DNA of 64,000 nt from Pontimicrobium aquaticum. GTDB lineage: Bacteria > Bacteroidota > Bacteroidia > Flavobacteriales > Flavobacteriaceae. Within the stretch, counting starts at the first letter, position 1. Every line of letters starts with the position of its first letter. Position numbers and translations under genes: made by a program. The notes beneath the pieces are model-generated. The model ran no database searches. It was not told where the DNA came from and saw only the letters and a list, made by a program, of their open reading frames with translations. Shown piece by piece: positions 1 to 64,000 of this stretch. The stretch spans positions 124,001-188,000 of the forward strand of contig NZ_SUPL01000003.1 in the NCBI RefSeq assembly GCF_005047595.1, in the 5' to 3' direction.

Positions 1-725
1 ACCATAAGTGCCAAAACAGACAGTAACAATAAGAGTAGGCATATAAAAGTAATATCGATTGGCCATTCTATCATTGAAAACTTAGTTGCTCTATAAATCC
101 ATCTATATAATAGATTTGAAAATTGGTTAAACAAGAAATATATTATAATGATAACAGAAAGTATTCTTATAAGACGCTTACTTTGAATTGTTTTAGTTTT
201 TCTTTTAAACTTAAAAAAGTTATATCCAATAACTCCTAAAAATAGAATTGGAATTACTGTAGATTTGATAAGTGTTTTTACATTAATCCAATAATTAAAA
301 GGTCCAGGTCTATTATCATTATAAAAAGCGTTTAACATTTCTATTTTTTCATTTGAAGGAATAAATAAACTCGAAACAAACACGTATAAACCATATAATA
401 TAAAAACTAACAAGAGTAACTTGTGAGCAGGTTTTAGCTTAAATTCGGGTTTTATAACATACCAAACAAAAAACAGAAAAACAGGATAAATCAAAAGATT
501 GTGAAACCTTCCTGGATGATATAGCCATTGAAAATCATAAATTAGACGACTATGAATTAAGGTCTTGTATAACATTTCAAACCCTAAAATCAAAATTGAA
601 ATGTATAAATACAGATAGTGGTCGTTTTTAAACTTTTTTTGAAAAAGAAAAAACAACGAAATAAAAAAAGAAAGGAAAGAAACACCTAACCCTAGTATTG
701 TAAAAGCATCTAATATGTATTTCAT
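1..725 (-). CDS. Multi-spanning membrane protein, N-terminal part (possible membrane-anchored AraC-type regulator)
   Basis: An uninterrupted minus-strand frame runs from an ATG at 723-725 to the window edge (241 codons, no stop, truncated at its C-terminus). The translation starts MKYILDAFTILGLGV and holds about six or seven hydrophobic segments separated by short Lys/Arg-rich loops. This resembles the N-terminal membrane half of flavobacterial AraC-family regulators, which carry a C-terminal helix-turn-helix. That half lies outside the window, so the regulator assignment is inference; it could be another polytopic protein. It is transcribed divergently from parA. A TATTTTTG-type -7 box and a 16-bp palindrome lie 20-40 nt upstream of the start. 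Confidence 0.6.
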   Translation of the reverse strand, partial: MKYILDAFTILGLGVSFLSFFISLFFLFQKKFKNDHYLYLYISILILGFEMLYKTLIHSRLIYDFQWLYHPGRFHNLLIYPVFLFFVWYVIKPEFKLKPAHKLLLLVFILYGLYVFVSSLFIPSNEKIEMLNAFYNDNRPGPFNYWINVKTLIKSTVIPILFLGVIGYNFFKFKRKTKTIQSKRLIRILSVIIIIYFLFNQFSNLLYRWIYRATKFSMIEWPIDITFICLLLLLLSVLALM

Positions 726-744
726 AATTGACAACTACCTGAAA

Positions 745-770
745 CAAAAATATAAAACGTTTTATAACAA
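745..770 (-). promoter_or_regulatory. Putative promoter of the leftward membrane protein with overlapping palindrome
   Basis: On the minus strand a -7 box TATTTTTG (745-752) is followed upstream by TTG (768-770). The spacer of 15 nt is shorter than the usual 17-23. A perfect 16-bp palindrome (751-766, TATAAAACGTTTTATA) fills the spacer and could be an operator. Confidence 0.35.
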
Positions 771-950
771 ATGGTATAGTTTACAACCAGTTTCGTAATG
801 CGTCCTGTTTTATAGTTCATAATAAATAAAAAATGCTAAAAAACTCATCCTTTTTGTTAACAACTTCAATTTCTTAAACTCGCAAATAATTGTATTTTTA
901 CTGCTAGTAAATTAGCTCTATTAAGCATTCGAGACATTTAATAAAAAGTA

Positions 951-982
951 TATATATTTCGAAGCAATATTCGAAATATATA
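951..982. repeat. 13-bp perfect inverted repeat upstream of parA
   Basis: TATATATTTCGAA (951-963) and TTCGAAATATATA (970-982) are exact reverse complements separated by 6 nt. The element ends 33 nt before the parA ATG. It could be an operator or a hairpin in the leader; a TATTTTTA box at 893-900 would put it inside the transcript. Confidence 0.6.
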
Positions 983-1015
983 AATCTCGATTATAGAGTA
1001 AAACCAAATCAATCA

Positions 1016-1783
1016 ATGGGTAAAATAATAGCAATCGCTAATCAAAAAGGAGGTGTTGGTAAAACAACTACCTCGGTAAATTTAGCGGCTTCACTTGGCG
1101 TTTTAGAAAAAAAAGTCCTACTTATAGATGCCGACCCTCAAGCGAATGCCACCTCAGGATTAGGCATCGATGTTGAAAGTGTTTCTATGGGAACCTATCA
1201 ACTTTTAGAACATAGCTGTTCTGCCGAAGAATGTATCATCCCATCAAACGCACCTAACGTAGATGTTATTCCGGCGCATATAGACTTGGTCGCTATTGAA
1301 ATTGAACTAGTCGATAAAGAACAGCGCGAATACATGCTTAAAAAAGCAATCACGCATTTAAAATCGGCTTACGACTATATTTTAATAGACTGCGCTCCAT
1401 CATTAGGGTTATTAACTCTAAATGCCTTAACTGCATCCGATTCTGTTATAATCCCTATTCAATGCGAATATTTTGCTTTAGAAGGTCTTGGAAAATTACT
1501 AAACACGATTAAAAGCGTACAAAAAATACATAATGAAGCCTTAGATATTGAAGGCTTATTATTAACCATGTACGATTCTAGATTACGACTCTCAAACCAA
1601 GTAGTTGAAGAGGTTCAAAAACATTTTACAGATATGGTATTTCAAACTATTATCCAACGAAACGTACGCTTAGGAGAAGCACCTAGCTATGGCGAAAGCA
1701 TAATTAACTACGATGTAAGTAGCAAAGGCGCAACAAATTACTTAAGTTTGGCTAAGGAAGTGATTACAAAAAATGAAGATTAA
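1016..1783 (+). CDS. parA: Chromosome-partitioning ATPase ParA (Soj)
   Basis: A 255-residue ParA/MinD-type ATPase that drives segregation of the ParB-bound origin region. The deviant Walker A motif KGGVGKTT is at residues 11-18, DADPQ (Walker A' region) near 39-43 and DCAPSLG (Walker B) near 125-131. The length is normal for chromosomal Soj and there is no N-terminal HTH as in plasmid ParA. The stop and the parB start overlap by one base (TAATG), so the two are translationally coupled. It is the first gene of a plus-strand cluster reaching DUF6122. A 13-bp inverted repeat precedes it. The assignment is secure. Confidence 0.97.
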   Translation: MGKIIAIANQKGGVGKTTTSVNLAASLGVLEKKVLLIDADPQANATSGLGIDVESVSMGTYQLLEHSCSAEECIIPSNAPNVDVIPAHIDLVAIEIELVDKEQREYMLKKAITHLKSAYDYILIDCAPSLGLLTLNALTASDSVIIPIQCEYFALEGLGKLLNTIKSVQKIHNEALDIEGLLLTMYDSRLRLSNQVVEEVQKHFTDMVFQTIIQRNVRLGEAPSYGESIINYDVSSKGATNYLSLAKEVITKNED

Positions 1784-2682
1784 TGGCGAAGGCAACAAAA
1801 AAACAAGCATTAGGCAGAGGACTTTCAGCGCTATTGAAAGACCCAAGCAACGATATACAATCGGCTCAAGATAAAAATGCCGACAAAGTAGTTGGCAATA
1901 TTGTAGAGTTAGAATTAGATAGAATTGAAGTCAATCCGTTTCAACCACGTACAAAATTCAACGAAGAATCACTACGCGAATTAGCCTCTTCTATAAAAGA
2001 ATTAGGGGTTATTCAGCCTATTACAGTTCGAAAAATTGCGTTTAACAAGTACCAATTAGTCTCAGGTGAACGTCGTTTTAGAGCTTCTTCTTTGGTAGGC
2101 TTAAAAACCATTCCTGCCTATATTAGAATTGCCAACGACCAAGAATCGTTAGAAATGGCATTAGTTGAAAATATTCAACGTCAGGATTTAGATCCTATTG
2201 AAATTGCTTTATCATACCAACGTTTAATTGATGAAATAAACCTCACGCAAGAGCAAATGAGCGAACGTGTTGGTAAAAAACGTTCTACCATAGCTAACTA
2301 TTTGCGCCTATTAAAATTAGACCCTATCATTCAAACAGGCATGCGCGATGGTTTTATATCTATGGGACATGGTCGTGCCATTATTAATATTGAAGACCAT
2401 ATAGCGCAACTTGAAATTTACGAGAAAATTTTAACTAGCAAATTATCGGTTAGACAAACGGAACAATTGGTTAAAAACTATCACCAAAATAAAGAAGTAA
2501 CTGTACCAAAAACCCCTGAAACACCAAAATACATTAAAAAAGGCGTTAAGGAAATATCGGAATACTTTGGACATAAAATACACGTTAAACTAGGAAAGAA
2601 TGGCAGTGGAAAAATTACGATCCCATTTCATTCTGAAGAAGATTTTAATAGAATAAAGAAACTCGTTCAACGTGAAAAATAA
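1783..2682 (+). CDS. parB: Chromosome-partitioning protein ParB
   Basis: A 299-residue CTP-dependent DNA clamp that loads at parS and stimulates ParA. The N-terminus is Lys-rich (GRGLSALL at residues 11-18). The ParB/Srx domain follows, with NPFQPR near 51-56 and the CTP/arginine patch GERRFR near 95-100. VENIQRQDLDPIE comes next, then the helix-turn-helix near 150-175, and a C-terminal dimerisation domain ends in a basic tail. Its end overlaps the next gene by 11 nt. A 14/16 match to the parS consensus is found about 38 kb downstream inside fur, and no perfect parS was seen in this window. Confidence 0.97.
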   Translation: MAKATKKQALGRGLSALLKDPSNDIQSAQDKNADKVVGNIVELELDRIEVNPFQPRTKFNEESLRELASSIKELGVIQPITVRKIAFNKYQLVSGERRFRASSLVGLKTIPAYIRIANDQESLEMALVENIQRQDLDPIEIALSYQRLIDEINLTQEQMSERVGKKRSTIANYLRLLKLDPIIQTGMRDGFISMGHGRAIINIEDHIAQLEIYEKILTSKLSVRQTEQLVKNYHQNKEVTVPKTPETPKYIKKGVKEISEYFGHKIHVKLGKNGSGKITIPFHSEEDFNRIKKLVQREK

Positions 2683-3271
2683 GGCTTTTCTTTTAGTCGT
2701 AATACTACTATTACCTTTTGCGGCAATCTCACAAAACGAAGACACTGTTGGTGAAACTATTGTGATTCAAGATTCTATCACAAAAAAACCTATAGATCCG
2801 TTAAGACCTTCAAGAGCTGCTTTTTACTCGGCAATTTTACCAGGTTTAGGACAAGCCTATAATAAAAAATATTGGAAAATCCCTATTGTCTATGCTGCCT
2901 TAGGAACAGGTATTTATTTTTATGCAGATAACAACAAAGATTATAAAAGATACCGAAATGCTTACAAGCGTCGTTTGGCTGGTTTTAGTGATGATGAGTT
3001 TTGGGGAGAAAACACAGATGAAAGTCCATTAGCATCTCCTAATATTTCCAACGATGGGTTAATTAGAGCACAACGTACACTACGTAGGAACAAAGAAATT
3101 TCACTTTTAGTAACCATTGGTATTTATGCTTTAAACATTATTGATGCCAACGTTGACGCGCATTTATTACAATATAATGTAGATGATAATTTGGCGATTA
3201 AACCTCATTTTAACTTTAATGACATGGACGCTACAACTAACTTAGGTCTTACTTTAGATTTTAAATTTTAG
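2672..3271 (+). CDS. DUF5683 membrane protein
   Basis: A 199-residue protein starting with GTG at 2672, inside the 3' end of parB. This start is preferred because it gives a clean signal peptide (MKNKAFLLVVILLLPFAAIS). The conserved core near residues 45-100 contains AILPGLGQAYNKKYWKIP, a hydrophobic stretch and an aromatic/basic YKRYRNAYKRR segment, typical of DUF5683. The function is unknown. In Bacteroidota it sits regularly between parB and dapB, so it may be tied to envelope biogenesis. Start confidence is moderate; gene confidence is high. Confidence 0.85.
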   Translation: MKNKAFLLVVILLLPFAAISQNEDTVGETIVIQDSITKKPIDPLRPSRAAFYSAILPGLGQAYNKKYWKIPIVYAALGTGIYFYADNNKDYKRYRNAYKRRLAGFSDDEFWGENTDESPLASPNISNDGLIRAQRTLRRNKEISLLVTIGIYALNIIDANVDAHLLQYNVDDNLAIKPHFNFNDMDATTNLGLTLDFKF

Positions 3272-3275
3272 GTAA

Positions 3276-3980
3276 ATGAAAATTGCTTTACTAGGCTACG
3301 GAAAAATGGGAAAAGCTATAGAAAAGATAGCTGTAGAGCGTGGTCATTCTATTGTTTTAAAAATTAGTGATGATATTGATAAACACAATATCCAAACAGC
3401 AGATGTTGCTATAGATTTCAGCATTCCTGAAGCTGCAGTTAAAAATATTTCTAATTGTATAAAAAATGGTGTTCCTGTTATTTCTGGGACTACTGGTTGG
3501 TTAAAAAACTATAGCGATATGGTTGCTTTGGCTAACAAAAAGGATGGTGCATTTATTTATGCCTCGAATTTTAGTTTAGGTGTAAATATATTTTTTGAGC
3601 TAAACAAACTATTAGCAAAAATGATGGCTAATTTATCACAATATAAAGTGGATTTAGAAGAAATTCATCATACACAAAAACTGGATGCACCAAGTGGCAC
3701 AGCAATAACACTAGCCGAAGGCATTATAGAAAATACTCATTACAGTGATTGGTCTTTGGGTCAAGAGAAGAGCAAAACTACCATTCCTATAGAATCAAAG
3801 CGTATTGATGCAGTTCCTGGAACTCATTTTGTAAATTACACCTCAAATGTAGATACTATTTCTATGTCGCATACAGCACATAATAGAGAAGGGTTTGCTT
3901 TAGGAGCTGTTATTGCTTCCGAATGGATTATTGGTAAAACTGGTGTATTTACTATGAATGATGTGTTAAATATTGGTTAA
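3276..3980 (+). CDS. dapB: 4-hydroxy-tetrahydrodipicolinate reductase
   Basis: Reduces (2S,4S)-4-hydroxy-tetrahydrodipicolinate with NAD(P)H in the diaminopimelate/lysine pathway. The Rossmann motif GYGKMGKA is at residues 7-14, followed by AIDFSIPEA and SGTTGW. The catalytic signature HHTQKLDAPSGTA is near 130-142 and contains the general-acid His and the substrate-binding Lys. At 234 residues it is a little shorter than the E. coli enzyme, as is normal in Bacteroidota. It begins 4 nt after the DUF5683 stop and ends 65 nt before lepB, consistent with one transcript. Confidence 0.97.
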   Translation: MKIALLGYGKMGKAIEKIAVERGHSIVLKISDDIDKHNIQTADVAIDFSIPEAAVKNISNCIKNGVPVISGTTGWLKNYSDMVALANKKDGAFIYASNFSLGVNIFFELNKLLAKMMANLSQYKVDLEEIHHTQKLDAPSGTAITLAEGIIENTHYSDWSLGQEKSKTTIPIESKRIDAVPGTHFVNYTSNVDTISMSHTAHNREGFALGAVIASEWIIGKTGVFTMNDVLNIG

Positions 3981-4045
3981 GATGATTTATTATTGTAACA
4001 CTCAAATACTACTTTAGCACTAACTAACAACAAAAAAATTCAATT

Positions 4046-5644
4046 ATGACGTTGACTCAATGGTTTATTTTCATTTTAATAATTCAAGTAATACATGGAT
4101 TAGGAACTTGGAAACTATATATAAAAGCTGGAAGACAAGCATGGGAAGCCTTTGTTCCTGTTTATAATGCTGTGGTCTTGATGAAAATAATCAACCGTTC
4201 GCCTTGGTGGACGATATTATTATTTCTACCCATTATCAACCTCATCATGTTTCCGGTAATTTGGGTAGAAACAGCTAGAAGCTTTGGCAAAAACACTTAT
4301 ACAGATACGTTTTTAGCTGTAGTAACTCTTGGACTTTATCTTTACTACCTAAATTATGCCACTGATGTTACTTATGTTAATGATAGAGATATAAATCCGA
4401 AATCATCCTCTGGTGAATGGGTTAGCTCTATTTTATTTGCTATTGTTGCAGCTACCTTAGTACACACTTATTTTATACAGCCATATACCATTCCGTCATC
4501 ATCACTAGAAAAATCGCTATTAATTGGTGACTTTTTGTTTGTAAGCAAGGTTAATTATGGTGCCAGAGTACCCATGACCACTGTTGCAGCACCTATGGTA
4601 CATGACACCATTCCTGTAATTAAAAAGAAATCGTATTTGTTTAATGACGATATCACTAAAAAAGAAACCTCATGGTTAAATAAATTACAATTACCTTATT
4701 TGCGTCTTCCTGGTTTTGAAACAATAGATAGAAATGAAATTGTGGTTTTTAATAGTCCAGCCGATTCAACCGATAATATTAATAGGTTTACTTCCGATCG
4801 TAATTATAACAAACCCATAGACAAAAAAATTAATTTAGTTAAACGTTGCGTTGGGGTTCCTGGAGATTCATTAGAAGTTCGTAATGGTTTTGTATATATT
4901 AATGGTAAGAAAAACGAATTGCCAGATAGAGCTCAATTACAATTTTCATATTTAGTTCAGCCAAAAACCAATCAGTTCAATCCAAAAATTATGGCTAACA
5001 GATATGATATTACAGATCGATTTGGTATCATGAATGAGCAAAACACTTATTATTTTTCTGCAATTTCTGATGAAGCTTTAGGTAAATTCAAAAACCACCC
5101 AAACGTAGCAAGTATTACACCAAACAAACAAGAAAAAGGTGTGAGAGATTCTGGAATTTTCCCGCATCATCCCGATTATAACTGGAATAATGATTTTTTT
5201 GGGCCAATATACATTCCTGAAGCAGGCAAAACCATAGATATTAATTTAGAAGTCTTACCATTATACAAACGAGTTATTACAGAATATGAAGGCAACTCGC
5301 TTAGTGTGGAAGGCAATCAAATTTTCATAAATGATGAATTAGCAACCAATTACACCTTTAAACAGAACTATTACTGGATGATGGGAGATAACCGTCATAA
5401 CTCATTGGATGCAAGAGCTTGGGGATTTGTGCCATTTGACCATGTGGTTGGTAAGCCTGTATTTATTTGGTTAAGTTTAGACCCTAACAAAAGTTTATTT
5501 AACGGTAAAATACGTTGGGACAGAATGTTTACAACGGTTCATGGCAGTGGTGAACGTGTATCGTATTTAATTCCGTTTTTAGTAGTATTATTAGGATGGT
5601 TTGGGTTTAACAAATGGCGTAAGCGTAAGAAAGCAACTGCATAA
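4046..5644 (+). CDS. lepB: Signal peptidase I with N-terminal membrane extension
   Basis: Cleaves type I signal peptides at the outer face of the inner membrane. Residues 1-115 form a hydrophobic multi-span region absent from E. coli LepB. The nucleophile motif IPSSSLEKSL is near 149-158, with Leu where many homologues have Met. The Lys of the Ser-Lys dyad is in LVKRCVGVPGDS near 263-274, and GDNRHNSLDARAWG is near 446-459. A C-terminal span (about 505-523) ends in WRKRKK. The length of 532 fits the long Bacteroidota form. All catalytic residues are present. It is followed 11 nt later by the WbqC-like gene. Confidence 0.95.
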   Translation: MTLTQWFIFILIIQVIHGLGTWKLYIKAGRQAWEAFVPVYNAVVLMKIINRSPWWTILLFLPIINLIMFPVIWVETARSFGKNTYTDTFLAVVTLGLYLYYLNYATDVTYVNDRDINPKSSSGEWVSSILFAIVAATLVHTYFIQPYTIPSSSLEKSLLIGDFLFVSKVNYGARVPMTTVAAPMVHDTIPVIKKKSYLFNDDITKKETSWLNKLQLPYLRLPGFETIDRNEIVVFNSPADSTDNINRFTSDRNYNKPIDKKINLVKRCVGVPGDSLEVRNGFVYINGKKNELPDRAQLQFSYLVQPKTNQFNPKIMANRYDITDRFGIMNEQNTYYFSAISDEALGKFKNHPNVASITPNKQEKGVRDSGIFPHHPDYNWNNDFFGPIYIPEAGKTIDINLEVLPLYKRVITEYEGNSLSVEGNQIFINDELATNYTFKQNYYWMMGDNRHNSLDARAWGFVPFDHVVGKPVFIWLSLDPNKSLFNGKIRWDRMFTTVHGSGERVSYLIPFLVVLLGWFGFNKWRKRKKATA

Positions 5645-5655
5645 TGCATTGACAA

Positions 5656-6270
5656 ATGCACACTCTACTCCACCCAACATATTTTCCAAATATAGCGCAT
5701 TTTGTAAGCATGGTTCATGCTGAAAATTTGATGTTTGAAGTTCACGATAATTACCAAAAACAGACCTATAGAAATCGTGCTTATGTATATGGTGCCAATG
5801 AAAAACTAGCATTAAATGTACCTATTAAACATTCTCATAAAAATAGGCAGCTATATAAAGACGTTAAAATTGTAAACGACACACCTTGGCAAATACAACA
5901 CTGGAAATCATTACAAAGCGCTTATAGAACCTCTCCTTTTTTTGAATACTATGAAGATGACATAGCACCTTTATTTCATACGAAACAAGATTACATTCTT
6001 GATTTTAACTTTAAGTGCTTAGAGGTAATCTTTGACTGTTTACAGTTAGATCTTAACTACCAAACCACAACTGCATACCAAACCACACCAAGCAATTGTA
6101 AAGATTTTAGACATTTGGTAAATGCCAGAAAAGAAAAAGAATATCTCTTTGAACCTTACACACAAGTATTTGCCAATAAACATGGTTATATTAATAATTT
6201 AAGCATTCTTGATTTGCTATTTAATGAAGGCACCAATGCTGTTACGTACCTAAAATCTCAGAGCTTATAA
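5656..6270 (+). CDS. WbqC-like family protein
   Basis: A 204-residue soluble protein with the WbqC family pattern. It has an N-terminal HPTYFPNIAHF, then YQKQTYRNRAYV, NVPIKHSHKNRQLYKDV, and WQIQHWKSLQSAYRTSPFFEYY near residues 80-101. The family is named from an O-antigen cluster gene, but its biochemical role is not established. It has no signal peptide, so it is probably cytoplasmic. It lies 11 nt after lepB and 5 nt before the DUF6122 gene, so it belongs to the same operon. Confidence 0.85.
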   Translation: MHTLLHPTYFPNIAHFVSMVHAENLMFEVHDNYQKQTYRNRAYVYGANEKLALNVPIKHSHKNRQLYKDVKIVNDTPWQIQHWKSLQSAYRTSPFFEYYEDDIAPLFHTKQDYILDFNFKCLEVIFDCLQLDLNYQTTTAYQTTPSNCKDFRHLVNARKEKEYLFEPYTQVFANKHGYINNLSILDLLFNEGTNAVTYLKSQSL

Positions 6271-6275
6271 TTATA

Positions 6276-6584
6276 ATGATACAACCTATTGTCCATTATG
6301 GCATTCATTTTTTAGTGCCTTTAGCTGTTGCCTTATTCTTCTTTAAAAATAATTGGGAAAAGGCTTTTTTAATTATGATTGCCACCATGTTAATTGATTT
6401 AGATCACTTATTAGCTACGCCTATTTTTGATGCTAATAGGTGTAGCATTAACTTTCATCCGCTTCACTCGTATTATGCTATTGGAGTTTATATAGTGCTT
6501 ACTTTTTTTAAGAAAACGAGGGTTTTAGGCATTGGGTTATGCATTCACATGATTGCCGATTGGTGTGATTGCTTATTTATGTAG
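6276..6584 (+). CDS. DUF6122 small membrane protein
   Basis: A 102-residue protein with three or four hydrophobic segments. It carries conserved polar residues of the YdjM-like membrane metal-hydrolase type: HYGIHFLVP at the N-terminus, IDLDHLLATP near residues 40-49, HPLHSYYAIG near 62-71 and HMIADWCD near 91-98. The regular Asp/His placement suggests a metal site, but no activity is known. It is the last gene of the parA-led cluster. A structured intergenic repeat and a convergent gene follow. Confidence 0.8.
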   Translation: MIQPIVHYGIHFLVPLAVALFFFKNNWEKAFLIMIATMLIDLDHLLATPIFDANRCSINFHPLHSYYAIGVYIVLTFFKKTRVLGIGLCIHMIADWCDCLFM

Positions 6585-6612
6585 AACCTGATGTAATTAT
6601 AGAATAAAATTT

Positions 6613-6729
6613 GTCAATTCGAGTGAATTTCTGTCATACTTATGAGTGAAATTAGTATCGAGAATCAAGTTTTTGATTTAAAATCCTGTTCTCGATACAA
6701 TTTTCTAATAGAAAATTACTCGAACTGAC
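6613..6729. repeat. Nested inverted-repeat (REP/MITE-like) element
   Basis: The outer arms GTCAATTCGAGT (6613-6624) and ACTCGAACTGAC (6718-6729) pair at 11 of 12 positions. Inside them lie GTATCGAGAA (6655-6664) with TTCTCGATAC (6689-6698), a perfect 10-bp pair, and the hairpin ATTTTCTA-A-TAGAAAAT (6700-6716). It sits between convergent genes. It looks like a dispersed flavobacterial intergenic repeat and has no coding content. Confidence 0.7.
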
Positions 6730-6756
6730 CTTTTGTTGATAACAAAAGCTCTACTG

Positions 6757-7779
6757 TTAGTTTAAGTTAATTTTAGCACGAATTGGATAATGGTCAGACA
6801 GTTTTTCTTCATACACTTTAAAACTATCTACAGCAAAAGTATCATCTACTAATATAAAATCAATACGTACAGGAAAATATTTAAAGTTAAACGTTTTGCC
6901 AAAACCATTACCTGCTTCCTCAAAAGCATCCTTTAAATCGCCTTTTATTTCTTTATATACGTAAGAGTAAGCTGTGTTATTAAAATCGCCACAAATAATC
7001 ATTTTGTATGGCGACTGTGTTTTATGCGCTATAAACAATTCGGCTTGTTCCTGTTGCATTTTAAATGTTTCGCCTGCTTTATTAAAAAGCCTTTCAGAAT
7101 CCTCAGTTTTTAAATCCTCAACATTAGCATCGATGCGCCATGATTGTAAATGTACATTATAAACTCTAAGGGTATCGTTGTTTTTAACAATATCAGCAAA
7201 AATGGCATTATTCGCTGTATTAGGAAATTCTACCGAGCCAGAATTTACAATAGGATATTTTGAAAAAATGGCTTGACCATATTTTATACGATTACCAGAG
7301 AGTTTTTCGTATTTATATTTATAGGAAGACAAATTTACACGCTCATGTGGATGGTACTCTTGAAAACAAATAACATCAGGGTTATCTTTTTCAATCAAAT
7401 TCATAATGTCTTGCTCAACACTATCACTATCAATCCAATTATACAAATTGAACAAGCGTACATTATAATTCATGATAGATAAATCGTCTCCATTTTCAAT
7501 ATTTTTAGACGATGAAAATTTATATAAAGACCCTACATAACTGTAACCTAATAGTAATACCAAACCAGATAACAATAGTTGTTTTTTAGCCTTTAAAAGC
7601 CAATATAGCATAAACAAACCGTTTAAAATAATAAGTAGTGGTACTGCTAAACTTAGTACTGAAAGAAACGCAAAGTTTTTGGGAGCAACGTAAGGTAATA
7701 AGTAAGATAATAAGAGTAGCAACGCTACTAACGAGTTGGTTATAAAAATGGTTTTATTTACAAAACTTAGCTTTTTCAT
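6757..7779 (-). CDS. Endonuclease/exonuclease/phosphatase family membrane protein
   Basis: A 340-residue protein with two or three N-terminal transmembrane segments (about residues 10-90) followed by an EEP-fold domain. Visible motifs are MNYNVRLFN (Asn ligand), ICFQEYHP (metal Glu), NVHLQSW, ICGDFNNTAYSYVY (catalytic GDFN), DFILVD and the terminal SDHYP with the catalytic Asp-His. The family hydrolyses phosphodiester or phosphomonoester bonds; the substrate here is unknown and could be a nucleic acid or a phospholipid. The catalytic domain is probably periplasmic or exposed at the membrane. The gene follows two rhomboid genes on the same strand. Confidence 0.88.
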   Translation of the reverse strand: MKKLSFVNKTIFITNSLVALLLLLSYLLPYVAPKNFAFLSVLSLAVPLLIILNGLFMLYWLLKAKKQLLLSGLVLLLGYSYVGSLYKFSSSKNIENGDDLSIMNYNVRLFNLYNWIDSDSVEQDIMNLIEKDNPDVICFQEYHPHERVNLSSYKYKYEKLSGNRIKYGQAIFSKYPIVNSGSVEFPNTANNAIFADIVKNNDTLRVYNVHLQSWRIDANVEDLKTEDSERLFNKAGETFKMQQEQAELFIAHKTQSPYKMIICGDFNNTAYSYVYKEIKGDLKDAFEEAGNGFGKTFNFKYFPVRIDFILVDDTFAVDSFKVYEEKLSDHYPIRAKINLN

Positions 7780-7845
7780 TTTATGCTAGATGACTGATGA
7801 CCGAAGATAATCTTTATGTGTATTTAAAATGCTGCATAACATTTT

Positions 7846-8724
7846 TTACTTCCCAGACCTAAACAAAAATTCTTTTTCCTCCTTGCTTAAACTTTCGTAA
7901 CCACTTTTACTTATCTTGTCTAATATAATATCTATTTGCTTCTGCTTATTAAACTCGTTAAACTCGTCTTTAGTATGTCCTGCGTAAGCCTTTGTTTTTC
8001 TTTTGGACTTGTGTACTGTTTTTAAAGGCGATTTTTTAGAAAATAAACTAGAGAAACTATCCATAATGCGTTCAAAGCCCTTACCTATATCTATTCCCTT
8101 TTTTAATTGCGTAGCATAGAAAAACCCTAATACATCACCACCTAAATGAGCAATATTTCCCCCAGCGTTACCACTGAACAATCCAAGTAAATCAAGTACC
8201 ACCAACACCAAACCTATATACATTAATTTAATATTAAAAGTAATTAGTCTTACTTCGTAATTGGGCATATAAGCACATAAAAAAATAAGCGCAGCTCTTA
8301 CACCAGCCGAAGCACCCAATAGTGCTCCTGTAAACTTTAAAATACCACCAGGAAACAAGGCATAAGCTAGCATGTAAGCCAAGGCACCACTGATAATACC
8401 TAAGAAATAAACATTAAGTGATAGCTTGATGTTGAATAAGTTAGAAAACGAACGTCCAATAAAATAGAGTACAAACACATTAAAAAATAGGTGCCAAAAA
8501 TCGACATGTGCAAAACCATAAGTAATTATTGACCAAGGTTTAAATATAAACTCCGAAAACTCTTTAGGCAATACTAACCACTCTAAACTTTGATTTCTTG
8601 ATACAGCAGAAAAATTAGCTACAAACCATCCAATAATATAGATAGCCACATTGGCCGCTATAATTTTTTCAAAAGCCGTTAATCGTTTAAGTTTGCCTTG
8701 AATGTCTTGTGTTAAAGAAGTCAT
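7846..8724 (-). CDS. Rhomboid-family intramembrane serine protease with DUF6576 tail
   Basis: A 292-residue polytopic protein. The putative nucleophile is in GASAGVRAAL near residues 138-147, within a membrane helix, and the second dyad residue is in AHLGGDVLG. The HVDFWHLFFN loop resembles the H-x4-H-x3-N stretch of TM2. After the last span comes a basic linker, then a C-terminal 40-residue segment (DEFNEFNKQKQIDIILDKI..FLF) matching the DUF6576 tail of Bacteroidota rhomboids. Its start abuts the stop of the upstream rhomboid gene, so the two are an operon. Ala follows Ser in place of the usual Gly (GxSG), so activity is less certain than for its neighbour. Confidence 0.87.
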   Translation of the reverse strand: MTSLTQDIQGKLKRLTAFEKIIAANVAIYIIGWFVANFSAVSRNQSLEWLVLPKEFSEFIFKPWSIITYGFAHVDFWHLFFNVFVLYFIGRSFSNLFNIKLSLNVYFLGIISGALAYMLAYALFPGGILKFTGALLGASAGVRAALIFLCAYMPNYEVRLITFNIKLMYIGLVLVVLDLLGLFSGNAGGNIAHLGGDVLGFFYATQLKKGIDIGKGFERIMDSFSSLFSKKSPLKTVHKSKRKTKAYAGHTKDEFNEFNKQKQIDIILDKISKSGYESLSKEEKEFLFRSGK

Positions 8725-9483
8725 TTAATCCCAACGATTTTGGTTAAACTGATTCTTTTTCCAGTACCACATAATAATAAAACCTGTAATAGCGCCACCA
8801 ACGTGAGCCATATAAGCCGTATTACTTGGACTAAAGAATGACTGTCCAGTTAAGGCTGAAACAATATCTAAAATGATAATACCAGGAATAAAGTACTTTG
8901 CCTTTATTGGTATTGGTAAAAAAATGAGCATGAGTTTCGCTTCAGGATTCATCATCCCAAAAGCTGCAAGAATTCCCATAATACAACCAGAAGCTCCTAC
9001 CATTGATGCATTATATATAGGAAAAAGTTGTTGTAACTTTAAAAACTGTGATTCATTAATACCATTAATTGCTTGATTAGATGTTAACATTTGTAATATT
9101 TGATCACTTGTCAAACCTGAACTAATTAATTCTGCATGCAATGGGATATAATTAAAATAGTAATACCCTAATTGAAACAATACAGCACCTAGTCCTGCTG
9201 ATATATAAATGAATAAGAATTTTTTACTTCCTAATTGTTGTTCTACAGCAGTACCAAACATCCATAGGGCAAACATATTAAATAATAAATGGGTAAAACC
9301 ACCATGCATGAACATATGCGTAATGACTTGCCATGGTTGAAACAAATCATTCTTAGGGAAATATAAAGCAAACCATCTATAAAACAACTCGCCATTACCT
9401 CCACCAACAGCCATGGTGCCAATAAACATAATCACGTTAATGATTAATAAATGCTTTACAGTATCGGTTATTCCTTTCATCAT
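8725..9483 (-). CDS. Rhomboid-family intramembrane serine protease
   Basis: A 252-residue integral membrane protease. It carries the classical HMFMHGGFTHLLFNMFALW block in TM2, the nucleophile motif GASGCIMGI near residues 160-168, and the partner His in AHVGGAITG near 226-234. All core catalytic elements are intact, so it is probably active. It starts MMKG, so the true start could be the second Met three bases on. It is followed directly (no intergenic base) by a second, longer rhomboid and preceded by mutL 12 nt upstream. Substrates cannot be inferred. Confidence 0.93.
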   Translation of the reverse strand: MMKGITDTVKHLLIINVIMFIGTMAVGGGNGELFYRWFALYFPKNDLFQPWQVITHMFMHGGFTHLLFNMFALWMFGTAVEQQLGSKKFLFIYISAGLGAVLFQLGYYYFNYIPLHAELISSGLTSDQILQMLTSNQAINGINESQFLKLQQLFPIYNASMVGASGCIMGILAAFGMMNPEAKLMLIFLPIPIKAKYFIPGIIILDIVSALTGQSFFSPSNTAYMAHVGGAITGFIIMWYWKKNQFNQNRWD

Positions 9484-9495
9484 AATACGCTACTC

Positions 9496-11343
9496 TTAAT
9501 TAAATTTTTTATCAATGTCTTCAACCTTCATCGTTATAAACGTTGCTCTATTAGTTGGAGAAATGGATGGTTCTTTACAAGCAAATAAACTATTTACTAA
9601 ATGTTCTTGTTCTTGTACACTTAACGATTGCCCTGTTTTAATTGCCAAACTCTTTGCTAAGCTTTTTGCAATTAAATCGGTTTGACTAAAATGATTATCT
9701 GGCACTTCGTTTTCTACATCGCTAATTAGTGTTTCTAATACTTGCGATACCTTAGAGGCTTCAACACTCACTGGCACGCCTGATATTTCTACCTCATCGC
9801 CTTCTAACTTAGAAAACACAAACCCTGTTTGTTCTAACTGCTCTTTTAGATTTAACAGAATAGCTATTTCCATGGTTGAAAACTCCATAGCTAGAGGAAA
9901 CAATAATTGCTGGCTCACGGCTTCTTTAACTGTAATATGCTGCAAAAATTGTTCGTACAACACACGTTGATGAGCGCGTTGTTGGTCTATAAACAGCATC
10001 CCAGATTTAATGGTATTTACTATGTATTTACCGTGTATTTGAAACGTTTTTTGAGTGACTTCATCGTTAGCTTTTTCAAACATTGAAGGCATTTCTTCGT
10101 CGCTTTCTAGCTGTAATTGACTAAACGCATCGCTACTATTTCCTTTAGACTCTAAACCAACATACAAACTTTCCCAACTACTTACAGGTTCTTTTTTAAA
10201 GGTAACTCCTGATTTCCTCGAGGTTTCTTTGTCATTCTTAAATGGATTAAAACTTCTATCTACCTCAATAACAGGATTGTTCGCTTCTTTATGTTTATAA
10301 TTGTAAGGCGTATCCATACTACTGTTATGCTCAAAATCTAAAACAGGTGCAATGTTAAACTGCCCTAAACTATGCTTCACAGACGAACGCAATAAAGCAT
10401 ACAAGGTATGCTCATCATCAAACTTAATTTCGGTTTTTGTAGGGTGAATATTGATGTCTATAGATTTTGGATCAACTTCTAAATACAAAAAATAACTAGC
10501 ATGTGTTCCGTCTCGCAACAAACCTTCAAACGCTGCATTTACGGCATGATTTAGGTAAGAACTTTTAATAAATCTATTATTGACAAAAAAGAATTGTTCG
10601 CCACGTGTTTTACGTGCAAATTCTGGTTTCCCAACAAATCCAGATATTTTTAAAACTTCGGTCGATTCTTCAACAGGCACTAATTTTTCATTCGTTTTGC
10701 CGCCAAACACATTAACAATACGTTGGCGCATATTTGACTCCGGTAGATTAAACAACTCACTTCCATTATGAAACATTACAAAAGTAATTATTGGGTGTGC
10801 TAAGGAAACACGATTAAACTCGTCAATAATATGTCTAAGTTCAACCGTATTTGATTTTAAGAAATTACGTCTCGCAGGAATATTAAAAAACAAATTCTTT
10901 ACTGCAATAGAGGTCCCTGTTGGTGTCGCAATAACTTCTTGTGAAACAACATCGCTACCTTCAATTTTTATATGCGTACCAACATCATCTAGTTCTGGTT
11001 TTGTTTTAAGCTCAACATGCGCAATAGCAGCAATACTAGCCAAAGCTTCGCCACGAAATCCTTTAGTAGTTAAATTAAATAAATCATCAGCAGACGTAAT
11101 TTTAGAGGTTGCATGACGCTCAAAACTTAAACGTGCATCAGTAACACTCATGCCTTTACCATTATCTATGACTTGAATAAGTGTTTTACCAGCATCTTTA
11201 ACAATAAGTTTTATTGAAGTTGCGCCAGCATCAATGGCGTTTTCTAACAACTCTTTAACAACCGAAGCTGGACGTTGTACAACTTCGCCTGCAGCAATTT
11301 GGTTAGCAACATGATCTGGTAATAACTGTATAATATCTGCCAT
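9496..11343 (-). CDS. mutL: DNA mismatch repair protein MutL
   Basis: A 615-residue GHKL ATPase that couples MutS mismatch recognition to downstream repair. The N-terminal ATPase is intact: AAGEVVQRPASVVKELLENA, DAGATSI, DNGKGM and TKGFRGEALASIAA all lie within residues 15-105. The C-terminal endonuclease motif DQHA(x)2E(x)4E is altered to DQQRAHQRVLYE near residues 449-460. The final zinc/CPHGRP motif is absent and the protein ends in VEDIDKKFN. Endonuclease activity is therefore doubtful. It lies 12 nt upstream of the rhomboid pair and 6 nt after a small membrane protein gene. Confidence 0.96.
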   Translation of the reverse strand: MADIIQLLPDHVANQIAAGEVVQRPASVVKELLENAIDAGATSIKLIVKDAGKTLIQVIDNGKGMSVTDARLSFERHATSKITSADDLFNLTTKGFRGEALASIAAIAHVELKTKPELDDVGTHIKIEGSDVVSQEVIATPTGTSIAVKNLFFNIPARRNFLKSNTVELRHIIDEFNRVSLAHPIITFVMFHNGSELFNLPESNMRQRIVNVFGGKTNEKLVPVEESTEVLKISGFVGKPEFARKTRGEQFFFVNNRFIKSSYLNHAVNAAFEGLLRDGTHASYFLYLEVDPKSIDINIHPTKTEIKFDDEHTLYALLRSSVKHSLGQFNIAPVLDFEHNSSMDTPYNYKHKEANNPVIEVDRSFNPFKNDKETSRKSGVTFKKEPVSSWESLYVGLESKGNSSDAFSQLQLESDEEMPSMFEKANDEVTQKTFQIHGKYIVNTIKSGMLFIDQQRAHQRVLYEQFLQHITVKEAVSQQLLFPLAMEFSTMEIAILLNLKEQLEQTGFVFSKLEGDEVEISGVPVSVEASKVSQVLETLISDVENEVPDNHFSQTDLIAKSLAKSLAIKTGQSLSVQEQEHLVNSLFACKEPSISPTNRATFITMKVEDIDKKFN

Positions 11344-11349
11344 TAATTG

Positions 11350-11631
11350 TTATGAAAAGAAAATGGATAAATCAAAATCAATAATGAATAGAAATATTAG
11401 TACAAGAATGGCAGTTATAATTAAAATTCGTCGGTTAGCTACTTTATCTTTTTCACCTTTTAAATCGGCTAAAGCATTATTAATTTTCGCTTTTAAGCCA
11501 TGTTTACCAACAGTTGTTCTATACTCATCGAATTTATGTTTAATCTCATAAGGGTTACCATCTCCTTTGTTATCAAAATATCGAGGTGTATAATCAAATT
11601 TTTTGTTTTGGCGTGTTTTAAAAATCCCCAT
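11350..11631 (-). CDS. Small single-span membrane protein (family sometimes mislabelled riboflavin synthase beta)
   Basis: A 93-residue protein with a basic hydrophilic N-terminus (MGIFKTRQNKKFDYTPRYFD), a charged middle (YEIKHKFDEYRTTVGKHG) and one C-terminal transmembrane helix (residues about 69-88). It is conserved between ribH and mutL in Flavobacteriaceae. I see no catalytic motif and no support for a role in riboflavin synthesis. The N-terminal NKKF-[DN]-Y-x-P-R motif is shared with the adjacent 74-residue protein, so the two are probably paralogues. It is co-oriented with mutL, 6 nt upstream of it. Confidence 0.75.
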   Translation of the reverse strand: MGIFKTRQNKKFDYTPRYFDNKGDGNPYEIKHKFDEYRTTVGKHGLKAKINNALADLKGEKDKVANRRILIITAILVLIFLFIIDFDLSIFFS

Positions 11632-11644
11632 AGCTTATTATTTT

Positions 11645-11869
11645 TTACATGAATTTGTTTTCTAATACGTACATACAAATCAATAACAATACCAAAATTA
11701 TTATTAGCGTACGCATTGGAAATCCACGTCTTCCTTTACCAAGACTAGCATCTCGTTGTTTTTGCCACTTTGATGCTAAATTATGTCCTTTAGAGTGTTC
11801 TTCTAACTGACTTTCTTTAGAAAATCTTGGCTTATAATTAAACTTTTTATTCTTGCGCTGTTTAAACAA
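11645..11869 (-). CDS. Small single-span membrane protein, paralogue of its neighbour
   Basis: A 74-residue protein beginning MFKQRKNKKFNYKPRFS, with a polar basic middle and one C-terminal hydrophobic helix (about residues 52-70). The NKKFNYKPRF motif matches NKKFDYTPRY in the next gene 13 nt downstream. Both have the same layout: basic, cytosolic N-terminus and C-terminal membrane anchor. Function is unknown. It is short, but the composition, motif and conserved arrangement argue for a real gene. It lies downstream of ribH, separated from it by a REP-like element. Confidence 0.65.
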   Translation of the reverse strand: MFKQRKNKKFNYKPRFSKESQLEEHSKGHNLASKWQKQRDASLGKGRRGFPMRTLIIILVLLLICMYVLENKFM

Positions 11870-11959
11870 TCTATTCTATACTAATGCTTCAAATGTACTT
11901 AAAATACAGCGGAATTACACTTACGGAATGCCAAAAATTGTTAACAAAAATAAGCAATT

Positions 11960-12047
11960 TGTCATTGCGAAGGAGGTACGACTGTCGCAATCTTTTTATT
12001 TTAGACAGACTGCCACGTTTTACCAAAAAGTAAAACTCGCAGTGACA
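11960..12047. repeat. REP-like intergenic element (TGTCATTGCGA type)
   Basis: The ends TGTCATTGCGA (11960-11970) and TCGCAGTGACA (12037-12047) pair at 10 of 11 positions. The interior includes GGAGGTACGACTGTCGCAATC and a GTTTTAC/GTAAAAC hairpin. This TGTCATTGCGA-GGAGG pattern is a familiar dispersed palindromic repeat of Bacteroidota genomes. It lies between ribH and the small membrane protein genes and interrupts their spacing. Confidence 0.75.
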
Positions 12048-12076
12048 GGTTTAAATCTGTCAAACTAAAAAAGGTT

Positions 12077-12562
12077 CTAATTATTTTTACGCAACTCTGC
12101 CATTTTAATAGCTGCAATAGCAGCTTCGGCTCCTTTGTTACCATGAATGCCTCCAGAGCGCTCAATGGCTTGTTGCATGGTATTATCAGTTAACACGCAG
12201 AAAATTACTGGAATGTCGTGCAATACATTAAGATCTTTAATGCCTTGAGCAACACCCTCGCAAACAAAATCAAAATGTTTGGTTTCCCCTTGAATAACAC
12301 TACCTATGGCAATAACTGCATCAACTTGTTGTTCTTGCATTTTTTTGCTTCCATAAATAAGCTCAAAGCTTCCTGGAACATCCCAACGCATGATATTTTC
12401 TTTAATGGCACCGCAATCTAACAAGGCTTCAATAGCACCTTTATAAAGGCCTTCGGTAATATTATCATTCCATTCAGAAACAACAATCCCAAACCGAAAT
12501 TCTTTCGCGTTTGGGATTGTTGACTTATCGTAATGTGATAAATTTTTATTTGCTGTTGCCAT
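12077..12562 (-). CDS. ribH: 6,7-dimethyl-8-ribityllumazine synthase
   Basis: Condenses 5-amino-6-ribitylamino-uracil with 3,4-dihydroxy-2-butanone 4-phosphate, the penultimate step of riboflavin synthesis, usually as a large icosahedral or pentameric assembly. Motifs are VSEWNDNITEGL (residues about 28-39), DVPGSFEL, AIGSVIQGETKHFDFV with the catalytic His, and SGGIHGNKGAEAA near the end. The length of 161 is normal. It starts 3 nt after the TPR gene stop on the same strand, so both share a transcript. No FMN riboswitch is visible upstream. Confidence 0.97.
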   Translation of the reverse strand: MATANKNLSHYDKSTIPNAKEFRFGIVVSEWNDNITEGLYKGAIEALLDCGAIKENIMRWDVPGSFELIYGSKKMQEQQVDAVIAIGSVIQGETKHFDFVCEGVAQGIKDLNVLHDIPVIFCVLTDNTMQQAIERSGGIHGNKGAEAAIAAIKMAELRKNN

Positions 12563-12565
12563 GTG

Positions 12566-13336
12566 TTAGTTACTAGCAGCTTCTGCTTTACCTATAAAAG
12601 CATCAATATTTGCTGCTTCTGTGCTAGATGGAAATTCTTCTTTTATTCTTTTGAAAAAACCTAGTGCCTTACTGTGTTGACCTAATTCTAAAGCCACATT
12701 TCCAGCTTTAAACAAATACATTGATGTTGTAAAAGCATTACTAGACATGTTTGCTGCCTTAGTATAATAATCTAGTGCATCTTCTTTTTGTTCTAACTGA
12801 ATAAATGCATCACCTATACTTCCTTGAGCAATTGGTCCAAGAACAACATCGTCCGACTTAAAGTTACTTAAGTGTTCTACTGCATTAGAATAATCTTTTG
12901 TTTGCAAATACGCCATTCCTGCGTAGTAGCTTGCTAAGTTAGCTGCATCAGTTCCTTTATATTCTGAGATAATATCTAGCATTCCAAATTTACCTTCGCC
13001 ACCTTGTAACGCTAAGTTAAAAAGTGAATCTTTTTCAACACCTGTATTAATCGCTTCGTCAAAATATTTTTGTGCTTGGAACATATCGTTCATCGCTTCA
13101 CTTTCTTTAGGCTCTTGTATAAACTTGTTATACCCTAAATATCCTAAAACAATTACTGCTGCTAAACCAACAATAATAAAAATATATTTCTGATTTTTTG
13201 CAACCCACTCTTCCGTTTTAGAAGCACCTTGATCTAAAGTATTAAATACCTCAGCCGTTGTTGATTGTTCTTCTAATACGTCAGCTTTCTCTGCTTTTGT
13301 TTTTGGTTTATAACCTCTTTTCTTATAAGTCGCCAT
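12566..13336 (-). CDS. TPR-containing membrane protein (YfgM-like)
   Basis: A 256-residue protein with a basic N-terminus (MATYKKRGYKPKTKAEKADV), one transmembrane helix near residues 52-72 and a C-terminal TPR-like helical domain (repeats such as YYAGMAYLQTKDYSNAVEHL). The topology resembles YfgM, which assists outer-membrane protein chaperones, but orthology is inferred. The start at 13336 is chosen over an in-frame ATG at 13360 because a -7 box (13358-13365) overlaps the upstream candidate and would start transcription inside it. It leads the ribH operon and is divergent from recF. Confidence 0.87.
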   Translation of the reverse strand: MATYKKRGYKPKTKAEKADVLEEQSTTAEVFNTLDQGASKTEEWVAKNQKYIFIIVGLAAVIVLGYLGYNKFIQEPKESEAMNDMFQAQKYFDEAINTGVEKDSLFNLALQGGEGKFGMLDIISEYKGTDAANLASYYAGMAYLQTKDYSNAVEHLSNFKSDDVVLGPIAQGSIGDAFIQLEQKEDALDYYTKAANMSSNAFTTSMYLFKAGNVALELGQHSKALGFFKRIKEEFPSSTEAANIDAFIGKAEAASN

Positions 13337-13357
13337 ATATTCTATATTAATGCGCCG

Positions 13358-13365
13358 CAAAAATA
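13358..13365 (-). promoter_or_regulatory. Putative -7 box of the TPR-ribH operon
   Basis: TATTTTTG read on the minus strand matches the Bacteroidota TAnnTTTG consensus, 22 nt upstream of the chosen start. No TTG lies at the usual distance, so this is a partial promoter call. It decides between the two possible starts of the gene. Confidence 0.4.
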
Positions 13366-13473
13366 AAATTTTTATTGGTAAAAAAAAGGTAATTTATTTG
13401 TTATTTTTCAATAATTTGCACCTTCTTTTTAAAGAAATACAGCTTCTTTTAAGATTTATAACTTAGTTTCTTA

Positions 13474-14556
13474 ATGGTTTTAAAAACATTATCTATACTT
13501 AATTACAAAAACTTTGATTCAAAAACGTTTAATTTTGACTCAAAAATCAACTGTTTTGTTGGTGCTAATGGTATTGGAAAAACTAACATATTAGATGCTA
13601 TTTATCACTTATCATTTGGTAAAAGTTATTTCAACCCAATTGCCTCTCAAAACATAAAACACAATGAGGATTTTTTTGTAGTGGATGGTCTTTATTTAAA
13701 GCAGGAAAGGCAAGAAAAAATTATTGTATCTTTAAAAAAAGGACAAAAAAAAATTATTAAACGCAATAGCAAAGTATATGATAAGTTTAGCGACCATATT
13801 GGTTTTTTGCCATTAGTGATTATTTCGCCTGCTGATAGAGATTTAATTATTGAAGGAAGTGACACCAGACGCAAGTTTATTGATGGTGTAATTTCGCAAA
13901 GCGATAAAACGTATTTACAACAACTTATATCATACAATAAAGTTCTAACTCAACGTAATGCGTTGTTAAAGTACTTTGCTGCAAACAATACATTTAACAG
14001 TGACACTTTAGACATTTACAACAGCCAATTGAACGATCTTGGGCAAGCAATTCATAAAAAGCGCAATGAGTTTCTTAAAGTGTTTGTTCCTATTTTTAAA
14101 GCACGTTATAAAGCCATTAGCAATGGTAATGAAAAGGTGAATTTATCGTATAAAAGTGATCTGTTTGAGGACTCCCTATTAACTATACTAAAACAGAATT
14201 TAAATAAAGATAAGGCTTTACAATATACAAGTGTAGGCATTCATAAAGATGATTTAAAGTTTGAAATTGAAAGTTATCCTATTAAAAAGTTTGGCAGTCA
14301 AGGGCAACAAAAGTCGTTTTTAATTGCACTAAAACTAGCACAATTTGACTTTATTAAAGCCGAAAGTGGTGTGACACCAATTTTGCTATTGGATGATATT
14401 TTTGACAAGTTAGACGAACATAGAGTTGCGCAAATTATAGCATTGGTTGACAATGAAAACTTTGGACAGATTTTTATAACCGACACACATCCAGAACGCA
14501 CTGAAGTAGCTATAAAACAAGTACATCAAACGTATCAGATTTTTAACTTACAATAA
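13474..14556 (+). CDS. recF: DNA replication and repair protein RecF
   Basis: An SMC-like ATPase that helps load RecA at single-strand gaps through RecFOR. Walker A GANGIGKT is at residues 30-37. [20 protein letters not shown] is near 119-138, the ABC signature-like region GSQGQQKSF is near 273-281, and Walker B with the following segment [14 protein letters not shown] is near 304-317. The length of 360 is normal. It is transcribed divergently from the TPR-ribH operon and followed within 5 nt by a lipoprotein gene. In Bacteroidota recF is commonly followed by this lipoprotein and a DUF721 gene. Confidence 0.97.
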
Positions 14557-14561
14557 AAAAT

Positions 14562-14990
14562 ATGACTTTAAAAAACAAGTTTTTCTTGGTTATACTCACG
14601 ATAGTTTTTAGCAGTTGTTCTTCAAACCCCGAAGACAAAATCCCTTTTATTGAAGGGTATTGGGAGATAAAAGAAGTGCAAAAAGATGGTGAACTTAAAA
14701 AGGAGTACAACATAAGCATGAGTATTGATTATTTTAAAATTAATGATGATTTATCAGGCTTCAGAAAAAAAGTGACACCTACGTTAGAAGGCACATACAT
14801 CGTCACACAAGATCAGGCTCTATTTAATTTAAAAATTGAGCATGATTCGTTAAATATGTATTATAGTTACAATGACGCTATAACTAAGGAAACAATTATT
14901 AAGGCTACGAAAGATGAACTTATTATAGCTAATCCACAAGGCTTTCGTTATATTTACAAACCTTATAAAAGCATAAACATTGTCGAGTAA
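14562..14990 (+). CDS. Lipocalin-like lipoprotein
   Basis: A 142-residue predicted lipoprotein. The signal sequence ends in a lipobox-like FSSCSS near residues 16-21. The mature part begins IEGYWEIKEVQKDGELK, a typical start of lipocalin-like/META-type beta-barrel domains, and contains several alternating beta-strand segments. No ligand can be inferred. It lies between recF and the DUF721 gene, overlapping the latter by 11 nt, a conserved order in Flavobacteriaceae. Confidence 0.75.
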   Translation: MTLKNKFFLVILTIVFSSCSSNPEDKIPFIEGYWEIKEVQKDGELKKEYNISMSIDYFKINDDLSGFRKKVTPTLEGTYIVTQDQALFNLKIEHDSLNMYYSYNDAITKETIIKATKDELIIANPQGFRYIYKPYKSINIVE

Positions 14991-15282
14991 AAAACGTTAT
15001 AATGAAAATCTATCTTTAAGTGATGTGCTAAAAGAATTTGTTTCTACCAATAAACTTCAAGAAGGTTTAGACAAGGTAGAAATTAAAGATACTTGGAAAA
15101 ACTTAATGGGAAATGGTGTAAACAGCTACACTACGTCGGTACAATTAAAAAGAGATACTTTATATGTTCAGCTTAGCTCTTCGGTACTACGTGAAGAACT
15201 TAGTTATGGTAAAGAAAAAATCATTGCCATGCTTAATGAAGCCTTAGGCAAACCTTTAATAAAAACCTTAATTCTTAAGTAA
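14980..15282 (+). CDS. DUF721 (DciA-like) protein
   Basis: A 100-residue protein of the DUF721 family. The core is SLSDVLKEFVSTNKLQEGLDK, W-K-N-L-M-G near residues 39-44, VQLKRDTLYVQLSSSVLREEL, and a terminal LGKPLIKTLIL. DciA, the ancestral loader of the replicative helicase DnaB in many bacteria, is defined by this domain, so a replication role is possible but inferred. No ATG or GTG is available. The likely start is TTG at 14980, inside the 3' end of the lipoprotein gene, giving an 11-nt overlap and translational coupling. Confidence 0.82.
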   Translation: MSSKKRYNENLSLSDVLKEFVSTNKLQEGLDKVEIKDTWKNLMGNGVNSYTTSVQLKRDTLYVQLSSSVLREELSYGKEKIIAMLNEALGKPLIKTLILK

Positions 15283-15387
15283 TTGTTAAACTTTTAAAAT
15301 ACGTAGCTATACGTATTGTAATTAATTTAAAAAACTGCTACTTTTACTTTAATCCCTCTATAACTGTTGTACAAGTTTTACTTATGC

Positions 15388-15407
15388 AACTTTATAGCTA
15401 TAAAGTT
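15388..15407. repeat. 20-bp perfect palindrome
   Basis: AACTTTATAGCTATAAAGTT reads identically on both strands with no mismatch. It lies in the 284-nt gene-free stretch 15283-15566, about 160 nt upstream of the small membrane protein start. No T-run follows, so it is not a typical terminator; an operator is possible. Nothing else convincing is seen in this stretch. Confidence 0.6.
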
Positions 15408-15566
15408 TAACAATGAAACCGTTTTCCCTAACACCAATCGTTGTTTCAATGCCTTTGCTATGTTGTTTAGGCACAAACAGATTGCTTTTTAATTACAGAC
15501 ATTCCTTAATTGGGTTTTTACATATGTGGTCTAGGGTTTTTGACTTTCATTTCAAATCCTTCCCTC

Positions 15567-15887
15567 ATGAGCAAAAATCTTAAAATTTTCTGTTTTAAAA
15601 GTTTTTTAAACGCTATTGCACTTAGTACCTTTTTAATTGGTAACATACACTCAAATCAAAATTTAATAATTATTGGAGGCTTAGCAATGATTTTATTTTC
15701 ATTGTTGCTCTATTGGAGGTTTTTAAATCCACTTATAGCAATTGTACTGGGTGTGTTTTTAACATTAGTCATGTCACCTTGGTATTTAGGTGTGTTTTGG
15801 GCAACAAGTATCTATTTTATTTTTCAAATAGTAACACTTTTACACAACCTGTTTACCAAACCTGATGCGTTTAAAACTAAATTTTAA
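15567..15887 (+). CDS. Small polytopic membrane protein of unknown function
   Basis: From ATG at 15567 it encodes 106 residues with three or four hydrophobic helices (about 12-28, 31-50, 52-70, 74-95) and a hydrophilic tail ending FTKPDAFKTKF. An upstream TTG (15510) would add 19 residues without recognisable features, so the ATG is preferred. I do not recognise a family. It is flanked by the 20-bp palindrome upstream and by a strong bidirectional terminator before convergent ndk. Confidence 0.6.
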   Translation: MSKNLKIFCFKSFLNAIALSTFLIGNIHSNQNLIIIGGLAMILFSLLLYWRFLNPLIAIVLGVFLTLVMSPWYLGVFWATSIYFIFQIVTLLHNLFTKPDAFKTKF

Positions 15888-15913
15888 CTGTTTTTTCATA
15901 ACCTCTTAAGCAT

Positions 15914-15945
15914 AAAAAAAGCTGCAATAGTATTGCAGCTTTTTT
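15914..15945. terminator. Bidirectional intrinsic terminator
   Basis: AGCTGCAATA and TATTGCAGCT form a perfect stem around a single G (15930), extended by A and T runs on the two sides. It lies between the convergent small membrane protein gene and ndk and can serve both strands. Confidence 0.85.
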
Positions 15946-15966
15946 ATTGTGTTTTATTTTTTAATG

Positions 15967-16386
15967 CTAAAACATTTCTCTTCCAGAAAAGTGAAAAGCA
16001 CCTTCTATAGCAGCATTTTCATCACTATCACTACCATGTACAGCATTTTCACCGATAGATGCAGCATATAGTTTACGTATAGTACCTTCAGCAGCTTCGG
16101 CTGGGTTTGTTGCTCCAATTAAAGTTCTAAAGTCTTCAACTGCATTGTCTTTTTCTAAAATAGCAGCTACAATTGGCCCACGAGTCATATATTCTACTAA
16201 CTCTCCAAAAAATGGACGTTCGTTATGTACTGCATAAAATGCTTCAGCATCTGCTTTAGTCATTTGTGTTAACTTCATAGCTACAATTCTAAATCCTGAA
16301 GCTGTAATTTTTTCTAATATTGCGCCAATATTACCCTTTTCAACCGAATCAGGCTTAAGCATTGTAAATGTTCTATTTGTTGCCAT
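15967..16386 (-). CDS. ndk: Nucleoside diphosphate kinase
   Basis: Transfers the gamma-phosphate from ATP to nucleoside diphosphates through a phosphohistidine. It contains [12 protein letters not shown] at the N-terminus, the catalytic-site motif [13 protein letters not shown] near residues 112-124 with the active His, and the conserved [18 protein letters not shown] stretch. The 139-residue length is standard. A well-formed promoter lies directly upstream, so it is transcribed independently of the phosphatase gene 53 nt upstream. Confidence 0.98.
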
Positions 16387-16406
16387 TGTTTTTATTAAAT
16401 TTCGTG

Positions 16407-16436
16407 CAAAAATACAGTTTTTATATAAATTACCAA
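16407..16436 (-). promoter_or_regulatory. Promoter of ndk
   Basis: On the minus strand, TTG (16434-16436), a 19-nt spacer and TATTTTTG (16407-16414) match the Bacteroidota primary sigma consensus exactly. The predicted transcription start is near 16400, about 14 nt from the ndk ATG. Confidence 0.7.
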
Positions 16437-16439
16437 GCT

Positions 16440-17474
16440 TTAATAAGTTTGTATTAGTTCTTGCTGTAACACATTGTTTTCTCCACGCATTTGCATAATT
16501 ACTTTTCGGGTGTCAAAATTAATTTTTAATAACCCAAAACTTAAATCAGACACTACTCTCCCTTCTCTATATTGATTTGGCTCACCATCAAAACTACTAT
16601 ACGAATGTGTCATACCACTTGAAGTGAAATCAATTAATGGATAATCAACACCTCCTATTGCGGTTTTAGAAAACTCAGAAATATGTCTGTCGCCAGATAA
16701 TACAATAACTCCCTTAGCCTTAGAATCGCTTATCAAAGCTTTAAGCCTATCAAATTCATGTGGCATTGTTCCCCAAGTTTCGAATCCATGTTCGGATGAC
16801 AAAAATTGAATACTACTCACAATTAAATTGAAATCGGCTTTTGAAGTTTTTAATTCTTGCTCCAACCATTGCCACTGTGCATCACCTAACATAGTCCCTT
16901 CTCCATATGGATTTGGCTGATAACGCTTTTCAGGATTATCAGAAGGTGTTAAAGCACTTCTAAAATAACGAGTGTCCAAAATAATAACTTTTACGCTGCC
17001 TCTATCTGTTTTTATAACCTCAGCATGATACACGCCTTCGCGTTCTCTCCTAGGATCTGTTTTTGAAACTCCCATAAAATCTAAAAATAACTGTTGACTT
17101 TCTGCCTTTGCAACATATTCTAAACCTCCATCATTTAAACCATAATCATGATCATCCCAAGTACCTAGTATCTTCATACTATTAACAATCTCACTATAGC
17201 CTTCTTGCTCACGTTGTTGCTGGTAGTGCTGTGACATTAATTCCATATCATCGGTATCTGAGTAAATAACATCTCCTCCCCAAACCCAAGCTATTGGGCT
17301 ATTCTCTAAAACAGGTTTCCAAAGCTTATTTTCAAATGTTTGTCTGTTACATGAACCAAAAGCAATGACCAAATCATTCTCAATAGGCGCATTGTTTTTT
17401 ACCTCTACATTATTATTATTCTTGCAAGAAAAAATTACAAGAGCAATTAATAAGTACTTAACAACTTTTTTCAT
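16440..17474 (-). CDS. PhoD-like alkaline phosphatase family lipoprotein
   Basis: A 344-residue exported phosphoesterase. The signal sequence ends in a lipobox (VIFSCKNN, Cys near residue 17). The metallophosphatase core shows [37 protein letters not shown] and LSGDRHISE, in the order expected for PhoD-like enzymes. It would hydrolyse phosphate esters in the periplasm or on the cell surface. The substrate is unknown, and there is no T9SS tail. A -7-like box at 17501-17508 precedes the gene, which is divergent from nrnA. Confidence 0.88.
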
Positions 17475-17500
17475 TGGTTTATAAAAGATTAATTTTTACA

Positions 17501-17508
17501 CAAAAGTA
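17501..17508 (-). promoter_or_regulatory. Putative -7 box upstream of the PhoD-like gene
   Basis: TACTTTTG on the minus strand matches TAnnTTTG, 26 nt upstream of the start codon. No TTG is found at a suitable distance. Confidence 0.35.
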
Positions 17509-17556
17509 GCATAATACTTTTAAAGGATTTGTTATTAAATTGTATCTTCGCATCTT

Positions 17557-18573
17557 ATGACTAAAAGAGAGATTTCTGAAATAAAAGCCTTATTACAATC
17601 ACCTAAAAAAATAGTGATTGTACCTCATAAAAATCCTGATGGAGATGCTATGGGTTCTAGTTTAGGGCTATACCATTACCTTAAATTGTTTAACCACCAT
17701 ATTAGTGTAATCACTCCAAACGATTATCCCAATTTTTTAAAATGGCTTCCTGGAGACGAACTTGTAATAAAGTACGACAACAACAAAGCTGCCGCAGATG
17801 AGTTAATTATAAATGCAGATATTATTTTTACTTTAGATTTTAATGCTTTACATAGAACTGGCAATATGGAAACCATTTTAACAGAGGCAGATGGAATTAA
17901 AATATTAATAGACCATCACCAACAACCAGACAATTATGCTAAATATATTTATTCTGATGTTACAATATGCTCAACAGCTCAAATGATTTATCATTTTATT
18001 GACATGTTGGGAGATTTAAAACTTTTAAACTCAAACATTAGCACCTGCCTTTATACAGGGATTATGACAGATACTGGTTCATTTAGATTCAGGTCAACAA
18101 CAAGCACCACACATCATGTTGTTGCAAATCTTATTGATAATGGTGCCGATAACGCGCAAATACATAACAATGTTTATGACACAAATAGTTATAATCGTTT
18201 ACAATTATTAGGTCGTGCCCTTAACAATTTAAATTTTATTGAAGAGTTAAACACAGCCTACATTATATTATCACAAAAAGAGCTTAATAAATATAATTTT
18301 CAAAAAGGGGACACCGAAGGTGTTGTAAACTATGCTTTATCTTTAAAAGGTGTGAAGTTTGCTGTTATTTTTATAGAAAACCAAAAAGAAAGCATCATAA
18401 AAATATCTCTAAGATCCAAAGGCAATTTTGATGTAAACACCTTCGCCAGACAACATTTTAATGGTGGTGGACACACAAATGCTGCTGGTGGAAGAAGCGA
18501 ATTAAGCCTAAAAAAAACAGTTGAAAAATTTATTAGTATCTTACCAACCTATAAAAATGACCTCAAATCATGA
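17557..18573 (+). CDS. nrnA: Oligoribonuclease / pAp phosphatase (DHH family)
   Basis: Degrades nano-RNA and 3'-phosphoadenosine 5'-phosphate. DHH-domain motifs are PHKNPDGDAMGSS near residues 23-35, LDFNALHRTG, IDHHQQPDNY near 125-134 and GIMTDTGSFRF. The DHHA1 RNA-binding signature GGGHTNAAGG is near 308-317. The length of 338 fits NrnA. Its end overlaps gldI by 4 nt (ATGA). A TATCTTCG box (17543-17550) lies only 6 nt before the ATG, suggesting a very short leader. Confidence 0.93.
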   Translation: MTKREISEIKALLQSPKKIVIVPHKNPDGDAMGSSLGLYHYLKLFNHHISVITPNDYPNFLKWLPGDELVIKYDNNKAAADELIINADIIFTLDFNALHRTGNMETILTEADGIKILIDHHQQPDNYAKYIYSDVTICSTAQMIYHFIDMLGDLKLLNSNISTCLYTGIMTDTGSFRFRSTTSTTHHVVANLIDNGADNAQIHNNVYDTNSYNRLQLLGRALNNLNFIEELNTAYIILSQKELNKYNFQKGDTEGVVNYALSLKGVKFAVIFIENQKESIIKISLRSKGNFDVNTFARQHFNGGGHTNAAGGRSELSLKKTVEKFISILPTYKNDLKS

Positions 18574-19115
18574 AAAGACTACTAATTTTCACCTTAACGT
18601 GTTGTATGCTTTTGGGATGTAAGTCTCCAGAAGCTAGACGTCCTGTATCTGTAAAAACAGGCTCATTTATTGATGCCTCTGTAGAGCGAAATAAAAAACT
18701 CAACAAAGCCGAACGAAATAAAATATTAGAATTAATAAAGAAAGACTCAAGCTCAGAATATATAGCTTCCGAAAACGGTTTTTGGTATCGTTACGATACT
18801 AAAATTGAAGAAGAAAGCATTACACCAGAATTTGGCGATATTGTTAGTTTTAATTACGAAGTATCCGATTTAAATGGAAACACAATTTATTCAGAAGAAG
18901 AGCTAAAAACAAAAAACTATGCCATGGATAAAGAAGAATTATTTTCTGGCTTAAGAGAAGGTTTAAAGCTTATGAAAGCTGGTGAAACAGTTACCTTTTT
19001 ATTCCCATCTCAAAAAGCTTTTGGCTATTATGGCGATTCTAATAAAATTGGAACCAATATTCCTTTAATATGTAACGTAACTATAAATACAATAACTCAA
19101 AAAGAAACTAATTAA
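18570..19115 (+). CDS. gldI: Gliding-motility peptidyl-prolyl isomerase GldI
   Basis: A 181-residue FKBP-type lipoprotein with a lipobox MLLGCKSP near residues 13-20. The FKBP domain spans about 85-175, with FGDIVSFNYEV, SGLREGLKLMKAGETVTFLFPS and AFGYYGD. In Flavobacterium johnsoniae GldI is required for gliding and supports folding of T9SS components. Here it lies between nrnA and a second prolyl isomerase, as in other Flavobacteriaceae. Whether this strain glides cannot be told from one gene. Confidence 0.9.
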   Translation: MKRLLIFTLTCCMLLGCKSPEARRPVSVKTGSFIDASVERNKKLNKAERNKILELIKKDSSSEYIASENGFWYRYDTKIEEESITPEFGDIVSFNYEVSDLNGNTIYSEEELKTKNYAMDKEELFSGLREGLKLMKAGETVTFLFPSQKAFGYYGDSNKIGTNIPLICNVTINTITQKETN

Positions 19116-19118
19116 ACA

Positions 19119-20291
19119 ATGAAGATTTTTAAACATTCTATGAAAATTATTCTACTAGCTTTATTTACAACAGTACTATCTTGTGATGAAAAATATCCAG
19201 ATTTAGGAGACGGTTTATTCGCCGAAATAGTAACTAATAAAGGCACGATGGTGGCTAAATTACATTATAAGAAAACACCAGTAACAGTTGCAAATTTTGT
19301 TGCCTTAGCCGAAGGAAATCATCCAATGGTTGATAGTGTTTATAAAGGAAAAAAGTTTTATAACGGTTTAATATTTCATCGTGTGATGAATGATTTCATG
19401 ATTCAAGGTGGTGACCCTTTAGGTACTGGTAGAGGAAATCCAGGATACCGTTTTGGCGATGAGTTTGATGACACATTAAAACATGATAAACCAGGAATTT
19501 TATCTATGGCTAATAGTGGTCCAGGCACAAATGGTAGCCAGTTTTTTATTACCGAAAAACCAACACCATGGTTAGATAATATTCATACTGTTTTTGGTGA
19601 ATTAGCTTTAGGGCTTGAAATACAAGATACTATCTCTAATGTACAAGTTGAAGCAGGGAATAAACCAGCTGAAGATGTTGTAATAGAAGAAATTAATATA
19701 GTAAGACAAGGTTTTGAAGCTCGAAAATATGATGCTGTAAAGACTTGGGAAACTGAATTACCTTTACTTGAAGAAAAAGCAAAAGAAAAAAAGATAGCTG
19801 CTCTTAAAAAAGCTGAGGAAGAAAGAAAAAAAGCCGAAGAAATGGCTCAAAATGCTGCAAACGAGTTTTTACCAACAATAAACGATTACAAAGCTAAAAC
19901 TAAAGCATTGCCATCAGGATTAATGATGTACACTATAAAGGAAGGCAATGGAGAAAAGCCAAAACAAGGTCAAAAAGCTAAAGTTTGGTATGAAGGCTAT
20001 TTTACTGATGGTAAATTACTTGACACAAATAGAAAAGAAATTGCCGAAAAACACGGACAGTACAATCAAATGAGAGAGCAGCAACAAGGTTATGCACCAA
20101 TGCCAACTCAAATAGGACCAGATGCTCAAATGATTGCTGGTTTTAACGAAGGATTGGCTAATATGAAGGTTGGAGATAAAGTATTTTTGTACATACCTTC
20201 TCATTTAGCTTGGGGAGAAAACGGAAGGCCTCCAGTAAAACCTAATACAGATGTAGTATTTATCGTTGAAATGGTAGAAATAGTAAAATAA
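19119..20291 (+). CDS. Cyclophilin-FKBP fusion peptidyl-prolyl isomerase lipoprotein
   Basis: A 390-residue exported protein with a signal peptide and lipobox (TVLSCDEK). Residues about 33-205 are a cyclophilin domain (NFVALAEGN, FHRVMNDFMIQGGDP, GTNGSQFFIT, HTVFGEL). A charged helical linker follows (about 215-255, repeated KKAEEERKKAEEM). Residues about 260-390 are an FKBP domain (GQKAKVWYEGYFTDGKLLDTN, GFNEGLANMKVGDKVFLYIPS). Both active-site patterns look intact, so two unrelated isomerase folds are joined in one chain. It starts 3 nt after gldI. A strong terminator follows. Confidence 0.93.
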   Translation: MKIFKHSMKIILLALFTTVLSCDEKYPDLGDGLFAEIVTNKGTMVAKLHYKKTPVTVANFVALAEGNHPMVDSVYKGKKFYNGLIFHRVMNDFMIQGGDPLGTGRGNPGYRFGDEFDDTLKHDKPGILSMANSGPGTNGSQFFITEKPTPWLDNIHTVFGELALGLEIQDTISNVQVEAGNKPAEDVVIEEINIVRQGFEARKYDAVKTWETELPLLEEKAKEKKIAALKKAEEERKKAEEMAQNAANEFLPTINDYKAKTKALPSGLMMYTIKEGNGEKPKQGQKAKVWYEGYFTDGKLLDTNRKEIAEKHGQYNQMREQQQGYAPMPTQIGPDAQMIAGFNEGLANMKVGDKVFLYIPSHLAWGENGRPPVKPNTDVVFIVEMVEIVK

Positions 20292-20309
20292 GTACAACTA
20301 ATAAAATAT

Positions 20310-20343
20310 AAAAAGAGCAGCTATATTATAGCTGCTCTTTTTA
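20310..20343. terminator. Bidirectional intrinsic terminator
   Basis: A 16-bp perfect stem (20310-20325 with 20327-20342) built from AGAGCAGCTATA, around a single T and flanked by A and T runs. It lies between the isomerase gene and the convergent pepD stop. Confidence 0.85.
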
Positions 20344-21798
20344 TTACTTTTTTGGTATGCTTTTGAGAATCTCTAAAACAAATTTCCAATATTTTTGAAC
20401 TGATGATATTTGCGCTCTTTCATCAGGTGAATGAGCTCCCTTAATGTTAGGTCCAAAACTTATCATTTCCATGTCTGGGTAATTTGTTCCTAAAATTCCG
20501 CATTCTAAGCCTGCATGACAAGCAGCTACATGAGGCTCTTCATTGTTTAATTTAACATACAACTCTCGCATCACTTTTAAAATTGAAGATTCCATATTTG
20601 GTGTCCATCCTGGATAACTACCTGAGAATTCAACCTCACATCCTATTAATTCGAAAGTAGCTCGAATTTTATTAGCTAAATCCATTTTAGAAGATTCAAC
20701 TGATGACCTTGTTAAACATAATATTTTAATCTCTCCATCCTTAACCAAAACCCTAGCTACGTTATTTGAGGTCTCGACTAAATCAGGAATATCAGCACTC
20801 ATACTATACACACCATTATGTGCGGCATATATCGCCTTAATTAAGTTTCTACCAAAATCTCTTACAACCATTTTAGAAGGTGTGTTTGTTGAACCAAATT
20901 CTATTTCTAAATTTGGCTCAGTTGTTTTCAACTCCTTTTTAATACTTTTTATTTCTTCCTGAAAACTGCTTTGAATAAGCTCAGTATTATTTTTATGAAA
21001 AACTACAGTCGCAACACTTTCTCTAGGTATGGCATTTCGCAATCCACCTCCATCAATTTCAGAAATTTGAATTACGCTAATTACAGAATATAAAAGTCTG
21101 TTCATTATTTTATTGGCATTCCCTAATCCTTCATGAATTTGCATTCCTGAGTGTCCGCCATTAAGTCCTTTGACTTCAATTTTAAATGCCATAAAATCCT
21201 CCGGAACAGGATCTTCAGCATAAGTTCTTGTAGCAGTAACATCGATTCCTCCAGCGCAACCCACACCAATTTCGTCATCTTCTTCAGTATCTAGATTCAG
21301 TAATATTTCGCCTTTTAAAACATCACCCTTTAAACCCATAGCTCCTGTCATTCCGGTTTCTTCATCAATGGTAAATAAAGCTTCAATAGCTGGATGTGCT
21401 ATAGAATTGCTTTCTAGAATTGCCATAATAGTAGCCACTCCTAACCCATTATCGGCTCCTAAAGTGGTTCCTTTTGCTTTTACCCAATCGCCTTCAACAT
21501 ACATGTCTATGCCTTGCGTATCGAAATCAAAAGATGTCTCAGCATTTTTTTGGTGTACCATATCTAAATGAGACTGCATTACAATCATCTTTCTATCTTC
21601 CATTCCATTGGAAGCAGGCTTTCTTATAATAACATTTCCCACTTCATCGACTATGGTTTCAAGTCCTAAGTTTTTACCAAAATTTTTCATAAATGCAATA
21701 ACTTTGTCTTCTTTTTTGGAAGGTCTTGGAACTGCATTTAAATCGGCAAATTTATTCCACAATACTTTTGGCTCTAGATTTCTTATTTCTGAATTCAT
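20344..21798 (-). CDS. pepD: Aminoacyl-histidine dipeptidase (Xaa-His dipeptidase)
   Basis: A 484-residue cytosolic M20 metallopeptidase that hydrolyses dipeptides such as carnosine-type Xaa-His. Metal and catalytic motifs are MQSHLDMVHQ near residues 74-83, LGADNGLGVA near 112-121, IDEETGMTGAMGL near 142-154 and LNLDTEEDDE. The dimerisation (lid) domain follows (KGLNGGHSGMQIHEG). The length fits PepD. No signal peptide is present. It is convergent with the isomerase gene and divergent from the DUF3810 gene. Confidence 0.95.
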   Translation of the reverse strand: MNSEIRNLEPKVLWNKFADLNAVPRPSKKEDKVIAFMKNFGKNLGLETIVDEVGNVIIRKPASNGMEDRKMIVMQSHLDMVHQKNAETSFDFDTQGIDMYVEGDWVKAKGTTLGADNGLGVATIMAILESNSIAHPAIEALFTIDEETGMTGAMGLKGDVLKGEILLNLDTEEDDEIGVGCAGGIDVTATRTYAEDPVPEDFMAFKIEVKGLNGGHSGMQIHEGLGNANKIMNRLLYSVISVIQISEIDGGGLRNAIPRESVATVVFHKNNTELIQSSFQEEIKSIKKELKTTEPNLEIEFGSTNTPSKMVVRDFGRNLIKAIYAAHNGVYSMSADIPDLVETSNNVARVLVKDGEIKILCLTRSSVESSKMDLANKIRATFELIGCEVEFSGSYPGWTPNMESSILKVMRELYVKLNNEEPHVAACHAGLECGILGTNYPDMEMISFGPNIKGAHSPDERAQISSVQKYWKFVLEILKSIPKK

Positions 21799-21820
21799 GT
21801 CTCTATAAATTATAGTTTTA

Positions 21821-21828
21821 CAAAGGTA
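21821..21828 (-). promoter_or_regulatory. Putative -7 box of pepD
   Basis: TACCTTTG on the minus strand matches TAnnTTTG, 22 nt upstream of the pepD ATG. No TTG partner is at the usual distance, so support is partial. Confidence 0.35.
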
Positions 21829-21859
21829 TATAAGTAAATAAAAGAATTATTAAACTATT

Positions 21860-22942
21860 ATGTATTTTTGGATAATGCTGAACAAGAAAAAACTAATCAT
21901 CGCTTTAAGTATTATTCCACAATACTTTATTATAAAGATTTTGGCTAACTACCCTAAATTTATTGAAACGTATTACAGTGGTGGCTTATACCAATTTACC
22001 TCAAAAATTTTAAGATATGCATTTGGGTGGTTGCCTTTTTCAGTTGGGGATACACTTTACACAATTGCAGGAATTTATGTTTTAAGATGGTTAGTTATAC
22101 ATAGAAAACGCTTAAGATTAGATACTAAAAACTGGTTTATTGATGTGTTTTCGGCTATCTCAGTTGGTTATTTGGCGTTTCATTTATTTTGGGGATTAAA
22201 TTATTATCGGATTCCTGTATATAAATCACTTAATATAGATTACAAATACACAACCGAAGAATTAATACAAGTAACCGAAGCCTTTATAGAGAAAGCTAAC
22301 ATTATACAAGAGACAATTACAAATAACGATACTGTTAAAGTAACAATGCCTTATAGTAAAAAAGAATTATTTAAAAGTACACTAAATGGATATCAGTCCT
22401 TAGGTAAAAAACATCCTATTTTTAATTATCAAGCCAATAGCATTAAGCAATCTATATACAGTTTACCACTTACATACATGGGATTTAGTGGTTACTTAAA
22501 TCCGTTTACCAACGAAGCTCAAATAGATGGTTTAATTCCTTTATATCAATATCCAGCTACTGCCTGTCATGAGCAAGCTCATCAATTAGGGTATGCTGCA
22601 GAAAACGAAACCAATTTTATTGGCTATTTAGCAGCAATACATAATTCTGATATTTATTTTAAATATTCAGGATATGTTTCGGCTTTAAGGCAATGCTTAA
22701 ATGAAGTTTACAGACGAGATAAGGATAATTACGAAGTCTTAAGAAAAAAAATTAACAAAGGTATTTTGTTAAACTATCAAGAATCGTATAATTTTTGGAC
22801 GGCATATGAAAACCCTCTTGAACCAATTTTTAAAGTAATTTATAGTAATTTTTTAAAAGCTAACAATCAAGACAAAGGCATAGAGAGCTATAGCTATGCT
22901 GTTGCATTGCTGGTAAACTACTATAAAAACAACCCAATTTAA
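21860..22942 (+). CDS. DUF3810 membrane protein with a zincin-like motif
   Basis: A 360-residue protein with three N-terminal membrane helices (about residues 8-115) and a large extracytoplasmic domain. CHEQAHQLGYAAENETNF near 237-254 contains an HExxH-like HEQAH and a downstream ENE, suggesting a metallopeptidase fold. No activity is documented for the family as far as I know. The start could also be the ATG at 21875 (MLNKKK). A TATTTTTG box at 21863-21870 overlaps the upstream start and favours the later one if it is functional. Confidence 0.85.
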   Translation: MYFWIMLNKKKLIIALSIIPQYFIIKILANYPKFIETYYSGGLYQFTSKILRYAFGWLPFSVGDTLYTIAGIYVLRWLVIHRKRLRLDTKNWFIDVFSAISVGYLAFHLFWGLNYYRIPVYKSLNIDYKYTTEELIQVTEAFIEKANIIQETITNNDTVKVTMPYSKKELFKSTLNGYQSLGKKHPIFNYQANSIKQSIYSLPLTYMGFSGYLNPFTNEAQIDGLIPLYQYPATACHEQAHQLGYAAENETNFIGYLAAIHNSDIYFKYSGYVSALRQCLNEVYRRDKDNYEVLRKKINKGILLNYQESYNFWTAYENPLEPIFKVIYSNFLKANNQDKGIESYSYAVALLVNYYKNNPI

Positions 22943-23022
22943 AACGTTAAAAAAATCTTAACATAACATTACTGCTTTCTTAATTATTATATTTATGGTT
23001 CTAAATTTATAACCAACCAAAT

Positions 23023-25983
23023 ATGATTAAAAAGTATCTTATTTTAATGATGCTTTTGTGTACATTTTCGTTAATGGCCCAAGAGCATGTCCCAAAAAAT
23101 GATGGTGTAAAATCTATAAACACAAATTACACGGTATTTACCAATGCTAAAATTTATGTGACGCCAACACAAGTAATAGACAAAGGCACGCTACTTATCC
23201 ATAATGGAAAAGTAGTGGCGACAGGAACCACAGTAAACATTCCTGTAAATGCTGTAGTAATCGATGTTTCAGGAAAAAGCATTTACCCTTCTTTTATTGA
23301 TTTATACTCCTCTTTTGGAGTAGAAAAACCAAAACGCCAAAATGGCGGCAGCCGATATGATGCCAACAGAGAAGGTTTTTATTGGAATGATCACATTCGT
23401 CCAGAACAAAATGCTGTAGACTATTTTGAATACGATTCTAAAACAGCAACAGCACTTCGAAAAGCAGGGTTTGGGGTTGTAAACACCCATTTACAAGATG
23501 GTATTATGCGAGGTACAGGAGCCCTAGTAGCACTAACTAATGAAGGTGGTAATGGCGAACGCATTTTAAATGACAGGTCTGCAGATTATCTATCTCTAAG
23601 CAAAAGTGTTAAAACCTCTCAATCCTACCCAAGTTCTCTTATGGGAACTTTAGCACTAATAAGACAAGTACATCATGATGCCGATTGGTATGCTAAAGGA
23701 GGTATTACTATTAAAGATCGTTCACTTGAAGCCTTTAATAAAAATAAAGGTATTGTAAAAATAATAGCTGCAGGAAGCAAAATAAATGCCCTGCGTGTTG
23801 ATAAAGTTGGAGATGAGTTTAATACACAATATGTAATTTTAGGAGGAGGAGACGAATATGAACGCATTAAAGATATTAAGGCTACAAATGCCTCGTTTAT
23901 TTTACCCTTAAATTTCCCTAAAGCTTATGACGTAGAAGATACCTTCGCCGCAAGTGTTCTGGACCTATCTACAATGCGAGAATGGAACCAAAGGCCTTCT
24001 AACCCAAAAGCTTTAGCTGATAATGGGATCACATTCTCCTTTACAGTAGATGGATTAAAATCGCCAGATATGCTTAATGCCAATATCATGAAAGCTATTG
24101 AGTACGGTTTAGATAAAACCAAAGCATTAGAAGCATTAACAACAGTACCTGCACAAATTTTAGGGCAACCAAATAAAATTGGTTCTCTTAAAAATGGTGC
24201 CTATGCCAACTTTTTAATTACCTCAGGAGAACTTTTTAATAAAGGCACAAAAATTTATGAAAACTGGGTAAAAGGAGAAAGAAATGTCATTAACGACATG
24301 ACGGTTAAAGATATTGATGGTGATTATGCTTTTACAATGGCTGGAACAACCTATGATATTTCTATTTCAGGTTCATCAAGTAAACCTAAAGCAGACGTAA
24401 AAAGTAATGGTAAACAATTAGGGGCAAAAATCACTTATAAAGATAATTGGGTAAACCTAACATTCACGAGTACAGATACCACCAAACAAGAATTTATGAG
24501 ATTCACTTCAAGGGTAAATCAAGGAGATAACCTTAGTGGAAAACTTATAGATCCTAATGGTAACAGTGTTTTTGTTGTTGCTCAAAAAGCATCAAATGAT
24601 GATGGCAAAGGCAATGAGATGACTAAACGAGGTGGTAAAGCTAAAGATGTAAAAATGGTTCCTGTTACCTATCCAAACGGTGCTTATGGTGTTTCACAAC
24701 TACCAAAGCAAGAAACGGTTTTATTTAAAAATGCTACTGTTTGGAGCAATGAATCTGATGGCATCCTTAAAAACACAGACGTGTTGATTAAAGAGGGAAA
24801 AATTGCCAAAATAGGAACCAACTTAAGTAATCGTAATGCAACCGTTGTAGATGCCACAGGAAAGCATTTAACTGCTGGAATTATTGATGAACACTCACAT
24901 TTAGCCGCAGCCAGTATTAATGAAGGAGGACAAAACTCGTCGGCAGAAGTAACTATTGAAGATGTTCTTGATCCGGAAGACATTGGTATTTATAGAAACC
25001 TTGCAGGTGGTGTGACTTCTATTCAAATTTTACATGGCTCAGCTAACCCTATTGGAGGACGTTCTGCTATCATAAAATTAAAATGGGGAGAATCAGCTGA
25101 TGGACTTATCAACAAGAATGCTCCTAAGTTTATAAAATTTGCCCTTGGTGAAAATGTAAAGCAATCACGTTCACAAAACGGAACACGTTTTCCAAGAACC
25201 AGAATGGGAGTTGAACAATTGTTTATAGACAACTTCACAAGAGCTAAAGAATATGATGCTAAAAAGAAAAACGGACAACCATTCAGGTATGATCTGGAAA
25301 TGGAAACATTAGCAGAAATATTGAATGGTGAACGCTTTATAAGCTGTCACTCATATGTTCAATCAGAAATTAACATGATGATGAAAGTGGCTGAAAGATT
25401 TGGTTTTAAAATGAATACGTTCACACACATCCTTGAAGGTTATAAAGTTGCAGACATTATGAAAGAACATGGTGTAGGTGCTTCAACTTTTAGTGATTGG
25501 TGGGCTTACAAATATGAGGTTAATGATGCCATTCCTTACAATGCATCAATTATGCACAATGTAGGAATTACCACAGCTATTAATAGTGATGATGGCGAAA
25601 TGTCTAGACGTTTAAATCAAGAAGCGGCTAAAACCATGAAATATGGTGGCGTTAGTGAAGAAGATGCATGGAAAATGGTAACGCTTAATCCTGCAAAATT
25701 ATTACATATTGATAATCGTGTTGGTAGTATTAAAGTAGGAAAAGATGCTGATGTTGTTTTGTGGAGTGACAACCCTTTATCAGTATACGCTAAAGCAGAA
25801 AAAACCATGATAGAAGGAGCTACTTATTTTGATATTGAAAAAGACAAACAAATGCGTTTAAAAATCAAGCAAGAACGTAGCGAATTAATGTCAATGATGT
25901 TGCAAGAAAAAAATAAAGGCATGAAAACGCAACCTATTAAAGTAAAAGAAAAGCAACTTCTTCATTGTGATTCAATGGACTAA
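23023..25983 (+). CDS. Large exported double amidohydrolase
   Basis: A 986-residue protein with a signal peptide (ending SLMAQ) and two amidohydrolase-type modules. The N-terminal module (about 35-430) has the flanking beta-sandwich and GSLKNGAYANFLI, but the HxH site reads YPSFIDLYSSFG, so the metal ligands are lost. The C-terminal module (about 560-970) keeps DEHSHL near 626-631, SCHSY, THILEG and NSDDGE. It should therefore be a metal-dependent periplasmic hydrolase of the imidazolonepropionase-like group; the substrate is unknown. It is followed 13 nt later by a related gene. Confidence 0.9.
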   Translation: MIKKYLILMMLLCTFSLMAQEHVPKNDGVKSINTNYTVFTNAKIYVTPTQVIDKGTLLIHNGKVVATGTTVNIPVNAVVIDVSGKSIYPSFIDLYSSFGVEKPKRQNGGSRYDANREGFYWNDHIRPEQNAVDYFEYDSKTATALRKAGFGVVNTHLQDGIMRGTGALVALTNEGGNGERILNDRSADYLSLSKSVKTSQSYPSSLMGTLALIRQVHHDADWYAKGGITIKDRSLEAFNKNKGIVKIIAAGSKINALRVDKVGDEFNTQYVILGGGDEYERIKDIKATNASFILPLNFPKAYDVEDTFAASVLDLSTMREWNQRPSNPKALADNGITFSFTVDGLKSPDMLNANIMKAIEYGLDKTKALEALTTVPAQILGQPNKIGSLKNGAYANFLITSGELFNKGTKIYENWVKGERNVINDMTVKDIDGDYAFTMAGTTYDISISGSSSKPKADVKSNGKQLGAKITYKDNWVNLTFTSTDTTKQEFMRFTSRVNQGDNLSGKLIDPNGNSVFVVAQKASNDDGKGNEMTKRGGKAKDVKMVPVTYPNGAYGVSQLPKQETVLFKNATVWSNESDGILKNTDVLIKEGKIAKIGTNLSNRNATVVDATGKHLTAGIIDEHSHLAAASINEGGQNSSAEVTIEDVLDPEDIGIYRNLAGGVTSIQILHGSANPIGGRSAIIKLKWGESADGLINKNAPKFIKFALGENVKQSRSQNGTRFPRTRMGVEQLFIDNFTRAKEYDAKKKNGQPFRYDLEMETLAEILNGERFISCHSYVQSEINMMMKVAERFGFKMNTFTHILEGYKVADIMKEHGVGASTFSDWWAYKYEVNDAIPYNASIMHNVGITTAINSDDGEMSRRLNQEAAKTMKYGGVSEEDAWKMVTLNPAKLLHIDNRVGSIKVGKDADVVLWSDNPLSVYAKAEKTMIEGATYFDIEKDKQMRLKIKQERSELMSMMLQEKNKGMKTQPIKVKEKQLLHCDSMD

Positions 25984-25996
25984 ATAAAAATAAATT

Positions 25997-27289
25997 ATGA
26001 GAAAACTTATATATATATACTCAGTTTTAATGTTAAGTTGCTCGCTTACTTTTGCGCAACAAACACCTGCTGACAAACAAACACAAGCCATCACAATAAC
26101 AGGAGCTACAATTCATGTTGGTGATGGTACAGTTATAGAACAAGGAACAGTCGTTTTTGAAAATGGAAAAATAACAGCTGTTGGAGATAGTAATTCAAAT
26201 ATCACAGCTAAAGGCAACGTTATTGATGCTTCAGGAAAACACATATATCCTGGTTTTATTGGGGCCAATACCAATTTAGGACTTGTAGAAGTTGATGCTG
26301 TTAATGCCAGTAATGATCAAGTTGAAATGGGAAGTATGATTCCTCATGTGAGAAGTTTAATTGCCTATAACGCAGAATCTAAAGTAGTAGAATCAATGCG
26401 ACCAAACGGTATTTTAACAGCTCAGGTATCACCTAACGGAGGGCGAATTTCAGGAACTTCTTCCATCATGCAGTTAGATGCTTGGAACTGGGAAGATGCA
26501 GTATTAAAAGCTGATGATGGTATTCATTTAAATTGGCCAAGTAGTTTTACCAGAGGCCGCTGGTGGTTAGGTGAACCTCCTGGGTTAAAACCTAATAGCA
26601 ATTATGGATCTCAAGTAAATGACGTGGTCAACTTTGTTAAAGAAAGCAAAGCCTATTTAAAAGGAAAACGCACTACCAAGAACATGCCGTTTGAAGCCAT
26701 GGAAGGCTTATTTGATGGATCTCAAAAATTATACGTTCATGTCAATGATGAAAAAGGTATTACTGACGCTGTTAACTTTGCTGTTGAAAATGGTATGAAA
26801 ATGGTCGTTATAGGAGGCTATCAAGCCTATACCGTTACTGGTTTATTAAAAAGTAATAATATTCCTGTATTGCTTGACCACACACATAGTTTACCTGCAA
26901 ACGAAGACCAAGATTATGATTTACCATACAAAAATCCAAAATTATTAGCTGACGCTGGTGTTCTAGTTGGTATTCATACAGGAAATAACTCTAACTTCCA
27001 AACGCGTAATTTACCATTTTATGCTGGACAAGTTGTTGGACAAGGTATGGGCAAAGAAGATGCTTTAAAACTAATTACATCAAACATCGCTAAAATATTA
27101 GGAATAGACAACCAATTAGGAACGATAGAAGTAGGTAAAAATGCCACACTTTTTGTTAGTGAAGGCGATGCTTTAGACATGAAAGGCAATCAATTAACCC
27201 ATGCTTTTATTGATGGTCGTGCTATTAGCTTAGAAACGCACCAAACTGAATTATGGAAACGCTACCATAATAAATACCAAGGACAATAA
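25997..27289 (+). CDS. Exported amidohydrolase-family protein, probably catalytically degenerate
   Basis: A 430-residue protein with a signal peptide (MRKLIYIYSVLMLSCSLTFAQ). It has the amidohydrolase N-terminal sandwich (GTVVFENGKITAVGD) and the C-terminal GTIEVGKNATLFV strand. At the site where active members read GFIDxHxH, this protein has GFIGANTNLGL, and later ligand regions read VIGGYQAY and GIHTGNNSN. It is likely a pseudoenzyme or scaffold partner of the preceding double amidohydrolase, with which it forms an operon. Its last 38 codons plus terminator recur 2,056 bp downstream. Confidence 0.88.
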   Translation: MRKLIYIYSVLMLSCSLTFAQQTPADKQTQAITITGATIHVGDGTVIEQGTVVFENGKITAVGDSNSNITAKGNVIDASGKHIYPGFIGANTNLGLVEVDAVNASNDQVEMGSMIPHVRSLIAYNAESKVVESMRPNGILTAQVSPNGGRISGTSSIMQLDAWNWEDAVLKADDGIHLNWPSSFTRGRWWLGEPPGLKPNSNYGSQVNDVVNFVKESKAYLKGKRTTKNMPFEAMEGLFDGSQKLYVHVNDEKGITDAVNFAVENGMKMVVIGGYQAYTVTGLLKSNNIPVLLDHTHSLPANEDQDYDLPYKNPKLLADAGVLVGIHTGNNSNFQTRNLPFYAGQVVGQGMGKEDALKLITSNIAKILGIDNQLGTIEVGKNATLFVSEGDALDMKGNQLTHAFIDGRAISLETHQTELWKRYHNKYQGQ

Positions 27290-27305
27290 ATTATTTTAAC
27301 CTCAC

Positions 27306-27342
27306 AAAAAAGGCGAGCTATAATATTTGGCTCGCCTTTTTT
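27306..27342. terminator. Intrinsic terminator of the amidohydrolase operon (copy 1)
   Basis: AAAAAAGGCGAGC and GCTCGCCTTTTTT form a 13-bp stem with an 11-nt loop. The stop codon of the convergent T9SS gene lies within its right edge. An identical copy is at 29362-29398. Confidence 0.88.
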
Positions 27343-29095
27343 ATTTGATTATTATTTTTTTTATCACAGCTCCTCCATCCAAATCATCTTTAATTTTAAC
27401 AAAATAAAGCCCTTCTACAAGATTTGATATATTAATCTGAATTTCTTTTAATTGAGTTTCTTTTTTCATAATCAATTTTCCTTGTACATCAAAAATCTCA
27501 ATATTCTTTTCACTATTATTTTTAAATTCAATATTTATATAATCACTTGCTGGGTTTGGATATAAATTTGAATCTAAAAAAGAATTCTTTCCAACTGATA
27601 ACCTTTCTTCAAACTCCGTTTGAAAAGTATTGGTAATTACTGGTTCGTTAAAATCAAAGTATATAGCTGCTGTATTTGGTATAATATCACCAACAGTAAA
27701 CCCTGCTTTTGGTTTAATTTTATAATATACAAACCCATGGCTTTCTGGTTCATTCATATCTTCACTTGGTAAATGAATATTATTAAAAGTCCAAGTAAGC
27801 TTTTTTCCGAGCCTATTCAAATTATTTGTATGACTAGAAGCTAATAATTGAAAGGTCGATTCATCTAATTCTGAGTCTAACTCATTTTCTATTCTAACGT
27901 TAATCGCATCTGCAGTACCAACATTTTGAAAACGAATGGTATAATATAAATAATCACTTTCGGTAAATTCATTAAATTGAATTTTGGGACCATGAGATTC
28001 CATAATATCATTTGGATCAAAAGAGCCTATCACAATTTCAGATAAATCGAAAGTGTTGTTATCTTGATTAAAATCAGCTCCAGTATAAACTGCTGAATTT
28101 GTTAATTTTGTATCTAAGCTTACTGATGTTGGCACATACATAGAAATATCTATTTCTTTTTCTTCTCCTACATTAAGATTATTAAAATTAAGAGTAAAAC
28201 CATTAGAGGTTGGTGTAACATTATCATTAGAATCAACATTAGAAACACTGTTAAATGTAAGCAACGAATCGTAAGCAAACTCAACAGTTCCAGAAGTCAC
28301 AGCCTCGGTTCCAGTATTTTTTACTATTAAATGATTAACATAATTAAACCCAGGTCTAGGGCTTGTATCTGAGTACAATAGGATTTCAATATCTTCACAA
28401 TAATCTTGAGAGTCTTGAGAGACTATTAAATCCAACTCTGTAATTGAATAACAGCCGGGGTAAATAAGGTAACGGTTATCAAATATGTTATAAGTTAATC
28501 TAGGGAATATTTTTTGTTGAAAAGCTACACTATTTGTATATGAGTTTTCGTCTAGACTATTAATATTGTTTTCTGCATCCTCTACACTTTCATGGTATGT
28601 AATAGAAACCAAACTTTGATCTAACCCAGATAATATCTCATCGTTTTTAAGTTGGAGCTTAAAAGTATTAAATCCATTATTATTGATATTACACATAGCT
28701 AAAGGAGACGGTTTATTAATGATTAAGGGAGGTAAAACAAATATTTCAGGATAGATATCATAAGTATACCCTGTACTTATCTCTATACGCCTTATCATTA
28801 CTGTTTCATCTGGATTAGTTGAATTAGTATAATTTATTGGATCTTCTATAGGAATCAAAGAAGATATTCCTGACTCTTTATTAAAATAGTAAAAATCAAA
28901 GTCATTTATATACTCATCTCCAACTATATATGATTCGACCATAGTAAGATCAAAAGTAGTTATTTCATCATAATCATCATCGCAAAAATAAAAAGGCCAA
29001 TAACCAGGTGGTGGAGGATTTTGAACTTCTGTTTGCCCATAAATAGTAGCCCAAGAAAACACAACTAATACAATAAATAATACTTCACGTTTCAT
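27341..29095 (-). CDS. T9SS type A sorting-domain surface protein (DUF7619-like)
   Basis: A 584-residue secreted protein. The signal peptide is MKREVLFIVLVVFSWATIYG. The middle region is beta-rich. A DUF7619-type module near residues 360-495 carries GSFDPNDI, YYTIRFQNVGTADA, LTWTFNNIHLP and IYFDFNEPVITN. The C-terminal tail (about 510-584) is a type A T9SS signal: LYPNPASDYINI, FDVQGKLI, NLVEGLYFVKI, ending KKIIIK. It is probably exported through T9SS and bound to the surface; ligand and role are unknown. It sits exactly between the two copies of an amidohydrolase 3' end, so it may be an insertion. Confidence 0.88.
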   Translation of the reverse strand: MKREVLFIVLVVFSWATIYGQTEVQNPPPPGYWPFYFCDDDYDEITTFDLTMVESYIVGDEYINDFDFYYFNKESGISSLIPIEDPINYTNSTNPDETVMIRRIEISTGYTYDIYPEIFVLPPLIINKPSPLAMCNINNNGFNTFKLQLKNDEILSGLDQSLVSITYHESVEDAENNINSLDENSYTNSVAFQQKIFPRLTYNIFDNRYLIYPGCYSITELDLIVSQDSQDYCEDIEILLYSDTSPRPGFNYVNHLIVKNTGTEAVTSGTVEFAYDSLLTFNSVSNVDSNDNVTPTSNGFTLNFNNLNVGEEKEIDISMYVPTSVSLDTKLTNSAVYTGADFNQDNNTFDLSEIVIGSFDPNDIMESHGPKIQFNEFTESDYLYYTIRFQNVGTADAINVRIENELDSELDESTFQLLASSHTNNLNRLGKKLTWTFNNIHLPSEDMNEPESHGFVYYKIKPKAGFTVGDIIPNTAAIYFDFNEPVITNTFQTEFEERLSVGKNSFLDSNLYPNPASDYINIEFKNNSEKNIEIFDVQGKLIMKKETQLKEIQINISNLVEGLYFVKIKDDLDGGAVIKKIIIK

Positions 29096-29115
29096 AAAAG
29101 TGCAACTTTGTCTTC

Positions 29116-29148
29116 CAAATGTAGGAATATTCTATCTTATAATAGCAA
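29116..29148 (-). promoter_or_regulatory. Promoter of the T9SS cargo gene
   Basis: On the minus strand, TTG (29146-29148), a 22-nt spacer and TACATTTG (29116-29123) fit the Bacteroidota consensus. The predicted start is about 14 nt before the ATG at 29095. Confidence 0.55.
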
Positions 29149-29218
29149 TAAAATTGTTGACTAGTTTAAAAAACCGTTAATTAAACAACCCTTTGATTAA
29201 AAAGTTGCATTACCAACT

Positions 29219-29346
29219 AAGGTGACACCTAGATATGAGAGGAAACCAACTTTCTCATGCGTTTATTGATGGTCGTGCTATAAGCTTAGAAACGCATCAA
29301 ACCAAATTATGGAAACGTTACCATAATAAATACCAAGGACAATAAA
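29219..29346 (+). pseudogene. C-terminal remnant of an amidohydrolase paralogue
   Basis: From GAT at 29232 to TAA at 29346 this stretch encodes the last 37 residues of the upstream 430-residue amidohydrolase with only three conservative changes (K/R, T/S, E/K). It has 14 nucleotide differences in 38 codons, mostly synonymous. From 29319 to 29402 it is identical to 27263-27346, terminator included. Weaker similarity with a one-base gap reaches back to about 29219. No start codon or upstream part is present, so it is a truncated gene end. The rest of the 305-nt gap 29096-29400 holds only the promoter of the T9SS gene. Confidence 0.85.
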
Positions 29347-29361
29347 TTATTTTAACCTCAC

Positions 29362-29398
29362 AAAAAAGGCGAGCTATAATATTTGGCTCGCCTTTTTT
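29362..29398. terminator. Intrinsic terminator (copy 2 of the amidohydrolase terminator)
   Basis: Identical 13-bp stem and loop to 27306-27342. It now serves the 3' side of the convergent DUF6503 gene, whose stop is at 29401. Confidence 0.85.
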
Positions 29399-29400
29399 AT

Positions 29401-30189
29401 TTATTTTACTATCATCGTGCTGTCTGGCACTTCAAACATGTCTTCGTTAGGTAAATCTTCCATGAGTTTTGCATTAACAAATTTAACCTCATTACGTACA
29501 TCTCCAATGTTTCCATTTTCATAATGATGCCATTGTAATACAGTTGGTAATACCAACCCATTAACGTCTTCCCAATTAGTATATCTTATAAGGCTAAACT
29601 TTTTTGCTTTCTCTTTTGAAAAATAAGTAACAGTATATGCCAACCATTCCATTTTATAAGTTTCAGGATGGTAGTACAAAATATATTCATCATCTGGAGA
29701 TTCTCCTACTCCAGACTCGTATGAAATTAATAAACCAGGATAAGACACACCTTCAAACTCTATAGGCTCAACTTCTGCATAATTAATACCATCATCACCT
29801 AGCACAAAAGGCATAGCATAGAAATAAAACATCAAATTGTAGAAAAACTTCGGGTTGGATTTATAGGCAACAGTATCTAAATTTTTTAGCCAAACATACT
29901 CACCATCAAAACCCAATAAATGATGCTCAGATGTTATTAACGATTTTCTGCTTTTTAAGGCAATATCGTATGTGTCATTTGTATTAGGCTTTTCAATTTC
30001 GTAGTACATACCTTCCATAGCATTCCAAGTATCAATACCTCCATGAGCATCAAAAACCTTTGCTATAGATTCAGGATAAATTGATGTTGTTACATTTAAC
30101 TCGGTTGCTTTATAATTTTCTATTTTTGGGTTTTGCTTACAAGAAACAAAAGCAATAAAAACCAATGTAATAAAGAGTGTTTTTTTCAT
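29401..30189 (-). CDS. DUF6503 lipoprotein
   Basis: A 262-residue predicted lipoprotein with a lipobox (AFVSCKQN, Cys near residue 17). The body is beta-rich with AHGGIDTWNAMEGMYYEI near 48-65, LLGFDGEYVWL, FYNLMFYFYAMPFVLGDDG, YILYYHPETYKMEWL and LVLPTVLQWHHYENG, which match the LolA/outer-membrane lipoprotein-like DUF6503 family. It may bind a hydrophobic ligand, but this is inference. It is convergent with the amidohydrolase remnant and divergent from the SpoU methyltransferase. Confidence 0.8.
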   Translation of the reverse strand: MKKTLFITLVFIAFVSCKQNPKIENYKATELNVTTSIYPESIAKVFDAHGGIDTWNAMEGMYYEIEKPNTNDTYDIALKSRKSLITSEHHLLGFDGEYVWLKNLDTVAYKSNPKFFYNLMFYFYAMPFVLGDDGINYAEVEPIEFEGVSYPGLLISYESGVGESPDDEYILYYHPETYKMEWLAYTVTYFSKEKAKKFSLIRYTNWEDVNGLVLPTVLQWHHYENGNIGDVRNEVKFVNAKLMEDLPNEDMFEVPDSTMIVK

Positions 30190-30250
30190 TTTTAGTTGTT
30201 TTAGTTGAAAGCTTTGTCGTTTACTAAGGTACTTAATTACTTTAATTATT

Positions 30251-30258
30251 TATTTTTG
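30251..30258 (+). promoter_or_regulatory. Putative -7 box very close to the SpoU methyltransferase start
   Basis: TATTTTTG ends 7 nt before the ATG at 30266, so the transcript would be almost leaderless. No TTG is at the standard distance. Confidence 0.35.
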
Positions 30259-30265
30259 CTTCAAT

Positions 30266-31072
30266 ATGGCTCAATATATTACAAGCACACAAAATTCATT
30301 AATCAAACAATTAGTTCAATTAAAAGAAAAATCTAGAAGTCGTAGAAATTCTGGACAATTTTTAATTGAAGGTCAACGTGAAATTGAATTAGCTTTGAAA
30401 GGAAACTACGTGTTGGAATCCATTTTGTTTCTCGATAAAATTATTTCAGGAGATAGTATAAATAAACAAATAAAAGCAATAGAAAATCAACCTGAGCTTA
30501 TTTCAATTTCTCAAGAAGTGTATCAAAAACTAGCATATCGTAAAACTACTGAAGGCGTATTAGCAGTAGCTAAATCGAAACCTTTAAGTTTAAACAAGCT
30601 TCATCTTAAAACCAAAACTCCATTAATTTTAGTTGCTGAAGCACCCGAAAAGCCTGGTAATATTGGAGCCTTATTACGTACTGCCGATGCTGCTAATGTT
30701 GATGCTGTAATTATTGCCAACCCAAAAACAGACATGTACAACCCAAATATTATTCGCTCTAGTGTTGGTTGTGTATTTACCAATCAGATAGCAACTGGCT
30801 CAACTGAAGATATCATTAACTTTTTAAAGGAAAACAATATTAATATTTATTGTGCCGCTTTACAAGCGTCGGTAGATTATCACACGCAAGACTATACTAG
30901 GGCAATAGCTATTGTTGTTGGTACTGAAGCAACAGGACTAAGTGATGAATGGCTGAACAACTCAACACAAAATATAATTATTCCTATGCAAGGTGACATT
31001 GATTCTATGAATGTATCGGTAGCCGCTGGAATTTTAATTTTTGAAGCTAAACGACAAAGACAATTTAACTAA
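30266..31072 (+). CDS. SpoU/TrmH-family RNA methyltransferase
   Basis: A 268-residue SPOUT methyltransferase that would 2'-O-methylate rRNA or tRNA with S-adenosylmethionine. An N-terminal substrate-binding domain (SRSRRNSGQFLIEGQREIEL, residues about 23-42) precedes the knotted catalytic domain. Its motifs are motif 1 EKPGNIGALLRTADAA (about 128-143), motif 2 IVVGTEATGLSDEW and motif 3 IPMQGDIDSMNVSVAAGI. The target base cannot be decided from sequence. Its stop overlaps the M48 protease start by one base (TAATG). Confidence 0.93.
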   Translation: MAQYITSTQNSLIKQLVQLKEKSRSRRNSGQFLIEGQREIELALKGNYVLESILFLDKIISGDSINKQIKAIENQPELISISQEVYQKLAYRKTTEGVLAVAKSKPLSLNKLHLKTKTPLILVAEAPEKPGNIGALLRTADAANVDAVIIANPKTDMYNPNIIRSSVGCVFTNQIATGSTEDIINFLKENNINIYCAALQASVDYHTQDYTRAIAIVVGTEATGLSDEWLNNSTQNIIIPMQGDIDSMNVSVAAGILIFEAKRQRQFN

Positions 31073-32304
31073 TGACAAGCACCACCCTTTTTTACATCAT
31101 CATAGGAATCATTATCATCAATTTTATAATTGATAAGATTTTAAGTTCGCTTAACGCTAAACATTTCAACGACGTTTTACCAGCTGAATTACAAGATGTG
31201 TATGATACAAATGAGTATAAAAAGTCGCAAAATTACAAAGCAACTAATCATAAATTTTCTAACATCACCTCTACCTTTTCTTTAATTCTTACGTTGGCTT
31301 TTTTCTACTTTGACGGTTTTGAATTTGTTGACAACATAGCTAGAGGTTATAGTGAAAACAGTATAGTAATTGCACTTATTTTCTTTGGAATTATCATGCT
31401 TGCAAGCGACATTATTACAATACCCTTTGCTTATTACAAAACCTTTGTGATTGAAGAAAAATTTGGGTTTAACAAAACCACTCTTAAAACTTTTATTCTC
31501 GATAAAATAAAAGGTTGGCTCATGCTAGCCATTCTTGGAAGCGGAATCTTAGCGCTCATCATTTGGTTTTATGAAGCTACAAAAAGTAATTTTTGGTTGT
31601 ATGCGTGGGCTCTGATAACGGTTTTTACTATGTTTATGAATATGTTTTATTCAAAACTTATTGTGCCTCTTTTTAATAAACAAACACCTTTAGAAGATGG
31701 TGAATTACGAACTAAAATAGCCAATTATGCTAAAACTGTTGGCTTTAAACTCAATAAAATATTTGTGATTGATGGTTCAAAACGAAGTACGAAAGCCAAC
31801 GCTTATTTTTCAGGATTTGGAAGCGAAAAACGTGTCACACTTTACGATACATTAATTAAAGATTTAGAGGATGAAGAAATCGTAGCAGTTTTGGCTCACG
31901 AAATTGGTCATTACAAACGCAAACACATTATTTTTAACCTTTCTGCATCTATTTTGCTAACTGGTTTAACACTGTATATTTTGTCATTATTAATTTCAAA
32001 CCCTTTGTTATCAAATGCTTTAGGTGTTGAGATATCGAGTTTCCATATTGGATTAATCGCTTTTGGATTATTATATAGTCCAATTAGTGAAATTACTAGT
32101 TTAATTATGAATGTTATGTCTCGAAAGTTTGAGTATCAGGCTGATAATTATGCCAAAGACACCTATGCTGGAGAACCGCTTATCACTTCACTAAAAAAGC
32201 TATCCAAAAACAGCTTAAGCAATTTAACACCTCATCCTGCGTATGTGTTTATGCATTATTCCCATCCAACATTATTGCAACGTATTAAGAATTTGAGGTC
32301 GTAA
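31072..32304 (+). CDS. M48 family metallopeptidase (CAAX protease/Ste24-like)
   Basis: A 410-residue polytopic zinc protease. HEIGHYKRKH with the HExxH site is at residues 276-285, and the third ligand region EFEYQADNYA-type (KFEYQADNYAKD) is near 351-362. Several membrane helices flank the site, in the order of Ste24/CAAX prenyl protease 1. In bacteria such enzymes act in membrane-protein quality control, although prenylated substrates are not known. It is coupled to the upstream methyltransferase gene. Confidence 0.93.
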   Translation: MTSTTLFYIIIGIIIINFIIDKILSSLNAKHFNDVLPAELQDVYDTNEYKKSQNYKATNHKFSNITSTFSLILTLAFFYFDGFEFVDNIARGYSENSIVIALIFFGIIMLASDIITIPFAYYKTFVIEEKFGFNKTTLKTFILDKIKGWLMLAILGSGILALIIWFYEATKSNFWLYAWALITVFTMFMNMFYSKLIVPLFNKQTPLEDGELRTKIANYAKTVGFKLNKIFVIDGSKRSTKANAYFSGFGSEKRVTLYDTLIKDLEDEEIVAVLAHEIGHYKRKHIIFNLSASILLTGLTLYILSLLISNPLLSNALGVEISSFHIGLIAFGLLYSPISEITSLIMNVMSRKFEYQADNYAKDTYAGEPLITSLKKLSKNSLSNLTPHPAYVFMHYSHPTLLQRIKNLRS

Positions 32305-32322
32305 AAGAAAAGACTATCTTAG
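32293..32322 (+). promoter_or_regulatory. Putative promoter of the YfcC-argE pair
   Basis: TTG (32293-32295), a 19-nt spacer and TATCTTAG (32315-32322) match the consensus with one mismatch in the -7 box. The predicted start lies about 10 nt before the ATG at 32339. Confidence 0.45.
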
Positions 32323-32338
32323 GCTCTTTATTTTTTAA

Positions 32339-33742
32339 ATGAGCGAAATCAATCTTGAAAACAAACCATGGTACAAGCGTATTCCGCATGCAGTAACCAT
32401 GTTGTTTGGTATCATCATTTTAGTTTCTATTCTTACATATATACTTCCTGCTGGAACTTATGAACGTATTTTAGTTGATGGCAGAAAAGCAGTCGTACCA
32501 GATTCATACAAAGTTATTCCTTCTACTCCAATTGGATTATTAGACATGTTTAAAGCCATGCCTCTTGGGTTTAAATCTGCCTCCGAAATCATTTTTATTG
32601 TGTTTGCAGGTGCCATTATGTTTGGGTTTATGGAAAAATCCAAAGCAGTCGAAAATTCCGTTGGTACACTCGTTAAAACATTAGGTTTTGAGAATAAAAA
32701 TCTCATTATCGTTATCATGACCTTTATCTATGGTCTATTAGGTGTAGCAGTTGGTTATGAAAATAATATTGCTATGGTTCCCATTGCTGCAGTTTTAAGT
32801 TTAGCTCTTGGTGGCGATTTAATTTTGGCTGCAGGTATTTCAGTTGGCGCCATGACCATTGGGTTTGGACTCTCTCCTATCAATCCTTATACTGTTGGTA
32901 CAGGTCATAAAATTGCTGAATTACCAATGTTTTCAGGAGCACTTTTACGAAGCGTACTTTGCTTTGTTGGCTTAAGCATTATGGCGTATTACAATGTGAG
33001 ATACTTCAAAAAAATAACAAAACACCCTGAAAAAAGCTTAGGCAAAGGTTTGGATATAAGCAATATGTCTCTTTCAAAACCCATTAAAGATTATAGAGTT
33101 TCAGGAAAAAACTGGATGGTAATTTCCATTTTTATCATTGGCTTATTAGTCATTTTGTATGGCGTTTTCAACCTAAAATGGTATCTCAACGAGCTATCTG
33201 CTGTATTTTTAATGATTGGTTTAGTGTGTGGTATTGTGTCTAGAATGGATGCCACAACCATGAGTGAAACTGTTTTAAAAGCAGTATCTGTTGCTGCTCC
33301 TGGAGCGTTTATGGTTGGTTTTGCAACATCAATAAAAGTACTCATGGAAATGGGAAATATTGGCGACACCATCTCCTATAATTTATCAGTGATGCTTCAA
33401 GGTTTACCTTTGTATGCTTCAGCAATTAGCATGTCTGTTTCACAAACAGTTATCAACTTTTTTATTCCTTCTGGAAGTGGTCAAGCATTGGCAACCTTAC
33501 CAGTAATGCTTCCCTTAGGAGAATCATTAGGTTTAACAAGACAAATAACCATTTTAGCATTTCAAATTGGTGATGGTTTATCTAATTTAATCAATCCAAC
33601 TTTAGGAGGTTTAATAGCTATGTTAAGTATGTGTCGAGTACCAATTGACAGATGGATTCGATTTATTTTTCCGGTATTAATCACTTTATTATTCATTGCC
33701 TTTTTAGCATTAATCATTGCAGTAGCAACAAACTATAGTTAA
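32339..33742 (+). CDS. YfcC-family (C4-dicarboxylate carrier-like) membrane transporter
   Basis: A 467-residue transporter with 11-12 predicted helices. It matches the YfcC/DcuC-like family: LPAGTYERI near the N-terminus, VFAGAIMFGFMEKS, a Gly/Asn-rich GVAVGYENNIAMVPI loop near residues 136-150, GFGLSPINPYTVGTGHKIAE and FFIPSGSGQALATLPVMLPL. The substrate is uncertain; members have been linked to dicarboxylates, fatty acids or amino acids. The tight coupling (1 nt) to an ArgE-like deacylase suggests an N-acyl amino acid or peptide. Confidence 0.87.
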   Translation: MSEINLENKPWYKRIPHAVTMLFGIIILVSILTYILPAGTYERILVDGRKAVVPDSYKVIPSTPIGLLDMFKAMPLGFKSASEIIFIVFAGAIMFGFMEKSKAVENSVGTLVKTLGFENKNLIIVIMTFIYGLLGVAVGYENNIAMVPIAAVLSLALGGDLILAAGISVGAMTIGFGLSPINPYTVGTGHKIAELPMFSGALLRSVLCFVGLSIMAYYNVRYFKKITKHPEKSLGKGLDISNMSLSKPIKDYRVSGKNWMVISIFIIGLLVILYGVFNLKWYLNELSAVFLMIGLVCGIVSRMDATTMSETVLKAVSVAAPGAFMVGFATSIKVLMEMGNIGDTISYNLSVMLQGLPLYASAISMSVSQTVINFFIPSGSGQALATLPVMLPLGESLGLTRQITILAFQIGDGLSNLINPTLGGLIAMLSMCRVPIDRWIRFIFPVLITLLFIAFLALIIAVATNYS

Positions 33743-33743
33743 T

Positions 33744-34910
33744 ATGACAGTAGAAGATATTTTAGCTAAACTTGTATCCTTTCCAGTACTTGGAGGCGAA
33801 AGCAACTTAAGTATTATTCATTGGATTAAAGAGTATATAGAATCTTATGGTATTACGACTACTTTAGTTCCAAATGAGGAAGGAAATAAGGCATCATTGC
33901 ATTGCAGAATTGGTCCAGCTGTTGATGGAGGTGTGATTCTTTCTGGTCATACAGATGTAGTTCCTGTTAAAGGTCAGGAATGGACGACTGTCCCTTTTAA
34001 ACTGACAGATAAAGGCGATGGAAAACTCTACGGAAGAGGCTCATGCGACATGAAAGGCTTTGTAGCATGCTGCTTAGCTGCATTACCAAATATGGTAAAA
34101 GCCAATTTAAAAAAACCTATCTACTTCGCCTTTTCTTATGATGAAGAAGTGGGTTGTTTAGCTGGTCCTGAATTAGCTCAAGCTATAAAAACACATTACA
34201 CTGAAACACCAAAATATGCCATTATTGGTGAACCTTCTTTAATGCAACCCATTGTAGGGCAAAAAGGAATTTATATTCTGGAAACTTACGTCAATGGTTC
34301 TGCAGGACACAGTAGCAGGATTAAACAAGAAGTAAGTGCCATACACGAAGCCATGCGACTTATTTTATGGTTGGAAAATAAGATGAATCGTCTCATAGAA
34401 GATAAACGATTGGATGACCGCTTTCACCCTCCACATTCTTCCATACATATTGGGCAAGTTGATGGTGGTATTGCGCCCAACGTTATTGCAGATAAAGCTC
34501 ATTTTTATTGGGATTTACGCACCATACCAATGGATAAAACAGATACTATTGTCAATGAGTTTGAAGCCTATTGCAGAGAACGCGAACAAGAATTGCGTCA
34601 TATTTTTCCTGATTTTAAAATTAAAACCATAGAAAACCATCCTCCAGTCATTCATTTAGATACCAAAGAAACAGATGATGTGGTAGATTTAATAAAACGC
34701 ATCTCTGGAAACTCAAAATTGAATACCGTGGCTTATGGCGCAGAAGCTGGACAATTTGCTGCCGAAGGTTTTCAAGCAGTTATATGTGGTCCTGGTTCTA
34801 TCGCACAAGCACATAGAGCAGATGAATTTATTGCAAAAGAGGAATTAATAAAAGGTATGGAAATGATGAAAAACTTAATTACAGAACTAAGTTCTACTGA
34901 TTTCCAATAG
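33744..34910 (+). CDS. argE: Acetylornithine deacetylase (ArgE-like M20 deacylase)
   Basis: A 388-residue M20 metallohydrolase that removes the acetyl group from N-acetylornithine or similar N-acyl amino acids. Motifs are LSGHTDVVPVKGQEW near residues 71-85, YGRGSCDMKGFVACC near 101-115, SYDEEVGCLAGPE near 140-152 and GEPSLMQPIVGQKG. The length and signatures fit ArgE, but no other arginine genes are near. Given the directly upstream transporter, a role in catabolism of imported acyl amino acids is equally possible. Confidence 0.88.
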   Translation: MTVEDILAKLVSFPVLGGESNLSIIHWIKEYIESYGITTTLVPNEEGNKASLHCRIGPAVDGGVILSGHTDVVPVKGQEWTTVPFKLTDKGDGKLYGRGSCDMKGFVACCLAALPNMVKANLKKPIYFAFSYDEEVGCLAGPELAQAIKTHYTETPKYAIIGEPSLMQPIVGQKGIYILETYVNGSAGHSSRIKQEVSAIHEAMRLILWLENKMNRLIEDKRLDDRFHPPHSSIHIGQVDGGIAPNVIADKAHFYWDLRTIPMDKTDTIVNEFEAYCREREQELRHIFPDFKIKTIENHPPVIHLDTKETDDVVDLIKRISGNSKLNTVAYGAEAGQFAAEGFQAVICGPGSIAQAHRADEFIAKEELIKGMEMMKNLITELSSTDFQ

Positions 34911-35026
34911 ACACATAATATTGACTTTGTGCGAAAAAACAACTAACTTCGTTAACTTATAATATTAAACATTAAAACGTTGCATATCATCGCATTGTGT
35001 GTCATTAAACCCAAACAATCTTAGAA

Positions 35027-35479
35027 ATGAAAAACATTAGAATTATCATCGCCTCATTTAGCTTTATCCTGCTAACTTCTTGTGCTTTAAAACCAATTAC
35101 ATCCGAATATACATTCATAAAAACTAACATCGAAAATGTTGAACTGAATGACCTAGGCAATGGAAATGTTCTGATTTATAACGGAGCTAATATTTTACAC
35201 AAAATGGACAATACAGCTCGACTGAATATTTGGCTTGACCAAAAACCTCTTGGACAAATTAGACCAAGCGAGTATGTAATTATAAATCTCAAAAAAGGGA
35301 AACACCATTTTAAAGTATTACATATTGATGTTGTGAATATGAGAAGTGAACACGAAATTGAAATAGATAACAAAACCAAAGTCATAAAAATAAAACCAAC
35401 CATAACATCGAATAAATTAGAAATAACAAATGAGTTTCCTAAAAATTTCGATAAGTTTAAATATGCAGAAAAAAGATAA
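35027..35479 (+). CDS. Small DUF2846-like lipoprotein
   Basis: A 150-residue predicted lipoprotein with a lipobox (LTSCALKP, Cys near residue 19). The mature domain has the layout of DUF2846: a strand with ARLNIWLDQKPLGQIRPSEYVI near residues 64-86, then LKKGKHHFKVLH and further strands. That pattern (a small ligand-like loop, then G-x-Y, then G-x-H) is typical of the family, whose function is unknown. It stands alone, 116 nt after argE. No clear promoter is seen. Confidence 0.72.
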   Translation: MKNIRIIIASFSFILLTSCALKPITSEYTFIKTNIENVELNDLGNGNVLIYNGANILHKMDNTARLNIWLDQKPLGQIRPSEYVIINLKKGKHHFKVLHIDVVNMRSEHEIEIDNKTKVIKIKPTITSNKLEITNEFPKNFDKFKYAEKR

Positions 35480-35786
35480 AAAAACGCCACACAACAAAGA
35501 ACTGAACGTGTTCAAATAATAAAAGCAGGGGTTTTCATTGTTGACGGAATCTAAAGCTCCTACGACTATTATAACCTTACTCTGCTCTTTTGTTCTTTCT
35601 ATTAAATGATTAATATAATTAAAAGCAAACTTAGGATGTCTATAAGTAATTGCTACTACTCGCCTACTTCGGAAAATCCTCGCGTATTTTCACGCAACGA
35701 AACCATAGTGAAACACGTTAAACGAAATCCCAAAAATTGAAAGCCTCTTTAATTTCATTATCTTAGTTGAAACTAAAACAAACAAC
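35480..35786. other. Gene-free stretch with a promoter and possible decayed coding sequence
   Basis: No intact gene. On the minus strand, 35662 down to about 35510 reads as an open, protein-like frame (RVVAITYRHPKFAFNYIN) without a start codon. It may be a gene remnant or chance. The segment also has a small GAAAAT/ATTTTC hairpin (35671-35690) and a promoter for the downstream lipoprotein. Confidence 0.35.
35737..35766 (+). promoter_or_regulatory. Putative promoter of the 228-residue lipoprotein
   Basis: TTG (35737-35739), a 19-nt spacer and TATCTTAG (35759-35766), with one mismatch to TAnnTTTG. The predicted start is about 14 nt before the ATG at 35787. Confidence 0.45.
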
Positions 35787-36473
35787 ATGAAAAGAATAAT
35801 TATAGTATTTGCTTTTTTAGCAATATTAGCATCTTGTAACTCAGAGACAAAGACAAAAGACAATGGCACAGAACAATCTGATACCACAATCAAATTAGAA
35901 ACTGACACCTCAGGAGAAGTTGATATCGCTCTTAAAGATATTACCACAGATGAAGCTTTAATTGCAACCGCACTAATGGCTGCGCCTGAAGAAAGTAGAG
36001 CTAACGCCACAGTAATTGGCTACAATATGGCTGGAGAGTTTGTAACCCTAAAAGAAGGGAGTAATGAGTTTATTTGTCTGGCAGACGACCCAAATAAAGC
36101 TGGTTTTAGTGCAGCATGCTATCATAAAAATCTTGAACCCTTTATGGCTAGAGGAAGAGCGTTAAAAGCTGAAGGGAAAACGTTTCAAGAAATATTTGAT
36201 ATTAGAGAAGCAGAGGCTAAATCTGGAAAGCTAGATATGGGAGGACTTGGATCAGCGTTACATATTTATTTTGGTTCAGAAACACAATATAACCCTGAAA
36301 CCTCAGAAGTTCCAGGTGCACAATACAGATATGTGGTGTATATGCCTTTTGCTACTGCAGAGTCAACTGGTTTACCTGAAGTACCATTAGCTCCAAACCA
36401 TCCTTGGATTATGAACCCTGGAACACATAGAGCACATATTATGATTTCTCCTATACCTCAGAAAAAAGAATAA
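35787..36473 (+). CDS. Lipoprotein of unknown function
   Basis: A 228-residue predicted lipoprotein (lipobox ILASCNSE, Cys near residue 17). An acidic Thr/Asp/Glu-rich linker to about residue 50 is followed by a folded domain. That domain contains ATALMAAPEESRANATVIGY, a Cys pair (FICLADDP..SAACYHKNLEPFM) that could form a disulfide, and HPWIMNPGTHRAHIMI near the C-terminus with several His residues. I do not recognise the family. It stands alone between the gene-free stretch and the convergent SGNH-TPR gene. Confidence 0.7.
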   Translation: MKRIIIVFAFLAILASCNSETKTKDNGTEQSDTTIKLETDTSGEVDIALKDITTDEALIATALMAAPEESRANATVIGYNMAGEFVTLKEGSNEFICLADDPNKAGFSAACYHKNLEPFMARGRALKAEGKTFQEIFDIREAEAKSGKLDMGGLGSALHIYFGSETQYNPETSEVPGAQYRYVVYMPFATAESTGLPEVPLAPNHPWIMNPGTHRAHIMISPIPQKKE

Positions 36474-36559
36474 TATTTAATGGAAAGCTACAAAGGCGAA
36501 GCATAAACAAAGTTTTATAAAACATTATTACTTTCATAAAAACTATTAATTAACTAAAA

Positions 36560-38239
36560 TTAAATCCCTGTTGGAGGTGGTGGTGGTAGAAGCTCAGTTT
36601 GTCGTTGTTTAGATTTACCTTCTTTAAACCTTTTTAAGTTTGCTTCCATATAGGTTGCATTTTCATTACCAGTTTTTTTAGCTAGTTCATATCCTTTTGT
36701 GTAAACACTTAATCCTTTTTCAAACTCTCCAGCTTTTATTAAAGTTTCTCCATAACTATCATAAGTATTTACTGATTCTGGATACAAAATCATTGCCAGT
36801 TCGAAAATATTTAGTGCTTCATCTACTTTACCATCTTCAACAAAATTATATCCAACTGCATTCAAATATGCTTCTTCAGGCAAGTAAGATTTGCCTATTA
36901 AAGAACTATACTTTTTATAATAATTAATAGCAGCTTTTACATATCCTTTACTTTCTATGTCATTATTAAAAGCTGTTATCAATACATCTAATGCTTCTAA
37001 GTCTAATCCATTTTGATTATTTAGTCTAGATAAATTCCAATGTTTATAATTTGTAATATCACCACCAAAAGATTTAGATAAGCCATTTAATTTTTTGTTG
37101 TTAAAATAAAAATTGAGGTTAGAACTCATAGTTCTTAAGCTGTCAATTAAAATCATATTAAGTTGCTTATCTTTTAATTCAACATCTGTTACAAACATTT
37201 TATCTTGCCCATTTGGTGAGTAAAAAGAGATTTTTGCCTCTAAACTGTTTTCTATGTTTTCAACATCTAAGATTACTCCGAGGTAATTATTGCTATAGGT
37301 AGAAGTTCCATACCATCTTCCTTCTATTTCCTTAGTATCAATAACATCTCCTTCTGTAAGTTTAGGCAATACATATTTTTGTTTAGGCTTATTTATGTCA
37401 ATGTAACCACCTTTCTTACGGATATCTTCAACAACTTTCCAGCTTGTTTTTTGAATCGTTTGTGCATCAGTCTCTGAAATATCCACTAAAGGTTGGCTAT
37501 CTAAAGAAGGTTCACCTGTGCTTGATAATTGTAATCCTGAAATGACACCAGATAAGCCTAAAGGGCTTTCTTCAAGTAATGCTGAAAATATTGAAGTAGC
37601 CACCAAATACGAACCATAAGCAGATGGATGCGATCCATCTAAGTCATATAAATCAAATTTTGCCTGGTTTCGAACCTTATCCCAAACCAACCCAACTGGA
37701 ATCAATTTTGCATTGAGCTCTTTAGCAATTGTAGAATACGCATGTGTTAATATTTTTTGCTCCTCAGGACGTTGTTTAACCGACCATGTCATAAAAAAGG
37801 CCGTTTGTGCACCTATTTTTTTTATTTCAGTATCAAATTTTGTGGCATATTCATAAAAATGATCTGTTTGTCCAAAATAAATATCATTATCAATTATTAA
37901 TCCCATACCTAGCTTGCTTTGCTCTTGCAATATCACATAATCCCAATCATTCGATTTTATTACTTCCACTGCTCTACCCTCTTCCCAATGACGCTTCAAA
38001 GTCATACCTCCTTGACTAATTAGTTGAATTTCAATTGGTTTTTTAGGAAATTTTTCCCTAATCAAAGCCTTTAGCAACTCTGGTGAACTATTATAATAAG
38101 TATAACTATTTCCTATAAAAAGAACTTTTAACGAATCAGATTCAGTAGAATTTGAACACGATAGTATAGTAAATAGAATAAAGGCTAAATAAAAAAAACT
38201 TTTAATTGATTTCACTAGATTGATTTTAATAAATGACAT
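36560..38239 (-). CDS. SGNH hydrolase-like lipoprotein with C-terminal TPR repeats
   Basis: A 559-residue exported protein. After a lipobox (TILSCSNS, Cys near residue 28), the SGNH/GDSL core shows block I LFIGNSYTYYN near 41-51, a middle block with YVILQEQSKLG, and block V LDGSHPSAYGSYL with the Asp-His pair near 197-209. Thus a serine esterase-type active site is plausible. Residues about 285-400 form a beta-rich module, and about 430-540 contain TPR repeats (NAVGYNFVEDGKVDEALNIF). The protein ends in LLPPPPPTGI. Substrate is unknown. Confidence 0.82.
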   Translation of the reverse strand: MSFIKINLVKSIKSFFYLAFILFTILSCSNSTESDSLKVLFIGNSYTYYNSSPELLKALIREKFPKKPIEIQLISQGGMTLKRHWEEGRAVEVIKSNDWDYVILQEQSKLGMGLIIDNDIYFGQTDHFYEYATKFDTEIKKIGAQTAFFMTWSVKQRPEEQKILTHAYSTIAKELNAKLIPVGLVWDKVRNQAKFDLYDLDGSHPSAYGSYLVATSIFSALLEESPLGLSGVISGLQLSSTGEPSLDSQPLVDISETDAQTIQKTSWKVVEDIRKKGGYIDINKPKQKYVLPKLTEGDVIDTKEIEGRWYGTSTYSNNYLGVILDVENIENSLEAKISFYSPNGQDKMFVTDVELKDKQLNMILIDSLRTMSSNLNFYFNNKKLNGLSKSFGGDITNYKHWNLSRLNNQNGLDLEALDVLITAFNNDIESKGYVKAAINYYKKYSSLIGKSYLPEEAYLNAVGYNFVEDGKVDEALNIFELAMILYPESVNTYDSYGETLIKAGEFEKGLSVYTKGYELAKKTGNENATYMEANLKRFKEGKSKQRQTELLPPPPPTGI

Positions 38240-38267
38240 TTACTTCAATTTGTAACAATTGTTTACC

Positions 38268-38308
38268 TCTACAAATATAGAACAAATAAATTGCTCTACA
38301 AATGTAGA
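38268..38308. promoter_or_regulatory. Pair of operator-like palindromic repeats
   Basis: TCTACAAATATAGA (38268-38281) and TCTACAAATGTAGA (38295-38308) are direct copies with one difference, each with an inverted-repeat outline, 27 nt centre to centre. They overlap the promoter of the SGNH-TPR gene. A candidate repressor-binding region. Confidence 0.5.
38272..38301 (-). promoter_or_regulatory. Promoter of the SGNH-TPR gene
   Basis: On the minus strand, TTG (38299-38301), a 19-nt spacer and TATATTTG (38272-38279) match the Bacteroidota consensus fully. Both elements are embedded in the repeated TCTACAAATRTAGA motif. Confidence 0.6.
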
Positions 38309-38342
38309 ATATAATTCTTCAAAATTAAATCCTTAAAACCTA

Positions 38343-38373
38343 TTGCTCATTTATTTACTTTATGCTATTTTTA
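38343..38373 (+). promoter_or_regulatory. Putative promoter of the relA/spoT gene
   Basis: TTG (38343-38345), a 20-nt spacer and TATTTTTA (38366-38373), with one mismatch at the last base. The box ends 4 nt before the ATG at 38378, so the message would be leaderless or nearly so. Confidence 0.45.
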
Positions 38374-38377
38374 ATCT

Positions 38378-40591
38378 ATGACAGATGTTGAGATTGAAAA
38401 AGAAAATGCAGCCATTGCAAAAGAGTACAAAGAGCTCCTAAAAATTAGTTACCGTATGCTTACCAATGAGGATAAAAAACTCATTAGAAAAGCTTTTGAT
38501 GTGGCTGTTGATGCTCATAAAGACCAACGCCGTAAATCTGGTGAAGCCTATATATTTCATCCTATTGCAGTAGCTAAAATAGTGGCTTCTGAAATTGGTT
38601 TAGACGCCACCTCTATTGCAGCAGCATTACTTCATGATGTTGTTGAGGACAATCCAAACTACACTATTGACGATATAGAACAACTCTTTGGTGAAACCGT
38701 TGCCAAAATTGTAGATGGTCTTACAAAAATTTCATCTTTAAAAAAGGACATGAATGTGTCTATGCAAGCTGAGAATTTTAGAAAAATGCTGCTGACTTTA
38801 AATGACGATGTTCGTGTAATCATTATAAAAATTGCTGATAGATTGCATAATATGCAAACCATGGAATCTATGCGACCTGATAAGCAAGTAAAAATAGCTT
38901 CCGAAACACTTTATATTTATGCTCCTTTAGCACATAGAATTGGACTTTACAATATTAAAACCGAACTTGAAGACCTTGGTTTAAAATATACCGAACCTGA
39001 TGTTTACAACGATATCTTACTTAAGATAAAAGAAAGTAAAGAGCAACAAGATGCATACATAAAAGAGATTAGTGATATTTTAAAGTCTTCCCTCGACAAA
39101 GAAGGTCTGAATTATGACATTAAAGGACGACCAAAATCTATTTTTTCCATTCGCCGAAAAATGGTAAAACAAGGGGTTTCATTTGATGAAGTGTACGACA
39201 AGTTTGCTGTGAGGATTATATATAAATCTGATCTTGAAAATGAAAAGTTTTTAGCTTGGAAAATATACTCTATCGTTACCGACCATTTTAGACCAAATCC
39301 TATTAGATTACGTGATTGGATTTCCTCACCAAAATCAACTGGTTATGAAGCACTGCACATTACAGTAATGGGACCAAAAGGACGTTGGGTAGAAGTACAA
39401 ATTCGTAGTGAACGCATGAACGAAATTGCCGAAAAAGGTTATGCAGCTCATTATAAATATAAAGAAGGAAATGAGAAAGATGACAGCCTAGACACTTGGA
39501 TTAGCCGACTTCAAGAGGCATTAGAAAATCCCGATGGAAATGCTGTAGATTTTGTAGAACAGTTTAAGCTTAACCTTTACTCTAAAGAAATATTTGTTTT
39601 TACACCAACAGGCGAATTAAAGTCGCTACCAAAAGGCGCTACACCTCTAGATTTTGCTTTTAGTATTCACACAGAAGTTGGTATGAAAACGCGTGGTGCC
39701 AAAGTAAATGGGAAATTGGTCCCATTAAGTCACGAACTACAAAGTGGCGATCAGGTAGAAATTATGACTTCTGAAAACGCAAAACCAAACACCAATTGGT
39801 TAGATTATGCCACAACAGCTAGAGCGAGAAGTAAAATTAAATCATCTTTAAAAGCCGAAACTAAAGTTGTCGCCGAAGATGGCAAAGAAATTCTACGTCG
39901 AAAATTAAAGCAATTAAAAATTACGCTTAACGAAAAATCGGTCAATGAACTTGTAAACTATTTTAATCTTAAAACAAGTCTAGACCTCTTTTACCGTGTA
40001 GGTATTGGTACTATAGATAGTAAAATGTTAAAAGAATTTGCTGCTTCAAGAAGTAATGCTTTAGTAAGTTTCATTAAAAATAAAATAAATCGTAAGCAGT
40101 CAGTATCCAAAGAAGACCTTGAAAAAGATGAAATAACTGCCAAATATGATATGTTAGTATTTGGTAAGGAAGAAGAAAAATTAAATTACAAGCTTTCTAA
40201 TTGTTGCAATCCAATTCCTGGTGATCCAGTATTTGGGTTTTTAACTATTAATGAAGGCATTAAAGTTCATAAAAAAAATTGCCCTAATGCCTTGAGTTTA
40301 CAATCTAATTATGCCTATAGAATTATGTCGGCAAAATGGATTGACTCTTCTCAACAAGAGTTTACTGCTATTATAAAATTAAATGGTATTGATAATCTTG
40401 GATTGGTTAACGAAATCACTAAAATAATTTCCAGTAATATGCATGTAAACATGAAGAGTATTAGTTTCGATTCTGAAGGAGGTGTATTTAACGGAAAAAT
40501 AAATGTGGTCGTAAAAAACAATAACTTAGTAAAAAAATTAATGGACAGACTTAAAAAAATTAATGGTATAGAAAAAGTCTCTAGAGTTTAA
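38378..40591 (+). CDS. Bifunctional (p)ppGpp synthetase/hydrolase (RelA/SpoT)
   Basis: A 737-residue stringent-response enzyme. The N-terminal HD hydrolase domain (about 35-190) has AALLHDVVEDNP and IIIKIADRLHNMQTM, so hydrolysis is expected. The synthetase domain (about 230-345) shows VYDKFAVRIIY, RLRDWISSPKSTGYEALH and VEVQIRSERM. The TGS domain (about 400-460) reads IFVFTPTGELKSLPKGATPL. A Cys-rich region (LSNCCNPIPGDPVFGF) and a C-terminal ACT domain complete the long RSH architecture. It heads a long plus-strand run with fur and purA 27 and 7 nt apart. Confidence 0.96.
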   Translation: MTDVEIEKENAAIAKEYKELLKISYRMLTNEDKKLIRKAFDVAVDAHKDQRRKSGEAYIFHPIAVAKIVASEIGLDATSIAAALLHDVVEDNPNYTIDDIEQLFGETVAKIVDGLTKISSLKKDMNVSMQAENFRKMLLTLNDDVRVIIIKIADRLHNMQTMESMRPDKQVKIASETLYIYAPLAHRIGLYNIKTELEDLGLKYTEPDVYNDILLKIKESKEQQDAYIKEISDILKSSLDKEGLNYDIKGRPKSIFSIRRKMVKQGVSFDEVYDKFAVRIIYKSDLENEKFLAWKIYSIVTDHFRPNPIRLRDWISSPKSTGYEALHITVMGPKGRWVEVQIRSERMNEIAEKGYAAHYKYKEGNEKDDSLDTWISRLQEALENPDGNAVDFVEQFKLNLYSKEIFVFTPTGELKSLPKGATPLDFAFSIHTEVGMKTRGAKVNGKLVPLSHELQSGDQVEIMTSENAKPNTNWLDYATTARARSKIKSSLKAETKVVAEDGKEILRRKLKQLKITLNEKSVNELVNYFNLKTSLDLFYRVGIGTIDSKMLKEFAASRSNALVSFIKNKINRKQSVSKEDLEKDEITAKYDMLVFGKEEEKLNYKLSNCCNPIPGDPVFGFLTINEGIKVHKKNCPNALSLQSNYAYRIMSAKWIDSSQQEFTAIIKLNGIDNLGLVNEITKIISSNMHVNMKSISFDSEGGVFNGKINVVVKNNNLVKKLMDRLKKINGIEKVSRV

Positions 40592-40600
40592 AAATTAGTT

Positions 40601-40608
40601 TAAATTTG
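40601..40608 (+). promoter_or_regulatory. Putative -7 box of fur
   Basis: TAAATTTG matches TAnnTTTG in the 27-nt gap after relA/spoT, 10 nt before the fur ATG. No TTG partner at 17-23 nt, so it may be a weak internal promoter. Confidence 0.33.
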
Positions 40609-40618
40609 CAACGAATTT

Positions 40619-41074
40619 ATGAGTCCAAAAAAAGAAAATAAAAACCAAGACATTGTAAAAAATGTGTTCACTAAATTTCTAGAGGAAAACGGACATAGAA
40701 AAACGCCTGAGCGTTATGCCATTCTTCAAGAAATATACGATAGCAACGACCATTTTGATATAGAATCTTTATATATTAAAATGAAAAATAAAAACTATCG
40801 TGTTTCACGTGCCACACTTTACAATACAATTGAGCTTTTATTGGATTGCGCTTTGGTTAGAAAACATCAATTCGGACAGAATCAAGCACATTACGAAAAG
40901 TCGTATTTCGACAAACAACACGACCATGTTATTTTAACAGATAGTGGTGAAGTTATCGAGTTTTGTGATCCTAGAATTCAATCCATCAAGAAAACAATCG
41001 AAGACGTTTTTGATATAGACATTCATAATCATTCACTCTACTTTTACGGAACAAAAAAACAACCAACAAACTAA
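40619..41074 (+). CDS. fur: Fur-family metal-responsive transcriptional regulator
   Basis: A 151-residue repressor. The winged helix spans residues about 12-90, with [16 protein letters not shown] and the recognition helix [15 protein letters not shown]. The C-terminal dimerisation domain has the metal-ligand run [21 protein letters not shown]. There is a single Cys there and no second CxxC pair, so the structural zinc site of E. coli Fur is incomplete. Iron sensing is the most likely role, but Zur or PerR cannot be excluded. It lies 7 nt upstream of purA, an arrangement frequent in Flavobacteriaceae. Confidence 0.9.
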
Positions 41075-41081
41075 TTACATA

Positions 41082-42353
41082 ATGGCAGTAGATTTACTAC
41101 TAGGTTTACAATGGGGAGACGAAGGCAAAGGAAAAATTGTTGATGTACTTACCTCTAACTATAATATTATTGCGCGATTTCAAGGAGGCCCAAATGCAGG
41201 ACACACACTTGTATTTAATGGTATGAAACACGTGTTGCACACGATTCCATCAGGAATTTTTCATGAAGACGCTTCAAACCTTGTTGGAAATGGCGTAGTC
41301 ATAGATCCTGTAATATTTAAAAAAGAATTAGATAAACTAGCCGAACAAAATGTAGATTATAAAAATTCATTATTAATCTCTAGAAAAGCACATTTAATTT
41401 TACCAACGCATCGTTTATTAGATGCTGCTAGTGAAACAGCCAAAGGAAAAGCAAAAATTGGTTCCACTTTAAAAGGCATTGGACCAACGTATATGGACAA
41501 AACTGGTCGAAATGGTATTCGTGTTGGTGATATAGAATTAGAAGGGTGGAAAGATAAGTATCGTGCCTTAGCTGATAAGCATGAAGCCATGATAGACTTT
41601 TACGATGTAAATATCCAATATGACTTAGCAGAATTAGAAAAAGAGTTTTTTGAAGCTATTGATGTTTTAAAATCATTAACTTTTATAGATTCAGAAGAGT
41701 ACATGTTTCAAGCGCAAAAAAATGGAAAATCTATTTTAGCCGAAGGTGCCCAAGGCTCACTGTTAGATATCGATTTTGGCACCTATCCTTTTGTTACATC
41801 ATCAAATACTACAGCAGCTGGTGCATGTACAGGACTAGGTATTGCTCCTAATAAAATTGGTGAGGTGTTTGGTATTTTTAAAGCATACACCACACGTGTT
41901 GGTTCAGGACCATTCCCAACCGAATTGTTTGATGAAGTTGGCGAAACTATGGGACGCGTTGGTCATGAATTTGGAGCAACAACAGGACGTAGTCGTCGTT
42001 GTGGATGGTTAGATTTAGTAGCTTTAAAATATGCATGCCAAATTAATGGTGTGACACAATTAATGATGATGAAGGCCGATGTGCTTTCTGGCTTCAAGAG
42101 TTTAAAAGTGTGTACAGCTTATAAATATAAAGGAGAAGAAATCACCCATTTGCCTTATAATATTGAAGCGCATAACGTCACTCCTATTTATACTGAGTTT
42201 AAAGGATGGAAAGAAGATTTAACTACTATGGAAGACGCTTCACAAATGCCAAAAGAACTAAACGATTATATCTCATTTTTAGAAAAAGAACTGGAAACAC
42301 CTATTAAAATAGTATCTGTTGGTCCAGATAGAAAACAAACTATTTTTAGGTAA
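41082..42353 (+). CDS. purA: Adenylosuccinate synthetase
   Basis: Converts IMP and aspartate to adenylosuccinate using GTP, the first committed step to AMP. The GTP-binding loop GLQWGDEGKGKIVD is at residues 7-20, with NAGHTLVFNG and KGIGPTYMDKTGRNGIRVGD near 130-149. LAEGAQGSLLDIDFGTYPFV is near 224-243, and GATTGRSRRCGWLD and the C-terminal SVGPDRKQTI follow. The length of 423 is normal. An intrinsic terminator follows 21 nt after the stop. Confidence 0.98.
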   Translation: MAVDLLLGLQWGDEGKGKIVDVLTSNYNIIARFQGGPNAGHTLVFNGMKHVLHTIPSGIFHEDASNLVGNGVVIDPVIFKKELDKLAEQNVDYKNSLLISRKAHLILPTHRLLDAASETAKGKAKIGSTLKGIGPTYMDKTGRNGIRVGDIELEGWKDKYRALADKHEAMIDFYDVNIQYDLAELEKEFFEAIDVLKSLTFIDSEEYMFQAQKNGKSILAEGAQGSLLDIDFGTYPFVTSSNTTAAGACTGLGIAPNKIGEVFGIFKAYTTRVGSGPFPTELFDEVGETMGRVGHEFGATTGRSRRCGWLDLVALKYACQINGVTQLMMMKADVLSGFKSLKVCTAYKYKGEEITHLPYNIEAHNVTPIYTEFKGWKEDLTTMEDASQMPKELNDYISFLEKELETPIKIVSVGPDRKQTIFR

Positions 42354-42374
42354 ACTTCTAGAATTAAATAAATT

Positions 42375-42411
42375 AAACCTGTAATCGACTATGTTGTTTA
42401 CAGGTTTTTTA
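42375..42411 (+). terminator. Intrinsic terminator of the relA-fur-purA unit
   Basis: AAACCTGTAA (42375-42384) pairs with TTACAGGTTT (42398-42407), a 10-bp stem followed by a run of T. Confidence 0.8.
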
Positions 42412-42479
42412 TACTAAAAGTTTATTAACTAGCAATAAAGAACTAATATAATAGTTATTTTTACCGTAAATAGTAAGCC

Positions 42480-44243
42480 TTGAAGTTTCATAAATTAACA
42501 TATCTACTCATATTTATTACATTTTTTATTTCTACTTGCTCATATGCTCAACAAAAAGAAATTAAAATAAAATATTCTGGTTTTTTTGGTATTGATGAAG
42601 AAAAAAGCCCTGGAGCAAGAATTTTAACCAGAGATGATTCGCAACAGGTTCATATTTATCATGATGGTATTGACATGTGGTGTGATCAAGCGATTCATTA
42701 CGAAAACGAAAACTTTGTAGAAGCCTATGGAAATGTGATTATAAAACAAGGCGATTCCATTAATATGAATTCGAAATATGTCGAATACAGTGGTATCACT
42801 AAACTTGCCTTTGCTAGTGGAGATGTGGTATTAACCGACCCTACATCAACTATAAAAACAGATACCTTATGGATGGATCGTGTAAAGCAACAAGCATATT
42901 ACAAAAGTGGAGGAACAGTTGTCAAGGATACATCAGGGACTATTACTAGCCAAATTGGGCGTTATTACATGTCCAATAAAAAGTATCAGTTTGTACAAAA
43001 TGTAAAACTAGTAAATCCTCAGTACGTCATTGATTCCGATCAGTTAGATTTTTATTCTGAAACAGGAAGAGCCTACCTTTTTGGACCTACAACTATAACT
43101 GGAGAAACAAGTAAAATATATTGTGAACGTGGTTTTTATGACACTAAAAATGATACTGGTTATTTTTTAAAAAAATCGCGAATAGATTATGATGACCGAA
43201 TCATTGAAGGAGATAGCTTGTATTTTGACAGAAACAAAAGCTATGCATCTGCAACCAATAACATAAAAATTACCGACACCATCAATAATGCTATTGTAAA
43301 AGGGCATTATGCCGAAGTGTTTAGAGATAAAGACTCTGTATTTATTACCAAACGCGCCTTAGCTATTTCTGTTCAAGAGAACGATTCTATATACATACAT
43401 AGCGACACTTTAATGGTAACTGGTAAACCTGAAAACAGAATTACAAGAGCGTATTATAATGCGAAAATATACAAATCGGATATTAGTGGAAAAGCCGACT
43501 CTATACACGTAAACCATAAAACAGGTTTAACGCAACTCATCAATTTACAACGGTTTTCATCTAGCGATAAATTTGCAAAAAAACGCACACCAGTATTATG
43601 GAATATTGGCAACCAAATGACAGGTGACACTATTCACCTTATTTCAAACCCAGAAACAAAAAAACTCGATTCCTTAAAAGTATTCGACAATGCTTTTATT
43701 ATTAGTAAGGACACCCTTGGCGATGGTTATCATCAAATGTCTGGTAAACAACTATACGGACTTTTTAAAGACAACAAACTCAGTACTGTCGATATCATTA
43801 AGAATGCCGAATCTATATATTGGATGCGGAATGATAAAAATGAACTCGTTGGAACAGATAAAGCAAAATCTGGTATTATTAAAATATTTATTGAAGATAA
43901 TGAAATTCTAGAAGTTCGAAAAATAAAAGATGTTGATGGCAATGTATTTCCAGAGGGCGAATTTCCTGAAAAGGAACGTTTGCTTCGTGGTTTTGTTTGG
44001 AGAGATAATGAACGACCTAAAAGTGTTGACGATTTATTTAAAGACGATCCGCCACTTGAGTTGACTATTATAAAAGGATTAGACGATTATGTGCCTCAAA
44101 AGCAGTTTTTTGATGAAGCACTAATGAAACGCGTAAAAGAATCCGATAAGAACAGTAATAGCAAAGAAAAAGAAAGTAAAGCCTCTAGAAAGATTCCGAA
44201 AGTTGAAGACAAAACATCTAAGAAAATCAAAAAGCAACAATAA
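42480..44243 (+). CDS. OstA-like (LptA-type) LPS-transport protein
   Basis: A 587-residue exported protein. The start is TTG at 42480, because this codon gives an intact signal peptide (MKFHKLTYLLIFITFFIST, then CSYAQ). The following 450 residues are repeated beta-jellyroll strands of the OstA/LptA type (HYENENFVEAYGNVIIKQGD, YVEYSGITKLAFASGDVVL, KADSIHVNHKTG), as in periplasmic bridges for lipopolysaccharide. The C-terminus is Lys/Ser-rich and disordered. It is longer than E. coli LptA, as usual in Bacteroidota. The end overlaps the aminotransferase frame. Confidence 0.87.
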   Translation: MKFHKLTYLLIFITFFISTCSYAQQKEIKIKYSGFFGIDEEKSPGARILTRDDSQQVHIYHDGIDMWCDQAIHYENENFVEAYGNVIIKQGDSINMNSKYVEYSGITKLAFASGDVVLTDPTSTIKTDTLWMDRVKQQAYYKSGGTVVKDTSGTITSQIGRYYMSNKKYQFVQNVKLVNPQYVIDSDQLDFYSETGRAYLFGPTTITGETSKIYCERGFYDTKNDTGYFLKKSRIDYDDRIIEGDSLYFDRNKSYASATNNIKITDTINNAIVKGHYAEVFRDKDSVFITKRALAISVQENDSIYIHSDTLMVTGKPENRITRAYYNAKIYKSDISGKADSIHVNHKTGLTQLINLQRFSSSDKFAKKRTPVLWNIGNQMTGDTIHLISNPETKKLDSLKVFDNAFIISKDTLGDGYHQMSGKQLYGLFKDNKLSTVDIIKNAESIYWMRNDKNELVGTDKAKSGIIKIFIEDNEILEVRKIKDVDGNVFPEGEFPEKERLLRGFVWRDNERPKSVDDLFKDDPPLELTIIKGLDDYVPQKQFFDEALMKRVKESDKNSNSKEKESKASRKIPKVEDKTSKKIKKQQ

Positions 44244-45429
44244 TATTAAAACCGATTTTTTTAAATATCAAGCGCAAACCACACCACACCCATTAGCTAT
44301 GGAAATTTCCCATGCCGAAGGAAGTTACATTTATGATACAAATAATAAAGCTTATTTAGACTTTGTTGCAGGTGTTTCTGCATGCAGTTTAGGTCACAAG
44401 CATCCAAAAGTTGTCACTGCTATTAAAGAACAAGTAGATAAATATTTACATGTTATGGTCTATGGCGAATACATTCAAAAACCTGCGGTAGAACTCACCA
44501 AACTTATAGCAAAACATCTACCCCAACCACTAGAAAGCACCTATTTAACCAATTCAGGCACCGAAGCCATCGAAGGCGCACTTAAATTAGCACGTCGTTA
44601 TACTGGACGATCAGAAATCATAGCTGCTAAAAAAGCATATCATGGCAATACCATGGGAGCTTTGAGTGTTATGGGTTATGAAGAGCGCAAACAGCCCTTT
44701 AGACCTCTAATTCCAGATGTGAGATTTGTAACGTTTAATAATCAAGAGGAACTAAAAAAAATTACCCACAAAACTGCAGCAGTCATTTTAGAGACCATTC
44801 AAGGTGGCGCTGGGTTTATAGAACCAACAAACAACTATTTACAGCAAGTACAAAAGCGCTGTAATGAAGTTGGAGCTGTATTTATTTTAGATGAAATTCA
44901 ACCAGGAATTGGTCGTACAGGAACGCTTTTTGGTTTCGAAAATTATAATTGCACACCAGATGTTGTAGTCACTGGAAAAGGTCTTGGTGGTGGATTACCA
45001 ATTGGCGCTTTTACAGCATCAAAAGAAATGATGGACTGCTTAAAGGACAATCCTAAACTTGGACATATTACAACTTTTGGTGGAAATCCAGTAATTGCTT
45101 CGGCAGCTTTAGCAACATTAAAAGAAATAACATCTACCAATTTAATCTCAGAAACTTTACAAAAAGAATCACTTGTTAGAGAACATTTACAACATCCATT
45201 AATTAAAGAAATTAGAGGCAAAGGGTTAATGTTAGCTGCTATTTTGCCCTCAGCAGATATAGCTAATCAAGTCATTTTGCAATGTCAGGAAGAAGGTTTA
45301 ATCCTGTTTTGGTTACTTTTTGAACCTTGTGCCATTCGTATTACACCTCCACTTAACATATCTGATAAAGAACTAATTACAGGCTGTAATATTATTAAAA
45401 AAGTGCTTACTAATTTAGAACAAACCTAA
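44203..45429 (+). CDS. Class III (acetylornithine/GABA-type) aminotransferase
   Basis: A PLP-dependent transferase of about 408 residues. It has DFFKYQAQTTPHPLAMEISH at the N-terminus, TNSGTEAIEGALKLARRYTG for phosphate binding, ILETIQGGAGF, FILDEIQPGIGRTG with the cofactor Asp, and TGKGLGGGLPIGA with the Schiff-base Lys near residue 260. Substrate is undetermined. The start is unclear: TTG at 44203 lies 41 nt inside the OstA-like gene, and no ATG or GTG occurs before conserved sequence. A rare ATT start at 44245, just after that stop, is an alternative. Confidence 0.9.
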   Translation: MKTKHLRKSKSNNNIKTDFFKYQAQTTPHPLAMEISHAEGSYIYDTNNKAYLDFVAGVSACSLGHKHPKVVTAIKEQVDKYLHVMVYGEYIQKPAVELTKLIAKHLPQPLESTYLTNSGTEAIEGALKLARRYTGRSEIIAAKKAYHGNTMGALSVMGYEERKQPFRPLIPDVRFVTFNNQEELKKITHKTAAVILETIQGGAGFIEPTNNYLQQVQKRCNEVGAVFILDEIQPGIGRTGTLFGFENYNCTPDVVVTGKGLGGGLPIGAFTASKEMMDCLKDNPKLGHITTFGGNPVIASAALATLKEITSTNLISETLQKESLVREHLQHPLIKEIRGKGLMLAAILPSADIANQVILQCQEEGLILFWLLFEPCAIRITPPLNISDKELITGCNIIKKVLTNLEQT

Positions 45430-45503
45430 ATTTAAGTAAGTAAATTGCTGTTAATTACTTTGTTGAAAACATTGATGAGATTCACAGTATTTTATACAAT
45501 AGA

Positions 45504-46943
45504 ATGCTAAATTTATTTCGTGAACTTTTAATGCCACCTATGGAGTTTAGTCAATACGACGACAACAACAATCTATCACTCACAAAATTTGAGTCTATGT
45601 TAAAAACCAATAACGTATTGTTTTTTGACTCAAATGAATTCGAGAATATTATCCACCATTATTTAGACAATGGTAAAATAGCTTTAGCTAAAAAAGCTAT
45701 AACCCTTGGTTTACAACAACATCCTACTTCAGTTAATTTAAAATTATTTCAAGTAGAAATATATGTGTTTGAAAACAAGTTAGATAAAGCAGATGAGTTA
45801 TTGAATAATTTATATGAAATTGAACCTACCAACGAAGAAATTTATATTCAAAAGGCTAACATATTTTCTAAAAAAGACAAACATCAAAAAGCAATTTCTA
45901 TTTTAAAACAAGCTTTAGAAATTACTGAGGATTCTGCAGATATTTTCTCTCTAATTGGCATGGAATACCTCTTCCTAGATAAGTTTGAAGAAGCTAAACA
46001 TTATTTTATGAAGTGTTTAGAAGCTGATCAAGAAGACTACTCTGCTTTGTATAACATTATATATTGTTTCGACTTTTTAGAGCAAAACACTGAAGCTATA
46101 GACTATTTAAATCTATATCTCGATTCAAATCCATATTGTCAAGTTGCATGGCATCAATTAGGCAAACAATACTTTTCAATAAAAGATTATAAAAAAGCAT
46201 TAACTGCCTTTGATTTTGCTATTATTTCAGATGATATGTTTATTGGTGCTTATCTTGAAAAAGGAAAAGTTCTTGAGAAATTAGAACGCTATGAAGAAGC
46301 TATTGAAAATTACAAAATTACTTTAGCTATTGATGATCCTACATCATTTGCCCTTTTAAGAATTGGTAAATGCTATGAGGAAATAGGTCAAAAAGATTTA
46401 GCTGTACAGCATTATTATAAAACGGTTGAAGAAGACCCTCTTTTAGATAAAGGTTGGATTGCCATTACTAATTTTTACAATAAAGCGCAAAACTATCAAA
46501 AAGCACTCTATTATATTAATAAGGCAATTAATATTGATAGCGAAAATGTGATGTATTGGAAGCTATACGCCCAAATTAACCAACGTCTAAACTTTTTAGA
46601 AGAAGCTGAACGTGGTTATAAAAAAACGCTGGAACTAGGAAATTACGAATTAAAAACTTGGTTATCTAGAGCAGATATTTTAATACAATTAGGTGAGTTT
46701 GAAGTCGCTATACTTACTCTTGATCAAACCTTAGAGTTTTATCCTGATAACGAAGAGGTTCAATACCGATTATCTGGATTGCATTATTTACTTAATAAAG
46801 AAGATCTTGCAATTATACATTTAAGCAATGCGCTTCGAATAAATCCTGAATTTTACTTTATTATTGAAGAGCTTTTTCCTGCTATTTACGCTTTAAAATC
46901 TGTTCGAGAAATTATAGCAAAATATAGAAATCCTTCAAGTTAA
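45504..46943 (+). CDS. TPR repeat protein
   Basis: A 479-residue soluble protein made almost wholly of tetratricopeptide-type helical pairs from about residue 45 to 465, with repeats such as AWHQLGKQYFSIKDYKKALT and GAYLEKGKVLEKLERYEEAI. There is no signal peptide or membrane segment, so it is likely a cytoplasmic scaffold. Partners cannot be inferred. It is conserved in position before the DUF368 genes, 34 nt upstream of the first, so co-transcription is likely. Confidence 0.87.
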   Translation: MLNLFRELLMPPMEFSQYDDNNNLSLTKFESMLKTNNVLFFDSNEFENIIHHYLDNGKIALAKKAITLGLQQHPTSVNLKLFQVEIYVFENKLDKADELLNNLYEIEPTNEEIYIQKANIFSKKDKHQKAISILKQALEITEDSADIFSLIGMEYLFLDKFEEAKHYFMKCLEADQEDYSALYNIIYCFDFLEQNTEAIDYLNLYLDSNPYCQVAWHQLGKQYFSIKDYKKALTAFDFAIISDDMFIGAYLEKGKVLEKLERYEEAIENYKITLAIDDPTSFALLRIGKCYEEIGQKDLAVQHYYKTVEEDPLLDKGWIAITNFYNKAQNYQKALYYINKAINIDSENVMYWKLYAQINQRLNFLEEAERGYKKTLELGNYELKTWLSRADILIQLGEFEVAILTLDQTLEFYPDNEEVQYRLSGLHYLLNKEDLAIIHLSNALRINPEFYFIIEELFPAIYALKSVREIIAKYRNPSS

Positions 46944-46977
46944 AATTACCTAACTTTACATTTCTTAAATTAAAGTA

Positions 46978-47901
46978 ATGCAAAGACGATTAATTGATTA
47001 TTTTATTATTTCTTTAAAAGGATTGGCTATGGGAGCTGCCGATGCGGTTCCAGGAGTTTCAGGAGGTACAATTGCTTTTATTTCAGGAATTTACGAAGAA
47101 TTAATAAACACAATTAGTGGCGTAAATTTTTCACTGATAACAACACTAAAAAAAGAAGGTTTTAATGCTTTTTGGAAACAGTTAAATGGTAATTTTATAA
47201 CAGCATTGCTAATTGGAATTGTTATAAGTTTTGTATCCTTTATGAAGCTTGCAAAATACCTTATTGAATATCATCCTATTTTAATTTGGTCTTTCTTTTT
47301 TGGACTTATTGTTGCAAGTATCTATTTTGTTGGAAAACAAATTACAAATTGGAATTTTATATCCATATTAGGGGTTGTTATTGGGACAATTGTAGCCTAC
47401 TATATTACTACCATTCCTGCATCAGATGTTAATGATAGCCCATATTTTTTATTTTTTGCAGGTGCCTTAGCTATTTGCGCCATGATATTACCTGGCATAT
47501 CTGGATCTTTTATTCTGGTTATTTTAGGTGCTTACAAAACACTAAGCGATGCAATACATGTATTGGATTTTAAAAAGTTAGCGCTTTTTATAAGCGGAGC
47601 TATTGTAGGTTTATTAAGTTTTAGCCACATTTTAAAATGGTTGTTTAAAAAATTTCACAACCTCACACTTGCTATATTAACAGGGTTTATTTTAGGGTCG
47701 TTAAATAAGGTTTGGCCATGGAAAAAAGTATTAAGTTGGCGAACTAATTCAAAAGGAATTGAAGTTCCTCTATTAGAAAAAAGTATCTCTCCTTCATCAT
47801 TTGAAGGAAACCCACAAGTAATATTCGCCATTGGTTTAATGTTAATAGGTTTCTTAACTATTATTCTATTAGAAAAAATAGGTTCAAAATCGATGAGATA
47901 A
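46978..47901 (+). CDS. DUF368 (PopT-type) membrane protein, first of a tandem pair
   Basis: A 307-residue protein with eight or more helices. DUF368 hallmarks are KGLAMGAADAVPGVSGGTIA near residues 14-33 and a second, inverted copy of the motif, LPGISGSFILVILGAY, near 170-185. Both fit a two-fold pseudo-symmetric carrier. DUF368 proteins (PopT) have been reported to recycle undecaprenyl phosphate across the inner membrane, notably in alkaline conditions. The substrate here is inferred from that. The next gene, 4 nt away, is a paralogue. Confidence 0.9.
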   Translation: MQRRLIDYFIISLKGLAMGAADAVPGVSGGTIAFISGIYEELINTISGVNFSLITTLKKEGFNAFWKQLNGNFITALLIGIVISFVSFMKLAKYLIEYHPILIWSFFFGLIVASIYFVGKQITNWNFISILGVVIGTIVAYYITTIPASDVNDSPYFLFFAGALAICAMILPGISGSFILVILGAYKTLSDAIHVLDFKKLALFISGAIVGLLSFSHILKWLFKKFHNLTLAILTGFILGSLNKVWPWKKVLSWRTNSKGIEVPLLEKSISPSSFEGNPQVIFAIGLMLIGFLTIILLEKIGSKSMR

Positions 47902-47905
47902 ATTC

Positions 47906-48925
47906 ATGCAAAGCACCAGAACATTTACTGATAAGTTATTCTTAGTTATTAAAGGACTAGGTATGGGAGCTGCGAACAAAGTTCCTGGAGTATCTGGTGG
48001 TGTTGTAGCGTTTGTTGCTGGATTTTATGAAGAGTTTATATACTCTTTACAAAAAGTAAATGGTAAAGCATTTAAACTACTTATAAATGGTAGGTTTAAA
48101 AGCTTTTTTCGTTATATAAACGGTCGTTTTCTAAGTCTGTTGTTTTTAGGAATGATTGTAAGTTATTTTAGTGTTTCAAAAATATTAGACTACCTAATTA
48201 TTCACTACGAGTTATACGTTTGGAGTGTGTTTTTTGGAATGATCATTGGCTCCATATACTACATAGGTAAAGATTTTGATGATTGGTGCAACAAAACCAT
48301 AGTATCGGTTTGCATAGGAATACTTATTGGAATAAGTATTAGCTTTTTAGATCCAGCTACTGAAAATGATAACCTTTGGTTTGTATTTTTTTGCGGAATG
48401 ATTAGCGTTACAGGAATGACGCTTCCTGGGTTCTCTGGATCTTTCATTCTCATATTATTAGGCAATTACGTACTCTTACTTGTGGACTCTGTAAATGCTC
48501 TTTATGATACTGTTTTTGATGTGTTTACTGGCGACTTTTCTTTTGTGAGCAATCCTGAACGCATAAGGATGCTTAAAGTACTGGCTGTTTTTACATTAGG
48601 TTCTGTAGCAGGATTGGTATCGTTTTCACACATCCTCAATTATGTTTTAAAACATTATCGAAACATTACTTTATCTTTATTAATGGGCTTTATTATTGGA
48701 TCGCTAGGTGTTGTATGGCCTTGGAAAGAGACAATTTATAAAGCTAGTGAAAATAGCACCCTAATTTTAGACTCAAGAGGAGAGAAAATTATCGAAAATT
48801 ACAGTCGCTATCTACCAGAAATACAAAGTGAAACTTTCATTGCAATAGCTTACATTCTATTGGGCATTATTATAGTGTTAGCTTTAGAATGGTATGGTCA
48901 AAAAACAAGGAAATTAAATGGCTAA
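47906..48925 (+). CDS. DUF368 (PopT-type) membrane protein, second of a tandem pair
   Basis: A 339-residue paralogue of the preceding gene. It has KGLGMGAANKVPGVSGGVVA near residues 15-34 and LPGFSGSFILILLGNY near 173-188, plus the same helix pattern. It differs by Asn for Asp in the first motif (GAAN instead of GAAD) and a longer soluble loop between the later helices. Its last 8 nt overlap the start of aroE, so translation is coupled. A lipid-carrier transport role is inferred from the family, and specialisation relative to its partner is unknown. Confidence 0.9.
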   Translation: MQSTRTFTDKLFLVIKGLGMGAANKVPGVSGGVVAFVAGFYEEFIYSLQKVNGKAFKLLINGRFKSFFRYINGRFLSLLFLGMIVSYFSVSKILDYLIIHYELYVWSVFFGMIIGSIYYIGKDFDDWCNKTIVSVCIGILIGISISFLDPATENDNLWFVFFCGMISVTGMTLPGFSGSFILILLGNYVLLLVDSVNALYDTVFDVFTGDFSFVSNPERIRMLKVLAVFTLGSVAGLVSFSHILNYVLKHYRNITLSLLMGFIIGSLGVVWPWKETIYKASENSTLILDSRGEKIIENYSRYLPEIQSETFIAIAYILLGIIIVLALEWYGQKTRKLNG

Positions 48926-49655
48926 ATTTGGACTTATAGGAAAACATATAGACTACTCATTTTCGAGGGCTTATTTTAGTGAAAAATTTAAAAACGAAGG
49001 CCTATACCACACTTATGAAAACTTTGATATTAATACTATTGAAGAGTTTTCAGAAATAATCAATGCTACTAATCATCTTAGAGGTTTAAATGTTACCATT
49101 CCTTATAAGGAAGCGGTAATTCCTTATCTTAACAAATTACATAAAACAGCAAAAAAAATTGGTGCAGTTAACACTATTAAAATAAAAAAAAACGGAAGAT
49201 TAATAGGTTACAACACTGACTATTATGGCTTTAAAAAATCTATAGAACCTTACTTAAAACCACATCATAAAAAAGCTCTAATATTAGGAACAGGTGGCGC
49301 TTCCAAAGCCATAGCTTATGCTCTAAAAAAGCTTGGAATTGAATATAGCTATGTTTCAAGAAACCTAGTTGCTAATGCTACTTTTACCTACGATTCTTTG
49401 ACTGAAAACGATATTAAAGAACATCAAATAATAATAAATTGCACACCCTTAGGCACACACCCAAAAACCAATGAGTGTCCTAATATTCCTTATGATGCCA
49501 TTAACAAAACCCATTTGGTTTTTGACCTCATTTATAACCCAGAAGAAACCAAGTTTCTAACTATTGCTAAAATTAAAGGAGCAAGTATTTGTAACGGTTA
49601 TAAAATGCTTGAACTACAAGCAGAAAAAGCATGGCGCATTTGGCAAAAATGCTAA
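48918..49655 (+). CDS. aroE: Shikimate dehydrogenase
   Basis: Reduces 3-dehydroshikimate with NADPH in the shikimate pathway. Substrate-binding elements are IGKHIDYSFSRAYFS, NVTIPYKEAVIPYL with the catalytic Lys near residue 65, GAVNTIK and NTDYYGF with the catalytic Asp near 101. The nucleotide-binding ALILGTGGASKAIAYALKK spans about 119-137, and LELQAEKAW is at the C-terminus. At 245 residues it is on the short side for AroE, as is common in Bacteroidota. The ATG lies inside the DUF368 stop region. Confidence 0.95.
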   Translation: MAKFGLIGKHIDYSFSRAYFSEKFKNEGLYHTYENFDINTIEEFSEIINATNHLRGLNVTIPYKEAVIPYLNKLHKTAKKIGAVNTIKIKKNGRLIGYNTDYYGFKKSIEPYLKPHHKKALILGTGGASKAIAYALKKLGIEYSYVSRNLVANATFTYDSLTENDIKEHQIIINCTPLGTHPKTNECPNIPYDAINKTHLVFDLIYNPEETKFLTIAKIKGASICNGYKMLELQAEKAWRIWQKC

Positions 49656-49681
49656 AACCAGTCTAAATAAACACCAATACT

Positions 49682-49711
49682 TTGTAATTCTCTCTCTTAA
49701 TAGTATCTTTA
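49682..49711 (+). promoter_or_regulatory. Putative promoter of the DUF349 gene
   Basis: TTG (49682-49684), a 19-nt spacer and TATCTTTA (49704-49711), with one mismatch at the final base. The predicted start is about 22 nt before the chosen ATG. Confidence 0.42.
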
Positions 49712-49739
49712 AACTTTAAGAACCTAAACATTGAAAGAT

Positions 49740-51716
49740 ATGTCTGAGAAAGATAACCTGCAAGAAGCAGATGGAATTAGAGAAGAAATTACAACTCAAC
49801 CAGAAGATGCTACAAAAGTAGCAGATACTGACCTTGTTGCTGATACTAATACAAATGTTGAGCGAGAAGAAAAAACAGAAGTAACAGAGGAAGCTTCAAA
49901 AGAAACTCCAAGCAAAGAAGCTGATGCTGATGAAGTCCAAGAAGAAATAGATGCTTCAAATGCTGAAGATGCCGAAGATGAAGAAAACACCAAACGTCAT
50001 GATATTGAAGAAAAAGATTATCATGCTATGTCGCTTGATGCGTTGGTTGATGAACTTGAACATCTTGTAAAAAATGAGAAAATTCAAACTATAAAATCTC
50101 ATTTTGAAACCATCAAAAACGAATTCAACACTAAATTTAGTACCTTATTAGAGGAGAAAAAAGAAGAATTTATAGCTGGTGGAGGGAATTCTATCGATTT
50201 TCATTTTAAAAACCCTGCAAAAACACGTTTTAACGAAATTTATAGAGAATATCGTGATAAGCGACAAGATTATTATAAGAATTTAGAAAAAAATTTAAAA
50301 GCAAATTTAGAGCAGCGACTTCAAATTATTGAAGAAATAAAAGGTCTTATAAATGTTGAAGAAAACATAAATACTACTTATAAACATTTTAAAGAACTTC
50401 AGGAAAGTTGGAGAAATGCTGGACCAATACCAAGAGATAAATACAATAATGTATGGAATAATTACCATCATCATGTAGAAATTTTTTACGATTTCCTTCA
50501 CCTAAATCGTGATTTAAGAGATTTAGATTTTAAACATAATTTAGAGCAAAAGCTCAAGATTATTGATCGCGCTGAAGAACTAGCAAAAGATACCGATAGC
50601 AATAGAGCCTTTAGAGAATTACAAGCATTACATAAAATTTGGAAGGAAGAGTTAGGTCCTGTAGACAAAGAACACAGAGAGGCCATTTGGGAACGCTTTA
50701 GTGCAGCAACAAAAGCTATACATGAAAAGCGTCAAGCTTATTTTGAAGAGTTAAATAAAGCCTACGAAAAAAACTTAGAAAAGAAACATGAAATTATTGC
50801 CAAAATTGATGCAATCGCAGAAGATGAAAGTAATAACCATGGTGCGTGGCAAAAAAAGATAAAAGCTATTGAAGCCTTACGTGAAGAGTTTTTTAAAGCT
50901 GGTAAAGTTCCAATAAAAGTAAATGAAGAAACTTGGGCAAAGTTTAAAAATTCGGTTAGAACATTTAATCGAAATAAAAATGCCTTCTATAAAAGTTTAA
51001 AAAAGGATCAATATGAAAATCTTCAGAAAAAATTAGAGCTGATAAAAATTGCTGAGGACAATAAAGACAGTGAGGATTTTAACACAACCACTCCACTTAT
51101 GAAGAAAATTCAAAGTGATTGGAAAAAAATTGGGCATGTACCAAGAAAAGACAGTGATAAAATTTGGAAGCAATTTAAAAATGCTTGCAATCATTTCTTC
51201 GACAGATATCATGAAAATAAAAATGCCGCAAATAAAGAAGAAGTTGAGGCTTTAGACAAGAAGACTAAGTTTTTAGAAGATATTCAATCTCTAACATTAA
51301 CGGATAATGTTGATGAAAGTTTGGCCATTATAAACAGTAAAATTGAAACATGGAAAACCATTGGTAGAGTACCATACAATAAACGTTTTATCGATGGTAA
51401 ATTCAACAAAGCTATTGATGCACTATATGGCAAACTTAATTTAGATAAAGCTAAAACAGAGTTATTAAAATATGATAATAAATTAATGACTATTTCTAAT
51501 GATAAACGTTCTTTAGATAACGAACACAATTTTGTTAGAAAGAAAATTGGAGACATTAAAGGAGAAATTAATCAGTTAGAAAATAACTTGCAGTTTTTCT
51601 CTAATGTTGAAGATGACAACCCTCTTGTAAAAGACGTACACAAAAATATTGACAAGTATAAAACTGAATTAGAAACTTGGAAAGCTAAGCTTAAAAAAAT
51701 TAAGCAATACTACTAA
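49740..51716 (+). CDS. DUF349 repeat protein
   Basis: A 658-residue cytoplasmic protein. The start MSEKDNLQEADG is preferred over an upstream TTG at 49731. Residues 1-90 are acidic and low-complexity. The rest is a long series of helical DUF349 units, seen as recurrent W-x(4)-G-P-V/I-P and W-K-x-I-G motifs (SWRNAGPIPRDKYNNVWNNY, DWKKIGHVPRKDSDKIWKQF, TWKTIGRVPYNKRFIDGKF). It ends in a coiled coil. The family function is unknown. A hairpin follows. Confidence 0.88.
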   Translation: MSEKDNLQEADGIREEITTQPEDATKVADTDLVADTNTNVEREEKTEVTEEASKETPSKEADADEVQEEIDASNAEDAEDEENTKRHDIEEKDYHAMSLDALVDELEHLVKNEKIQTIKSHFETIKNEFNTKFSTLLEEKKEEFIAGGGNSIDFHFKNPAKTRFNEIYREYRDKRQDYYKNLEKNLKANLEQRLQIIEEIKGLINVEENINTTYKHFKELQESWRNAGPIPRDKYNNVWNNYHHHVEIFYDFLHLNRDLRDLDFKHNLEQKLKIIDRAEELAKDTDSNRAFRELQALHKIWKEELGPVDKEHREAIWERFSAATKAIHEKRQAYFEELNKAYEKNLEKKHEIIAKIDAIAEDESNNHGAWQKKIKAIEALREEFFKAGKVPIKVNEETWAKFKNSVRTFNRNKNAFYKSLKKDQYENLQKKLELIKIAEDNKDSEDFNTTTPLMKKIQSDWKKIGHVPRKDSDKIWKQFKNACNHFFDRYHENKNAANKEEVEALDKKTKFLEDIQSLTLTDNVDESLAIINSKIETWKTIGRVPYNKRFIDGKFNKAIDALYGKLNLDKAKTELLKYDNKLMTISNDKRSLDNEHNFVRKKIGDIKGEINQLENNLQFFSNVEDDNPLVKDVHKNIDKYKTELETWKAKLKKIKQYY

Positions 51717-51721
51717 AAAAG

Positions 51722-51752
51722 TACATCCCACTTGCTAAAACAAGTAGGATGT
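51722..51752. terminator. Hairpin after the DUF349 gene, possible terminator
   Basis: TACATCCCACTTG and CAAGTAGGATGTA pair around CTAAAA with an internal mismatch. No T-run follows directly, so termination efficiency is doubtful. The rest of the gap 51717-51916 shows nothing recognisable. Confidence 0.45.
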
Positions 51753-51916
51753 AAACTTCTAACTAAACTAAATAAAATTGATTTTTTAAATTCTTTTCCA
51801 CTTAGAAAGGAAAGAATTATGTGCTATTAATCCGTGCAATTTTATTGTATCTATGACTATAGATATTGTATATACGAGTAAAATTATGCATTTGGATCTT
51901 TAACAAGATATTTTTT

Positions 51917-53428
51917 TTAAAATTTGCGTTTTTGAAGTATCTCAACCTCATGCATGGTTTTCAATAAAACATAATTGTTGTTAACAAAAGTTCTAACTTT
52001 TTTTCCGTATTTTTTTAAAATATCTTTATCTATAAATTGATCTCTTAAAATAAAAATTGGTGGTTTCTCTTTTAAATCTTCAAGTAAAACATCTCTCTCG
52101 TAATCACTTGTTATAAAAATAGACTGAAAATGTTTACTAGAAGAAGCTCTTTTAGCTATAGCTTGTGTTCTAATAAGATTTGGTTCGCCTCCAATAATAT
52201 AAATGTAGTCATCATTACTTGAGTTTTTTTGTATCCAATTAGCAATTTCTACATGTGGTAATACTAATGTACTATTGTGTTCTAAAACTAATTTAAAGTT
52301 ATGATATAACTGTTTATAAGGAAAGCAAACAGCACCAATCATCAAAATTATTTGAGCAGCTCTAGTATAAATACTGTTATTATCTTCTTTGTGCTTTTTA
52401 CTAATTAAGAAAGAAATACTAATAGCTGTTATTATAGAAAAAACTGGTAGTATTTGCTTTAATTGATGACCAAAATAATATCCAGAGGCATTAACACCTA
52501 TGAAGTCTAACAATAACCAAACCCCAAGTACTATTTTATAAGGATGATTAATTATGTTTTTCTTCAATAAAAACCATATAACCAATGGATAAAAAAGTAC
52601 AAACCTTGATACAATTAGTTTGCTTATAAAGTTATTAAAATGTTCAGTAATACTTGTTACTTTAGAGCCTGTATTAAATAAAATTAACCATGCACCTTCA
52701 ATATATTCGTAGAAGGACACTCCATAAAAATATAAAACTAAATAGCTTAAAAAGGTAGTTATGCTAATACCAAAAACTAAAATTAAAAGTCCTTTTATTT
52801 GAAGTAAAAATGATTTACCTCTACCAAAAATCAATAAAACAATTCCTAAAGTACAAGCAGTTGTAATGGCTATTTGCTTAAACGCAATAGCTAATCCCAT
52901 ACTTAACCCAGCAAAAAGTACCCATTTAAAATGTTCTTGAAAGTTTTTAAACCTGATAAGAAAGTAGAACGCCATTGTAGATAATAACACCATAAAAACT
53001 TCAGTATGTGCAAATGCAAATCCGTCCATAGACTGCCAACAGGTTATCAAACCAAATACATACAAGCAAATAACTGCTGAAACTTTATTGTAAATTTTTT
53101 TACAAATAGCATACAAGAAAAAGCAAGTAAGTAAGGTGGCTATTACACCAAGGGCTCTAACAAAGAATAAACTGCTAGAAGTTAAATAATTTGAAATAGC
53201 AAAAAGCACAAATATGCCAGGAGTTTTATTTTCTACAGCTCCTAAATAAGGTGGAATACCTTTATCACTCCATAGGCTACCAATATACATCCAGAGAGAC
53301 TCATCATAATTAGTATTTAAATGAAATGCTGATATTGTAAATAACATCAGCAGAAAAAGAATGACAAAAACAGGGTTTAAGACTATATGTAAAACCTTAT
53401 TTTTCTTCATGATAATCTTTTTCAACAT
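51917..53428 (-). CDS. Family-39-type membrane glycosyltransferase
   Basis: A 503-residue polytopic protein with about eleven helices and a soluble C-terminal 100 residues. The first periplasmic loop reads [22 protein letters not shown], with the acidic pair expected for lipid-linked sugar transferases of the ArnT/PMT (GT39, GT-C) fold, followed by [19 protein letters not shown]. It would transfer a sugar from a polyprenyl carrier to an unknown acceptor. The start is either 53428 or ATG 53410 (MKKNKVLH); both overlap the upstream FAD oxidoreductase gene (32 or 14 nt), so they are coupled. Confidence 0.8.
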
Positions 53429-54968
53429 TAATGCTCCAAATATTATCTTTTGTAGTAATTCCTGATAAAATATTATTAACTGAGGTAATAGCTGTTAACA
53501 TAGAGTGATCTTGATTATTATACTTATGCATACCATTTCTACCTATTAAAAATAAGTTTTTAAATGTATCAGTGAATGTTTTTATCTCATCAAACCTATC
53601 ATATGTTCCAAAATACGCAGGATAAGCTTTTGGCACTTTTATAATAGTGCTGTCTAAAACAGCATCTTTATGTATTATATCAATCTTATGTAATTCTTCA
53701 ATAGCAAATTCAATGAATTTATCATCGTCCATTTCCCATAAATCGTCACCTTTATTACAAAAATACTCTAAACCAATCCACACTTTATCATCCTCTTTTA
53801 CTAGATATGGTGACCAATTATTAAATATTTGTAATCTACCAAGTTTCACATCACTTTCTTGAATATATATCCAATTATCAGAAATTAATTTTTTGTTTTT
53901 ATCAGTGATTTTTAGCTCATTAAGTAATAACCCAACCGTAATAAAATCTCTATATAACAAGCCTTGACCAACGTCTTTCACATTAGGCGGTACAATACTT
54001 CCAAAGGATTTAATTAAATGCTTAACTGGCATGCTTGAAAACACATAGTTGCCATTTAATATTTCTTTAGTTTTAGTAGTATTATTTGTATAACTAACTT
54101 CTGTAATTTTATTGTTTTCTGTTTTTAATCCAATAACTTTTGCGTTAAAAACAACTTCTCCTCCTTTATCAATAATTATTTTAGTAACTGTTTCCCATAG
54201 CTGTCCTGGACCTAGTTTTGGATACATAAACTGTTCTATCAAACTTGTTTCAGTACTTTCTTGACTAATAGATTTATCTTTTACAAATATGGCTTTTATA
54301 GCATGTAATATTGTTTTTGTAACAGAAAGTCCTTTAATACGTTGAGCTCCCCATTCTGATGAAATTTTAGAACAAGGCACTCCCCAAACTTTCTCGGTGT
54401 AATCTTTAAAAAAAGTTTCATACAATTCTTTTCCAAATCGGCTAATTAAAAAGTCTTCTAAAGAATCTATGTTTTTTGGTGGAAATATTTGAATTAACAT
54501 ATATGTCCATCCTATTTTCACAATTTTAAAAAAACCAAGTGATGCAATAGTATTCCAATTTAAGCTAATAGGATAGTTAAAAAATTTACGCATAAAGAAG
54601 ATTCTTGACAATCTACTTCTAATGAGCATCACACGATCGGTTTTCTCAGGATTTGGACCATTTTCACTTAGTTTTTGAGCAATTTGCTTTTGTAGATTAG
54701 CATCTTGAATATCTTTTTCGTCTTTTGAAGGCTGCCCTTGAATTGGCAAAATATGCTGCCACCAATCCATTACTACTTTAGATTTAGAGAAAAAACGATG
54801 CCCTCCAATATCTATTCTATTGCCTTTATAGACTTCAGTTCTAGAAATACCTCCAATTTTGTTAGACTGTTCTAACACAATAGGTTTAATATTGGTTCTG
54901 GTAACCAGCTCGTAAGCTGCTGTTAATCCTGCTGGTCCTGCACCAATAATGATTGCGGTTTCTTTCAA
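53397..54968 (-). CDS. FAD-dependent oxidoreductase of the UDP-galactopyranose mutase/protoporphyrinogen oxidase-like group
   Basis: A 523-residue flavoprotein. The dinucleotide motif [15 protein letters not shown] is at residues 7-21, [21 protein letters not shown] near 43-63, and [21 protein letters not shown] at the C-terminus. The long insert [25 protein letters not shown] resembles UDP-galactopyranose mutase-like enzymes that act on sugar nucleotides or lipid-linked sugars. The exact reaction is not determined. Its position between mazG and a glycosyltransferase supports a role in glycan building. Confidence 0.87.
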
Positions 54969-54980
54969 ATTTAAAATTGG

Positions 54981-55754
54981 TTATAAAGTTTTAGCCTCTT
55001 CCCAAAATACATCCATTTCAGCTAAAGTCATATCTTTTAATGGCTTATTTATTGACTTCGCTTTTTGTTCTAGATACTGAAATCGTTTAGAAAACTTTTT
55101 ATTGGTTTTCTCCAACGCATTTTCTGGATTTATGTTTAAGAAACGTGCATAGTTTATCATAGAAAACAATACATCGCCAAATTCACTTTCAATGGTATCT
55201 TGGTCACCTTTAGCAACCTCATCTTTAAACTCTTTAAGCTCCTCCTCTACCTTTTCCCATACTTGATTTGGTGCTTCCCAATCAAAGCCTACTCCAGCCA
55301 CCTTATCTTGAATTCTGTTTGCTTTTACTAACGCTGGTAAACTTTTAGGAACACCCTCTAAAACACTTTTCTTTCCTTCCTTAAGCTTTAAGTTTTCCCA
55401 ATTTTGCTTTACCTCTTCTTCGTTCGTTACTTTTACATCGCCGTAAATATGAGGATGTCTGTTAATGAGTTTTTCACAAATAGCGTTAGTCACATCTGCT
55501 ATATCAAAATCGCTGGTTTCACTACCAATTTTTGCATAAAACACTATGTGTAATAACAAATCTCCTAACTCCCCTTTTATTTCCTGTAAGTCGTTGTCTA
55601 GAATGGCATCACCTAGCTCATAGGTTTCCTCAATGGTTAAGTGGCGTAAGGTTTGCATGGTTTGTTTTTTATCCCAAGGACATTGCTCACGCAGCTCATC
55701 CATAATGGTCAATAATCTATCAAACGCTTTTAGTTGGTCTTTTCGGGAATTCAT
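54981..55754 (-). CDS. mazG: Nucleoside triphosphate pyrophosphohydrolase MazG
   Basis: A 257-residue all-alpha hydrolase that converts NTPs to NMP and pyrophosphate. Two MazG domains are visible. The first has LREQCPWDKKQTMQTLRHLTIEETYELGDAI and LQEIKGELGDLLLHIVFYAK near residues 54-73; the second has EELKEFKDEV and IESEFGDVLFSMINYARFL. The EExxE..ExxD metal-binding pattern is present in both. It lies 12 nt upstream of the FAD oxidoreductase gene and is likely the first gene of that operon. Confidence 0.95.
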   Translation of the reverse strand: MNSRKDQLKAFDRLLTIMDELREQCPWDKKQTMQTLRHLTIEETYELGDAILDNDLQEIKGELGDLLLHIVFYAKIGSETSDFDIADVTNAICEKLINRHPHIYGDVKVTNEEEVKQNWENLKLKEGKKSVLEGVPKSLPALVKANRIQDKVAGVGFDWEAPNQVWEKVEEELKEFKDEVAKGDQDTIESEFGDVLFSMINYARFLNINPENALEKTNKKFSKRFQYLEQKAKSINKPLKDMTLAEMDVFWEEAKTL

Positions 55755-55770
55755 GTCTTAAAAGTTTGAA

Positions 55771-55778
55771 CAAAAATA
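55771..55778 (-). promoter_or_regulatory. Putative -7 box of the mazG operon
   Basis: TATTTTTG on the minus strand, 16 nt upstream of the mazG start. No TTG at the usual distance. Confidence 0.35.
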
Positions 55779-55900
55779 ACAGATTTGAACGAGGTTTTAG
55801 AGAATTGTTATTAAAAGAAAATAGTAGGTAAATCATGTATCAATACTCATTCTATAATCAAATTATTCGTAGCAATCAACTAGTAATACAGTTAAAATTA

Positions 55901-56449
55901 TTAATTTTCTATCGAATCTATTTTAATTTTATCTAATTTATCCATTTCCAATTCCCCAATATTCTCAACTTCAAAATCATACCTTTTTTCATCTTTATTT
56001 CTTGTGTCAGTACAAATTACATTCGAAGCTCTTCTATTAAATTCCGATAAAATGTTTTTTCTCCACAATTCTAAATTAGTTGAATCAATTGGTTCGAAAT
56101 CAAATTCTGCTTTATTAAGCTCTGAATAATCTCCAGTAAAACGACTTCTTAAAATAATTTTATTCTTTGACCTTCTCACAGTCACTACTGTATCATTGTT
56201 TCCAACTAATCTTGTTCCATTTTTAAATTCAGATAAAACCAAATTATTATTAATAATATTATTTTTAAAAAGAAAAATTTCGTTAGATCTTGTTGTAAGG
56301 ATTAACATATATTGATTAGTGATTTTCCATTCAATATAACTACCGTCTTTATCACATTTATTCCATGTTCCGATTGCAACATGCTCTTCCTTTGAATTTT
56401 GACAATTAAAAAACAGTAAAAGAACAAATGTTAATTTTATGTGTTTCAT
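55901..56449 (-). CDS. Lipoprotein of unknown function
   Basis: A 182-residue predicted lipoprotein whose short signal ends in LLFFNCQNS (Cys near residue 16). The mature N-terminal half is a beta-rich barrel-like domain beginning IGTWNKCDKDGSYIEWKI, reminiscent of lipocalin-like folds, with NNTIINN-type low-complexity turns. The C-terminal half is charged and contains one further Cys (VICTDTRNKDEKRYDF). I do not recognise the family. It lies 20 nt downstream of the nitronate monooxygenase-like gene on the same strand. Confidence 0.68.
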   Translation of the reverse strand: MKHIKLTFVLLLFFNCQNSKEEHVAIGTWNKCDKDGSYIEWKITNQYMLILTTRSNEIFLFKNNIINNNLVLSEFKNGTRLVGNNDTVVTVRRSKNKIILRSRFTGDYSELNKAEFDFEPIDSTNLELWRKNILSEFNRRASNVICTDTRNKDEKRYDFEVENIGELEMDKLDKIKIDSIEN

Positions 56450-56469
56450 TTCCTAAATGTACATCTGTA

Positions 56470-57408
56470 TTAACATTCAACCATCTCTTTTTTAGCCACC
56501 TCAAATTCAGTTACAATCTCATCAACAATCTTAGCTACAGGTTTAATATCGTGTATGAGTCCGGCTATTTGCCCTATTTCAAGTTCGCCATCGTCTAAAT
56601 CGCCTTCAAACATGCCTCGTTTAGCTCTGGCTCTTCCAAGTAATTCTTTAAGCTGTTCTGGTGTTGGTGCTGTTTTATACAGTTCTTGTATCTCGTTAAA
56701 AAATTTATTTTTAACCAATCTTACTGGTGCTAGTTCTTTTAAAGTGAGTTGTGTATCGCCTTCTTTGACATCAACCACAACTTGTTTAAACGCCTGATGG
56801 GCTGAACTTTCTTCACTAGCTACAAAACGACTACCTATTTGTACACCATCAGCTCCTAAAATCATGGTTGCCAACATCGCTCTTCCAGTAGCAATACCTC
56901 CAGCAGCAATTAAAGGAATAGTAATTTGTTCTTTTACCATTTGAATTAAAGTCAAGGTTGTAGTCTCGTCTCTTCCGTTGTGTCCTCCAGCTTCAAAACC
57001 TTCAGCAACTACAGCATCAACTCCTGCGTCTTGCGCTTTTAAAGCAAACTTTACACTGCTTACCACATGCACAACGGTAATGCCTTTATCCTGCAACCAC
57101 TTAGTCCATGTTTTAGGGTTTCCAGCAGAGGTAAAAACAATCTTCACGCCTTCTTCAACAATGATGTCCATAATCTCCTGAATGTTGGGATACAACATTG
57201 GGACATTCACCCCAAAAGGTTTATCGGTTGCTTCTTTACATTTTTGAATATGTTCTCTTAAGACCTCTGGATACATACTACCTGCTCCTAAAAGTCCTAA
57301 AATTCCTGAGTTACTTGCTGCAGAGGCTAAGCGCCAACCACTATTCCAAATCATTCCTGCTTGAACAATTGGATATTTTATATTGAAAAGTTGTGTAATT
57401 CTGTTCAT
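56470..57408 (-). CDS. Nitronate monooxygenase-like flavoprotein
   Basis: A 312-residue FMN-dependent TIM-barrel enzyme of the NMO/2-nitropropane dioxygenase family. It carries YPIVQAGMIWNSGWRLASAA near residues 12-31, LLGAGSMYPE, VVAEGFEAGGHNGRDET with the conserved His near 143, IPLIAAGGIATGRAML near 165-180 and GADGVQIGSRFVASEES. It may oxidise nitronates; related proteins are enoyl-ACP reductases (FabK), which cannot be fully excluded. The start abuts the stop of the subtilisin gene (no intergenic base), so the two are co-translated. Confidence 0.9.
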   Translation of the reverse strand: MNRITQLFNIKYPIVQAGMIWNSGWRLASAASNSGILGLLGAGSMYPEVLREHIQKCKEATDKPFGVNVPMLYPNIQEIMDIIVEEGVKIVFTSAGNPKTWTKWLQDKGITVVHVVSSVKFALKAQDAGVDAVVAEGFEAGGHNGRDETTTLTLIQMVKEQITIPLIAAGGIATGRAMLATMILGADGVQIGSRFVASEESSAHQAFKQVVVDVKEGDTQLTLKELAPVRLVKNKFFNEIQELYKTAPTPEQLKELLGRARAKRGMFEGDLDDGELEIGQIAGLIHDIKPVAKIVDEIVTEFEVAKKEMVEC

Positions 57409-59037
57409 TTACTTTTTTAAAAGTTTAAAAGTATTTGCTTTTTTATTATCACCTTGCAACTTAGCTATATACATTCCTCTAGATAAACTGCTTAAGTTTA
57501 GGCTTCTGTTATTTATATAAATAGTTGTGTCTATTACAAGTTTTCCTAACACATCAAATACTTTTACGTCTGCTGAATTGACATTTTCAGGGAAATTGAT
57601 AAATAATAAATTTTTGACAGGGTTAGGAAATATTTTAAATTCCGTTTCTAGAATAATTCCTTCATTAAGAACAGTACCTAATGCTTGTTGTAAGTCTGGA
57701 ATACCATAACCTATTTCGTAATTTGGTGTGTTATATATTGACCCAGATTCACGCACTAACTGCATAATTTCGGCATTGGTTAAATTTGGTAACGCTTGTA
57801 TTAAACATGCTAAACCGCCTGCCATTATTGGAGAGCTAAACGATGTGCCATTGTTCTGAACAATAATATTACCACTATTTATAACATAAGCCAACCCTCC
57901 TCTAGCAGCAACATCTGGTTTGTGTGTTGGTTGAATGGCACTTCCTTTTGAGCTAAACGACACATAGTTTTCGTTAGCATCTACCGCAGCAATAGCAAAC
58001 ACACCTGCTGCATCAGCTGGTGCATTAACGCCATTATTACCAGCATTTCCTGCAGAATTCACTAGAAGCAAGCCTTTCTCAAAAGCTATATTAGCTCCTC
58101 TAGTAATAAATGCTGTATTCCCATCCATATCTGCATAGGTATAATCGTATCTTGGGTAACTTGGAAAATCTTTATACCCTAAAGATGTATTAACAATATC
58201 AACACCTAAGCTATCTGCTCTTTCGGCGGCTTCTACCCAATAACTTTCTTCTACTGGGTTTTCATCTAAACCATCTTCGGTTAAGAATAAATAATAAGAG
58301 GCATCAGGAGCAGTGCCGACATATTGGTTTTCTACATATCCAGCCATGGTACTTAATACTTTAGTACCATGATCGCTAACGGTTGAAGCATAGACATCAG
58401 TTGTTCTGTTCACGAAATCGTAACCTCCAAGTAAATCGCCATTATTCCTTAAACGCTGAAACGCACCCATGGTATTAACATTAGGAAATCCTGCATCAAT
58501 GACTGCAACAGTAACACCTTCACCAGTATAATCGGCTAAGTGTAAATCATCGGCTTTAATCATTTCTACTTGATTTTGTGTGTTTCCATAATTGAAAACC
58601 ACTCTTGTGTTTTCGACCGAAAACTTATCTTTTGCTTTTTTATTAGATATAGAAATTCTTGTAGTATTTAAACTTTTATCTGCAAACTCTATATGGTCTA
58701 TAAAACTAAATGTAGTTTCTAAATTATCAATATCCGTTTCGGTTCCACGAACGTGAATTGCATTAAACCATTTAGATTTTGCATAAACCGTTATTCCTGT
58801 AGCTCCTTTTATTTGAGAAATATAGGTTTCGTTTACAGGAACATCTCTAGCATCAATGGTAACACTATGTTTGTTTTTTCTGTCTATAGTTTTTTGAGTA
58901 AGAATGGTAAGCGGATTCGCAATTTTGGTAGCAACGTCTTCTTTATCTGTAAAATAAACCCAAGCATCTTCTATTAGTTGAGCTGAAGTAATAAAGGGAA
59001 GCCATAATAAAGCAAAAAATAGTAATCTCTTTTTCAT
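57409..59037 (-). CDS. Subtilisin-family (S8) serine protease with T9SS sorting tail
   Basis: A 542-residue secreted protease starting MKKRLLFFALLWLPFITS. An ATG 24 nt upstream would add eight polar residues before the signal peptide and is rejected. The propeptide region runs to about residue 160. The catalytic triad is visible as Asp in VAVIDAGFPN, His in SDHGTKVLST and Ser in NGTSFSSPIMAGG. The oxyanion Asn lies in NSAGNAGNNG. The tail (about 470-542) is a type A T9SS signal (FKIFPNPVKNLLFINF, FDVLGKLV, LSRGMYIAKL). It would be exported to the surface or medium. It follows mnmA by 25 nt. Confidence 0.93.
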   Translation of the reverse strand: MKKRLLFFALLWLPFITSAQLIEDAWVYFTDKEDVATKIANPLTILTQKTIDRKNKHSVTIDARDVPVNETYISQIKGATGITVYAKSKWFNAIHVRGTETDIDNLETTFSFIDHIEFADKSLNTTRISISNKKAKDKFSVENTRVVFNYGNTQNQVEMIKADDLHLADYTGEGVTVAVIDAGFPNVNTMGAFQRLRNNGDLLGGYDFVNRTTDVYASTVSDHGTKVLSTMAGYVENQYVGTAPDASYYLFLTEDGLDENPVEESYWVEAAERADSLGVDIVNTSLGYKDFPSYPRYDYTYADMDGNTAFITRGANIAFEKGLLLVNSAGNAGNNGVNAPADAAGVFAIAAVDANENYVSFSSKGSAIQPTHKPDVAARGGLAYVINSGNIIVQNNGTSFSSPIMAGGLACLIQALPNLTNAEIMQLVRESGSIYNTPNYEIGYGIPDLQQALGTVLNEGIILETEFKIFPNPVKNLLFINFPENVNSADVKVFDVLGKLVIDTTIYINNRSLNLSSLSRGMYIAKLQGDNKKANTFKLLKK

Positions 59038-59062
59038 GATTTTGAGATTTGGTTTCTGCAAT

Positions 59063-60256
59063 TTAAGAAATTACTCCAGAACCTACTAATTCGTCGTCTA
59101 AATACCAAGCTACAAATTGCCCTTCTGTTATAGCAGATTGTGGATTTTGAAAAACTACATACATGCCACTATCTACTTTATAAAGTGTTGCTTTTTCTAA
59201 TGGCTGTCTATATCTAATACGTGCTAAAACTTCCATAGATTCACTAACGTTAAGTTTTAAATCTTCACGAATCCAATGTAATTCGTCATTCGTTACAAAG
59301 AGCACTTTCTTGTAAAGTCCTGGATGGGATTTTCCTTGTCCTGTATAAATCACATTTTCGTCAACATCAGTATCTATTACAAATAATGGTTCCACAGTGC
59401 CGCCAACAGCTAGCCCTTTTCGTTGTCCCTTTGTAAAATAGTGAGCTCCTTGATGCTTCCCTACAACTTTACCATCACTAACTGAATATTTAATTTTACG
59501 TGATAAATAAGCTAATTCATCTTCTTTATTATCAAATTGAGGAGATAATTGATGATACTTACTATATGATTCAGGTATTTCAACAATAACACCTTCTTTT
59601 GGTTTTAACTGTTGTTGTAAAAATTCAGGTAATCTTACTTTACCAATAAAACACAACCCTTGAGAATCTTTTTTATCAGCAGTTACTAAACCAATTTTAG
59701 AAGCAATATGTCTCACTTCTGGTTTTGTTAATTCACCAATAGGAAATAATGTTTTTGATAATTGTTCTTGGGATAACTGACATAAAAAATAAGATTGATC
59801 TTTATTGGTGTCCTTTCCAGCAAGTAATTGATATATGTCTTTCCCTTTTTTTGTGATAATTCCTTTCCTACAGTAGTGACCTGTTGCAACATAATCTGCA
59901 CCCAAATCCATAGCAATTTTCATAAAGACATCAAACTTAATCTCTCTATTACATAATACATCAGGATTTGGCGTACGTCCTTTTTCATATTCTTTAAACA
60001 TATAATCAACAATACGTTCTTTGTACTGTTCGCTCAAATCGACCGTTTGAAAAGGAATACCCAATTTTTCAGCAACAAGCATTGCATCGTTACTATCATC
60101 TAACCAAGGACACTCATCTGAAATAGTCACAGAGTCATCGTGCCAGTTTTTCATAAATAGGCCTATCACTTCATAGCCTTGTTCCTTTAACACATAAGCT
60201 GCGACACTAGAATCTACACCACCAGAAAGTCCTACTATTACTCTTTTCATTAACAT
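59063..60256 (-). CDS. mnmA: tRNA 2-thiouridylase MnmA
   Basis: Transfers sulfur to U34 of tRNA-Lys, -Glu and -Gln. The PP-loop [13 protein letters not shown] is at residues 9-21. The first catalytic Cys is in [13 protein letters not shown] near 105 and the second in [10 protein letters not shown] near 203. [21 protein letters not shown] and the C-terminal beta-barrel segments ([12 protein letters not shown]) are also present. The length of 397 fits. The start may instead be the second Met (MKRVIVGL, 60250). A consensus promoter lies just upstream, divergent from the fasciclin gene. Confidence 0.96.
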
Positions 60257-60270
60257 TTAAATTGAGCTGC

Positions 60271-60300
60271 AAATTTACAACTATTGTAATGAAACACAAG
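60271..60300 (-). promoter_or_regulatory. Promoter of mnmA
   Basis: On the minus strand, TTG (60298-60300), a 19-nt spacer and TAAATTTG (60271-60278) match the consensus exactly. The predicted start is about 8 nt before the ATG. Confidence 0.68.
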
Positions 60301-60371
60301 CTAATGAGGTTTATAGGAAAAATTTAAAAAATAAGTTTTGTTTAAAGTTTTGTTAATTTTTTGAAACAATA

Positions 60372-60403
60372 TTGATATTTTGTTTAATCTTTATCTATAT
60401 TTG
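60372..60403 (+). promoter_or_regulatory. Promoter of the fasciclin gene
   Basis: TTG (60372-60374), a 21-nt spacer and TATATTTG (60396-60403) match the Bacteroidota consensus exactly. The predicted start is about 22 nt before the ATG at 60433. Confidence 0.7.
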
Positions 60404-60432
60404 TCAAACAAAATTACGAAAATAATTACAAA

Positions 60433-62682
60433 ATGAAAACATTCAAAAAAATCAACGTATTACTTATTGCGCTTTTTGCGTCAATAATATTTACATCTTG
60501 TAACAAAGATGATGACAATCCAGATGTAGTGAGAACACTTAACATAGTGGGTATTGCTAGTGAAACACCAGAACTAAGTATCTTAGTAGATGCATTAGTA
60601 GCTGCAGACGGAAATTTACCTGAAGCACTTTCAGGTGGACCATTTACAGTTTTTGCCCCAACAAACGATGCATTTTTGGCATTTTTATCTGCCAACGGCT
60701 TTTCTAGCTTAAGCGATGTACCTACTGACGTATTGAGTCAAATATTATTAAACCATGTTATTCAAGGTGAATTAAGATCATCTGATTTATCTACTTCTTA
60801 CGGTAAAACTATGGCTAGAGAAGCTACTACTGGAGAAAACATTAGTATTTTCATTGATACTTCAGCTGGAATAACTTTAAATGGTGTATCAGATGTAACT
60901 ACTGCTAATATTGAAGCATCAAACGGTGTGATACATATAGTAGATGCGGTAATAGACCTACCAACCGTTGTTGATTTTGCAATTGCTGATGACACATTTT
61001 CAACTCTTGTTTCTGCTTTAACCAGAGATGATTTAACTTTTGATTTTGTCGGTACTCTTTCAACACCAGCAGGAACAACTCCTGCACCATTCACAGTTTT
61101 TGCTCCAACAAATGCTGCCTTCGGCGATTTATTAACTGAACTTGATGCTTCTGGACTTGGAGATATTGATGAGCCAACTCTTAAAGCTACTTTAAATTTA
61201 CACGCTATAGCTGGTGCTAATGTTCGTTCTTCTGCTTTAACTGATAACATGACAATTAGTACACTTGGAGGCGATGTAACAGGAAATGTTACTGGAGGTG
61301 CTACTATTACTGATGTAAATGGTAGAGTAAGTAATATTGTTGTAGTTGATGTGCAAGCAGCAAATGGTGTAATTCATGTAATAGATAAAGTTATTTTACC
61401 TCAACAACCTAGTATTGCAGGAATTGCAATAGACACGCCTGAATTGAGCATTTTAGTAGATGCTTTAAGTAGAGCTGGTTTGGTACAAACTATGAGTTAT
61501 CCTGGAGATTATACTGTTTTTGCTCCAACAAATACAGCATTTATGAACTTTTTATCTGCTAACGGATTTGCTAGTTTAGATGATATTCCTGTTGATGTAT
61601 TAACTCAGGTATTATTGAATCACGTAGTTTCAGGTGGTGTAATGTCTACTGAACTTACTACAACGTATATAAATACTTTAGCAACAAAATCAGGAAGCGA
61701 TTTAAATTTAAGCATGTTTGTTGATACTTCATCAGGAGTTACTTTAAATGGTGTTTCTAATGTATCTACTCCAGATATTGAGGCTACAAATGGTGTTATA
61801 CATATTGTAGATGCTGTAATAGGTTTACCTACAATTGTTGATCATGCTGTAGCTAACCCTAATTTCTCAAGTTTAGTAGGTGCATTAACATCGTATGGTA
61901 CAACGTTTACAGACTTATTATCTGCCGCTGGAGATTTCACAGTATTTGCTCCTGACAATACAGCATTTAGTGCATTTACTAATCCAAATTCTAATAGCTT
62001 AGATCAAATACTATCTAACCACGTAATTGTTGGAGCTACAGCTATGTCTAGTGATTTAGAAAACATGTATGTAAATACTGCAGCAACTTTTAATGGAACA
62101 ATGAATAATCTTAGCATGTATATCAATACAGATAGTGGTGTTACTATCAACGGAGTTTCAGATGTAACTGCTGCAGATGTTGTTGCTTCAAATGGTGTAA
62201 TTCATGTAGTTGACACTGTAATTGATTTACCAACAGTTGTTGATTTTGCTCTAGCTGATTCAACATTTGAAACATTAGTAGCAGCATTAACAAGAGATGA
62301 TTTAACTTTTGATTATGTAGGAACACTCTCAACTAATATAGGTACTAGTCCAGCACCATTTACTGTATTTGCTCCAACTAACGATGCTTTCGGGAACTTG
62401 TTAACAGAACTTGGAGCTTCTGGACTTGGAGATATTACAGAGCCTGTTTTAAAAGCAACTTTAGATCATCATGCAGTAGCTGCAGCTAATGTAAGAGCAG
62501 AAGATTTAATGGATAATATGACCGTTGGGACTTTGGGTGGAGATATTACTGCCAACGTTACAGGAGGTGCAACATTAACTGATGCTAATGGTAGAGTTAG
62601 TAATATTGTTAAAGTAAATGTACAAGCAGCTAATGGTGTTATTCACGTAATAGACAAAGTTGTTTTACCAAACTTAGATTAA
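60433..62682 (+). CDS. Five-domain fasciclin (FAS1) lipoprotein
   Basis: A 749-residue surface-type lipoprotein (lipobox IIFTSCNKDDD, Cys near residue 23, followed by an acidic stretch typical of surface-exported Bacteroidota lipoproteins). It holds five FAS1 domains at about 37-176, 179-322, 327-466, 469-600 and 603-748, each with a VFAPTN-type H1 motif (VFAPDN in domain 4) and an NGVIHVVD/IDKV-type H2 motif. Domains 2 and 5 share an insertion (RDDLTFDFVGTLST) and are near copies; domains 1, 3 and 4 form a second type. FAS1 proteins commonly mediate adhesion, which is inferred here. Confidence 0.95.
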   Translation: MKTFKKINVLLIALFASIIFTSCNKDDDNPDVVRTLNIVGIASETPELSILVDALVAADGNLPEALSGGPFTVFAPTNDAFLAFLSANGFSSLSDVPTDVLSQILLNHVIQGELRSSDLSTSYGKTMAREATTGENISIFIDTSAGITLNGVSDVTTANIEASNGVIHIVDAVIDLPTVVDFAIADDTFSTLVSALTRDDLTFDFVGTLSTPAGTTPAPFTVFAPTNAAFGDLLTELDASGLGDIDEPTLKATLNLHAIAGANVRSSALTDNMTISTLGGDVTGNVTGGATITDVNGRVSNIVVVDVQAANGVIHVIDKVILPQQPSIAGIAIDTPELSILVDALSRAGLVQTMSYPGDYTVFAPTNTAFMNFLSANGFASLDDIPVDVLTQVLLNHVVSGGVMSTELTTTYINTLATKSGSDLNLSMFVDTSSGVTLNGVSNVSTPDIEATNGVIHIVDAVIGLPTIVDHAVANPNFSSLVGALTSYGTTFTDLLSAAGDFTVFAPDNTAFSAFTNPNSNSLDQILSNHVIVGATAMSSDLENMYVNTAATFNGTMNNLSMYINTDSGVTINGVSDVTAADVVASNGVIHVVDTVIDLPTVVDFALADSTFETLVAALTRDDLTFDYVGTLSTNIGTSPAPFTVFAPTNDAFGNLLTELGASGLGDITEPVLKATLDHHAVAAANVRAEDLMDNMTVGTLGGDITANVTGGATLTDANGRVSNIVKVNVQAANGVIHVIDKVVLPNLD

Positions 62683-62724
62683 ATACTATAATTAATTTGA
62701 ATACATAAGTTTAGTTTAGTTAAA

Positions 62725-62778
62725 AATAAACCCTAGTCAGGTTTATTAAAAAAAGCTCCTTTAATTAGGGGCTTTTTT
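62725..62778. terminator. Tandem hairpins, bidirectional terminator
   Basis: AATAAACC (62725-62732) pairs with GGTTTATT (62740-62747). Immediately after, AAAAAAGCTCCT pairs with AGGGGCTTTTTT (62749-62778). It separates the fasciclin gene from the convergent MORN-repeat gene. Confidence 0.8.
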
Positions 62779-63472
62779 ATTGTTTTTGTTTCTTTTTAGG
62801 AGCACTAAAATCTGTTTCTTCTGTTAGTTTACCATCTTCATAATATTTCCATAAGCCCACTTTTTTTCCTTTATTATATTTTCCTTCAGCTATTAAGTCT
62901 CCTTTAGGATGATAATATTTAGCAATACCATGAAGTTCGCCATTGTCATAATTAAACTCTTTTAAAACAACTCCCTTTGCAGAATACCAATAAGATTTTC
63001 CATGCTGCTTGCCAACAACATAATTTACACGTTCGGCTACAACACCATCTTTATAATACACTAATTTCTCTCCTTCTAACTCACCTTTAGAATTATAATT
63101 TTCTAAAGTCATAATTTGATCAGATTTATTATGATAGTAAATCCATTTACCTACATATAACTTTCCAACCATTTTACCTTTACTAATCACTTTTCCATTG
63201 GATGCCAAAAAAGTAACCTGAGCACTATTATCGTTAGGATTAAATACCTTAGTAGCTGTTAATACACTTTTCTGTTTAACAAGTTTATAAAACTTAAATT
63301 CTCCTATTTCCTTACCATGGTCAAAGGTTCCTTCATAACGAACCTGTTTTGTTCCTTCAAAATTCTTTTTCCAGAGGCCATGTCGTTTTCCATCTGCATC
63401 AAACTGATTAATATCTTGGGCAAAAGCAACTAATGATATAAATAGAAATACACTAGAAAGTTTAAATTTCAT
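62777..63472 (-). CDS. MORN-repeat (YwqK-type) exported protein
   Basis: A 231-residue protein with a signal peptide (MKFKLSSVFLFISLVAFAQ). It is built from about seven MORN-variant repeats with the pattern G-x-W-x-Y-Y-x-x-G-K and E-G-x-Y-x-x-G-K (for example GLWKKNF, YVGKWIYYHNK, GKSYWYSAKG, GLWKYYEDGKL). Databases label such proteins YwqK-family antitoxins, but no toxin is adjacent and the signal peptide argues for an envelope protein. It lies 97 nt downstream of yidC on the same strand, behind a terminator. A perfect 9-bp inverted repeat sits at 63501-63521. Confidence 0.8.
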   Translation of the reverse strand: MKFKLSSVFLFISLVAFAQDINQFDADGKRHGLWKKNFEGTKQVRYEGTFDHGKEIGEFKFYKLVKQKSVLTATKVFNPNDNSAQVTFLASNGKVISKGKMVGKLYVGKWIYYHNKSDQIMTLENYNSKGELEGEKLVYYKDGVVAERVNYVVGKQHGKSYWYSAKGVVLKEFNYDNGELHGIAKYYHPKGDLIAEGKYNKGKKVGLWKYYEDGKLTEETDFSAPKKKQKQ

Positions 63473-63500
63473 TCTTTTAAGTTTTATATGTGTTAAACGT

Positions 63501-63521
63501 TACAATTTTACGAAAATTGTA
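63501..63521. repeat. Perfect 9-bp inverted repeat upstream of the MORN-repeat gene
   Basis: TACAATTTT (63501-63509), ACG, AAAATTGTA (63513-63521). It lies 28-49 nt upstream of the gene start at 63472. Possible operator. Confidence 0.5.
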
Positions 63522-63526
63522 GATAC

Positions 63527-63554
63527 AAAAAAGCTACCAAATTGGTAGCTTTTT
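63527..63554 (-). terminator. Intrinsic terminator of yidC
   Basis: AAAAAGCTACCAA and TTGGTAGCTTTTT form a 13-bp perfect stem around one A. On the minus strand the T-run follows the stem, directly after the yidC stop. Confidence 0.85.
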
Positions 63555-63569
63555 CAATAGTTATTAACT

Positions 63570-64000
63570 CTATTTTTTTCTATTTTGCTGTTGTCGTTTT
63601 TGTTCTTCGGCTTTTTCCATCATTTCCTGCATACGACGTTGAAATTTACTTTGCTTTTTAGGGCGCTTTTTCTTTTCTTGAATTTGTGCATGAATTTTAT
63701 CTTCATCCAAAATATAATTCTTAATTACTAGCATAATTCCAATTGTAATTAAGTTAGAAATAAAGTAATATAAACTTAAACCAGCTGCATACTGATTAAA
63801 GAATACCATTAACATTAATGGTGAAAAGTATATCATATACTTCATCATTTTCTGCATATCTGGCATCCCTTCTTGTGTTGGTTGCGATGCCACTTGTTGT
63901 CCAGTTGTCATTTTCATATAGAAGAAAATAGCAATACCAGCTAATATTGGGAATAAACTAACATGATCACCATATAAAGGAATTCTAAATGGTAGTTCAG
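63570..64000 (-). CDS. yidC: Membrane protein insertase YidC, C-terminal part
   Basis: The minus-strand frame is open to the window edge, so the N-terminus is missing; about 143 codons are visible. The sequence reads ELPFRIPLYGDHVSLFPILA near the edge, then MKYMIYFSPLMLMVFFNQYA and GLSLYYFISNLITIG, the last transmembrane helices of the Oxa1/YidC insertase core. The tail is basic and Gln/Lys/Arg-rich (EEQKRQQQNRKK), which in this family can contact ribosomes. An internal Met at 63917 is not the true start. It inserts and folds inner-membrane proteins. Confidence 0.95.
   Translation of the reverse strand, partial: ELPFRIPLYGDHVSLFPILAGIAIFFYMKMTTGQQVASQPTQEGMPDMQKMMKYMIYFSPLMLMVFFNQYAAGLSLYYFISNLITIGIMLVIKNYILDEDKIHAQIQEKKKRPKKQSKFQRRMQEMMEKAEEQKRQQQNRKK

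Follow-up and report, generated by a model that had tools for sequence, protein, structure and literature searches.

How a T9SS cargo gene of Pontimicrobium aquaticum came to lie between two copies of the end of its neighbour, the amidohydrolase-family gene amidoB, together with the amidoB terminator, is the question raised by this locus. In the window analysed here, a 64,000-nucleotide stretch of contig NZ_SUPL01000003.1, the gene order is amidoB> T9SS< LolA-like< rnaMT>, the last gene encoding a SpoU-family RNA methyltransferase. Sequence comparison makes it likely that the repeat was left behind by a tandem duplication, with reciprocal loss afterwards, between amidoB and rnaMT. The T9SS and LolA-like genes, which are neighbours in this marine bacterium, appear to have swapped places by doubling and the loss of different copies.

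The repeat and the probable gene remnants at copy 2

Features of the amidoB–rnaMT interval, with positions in the window
Feature	Position	Strand	Remarks
amidoB, amidohydrolase-family gene	25997..27289	+	intact, 430 aa
Repeat copy 1	27174..27346	+	amidoB last codons, terminator, T9SS gene last codon and stop
Terminator hairpin copy 1	27306..27342	+	sits between convergent genes
T9SS cargo gene	27341..29095	-	584 aa; DUF11, DUF7619, type A sorting domain
T9SS gene upstream region	29096..29140	-	conserved with L022; carries TACATTTG box
Probable degraded 5' end of second rRNA methyltransferase gene	29142..29205	+	without start codon, with frameshift; reading by eye, position of right end approximate
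Joint, rnaMT 5' remnant / amidoB 3' remnant	29206..29218		strand not assigned; point approximate
amidoB 3' remnant	29219..29345	+	truncated, 1-base deletion near left end; ends at copied stop codon
Repeat copy 2	29230..29402	+	from sequence comparison
Terminator hairpin copy 2	29362..29398	+	from sequence and pattern search
LolA/LolB-like lipoprotein gene (DUF6503)	29401..30189	-	
rnaMT, SpoU-family RNA methyltransferase (rRNA methyltransferase)	30266..31072	+	intact

The two repeat copies match directly over 173 bp without a gap and with 14 mismatches, all of which fall within the first 89 positions (27174–27262 against 29230–29318; P = 5e-5 under random placement). The 84-bp identity of 27263–27346 and 29319–29402 reported by a sequence-only reading of the window is real, as are its 14 mismatches and three amino-acid changes between the coding parts, in which 12 codons differ; the changes (K/R, T/S and E/K) are, however, not all conservative as it had held, since E/K is a charge reversal. 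The same reading suggested a truncated paralogue or a recombination event; that copy 2 is a truncated 3' end which recombination left in place is supported here, and the amidoB remnant is recognised with an nhmmer E of 9.5e-26. It missed that the amidohydrolase homology runs further upstream: a profile extends it to 29219, across a 1-base deletion, and inspection by eye takes it to about 29213 and includes an in-frame stop. The terminator forms a hairpin of -23 kcal/mol (z -6.8). A search of the genome with the repeat (E <= 0.001) returned only the two known sites and the hairpin's own reverse strand, and the hairpin pattern, allowing up to 3 mismatches, only the two window sites, which rules out the terminator as a dispersed repeat. 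Between the repeats the T9SS gene is the only ORF of at least 80 aa and lacks an integrase or transposase domain; its GC3 of 17.6 is the lowest of six genes compared (others 19.7–28.5).

The gap between the T9SS and LolA-like genes holds a probable degraded rnaMT 5' end, overlooked by the sequence-only reading, followed by the 3' end of amidoB; this succession is the joint expected of two tandem copies of the interval that each kept a different gene. The assignment to rnaMT has moderate support. Window positions 29096–29188 align at 76.6% over 94 bp with locus L022, from the region upstream of its T9SS gene into its rnaMT gene; the TACATTTG box in this region is what we take to be a candidate Bacteroidetes -7 motif. 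Against 48 rnaMT 5' ends the mean score of 29142–29207 exceeds all 2000 dinucleotide shuffles, the best single-target DNA score being reached in 4/2000 and the L022 score in 6/2000, and in a cruder shuffle test the best score lies at the 99% point of the null. Of 25574 placements of the L022 rnaMT 5' end along the window, one at an unrelated site (51951) outscores the remnant (37 vs 29) and another at 53851 ties with it. The protein scores were equalled by 121/1000 shuffles for the genome's own rnaMT and 23/1000 for that of L022, and an uninformative profile search gave 2.9 bits only, out of the expected phase. Taken alone, the window remnant is a weak indication; it also looks further degraded than its amidoB counterpart, a difference not expected from a single joint event.

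Copies 1 and 2 of the amidoB end are identical at 100/114 positions, compared with 91–104/114 between copy 1 and four congeners. The divergence between the copies is at the level seen between two species and mainly silent, so one of them is probably derived from another strain. Simulation speaks against pure neutral decay of copy 2, as none of 600 runs gave three or fewer amino-acid changes. Sliding identity along amidoA–amidoB revealed no clear mosaic break, the genome holds no full-length paralogue matching copy 2 elsewhere, and, with no close T9SS homologue in six genus genomes or 397 family genomes, no donor allele for one of the copies was identified.

Gene order across the family and a parallel swap in g174

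T9SS matches were present in 30 genomes other than its own, for which 24 regions were fetched and six weaker ones left out (G032, G046, G213, G330, G357 and G388). In 22 of 24 Flavobacteriaceae loci measured, the T9SS gene is directly divergent from rnaMT with a gap of 21–221 bp, both exceptions belonging to genus g174. The common order in the family is LolA-like< T9SS< rnaMT>, often with amidoB> ahead. Among the 22 fetched regions with both T9SS and rnaMT, 15 have the LolA-like gene between the T9SS gene and amidoB (10 regions) or DUF3810, six lack a LolA-like match there and one is swapped; the order amidoB> T9SS< rnaMT> without a LolA-like match is seen in G234/L161, and the order of G178 is inferred because its T9SS gene lies on a 3.2-kb contig. 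Across the family rnaMT has the T9SS gene as a regular neighbour; the change concerns the order of the T9SS and LolA-like genes. The spread of the common order suggests that it is ancestral. The swapped order, with strands unchanged, occurs in the window and in G352 and G401 of g174.

The g174 genomes present the same T9SS/LolA swap together with LolA and rnaMT remnants. In G352 an 85-bp terminator repeat (84/85, 99%) surrounds the T9SS gene, and the locus also holds a LolA pseudogene (score 94 vs a null maximum of 51 in 1000) as well as a remnant of the rnaMT 5' end (52 vs 43 in 1000). G401 shares this order and carries both remnants, that of rnaMT read by eye; its LolA remnant agrees with its own LolA end at 104/117, and the middle part of the G352 LolA remnant is nearer to the G401 gene than to G352's own. 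The hairpin parts differ between the two copies of G401, so an identical terminator is not constant in such scars. Since the LolA remnant adjoins the T9SS gene, the doubled segment in g174 carried LolA. A relative, G400, is without the T9SS gene and has a single junction, which fits a loss by recombination between terminator repeats; this absence could be an assembly gap, against which stands an amidoB–LolA junction contiguous on a 601-kb contig. Among 394 relatives of G352 that were searched, 17 had a match, all already fetched except G046, whose region was left out. On the T9SS tree L022, which has the common order and whose genus is represented by one genome, groups with the window at 100/99, and g174 falls in a 98/98 group without them, which indicates two separate swaps.

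Relatives without the T9SS gene and with a single amidohydrolase–terminator junction, for which the sequence-only reading had proposed a search, were found (G001, G003 and G004). The LolA-like gene of G004 directly follows the amidoB terminator, and the order amidoB> LolA< rnaMT> is present in the genus in G004 and G005. A full T9SS match was absent from the five congeners examined (G005 86% complete), and the six genus and 397 family genomes hold no close T9SS homologue, the closest being about 50% identical.

Duplication, transfer or acquisition

In the reading that we prefer, the starting order would have been (amidoB>) LolA-like< T9SS< rnaMT>. A further copy of the interval, reaching from the 3' end of amidoB to the 5' end of rnaMT, would have been placed in tandem with the first, creating the joint of an rnaMT 5' end with an amidoB 3' end. 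Loss of the LolA-like gene from the left copy and of the T9SS gene from the right copy would then have swapped the order. The copies may have been different alleles, one brought from another strain by a merodiploid state or Campbell-type integration, and the 84 identical bp may stem from subsequent exchange or from crossing-over within the terminator; a homoallelic duplication in which transfer subsequently replaced amidoB would explain the locus about equally well. An intermediate with both full copies is expected to be short-lived, and none was present in the regions read. It is rather unlikely that in these bacteria the terminator hairpins of convergent genes serve as points of repeated exchange and so drive recurrent swapping and loss of surface-protein genes in this interval, gene conversion keeping the duplicated ends identical as neighbouring remnants decay and the hairpins permitting precise loss of the gene between.

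Insertion by transfer, without any ancestral duplication, is a real possibility of somewhat less than even chance. DNA of the order amidoB> T9SS< rnaMT> would have entered a resident amidoB> LolA< rnaMT>, with homologous joining at the 3' end of amidoB and an illegitimate joint at the opposite end (or with entry of the fragment in circularised form), leaving two interval alleles side by side. The final structure would be identical, both required orders exist, the two copies have diverged to the between-species level, mainly silently, and the T9SS gene is both missing from the congeners and lowest in GC3. On the other hand no donor was found for a gene whose closest homologue is so distant, and the LolA remnant of g174 places LolA within the segment doubled there. 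The acquisition proposed by the sequence-only reading, in which the T9SS gene is foreign cargo and the conserved terminator the recombination seam, agrees with the identical flanking terminators, the absence of the gene from those congeners and the variable gene content of the interval. We consider it improbable, and it was not borne out: the T9SS gene is an old companion of rnaMT, no other ORF accompanies it and the terminator is not dispersed. Neither an integrase or transposase nor a dispersed repeat was found at the segment ends that would point to a mobile-element insertion.

The decay of an old second full amidoB gene to its 3' end would account for a truncated copy 2 with a frameshift and a stop. 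It is very improbable, as the differences of copy 2 are mostly silent, unlike neutral decay, and the swapped gene order is left unexplained. Two adjacent full amidohydrolases, which the sequence-only reading named as the contrary case, were not seen among the 261/397 genomes with amidoB C-terminus matches at E <= 1e-4, a threshold that would miss more decayed scraps; two matches occur only in the window's genome and in G019, where the second is a full-length, remotely located gene of 48% identity. A BLAST scan of 79 amidoB/DUF3810–rnaMT intervals for second copies, 26 of them too short by our own count, gave only short matches of 12–26 bases; it is insensitive, as it missed the G352 remnants and took window copy 2 as the amidoB end, and could hide a truncated adjacent amidoB.

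Relation to known rearrangements

Gene-order change by tandem duplication and random loss is best known from animal mitochondrial genomes. The likeness lies in an altered order with unaltered strands and in pseudogene scraps at the expected places in the window and g174; of the remnants expected, G352 and G401 have both LolA and rnaMT, and the window has a firm amidoB remnant, a moderately supported rnaMT remnant and no LolA remnant that could be seen. Here, by contrast, the setting is a bacterial chromosome, and the window copies are apparently different alleles, identical only at the terminator end. Insertion with long target duplication, known from restriction-modification genes, likewise leaves a gene between long direct repeats of neighbouring sequence, but here the T9SS gene has long been a neighbour, and the opposite flank contributes a probable rnaMT scrap. 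Homology-facilitated illegitimate recombination, reportedly described by de Vries and Wackernagel in 2002, would produce a homologous joint at one end and an illegitimate one at the other; its action in the window is putative. Natural transformation is described as producing merodiploid tandem duplications, in which incoming DNA gives rise to adjacent duplicated regions by unequal crossing-over, the copies can differ and the units, of about 100 to 900 kb, start from chromosomal repeats (PMC3784515). The window resembles these in its adjacent, possibly differing copies, with the difference that its unit would be of a few kb and the scar alone remains.

The process itself is known; its footprint here is unusually good. 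Where duplication and loss have rearranged genes, the process usually has to be deduced after the traces have vanished; at this one locus the scraps, the swapped order, a second and independent case and a relative without the gene can all be read, so that the steps can be ordered. The locus also advises caution, as a gene between direct repeats is not necessarily newly acquired.

Features of the amidoB-rnaMT interval, in window positions
Feature	Position	Strand	Description
amidoA		+	precedes amidoB
amidoB	25997-27289	+	intact amidohydrolase-family gene, followed by T9SS
Repeat, copy 1	27174-27346		direct repeat, 173 bp
T9SS	27341-29095	-	cargo gene; domains DUF11, DUF7619, type A sorting domain
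Repeat, copy 2	29230-29402		direct repeat, 173 bp; amidoB 3' remnant and terminator
LolA-like	29401-30189	-	LolA/LolB-like lipoprotein gene; DUF6503
rnaMT	30266-31072	+	SpoU-family methyltransferase, after LolA-like
Peptidase gene		+	after rnaMT; presumably M48-like, named from its sequence

Family setting of the T9SS gene

Of 397 family genomes, 31 carry a homologue of the T9SS gene (E up to 1e-60), the window's own genome counted. Of the 30 other regions with a homologue 24 were compared, and 22 hold both T9SS and rnaMT; outside these lie L162, a short contig, and L172, without rnaMT. The order LolA-like, T9SS, rnaMT is found in 15/22 regions (10 preceded by amidoB, 5 by DUF3810 with amidoB absent), T9SS adjoins rnaMT with no LolA-like match in six, and a single region, from genome G352 of a second genus, g174, has the swapped order. 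When gaps were measured at 24 loci (L030 and L186 added, L022 replacing its twin L149), T9SS and rnaMT were directly divergent across 21-221 bp in 22, the exceptions being G352 and G401, both of g174; the T9SS gene is thus a standing neighbour of rnaMT. Around the interval, near rnaMT or amidoB, a short gene of ~104 aa (78 aa in the L018 gene call), which we take to resemble a GIY-YIG endonuclease, comes and goes in L013, L018, L026 and L030.

Among five other genomes of the genus (G001-G005), rnaMT directly follows amidoB in G001 and G003, the order is amidoB, LolA-like, rnaMT in G004 and G005, and G002 carries a different T9SS gene inside the interval. None of the five, G005 being 86% complete, holds a full-length match to the window T9SS gene, and so the relatives sought by the sequence-only reading, with a single junction and without this gene, do exist. 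The contig L022 of a related MAG (judged by its length, the same contig as G088) presents in one interval, from amidoB to rnaMT (11288-18520), three related lipoprotein-like genes, a LolA-like gene and two T9SS genes, one homologous to that of G002 (64%) and the other to that of the window (48%). This richer interval favours differential loss as the source of the differences in gene content, and transfer is the less favoured explanation. Terminators at both ends of the L022 lipoprotein block are 93-97% alike over ~40 bp. A second full-length amidohydrolase, its C-terminus 48% alike, lies away from the main locus in another relative (G019:C1:3023017-3023160).

Remnants at the window seam

We favour tandem duplication of the amidoB-rnaMT interval followed by reciprocal loss, which would leave remnants beside T9SS. 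The amidoB remnant has a profile E of 9.5e-26 and carries a one-base deletion and, by eye, an in-frame stop further left. Next to it, 29096-29188 aligns to the region upstream of T9SS in L022 and on into the L022 rnaMT gene (94 bp, 76.6%). Against 48 rnaMT 5' ends, 29142-29207 has a mean score above all 2000 dinucleotide shuffles, while the best single score was reached in 4/2000 and the L022 score in 6/2000. When the L022 rnaMT start was slid along the whole window, site 51951 outscored the remnant and site 53851 tied with it; protein-level scores were equalled by 121/1000 and 23/1000 shuffles, the profile score here was 2.9 bits, and a simpler shuffle test gave a borderline result. The pseudo-start placed by the L022 alignment would be ~47 bp from the T9SS start, and the T9SS/rnaMT gap is 41-49 bp in 9/22 relatives. 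From these comparisons, a putative rnaMT 5' remnant upstream of T9SS has moderate support.

Origin of the two copies

Alignment of both repeats bore out the earlier claim of 84 identical bp preceded by coding sequence with three amino-acid changes: all 14 mismatches are confined to the first 89 bp, and 12 codons differ in frame. The identical end takes in the non-coding terminator, whose strongly folding hairpin was found at only two places in the 3.3-Mb genome, both at the repeats, and the coding sequence beside it is diverged. The copies agree with each other at 100/114, and with four congeners at 91-104/114 (copy 1) and 96-103/114 (copy 2). In simulations resting on assumed base frequencies and transition bias, a copy 2 neutral since duplication gave three or fewer amino-acid differences in 0/600 runs, and first/second-position changes were as few in 1%; under constraint on both copies, the respective values were 26% and 51% at a nonsynonymous acceptance of 0.1, and 3% and 18% at 0.2. 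The copies therefore diverged mostly while both were coding. This suggests either that they are alleles from different strains or that transfer later replaced amidoB. Natural transformation is described as able to make tandem merodiploids (PMC3784515). Among the matches listed, nearly all papers on gene order by tandem duplication-random loss, even when joined with bacteria, are about mitochondrial genomes; judged by the titles listed, none of the papers dealing with illegitimate recombination, with differential loss in bacterial genomes, with gene order in Flavobacteriaceae, with concerted evolution or with long target duplication is on this locus.

G352 resembles the window: its terminator end is 84/85 identical between copies, and the rest of the remnant has diverged. 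In G178, also of g174, the terminator ends of the copies agree at 84/91. This is no better than the agreement between G352 and G178 (82/85 and 83/85), and this pair thus shows no sign of homogenisation. The LolA end of G401 matches at 104/117 between its own copies against 38/63 between G352 and G401, but the hairpin parts of its two copies differ. Sequence exchange between the repeats may thus have followed duplication; in the window, a recent crossover within the terminator would leave the same pattern.

The swapped order in g174

Four g174 genomes were sampled. G352 and G401 share the order amidoB, LolA remnant, T9SS, rnaMT 5' remnant (by eye in G401), LolA-like, rnaMT. In G352 the terminator and LolA 3' end are repeated around T9SS, and the middle of its LolA remnant matches its own LolA-like gene at 169/274 against 229/274 for G401's. 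The T9SS gene of G178 is on a contig of 3.2 kb, and the ends of this contig look like the repeat region. G400 is 96-97% identical to G352 in four proteins compared, has a single amidoB-terminator-LolA junction, and its genome gave no T9SS match; loss of T9SS is the simpler reading, because G401, which by identity has diverged most within the genus, is already swapped. By eye, a ~90-bp inner loop of the G352 amidoB terminator looks inverted relative to G400 (L165 6790-6935, L184 8395-8572, reverse orientation), as though it had been flipped between the inverted arms on either side.

In a 26-row tree built on the C-terminal part of T9SS, the window and L022 form a pair with support of 100/99. 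The g174 sequences make up a 100/100 group, which lies within a 98/98 group that contains neither the window nor L022. In the window copy 2 begins within amidoB, in G352 beyond the amidoB stop. Given this placement and the differing joints, the swap in gene order has probably occurred at least twice.
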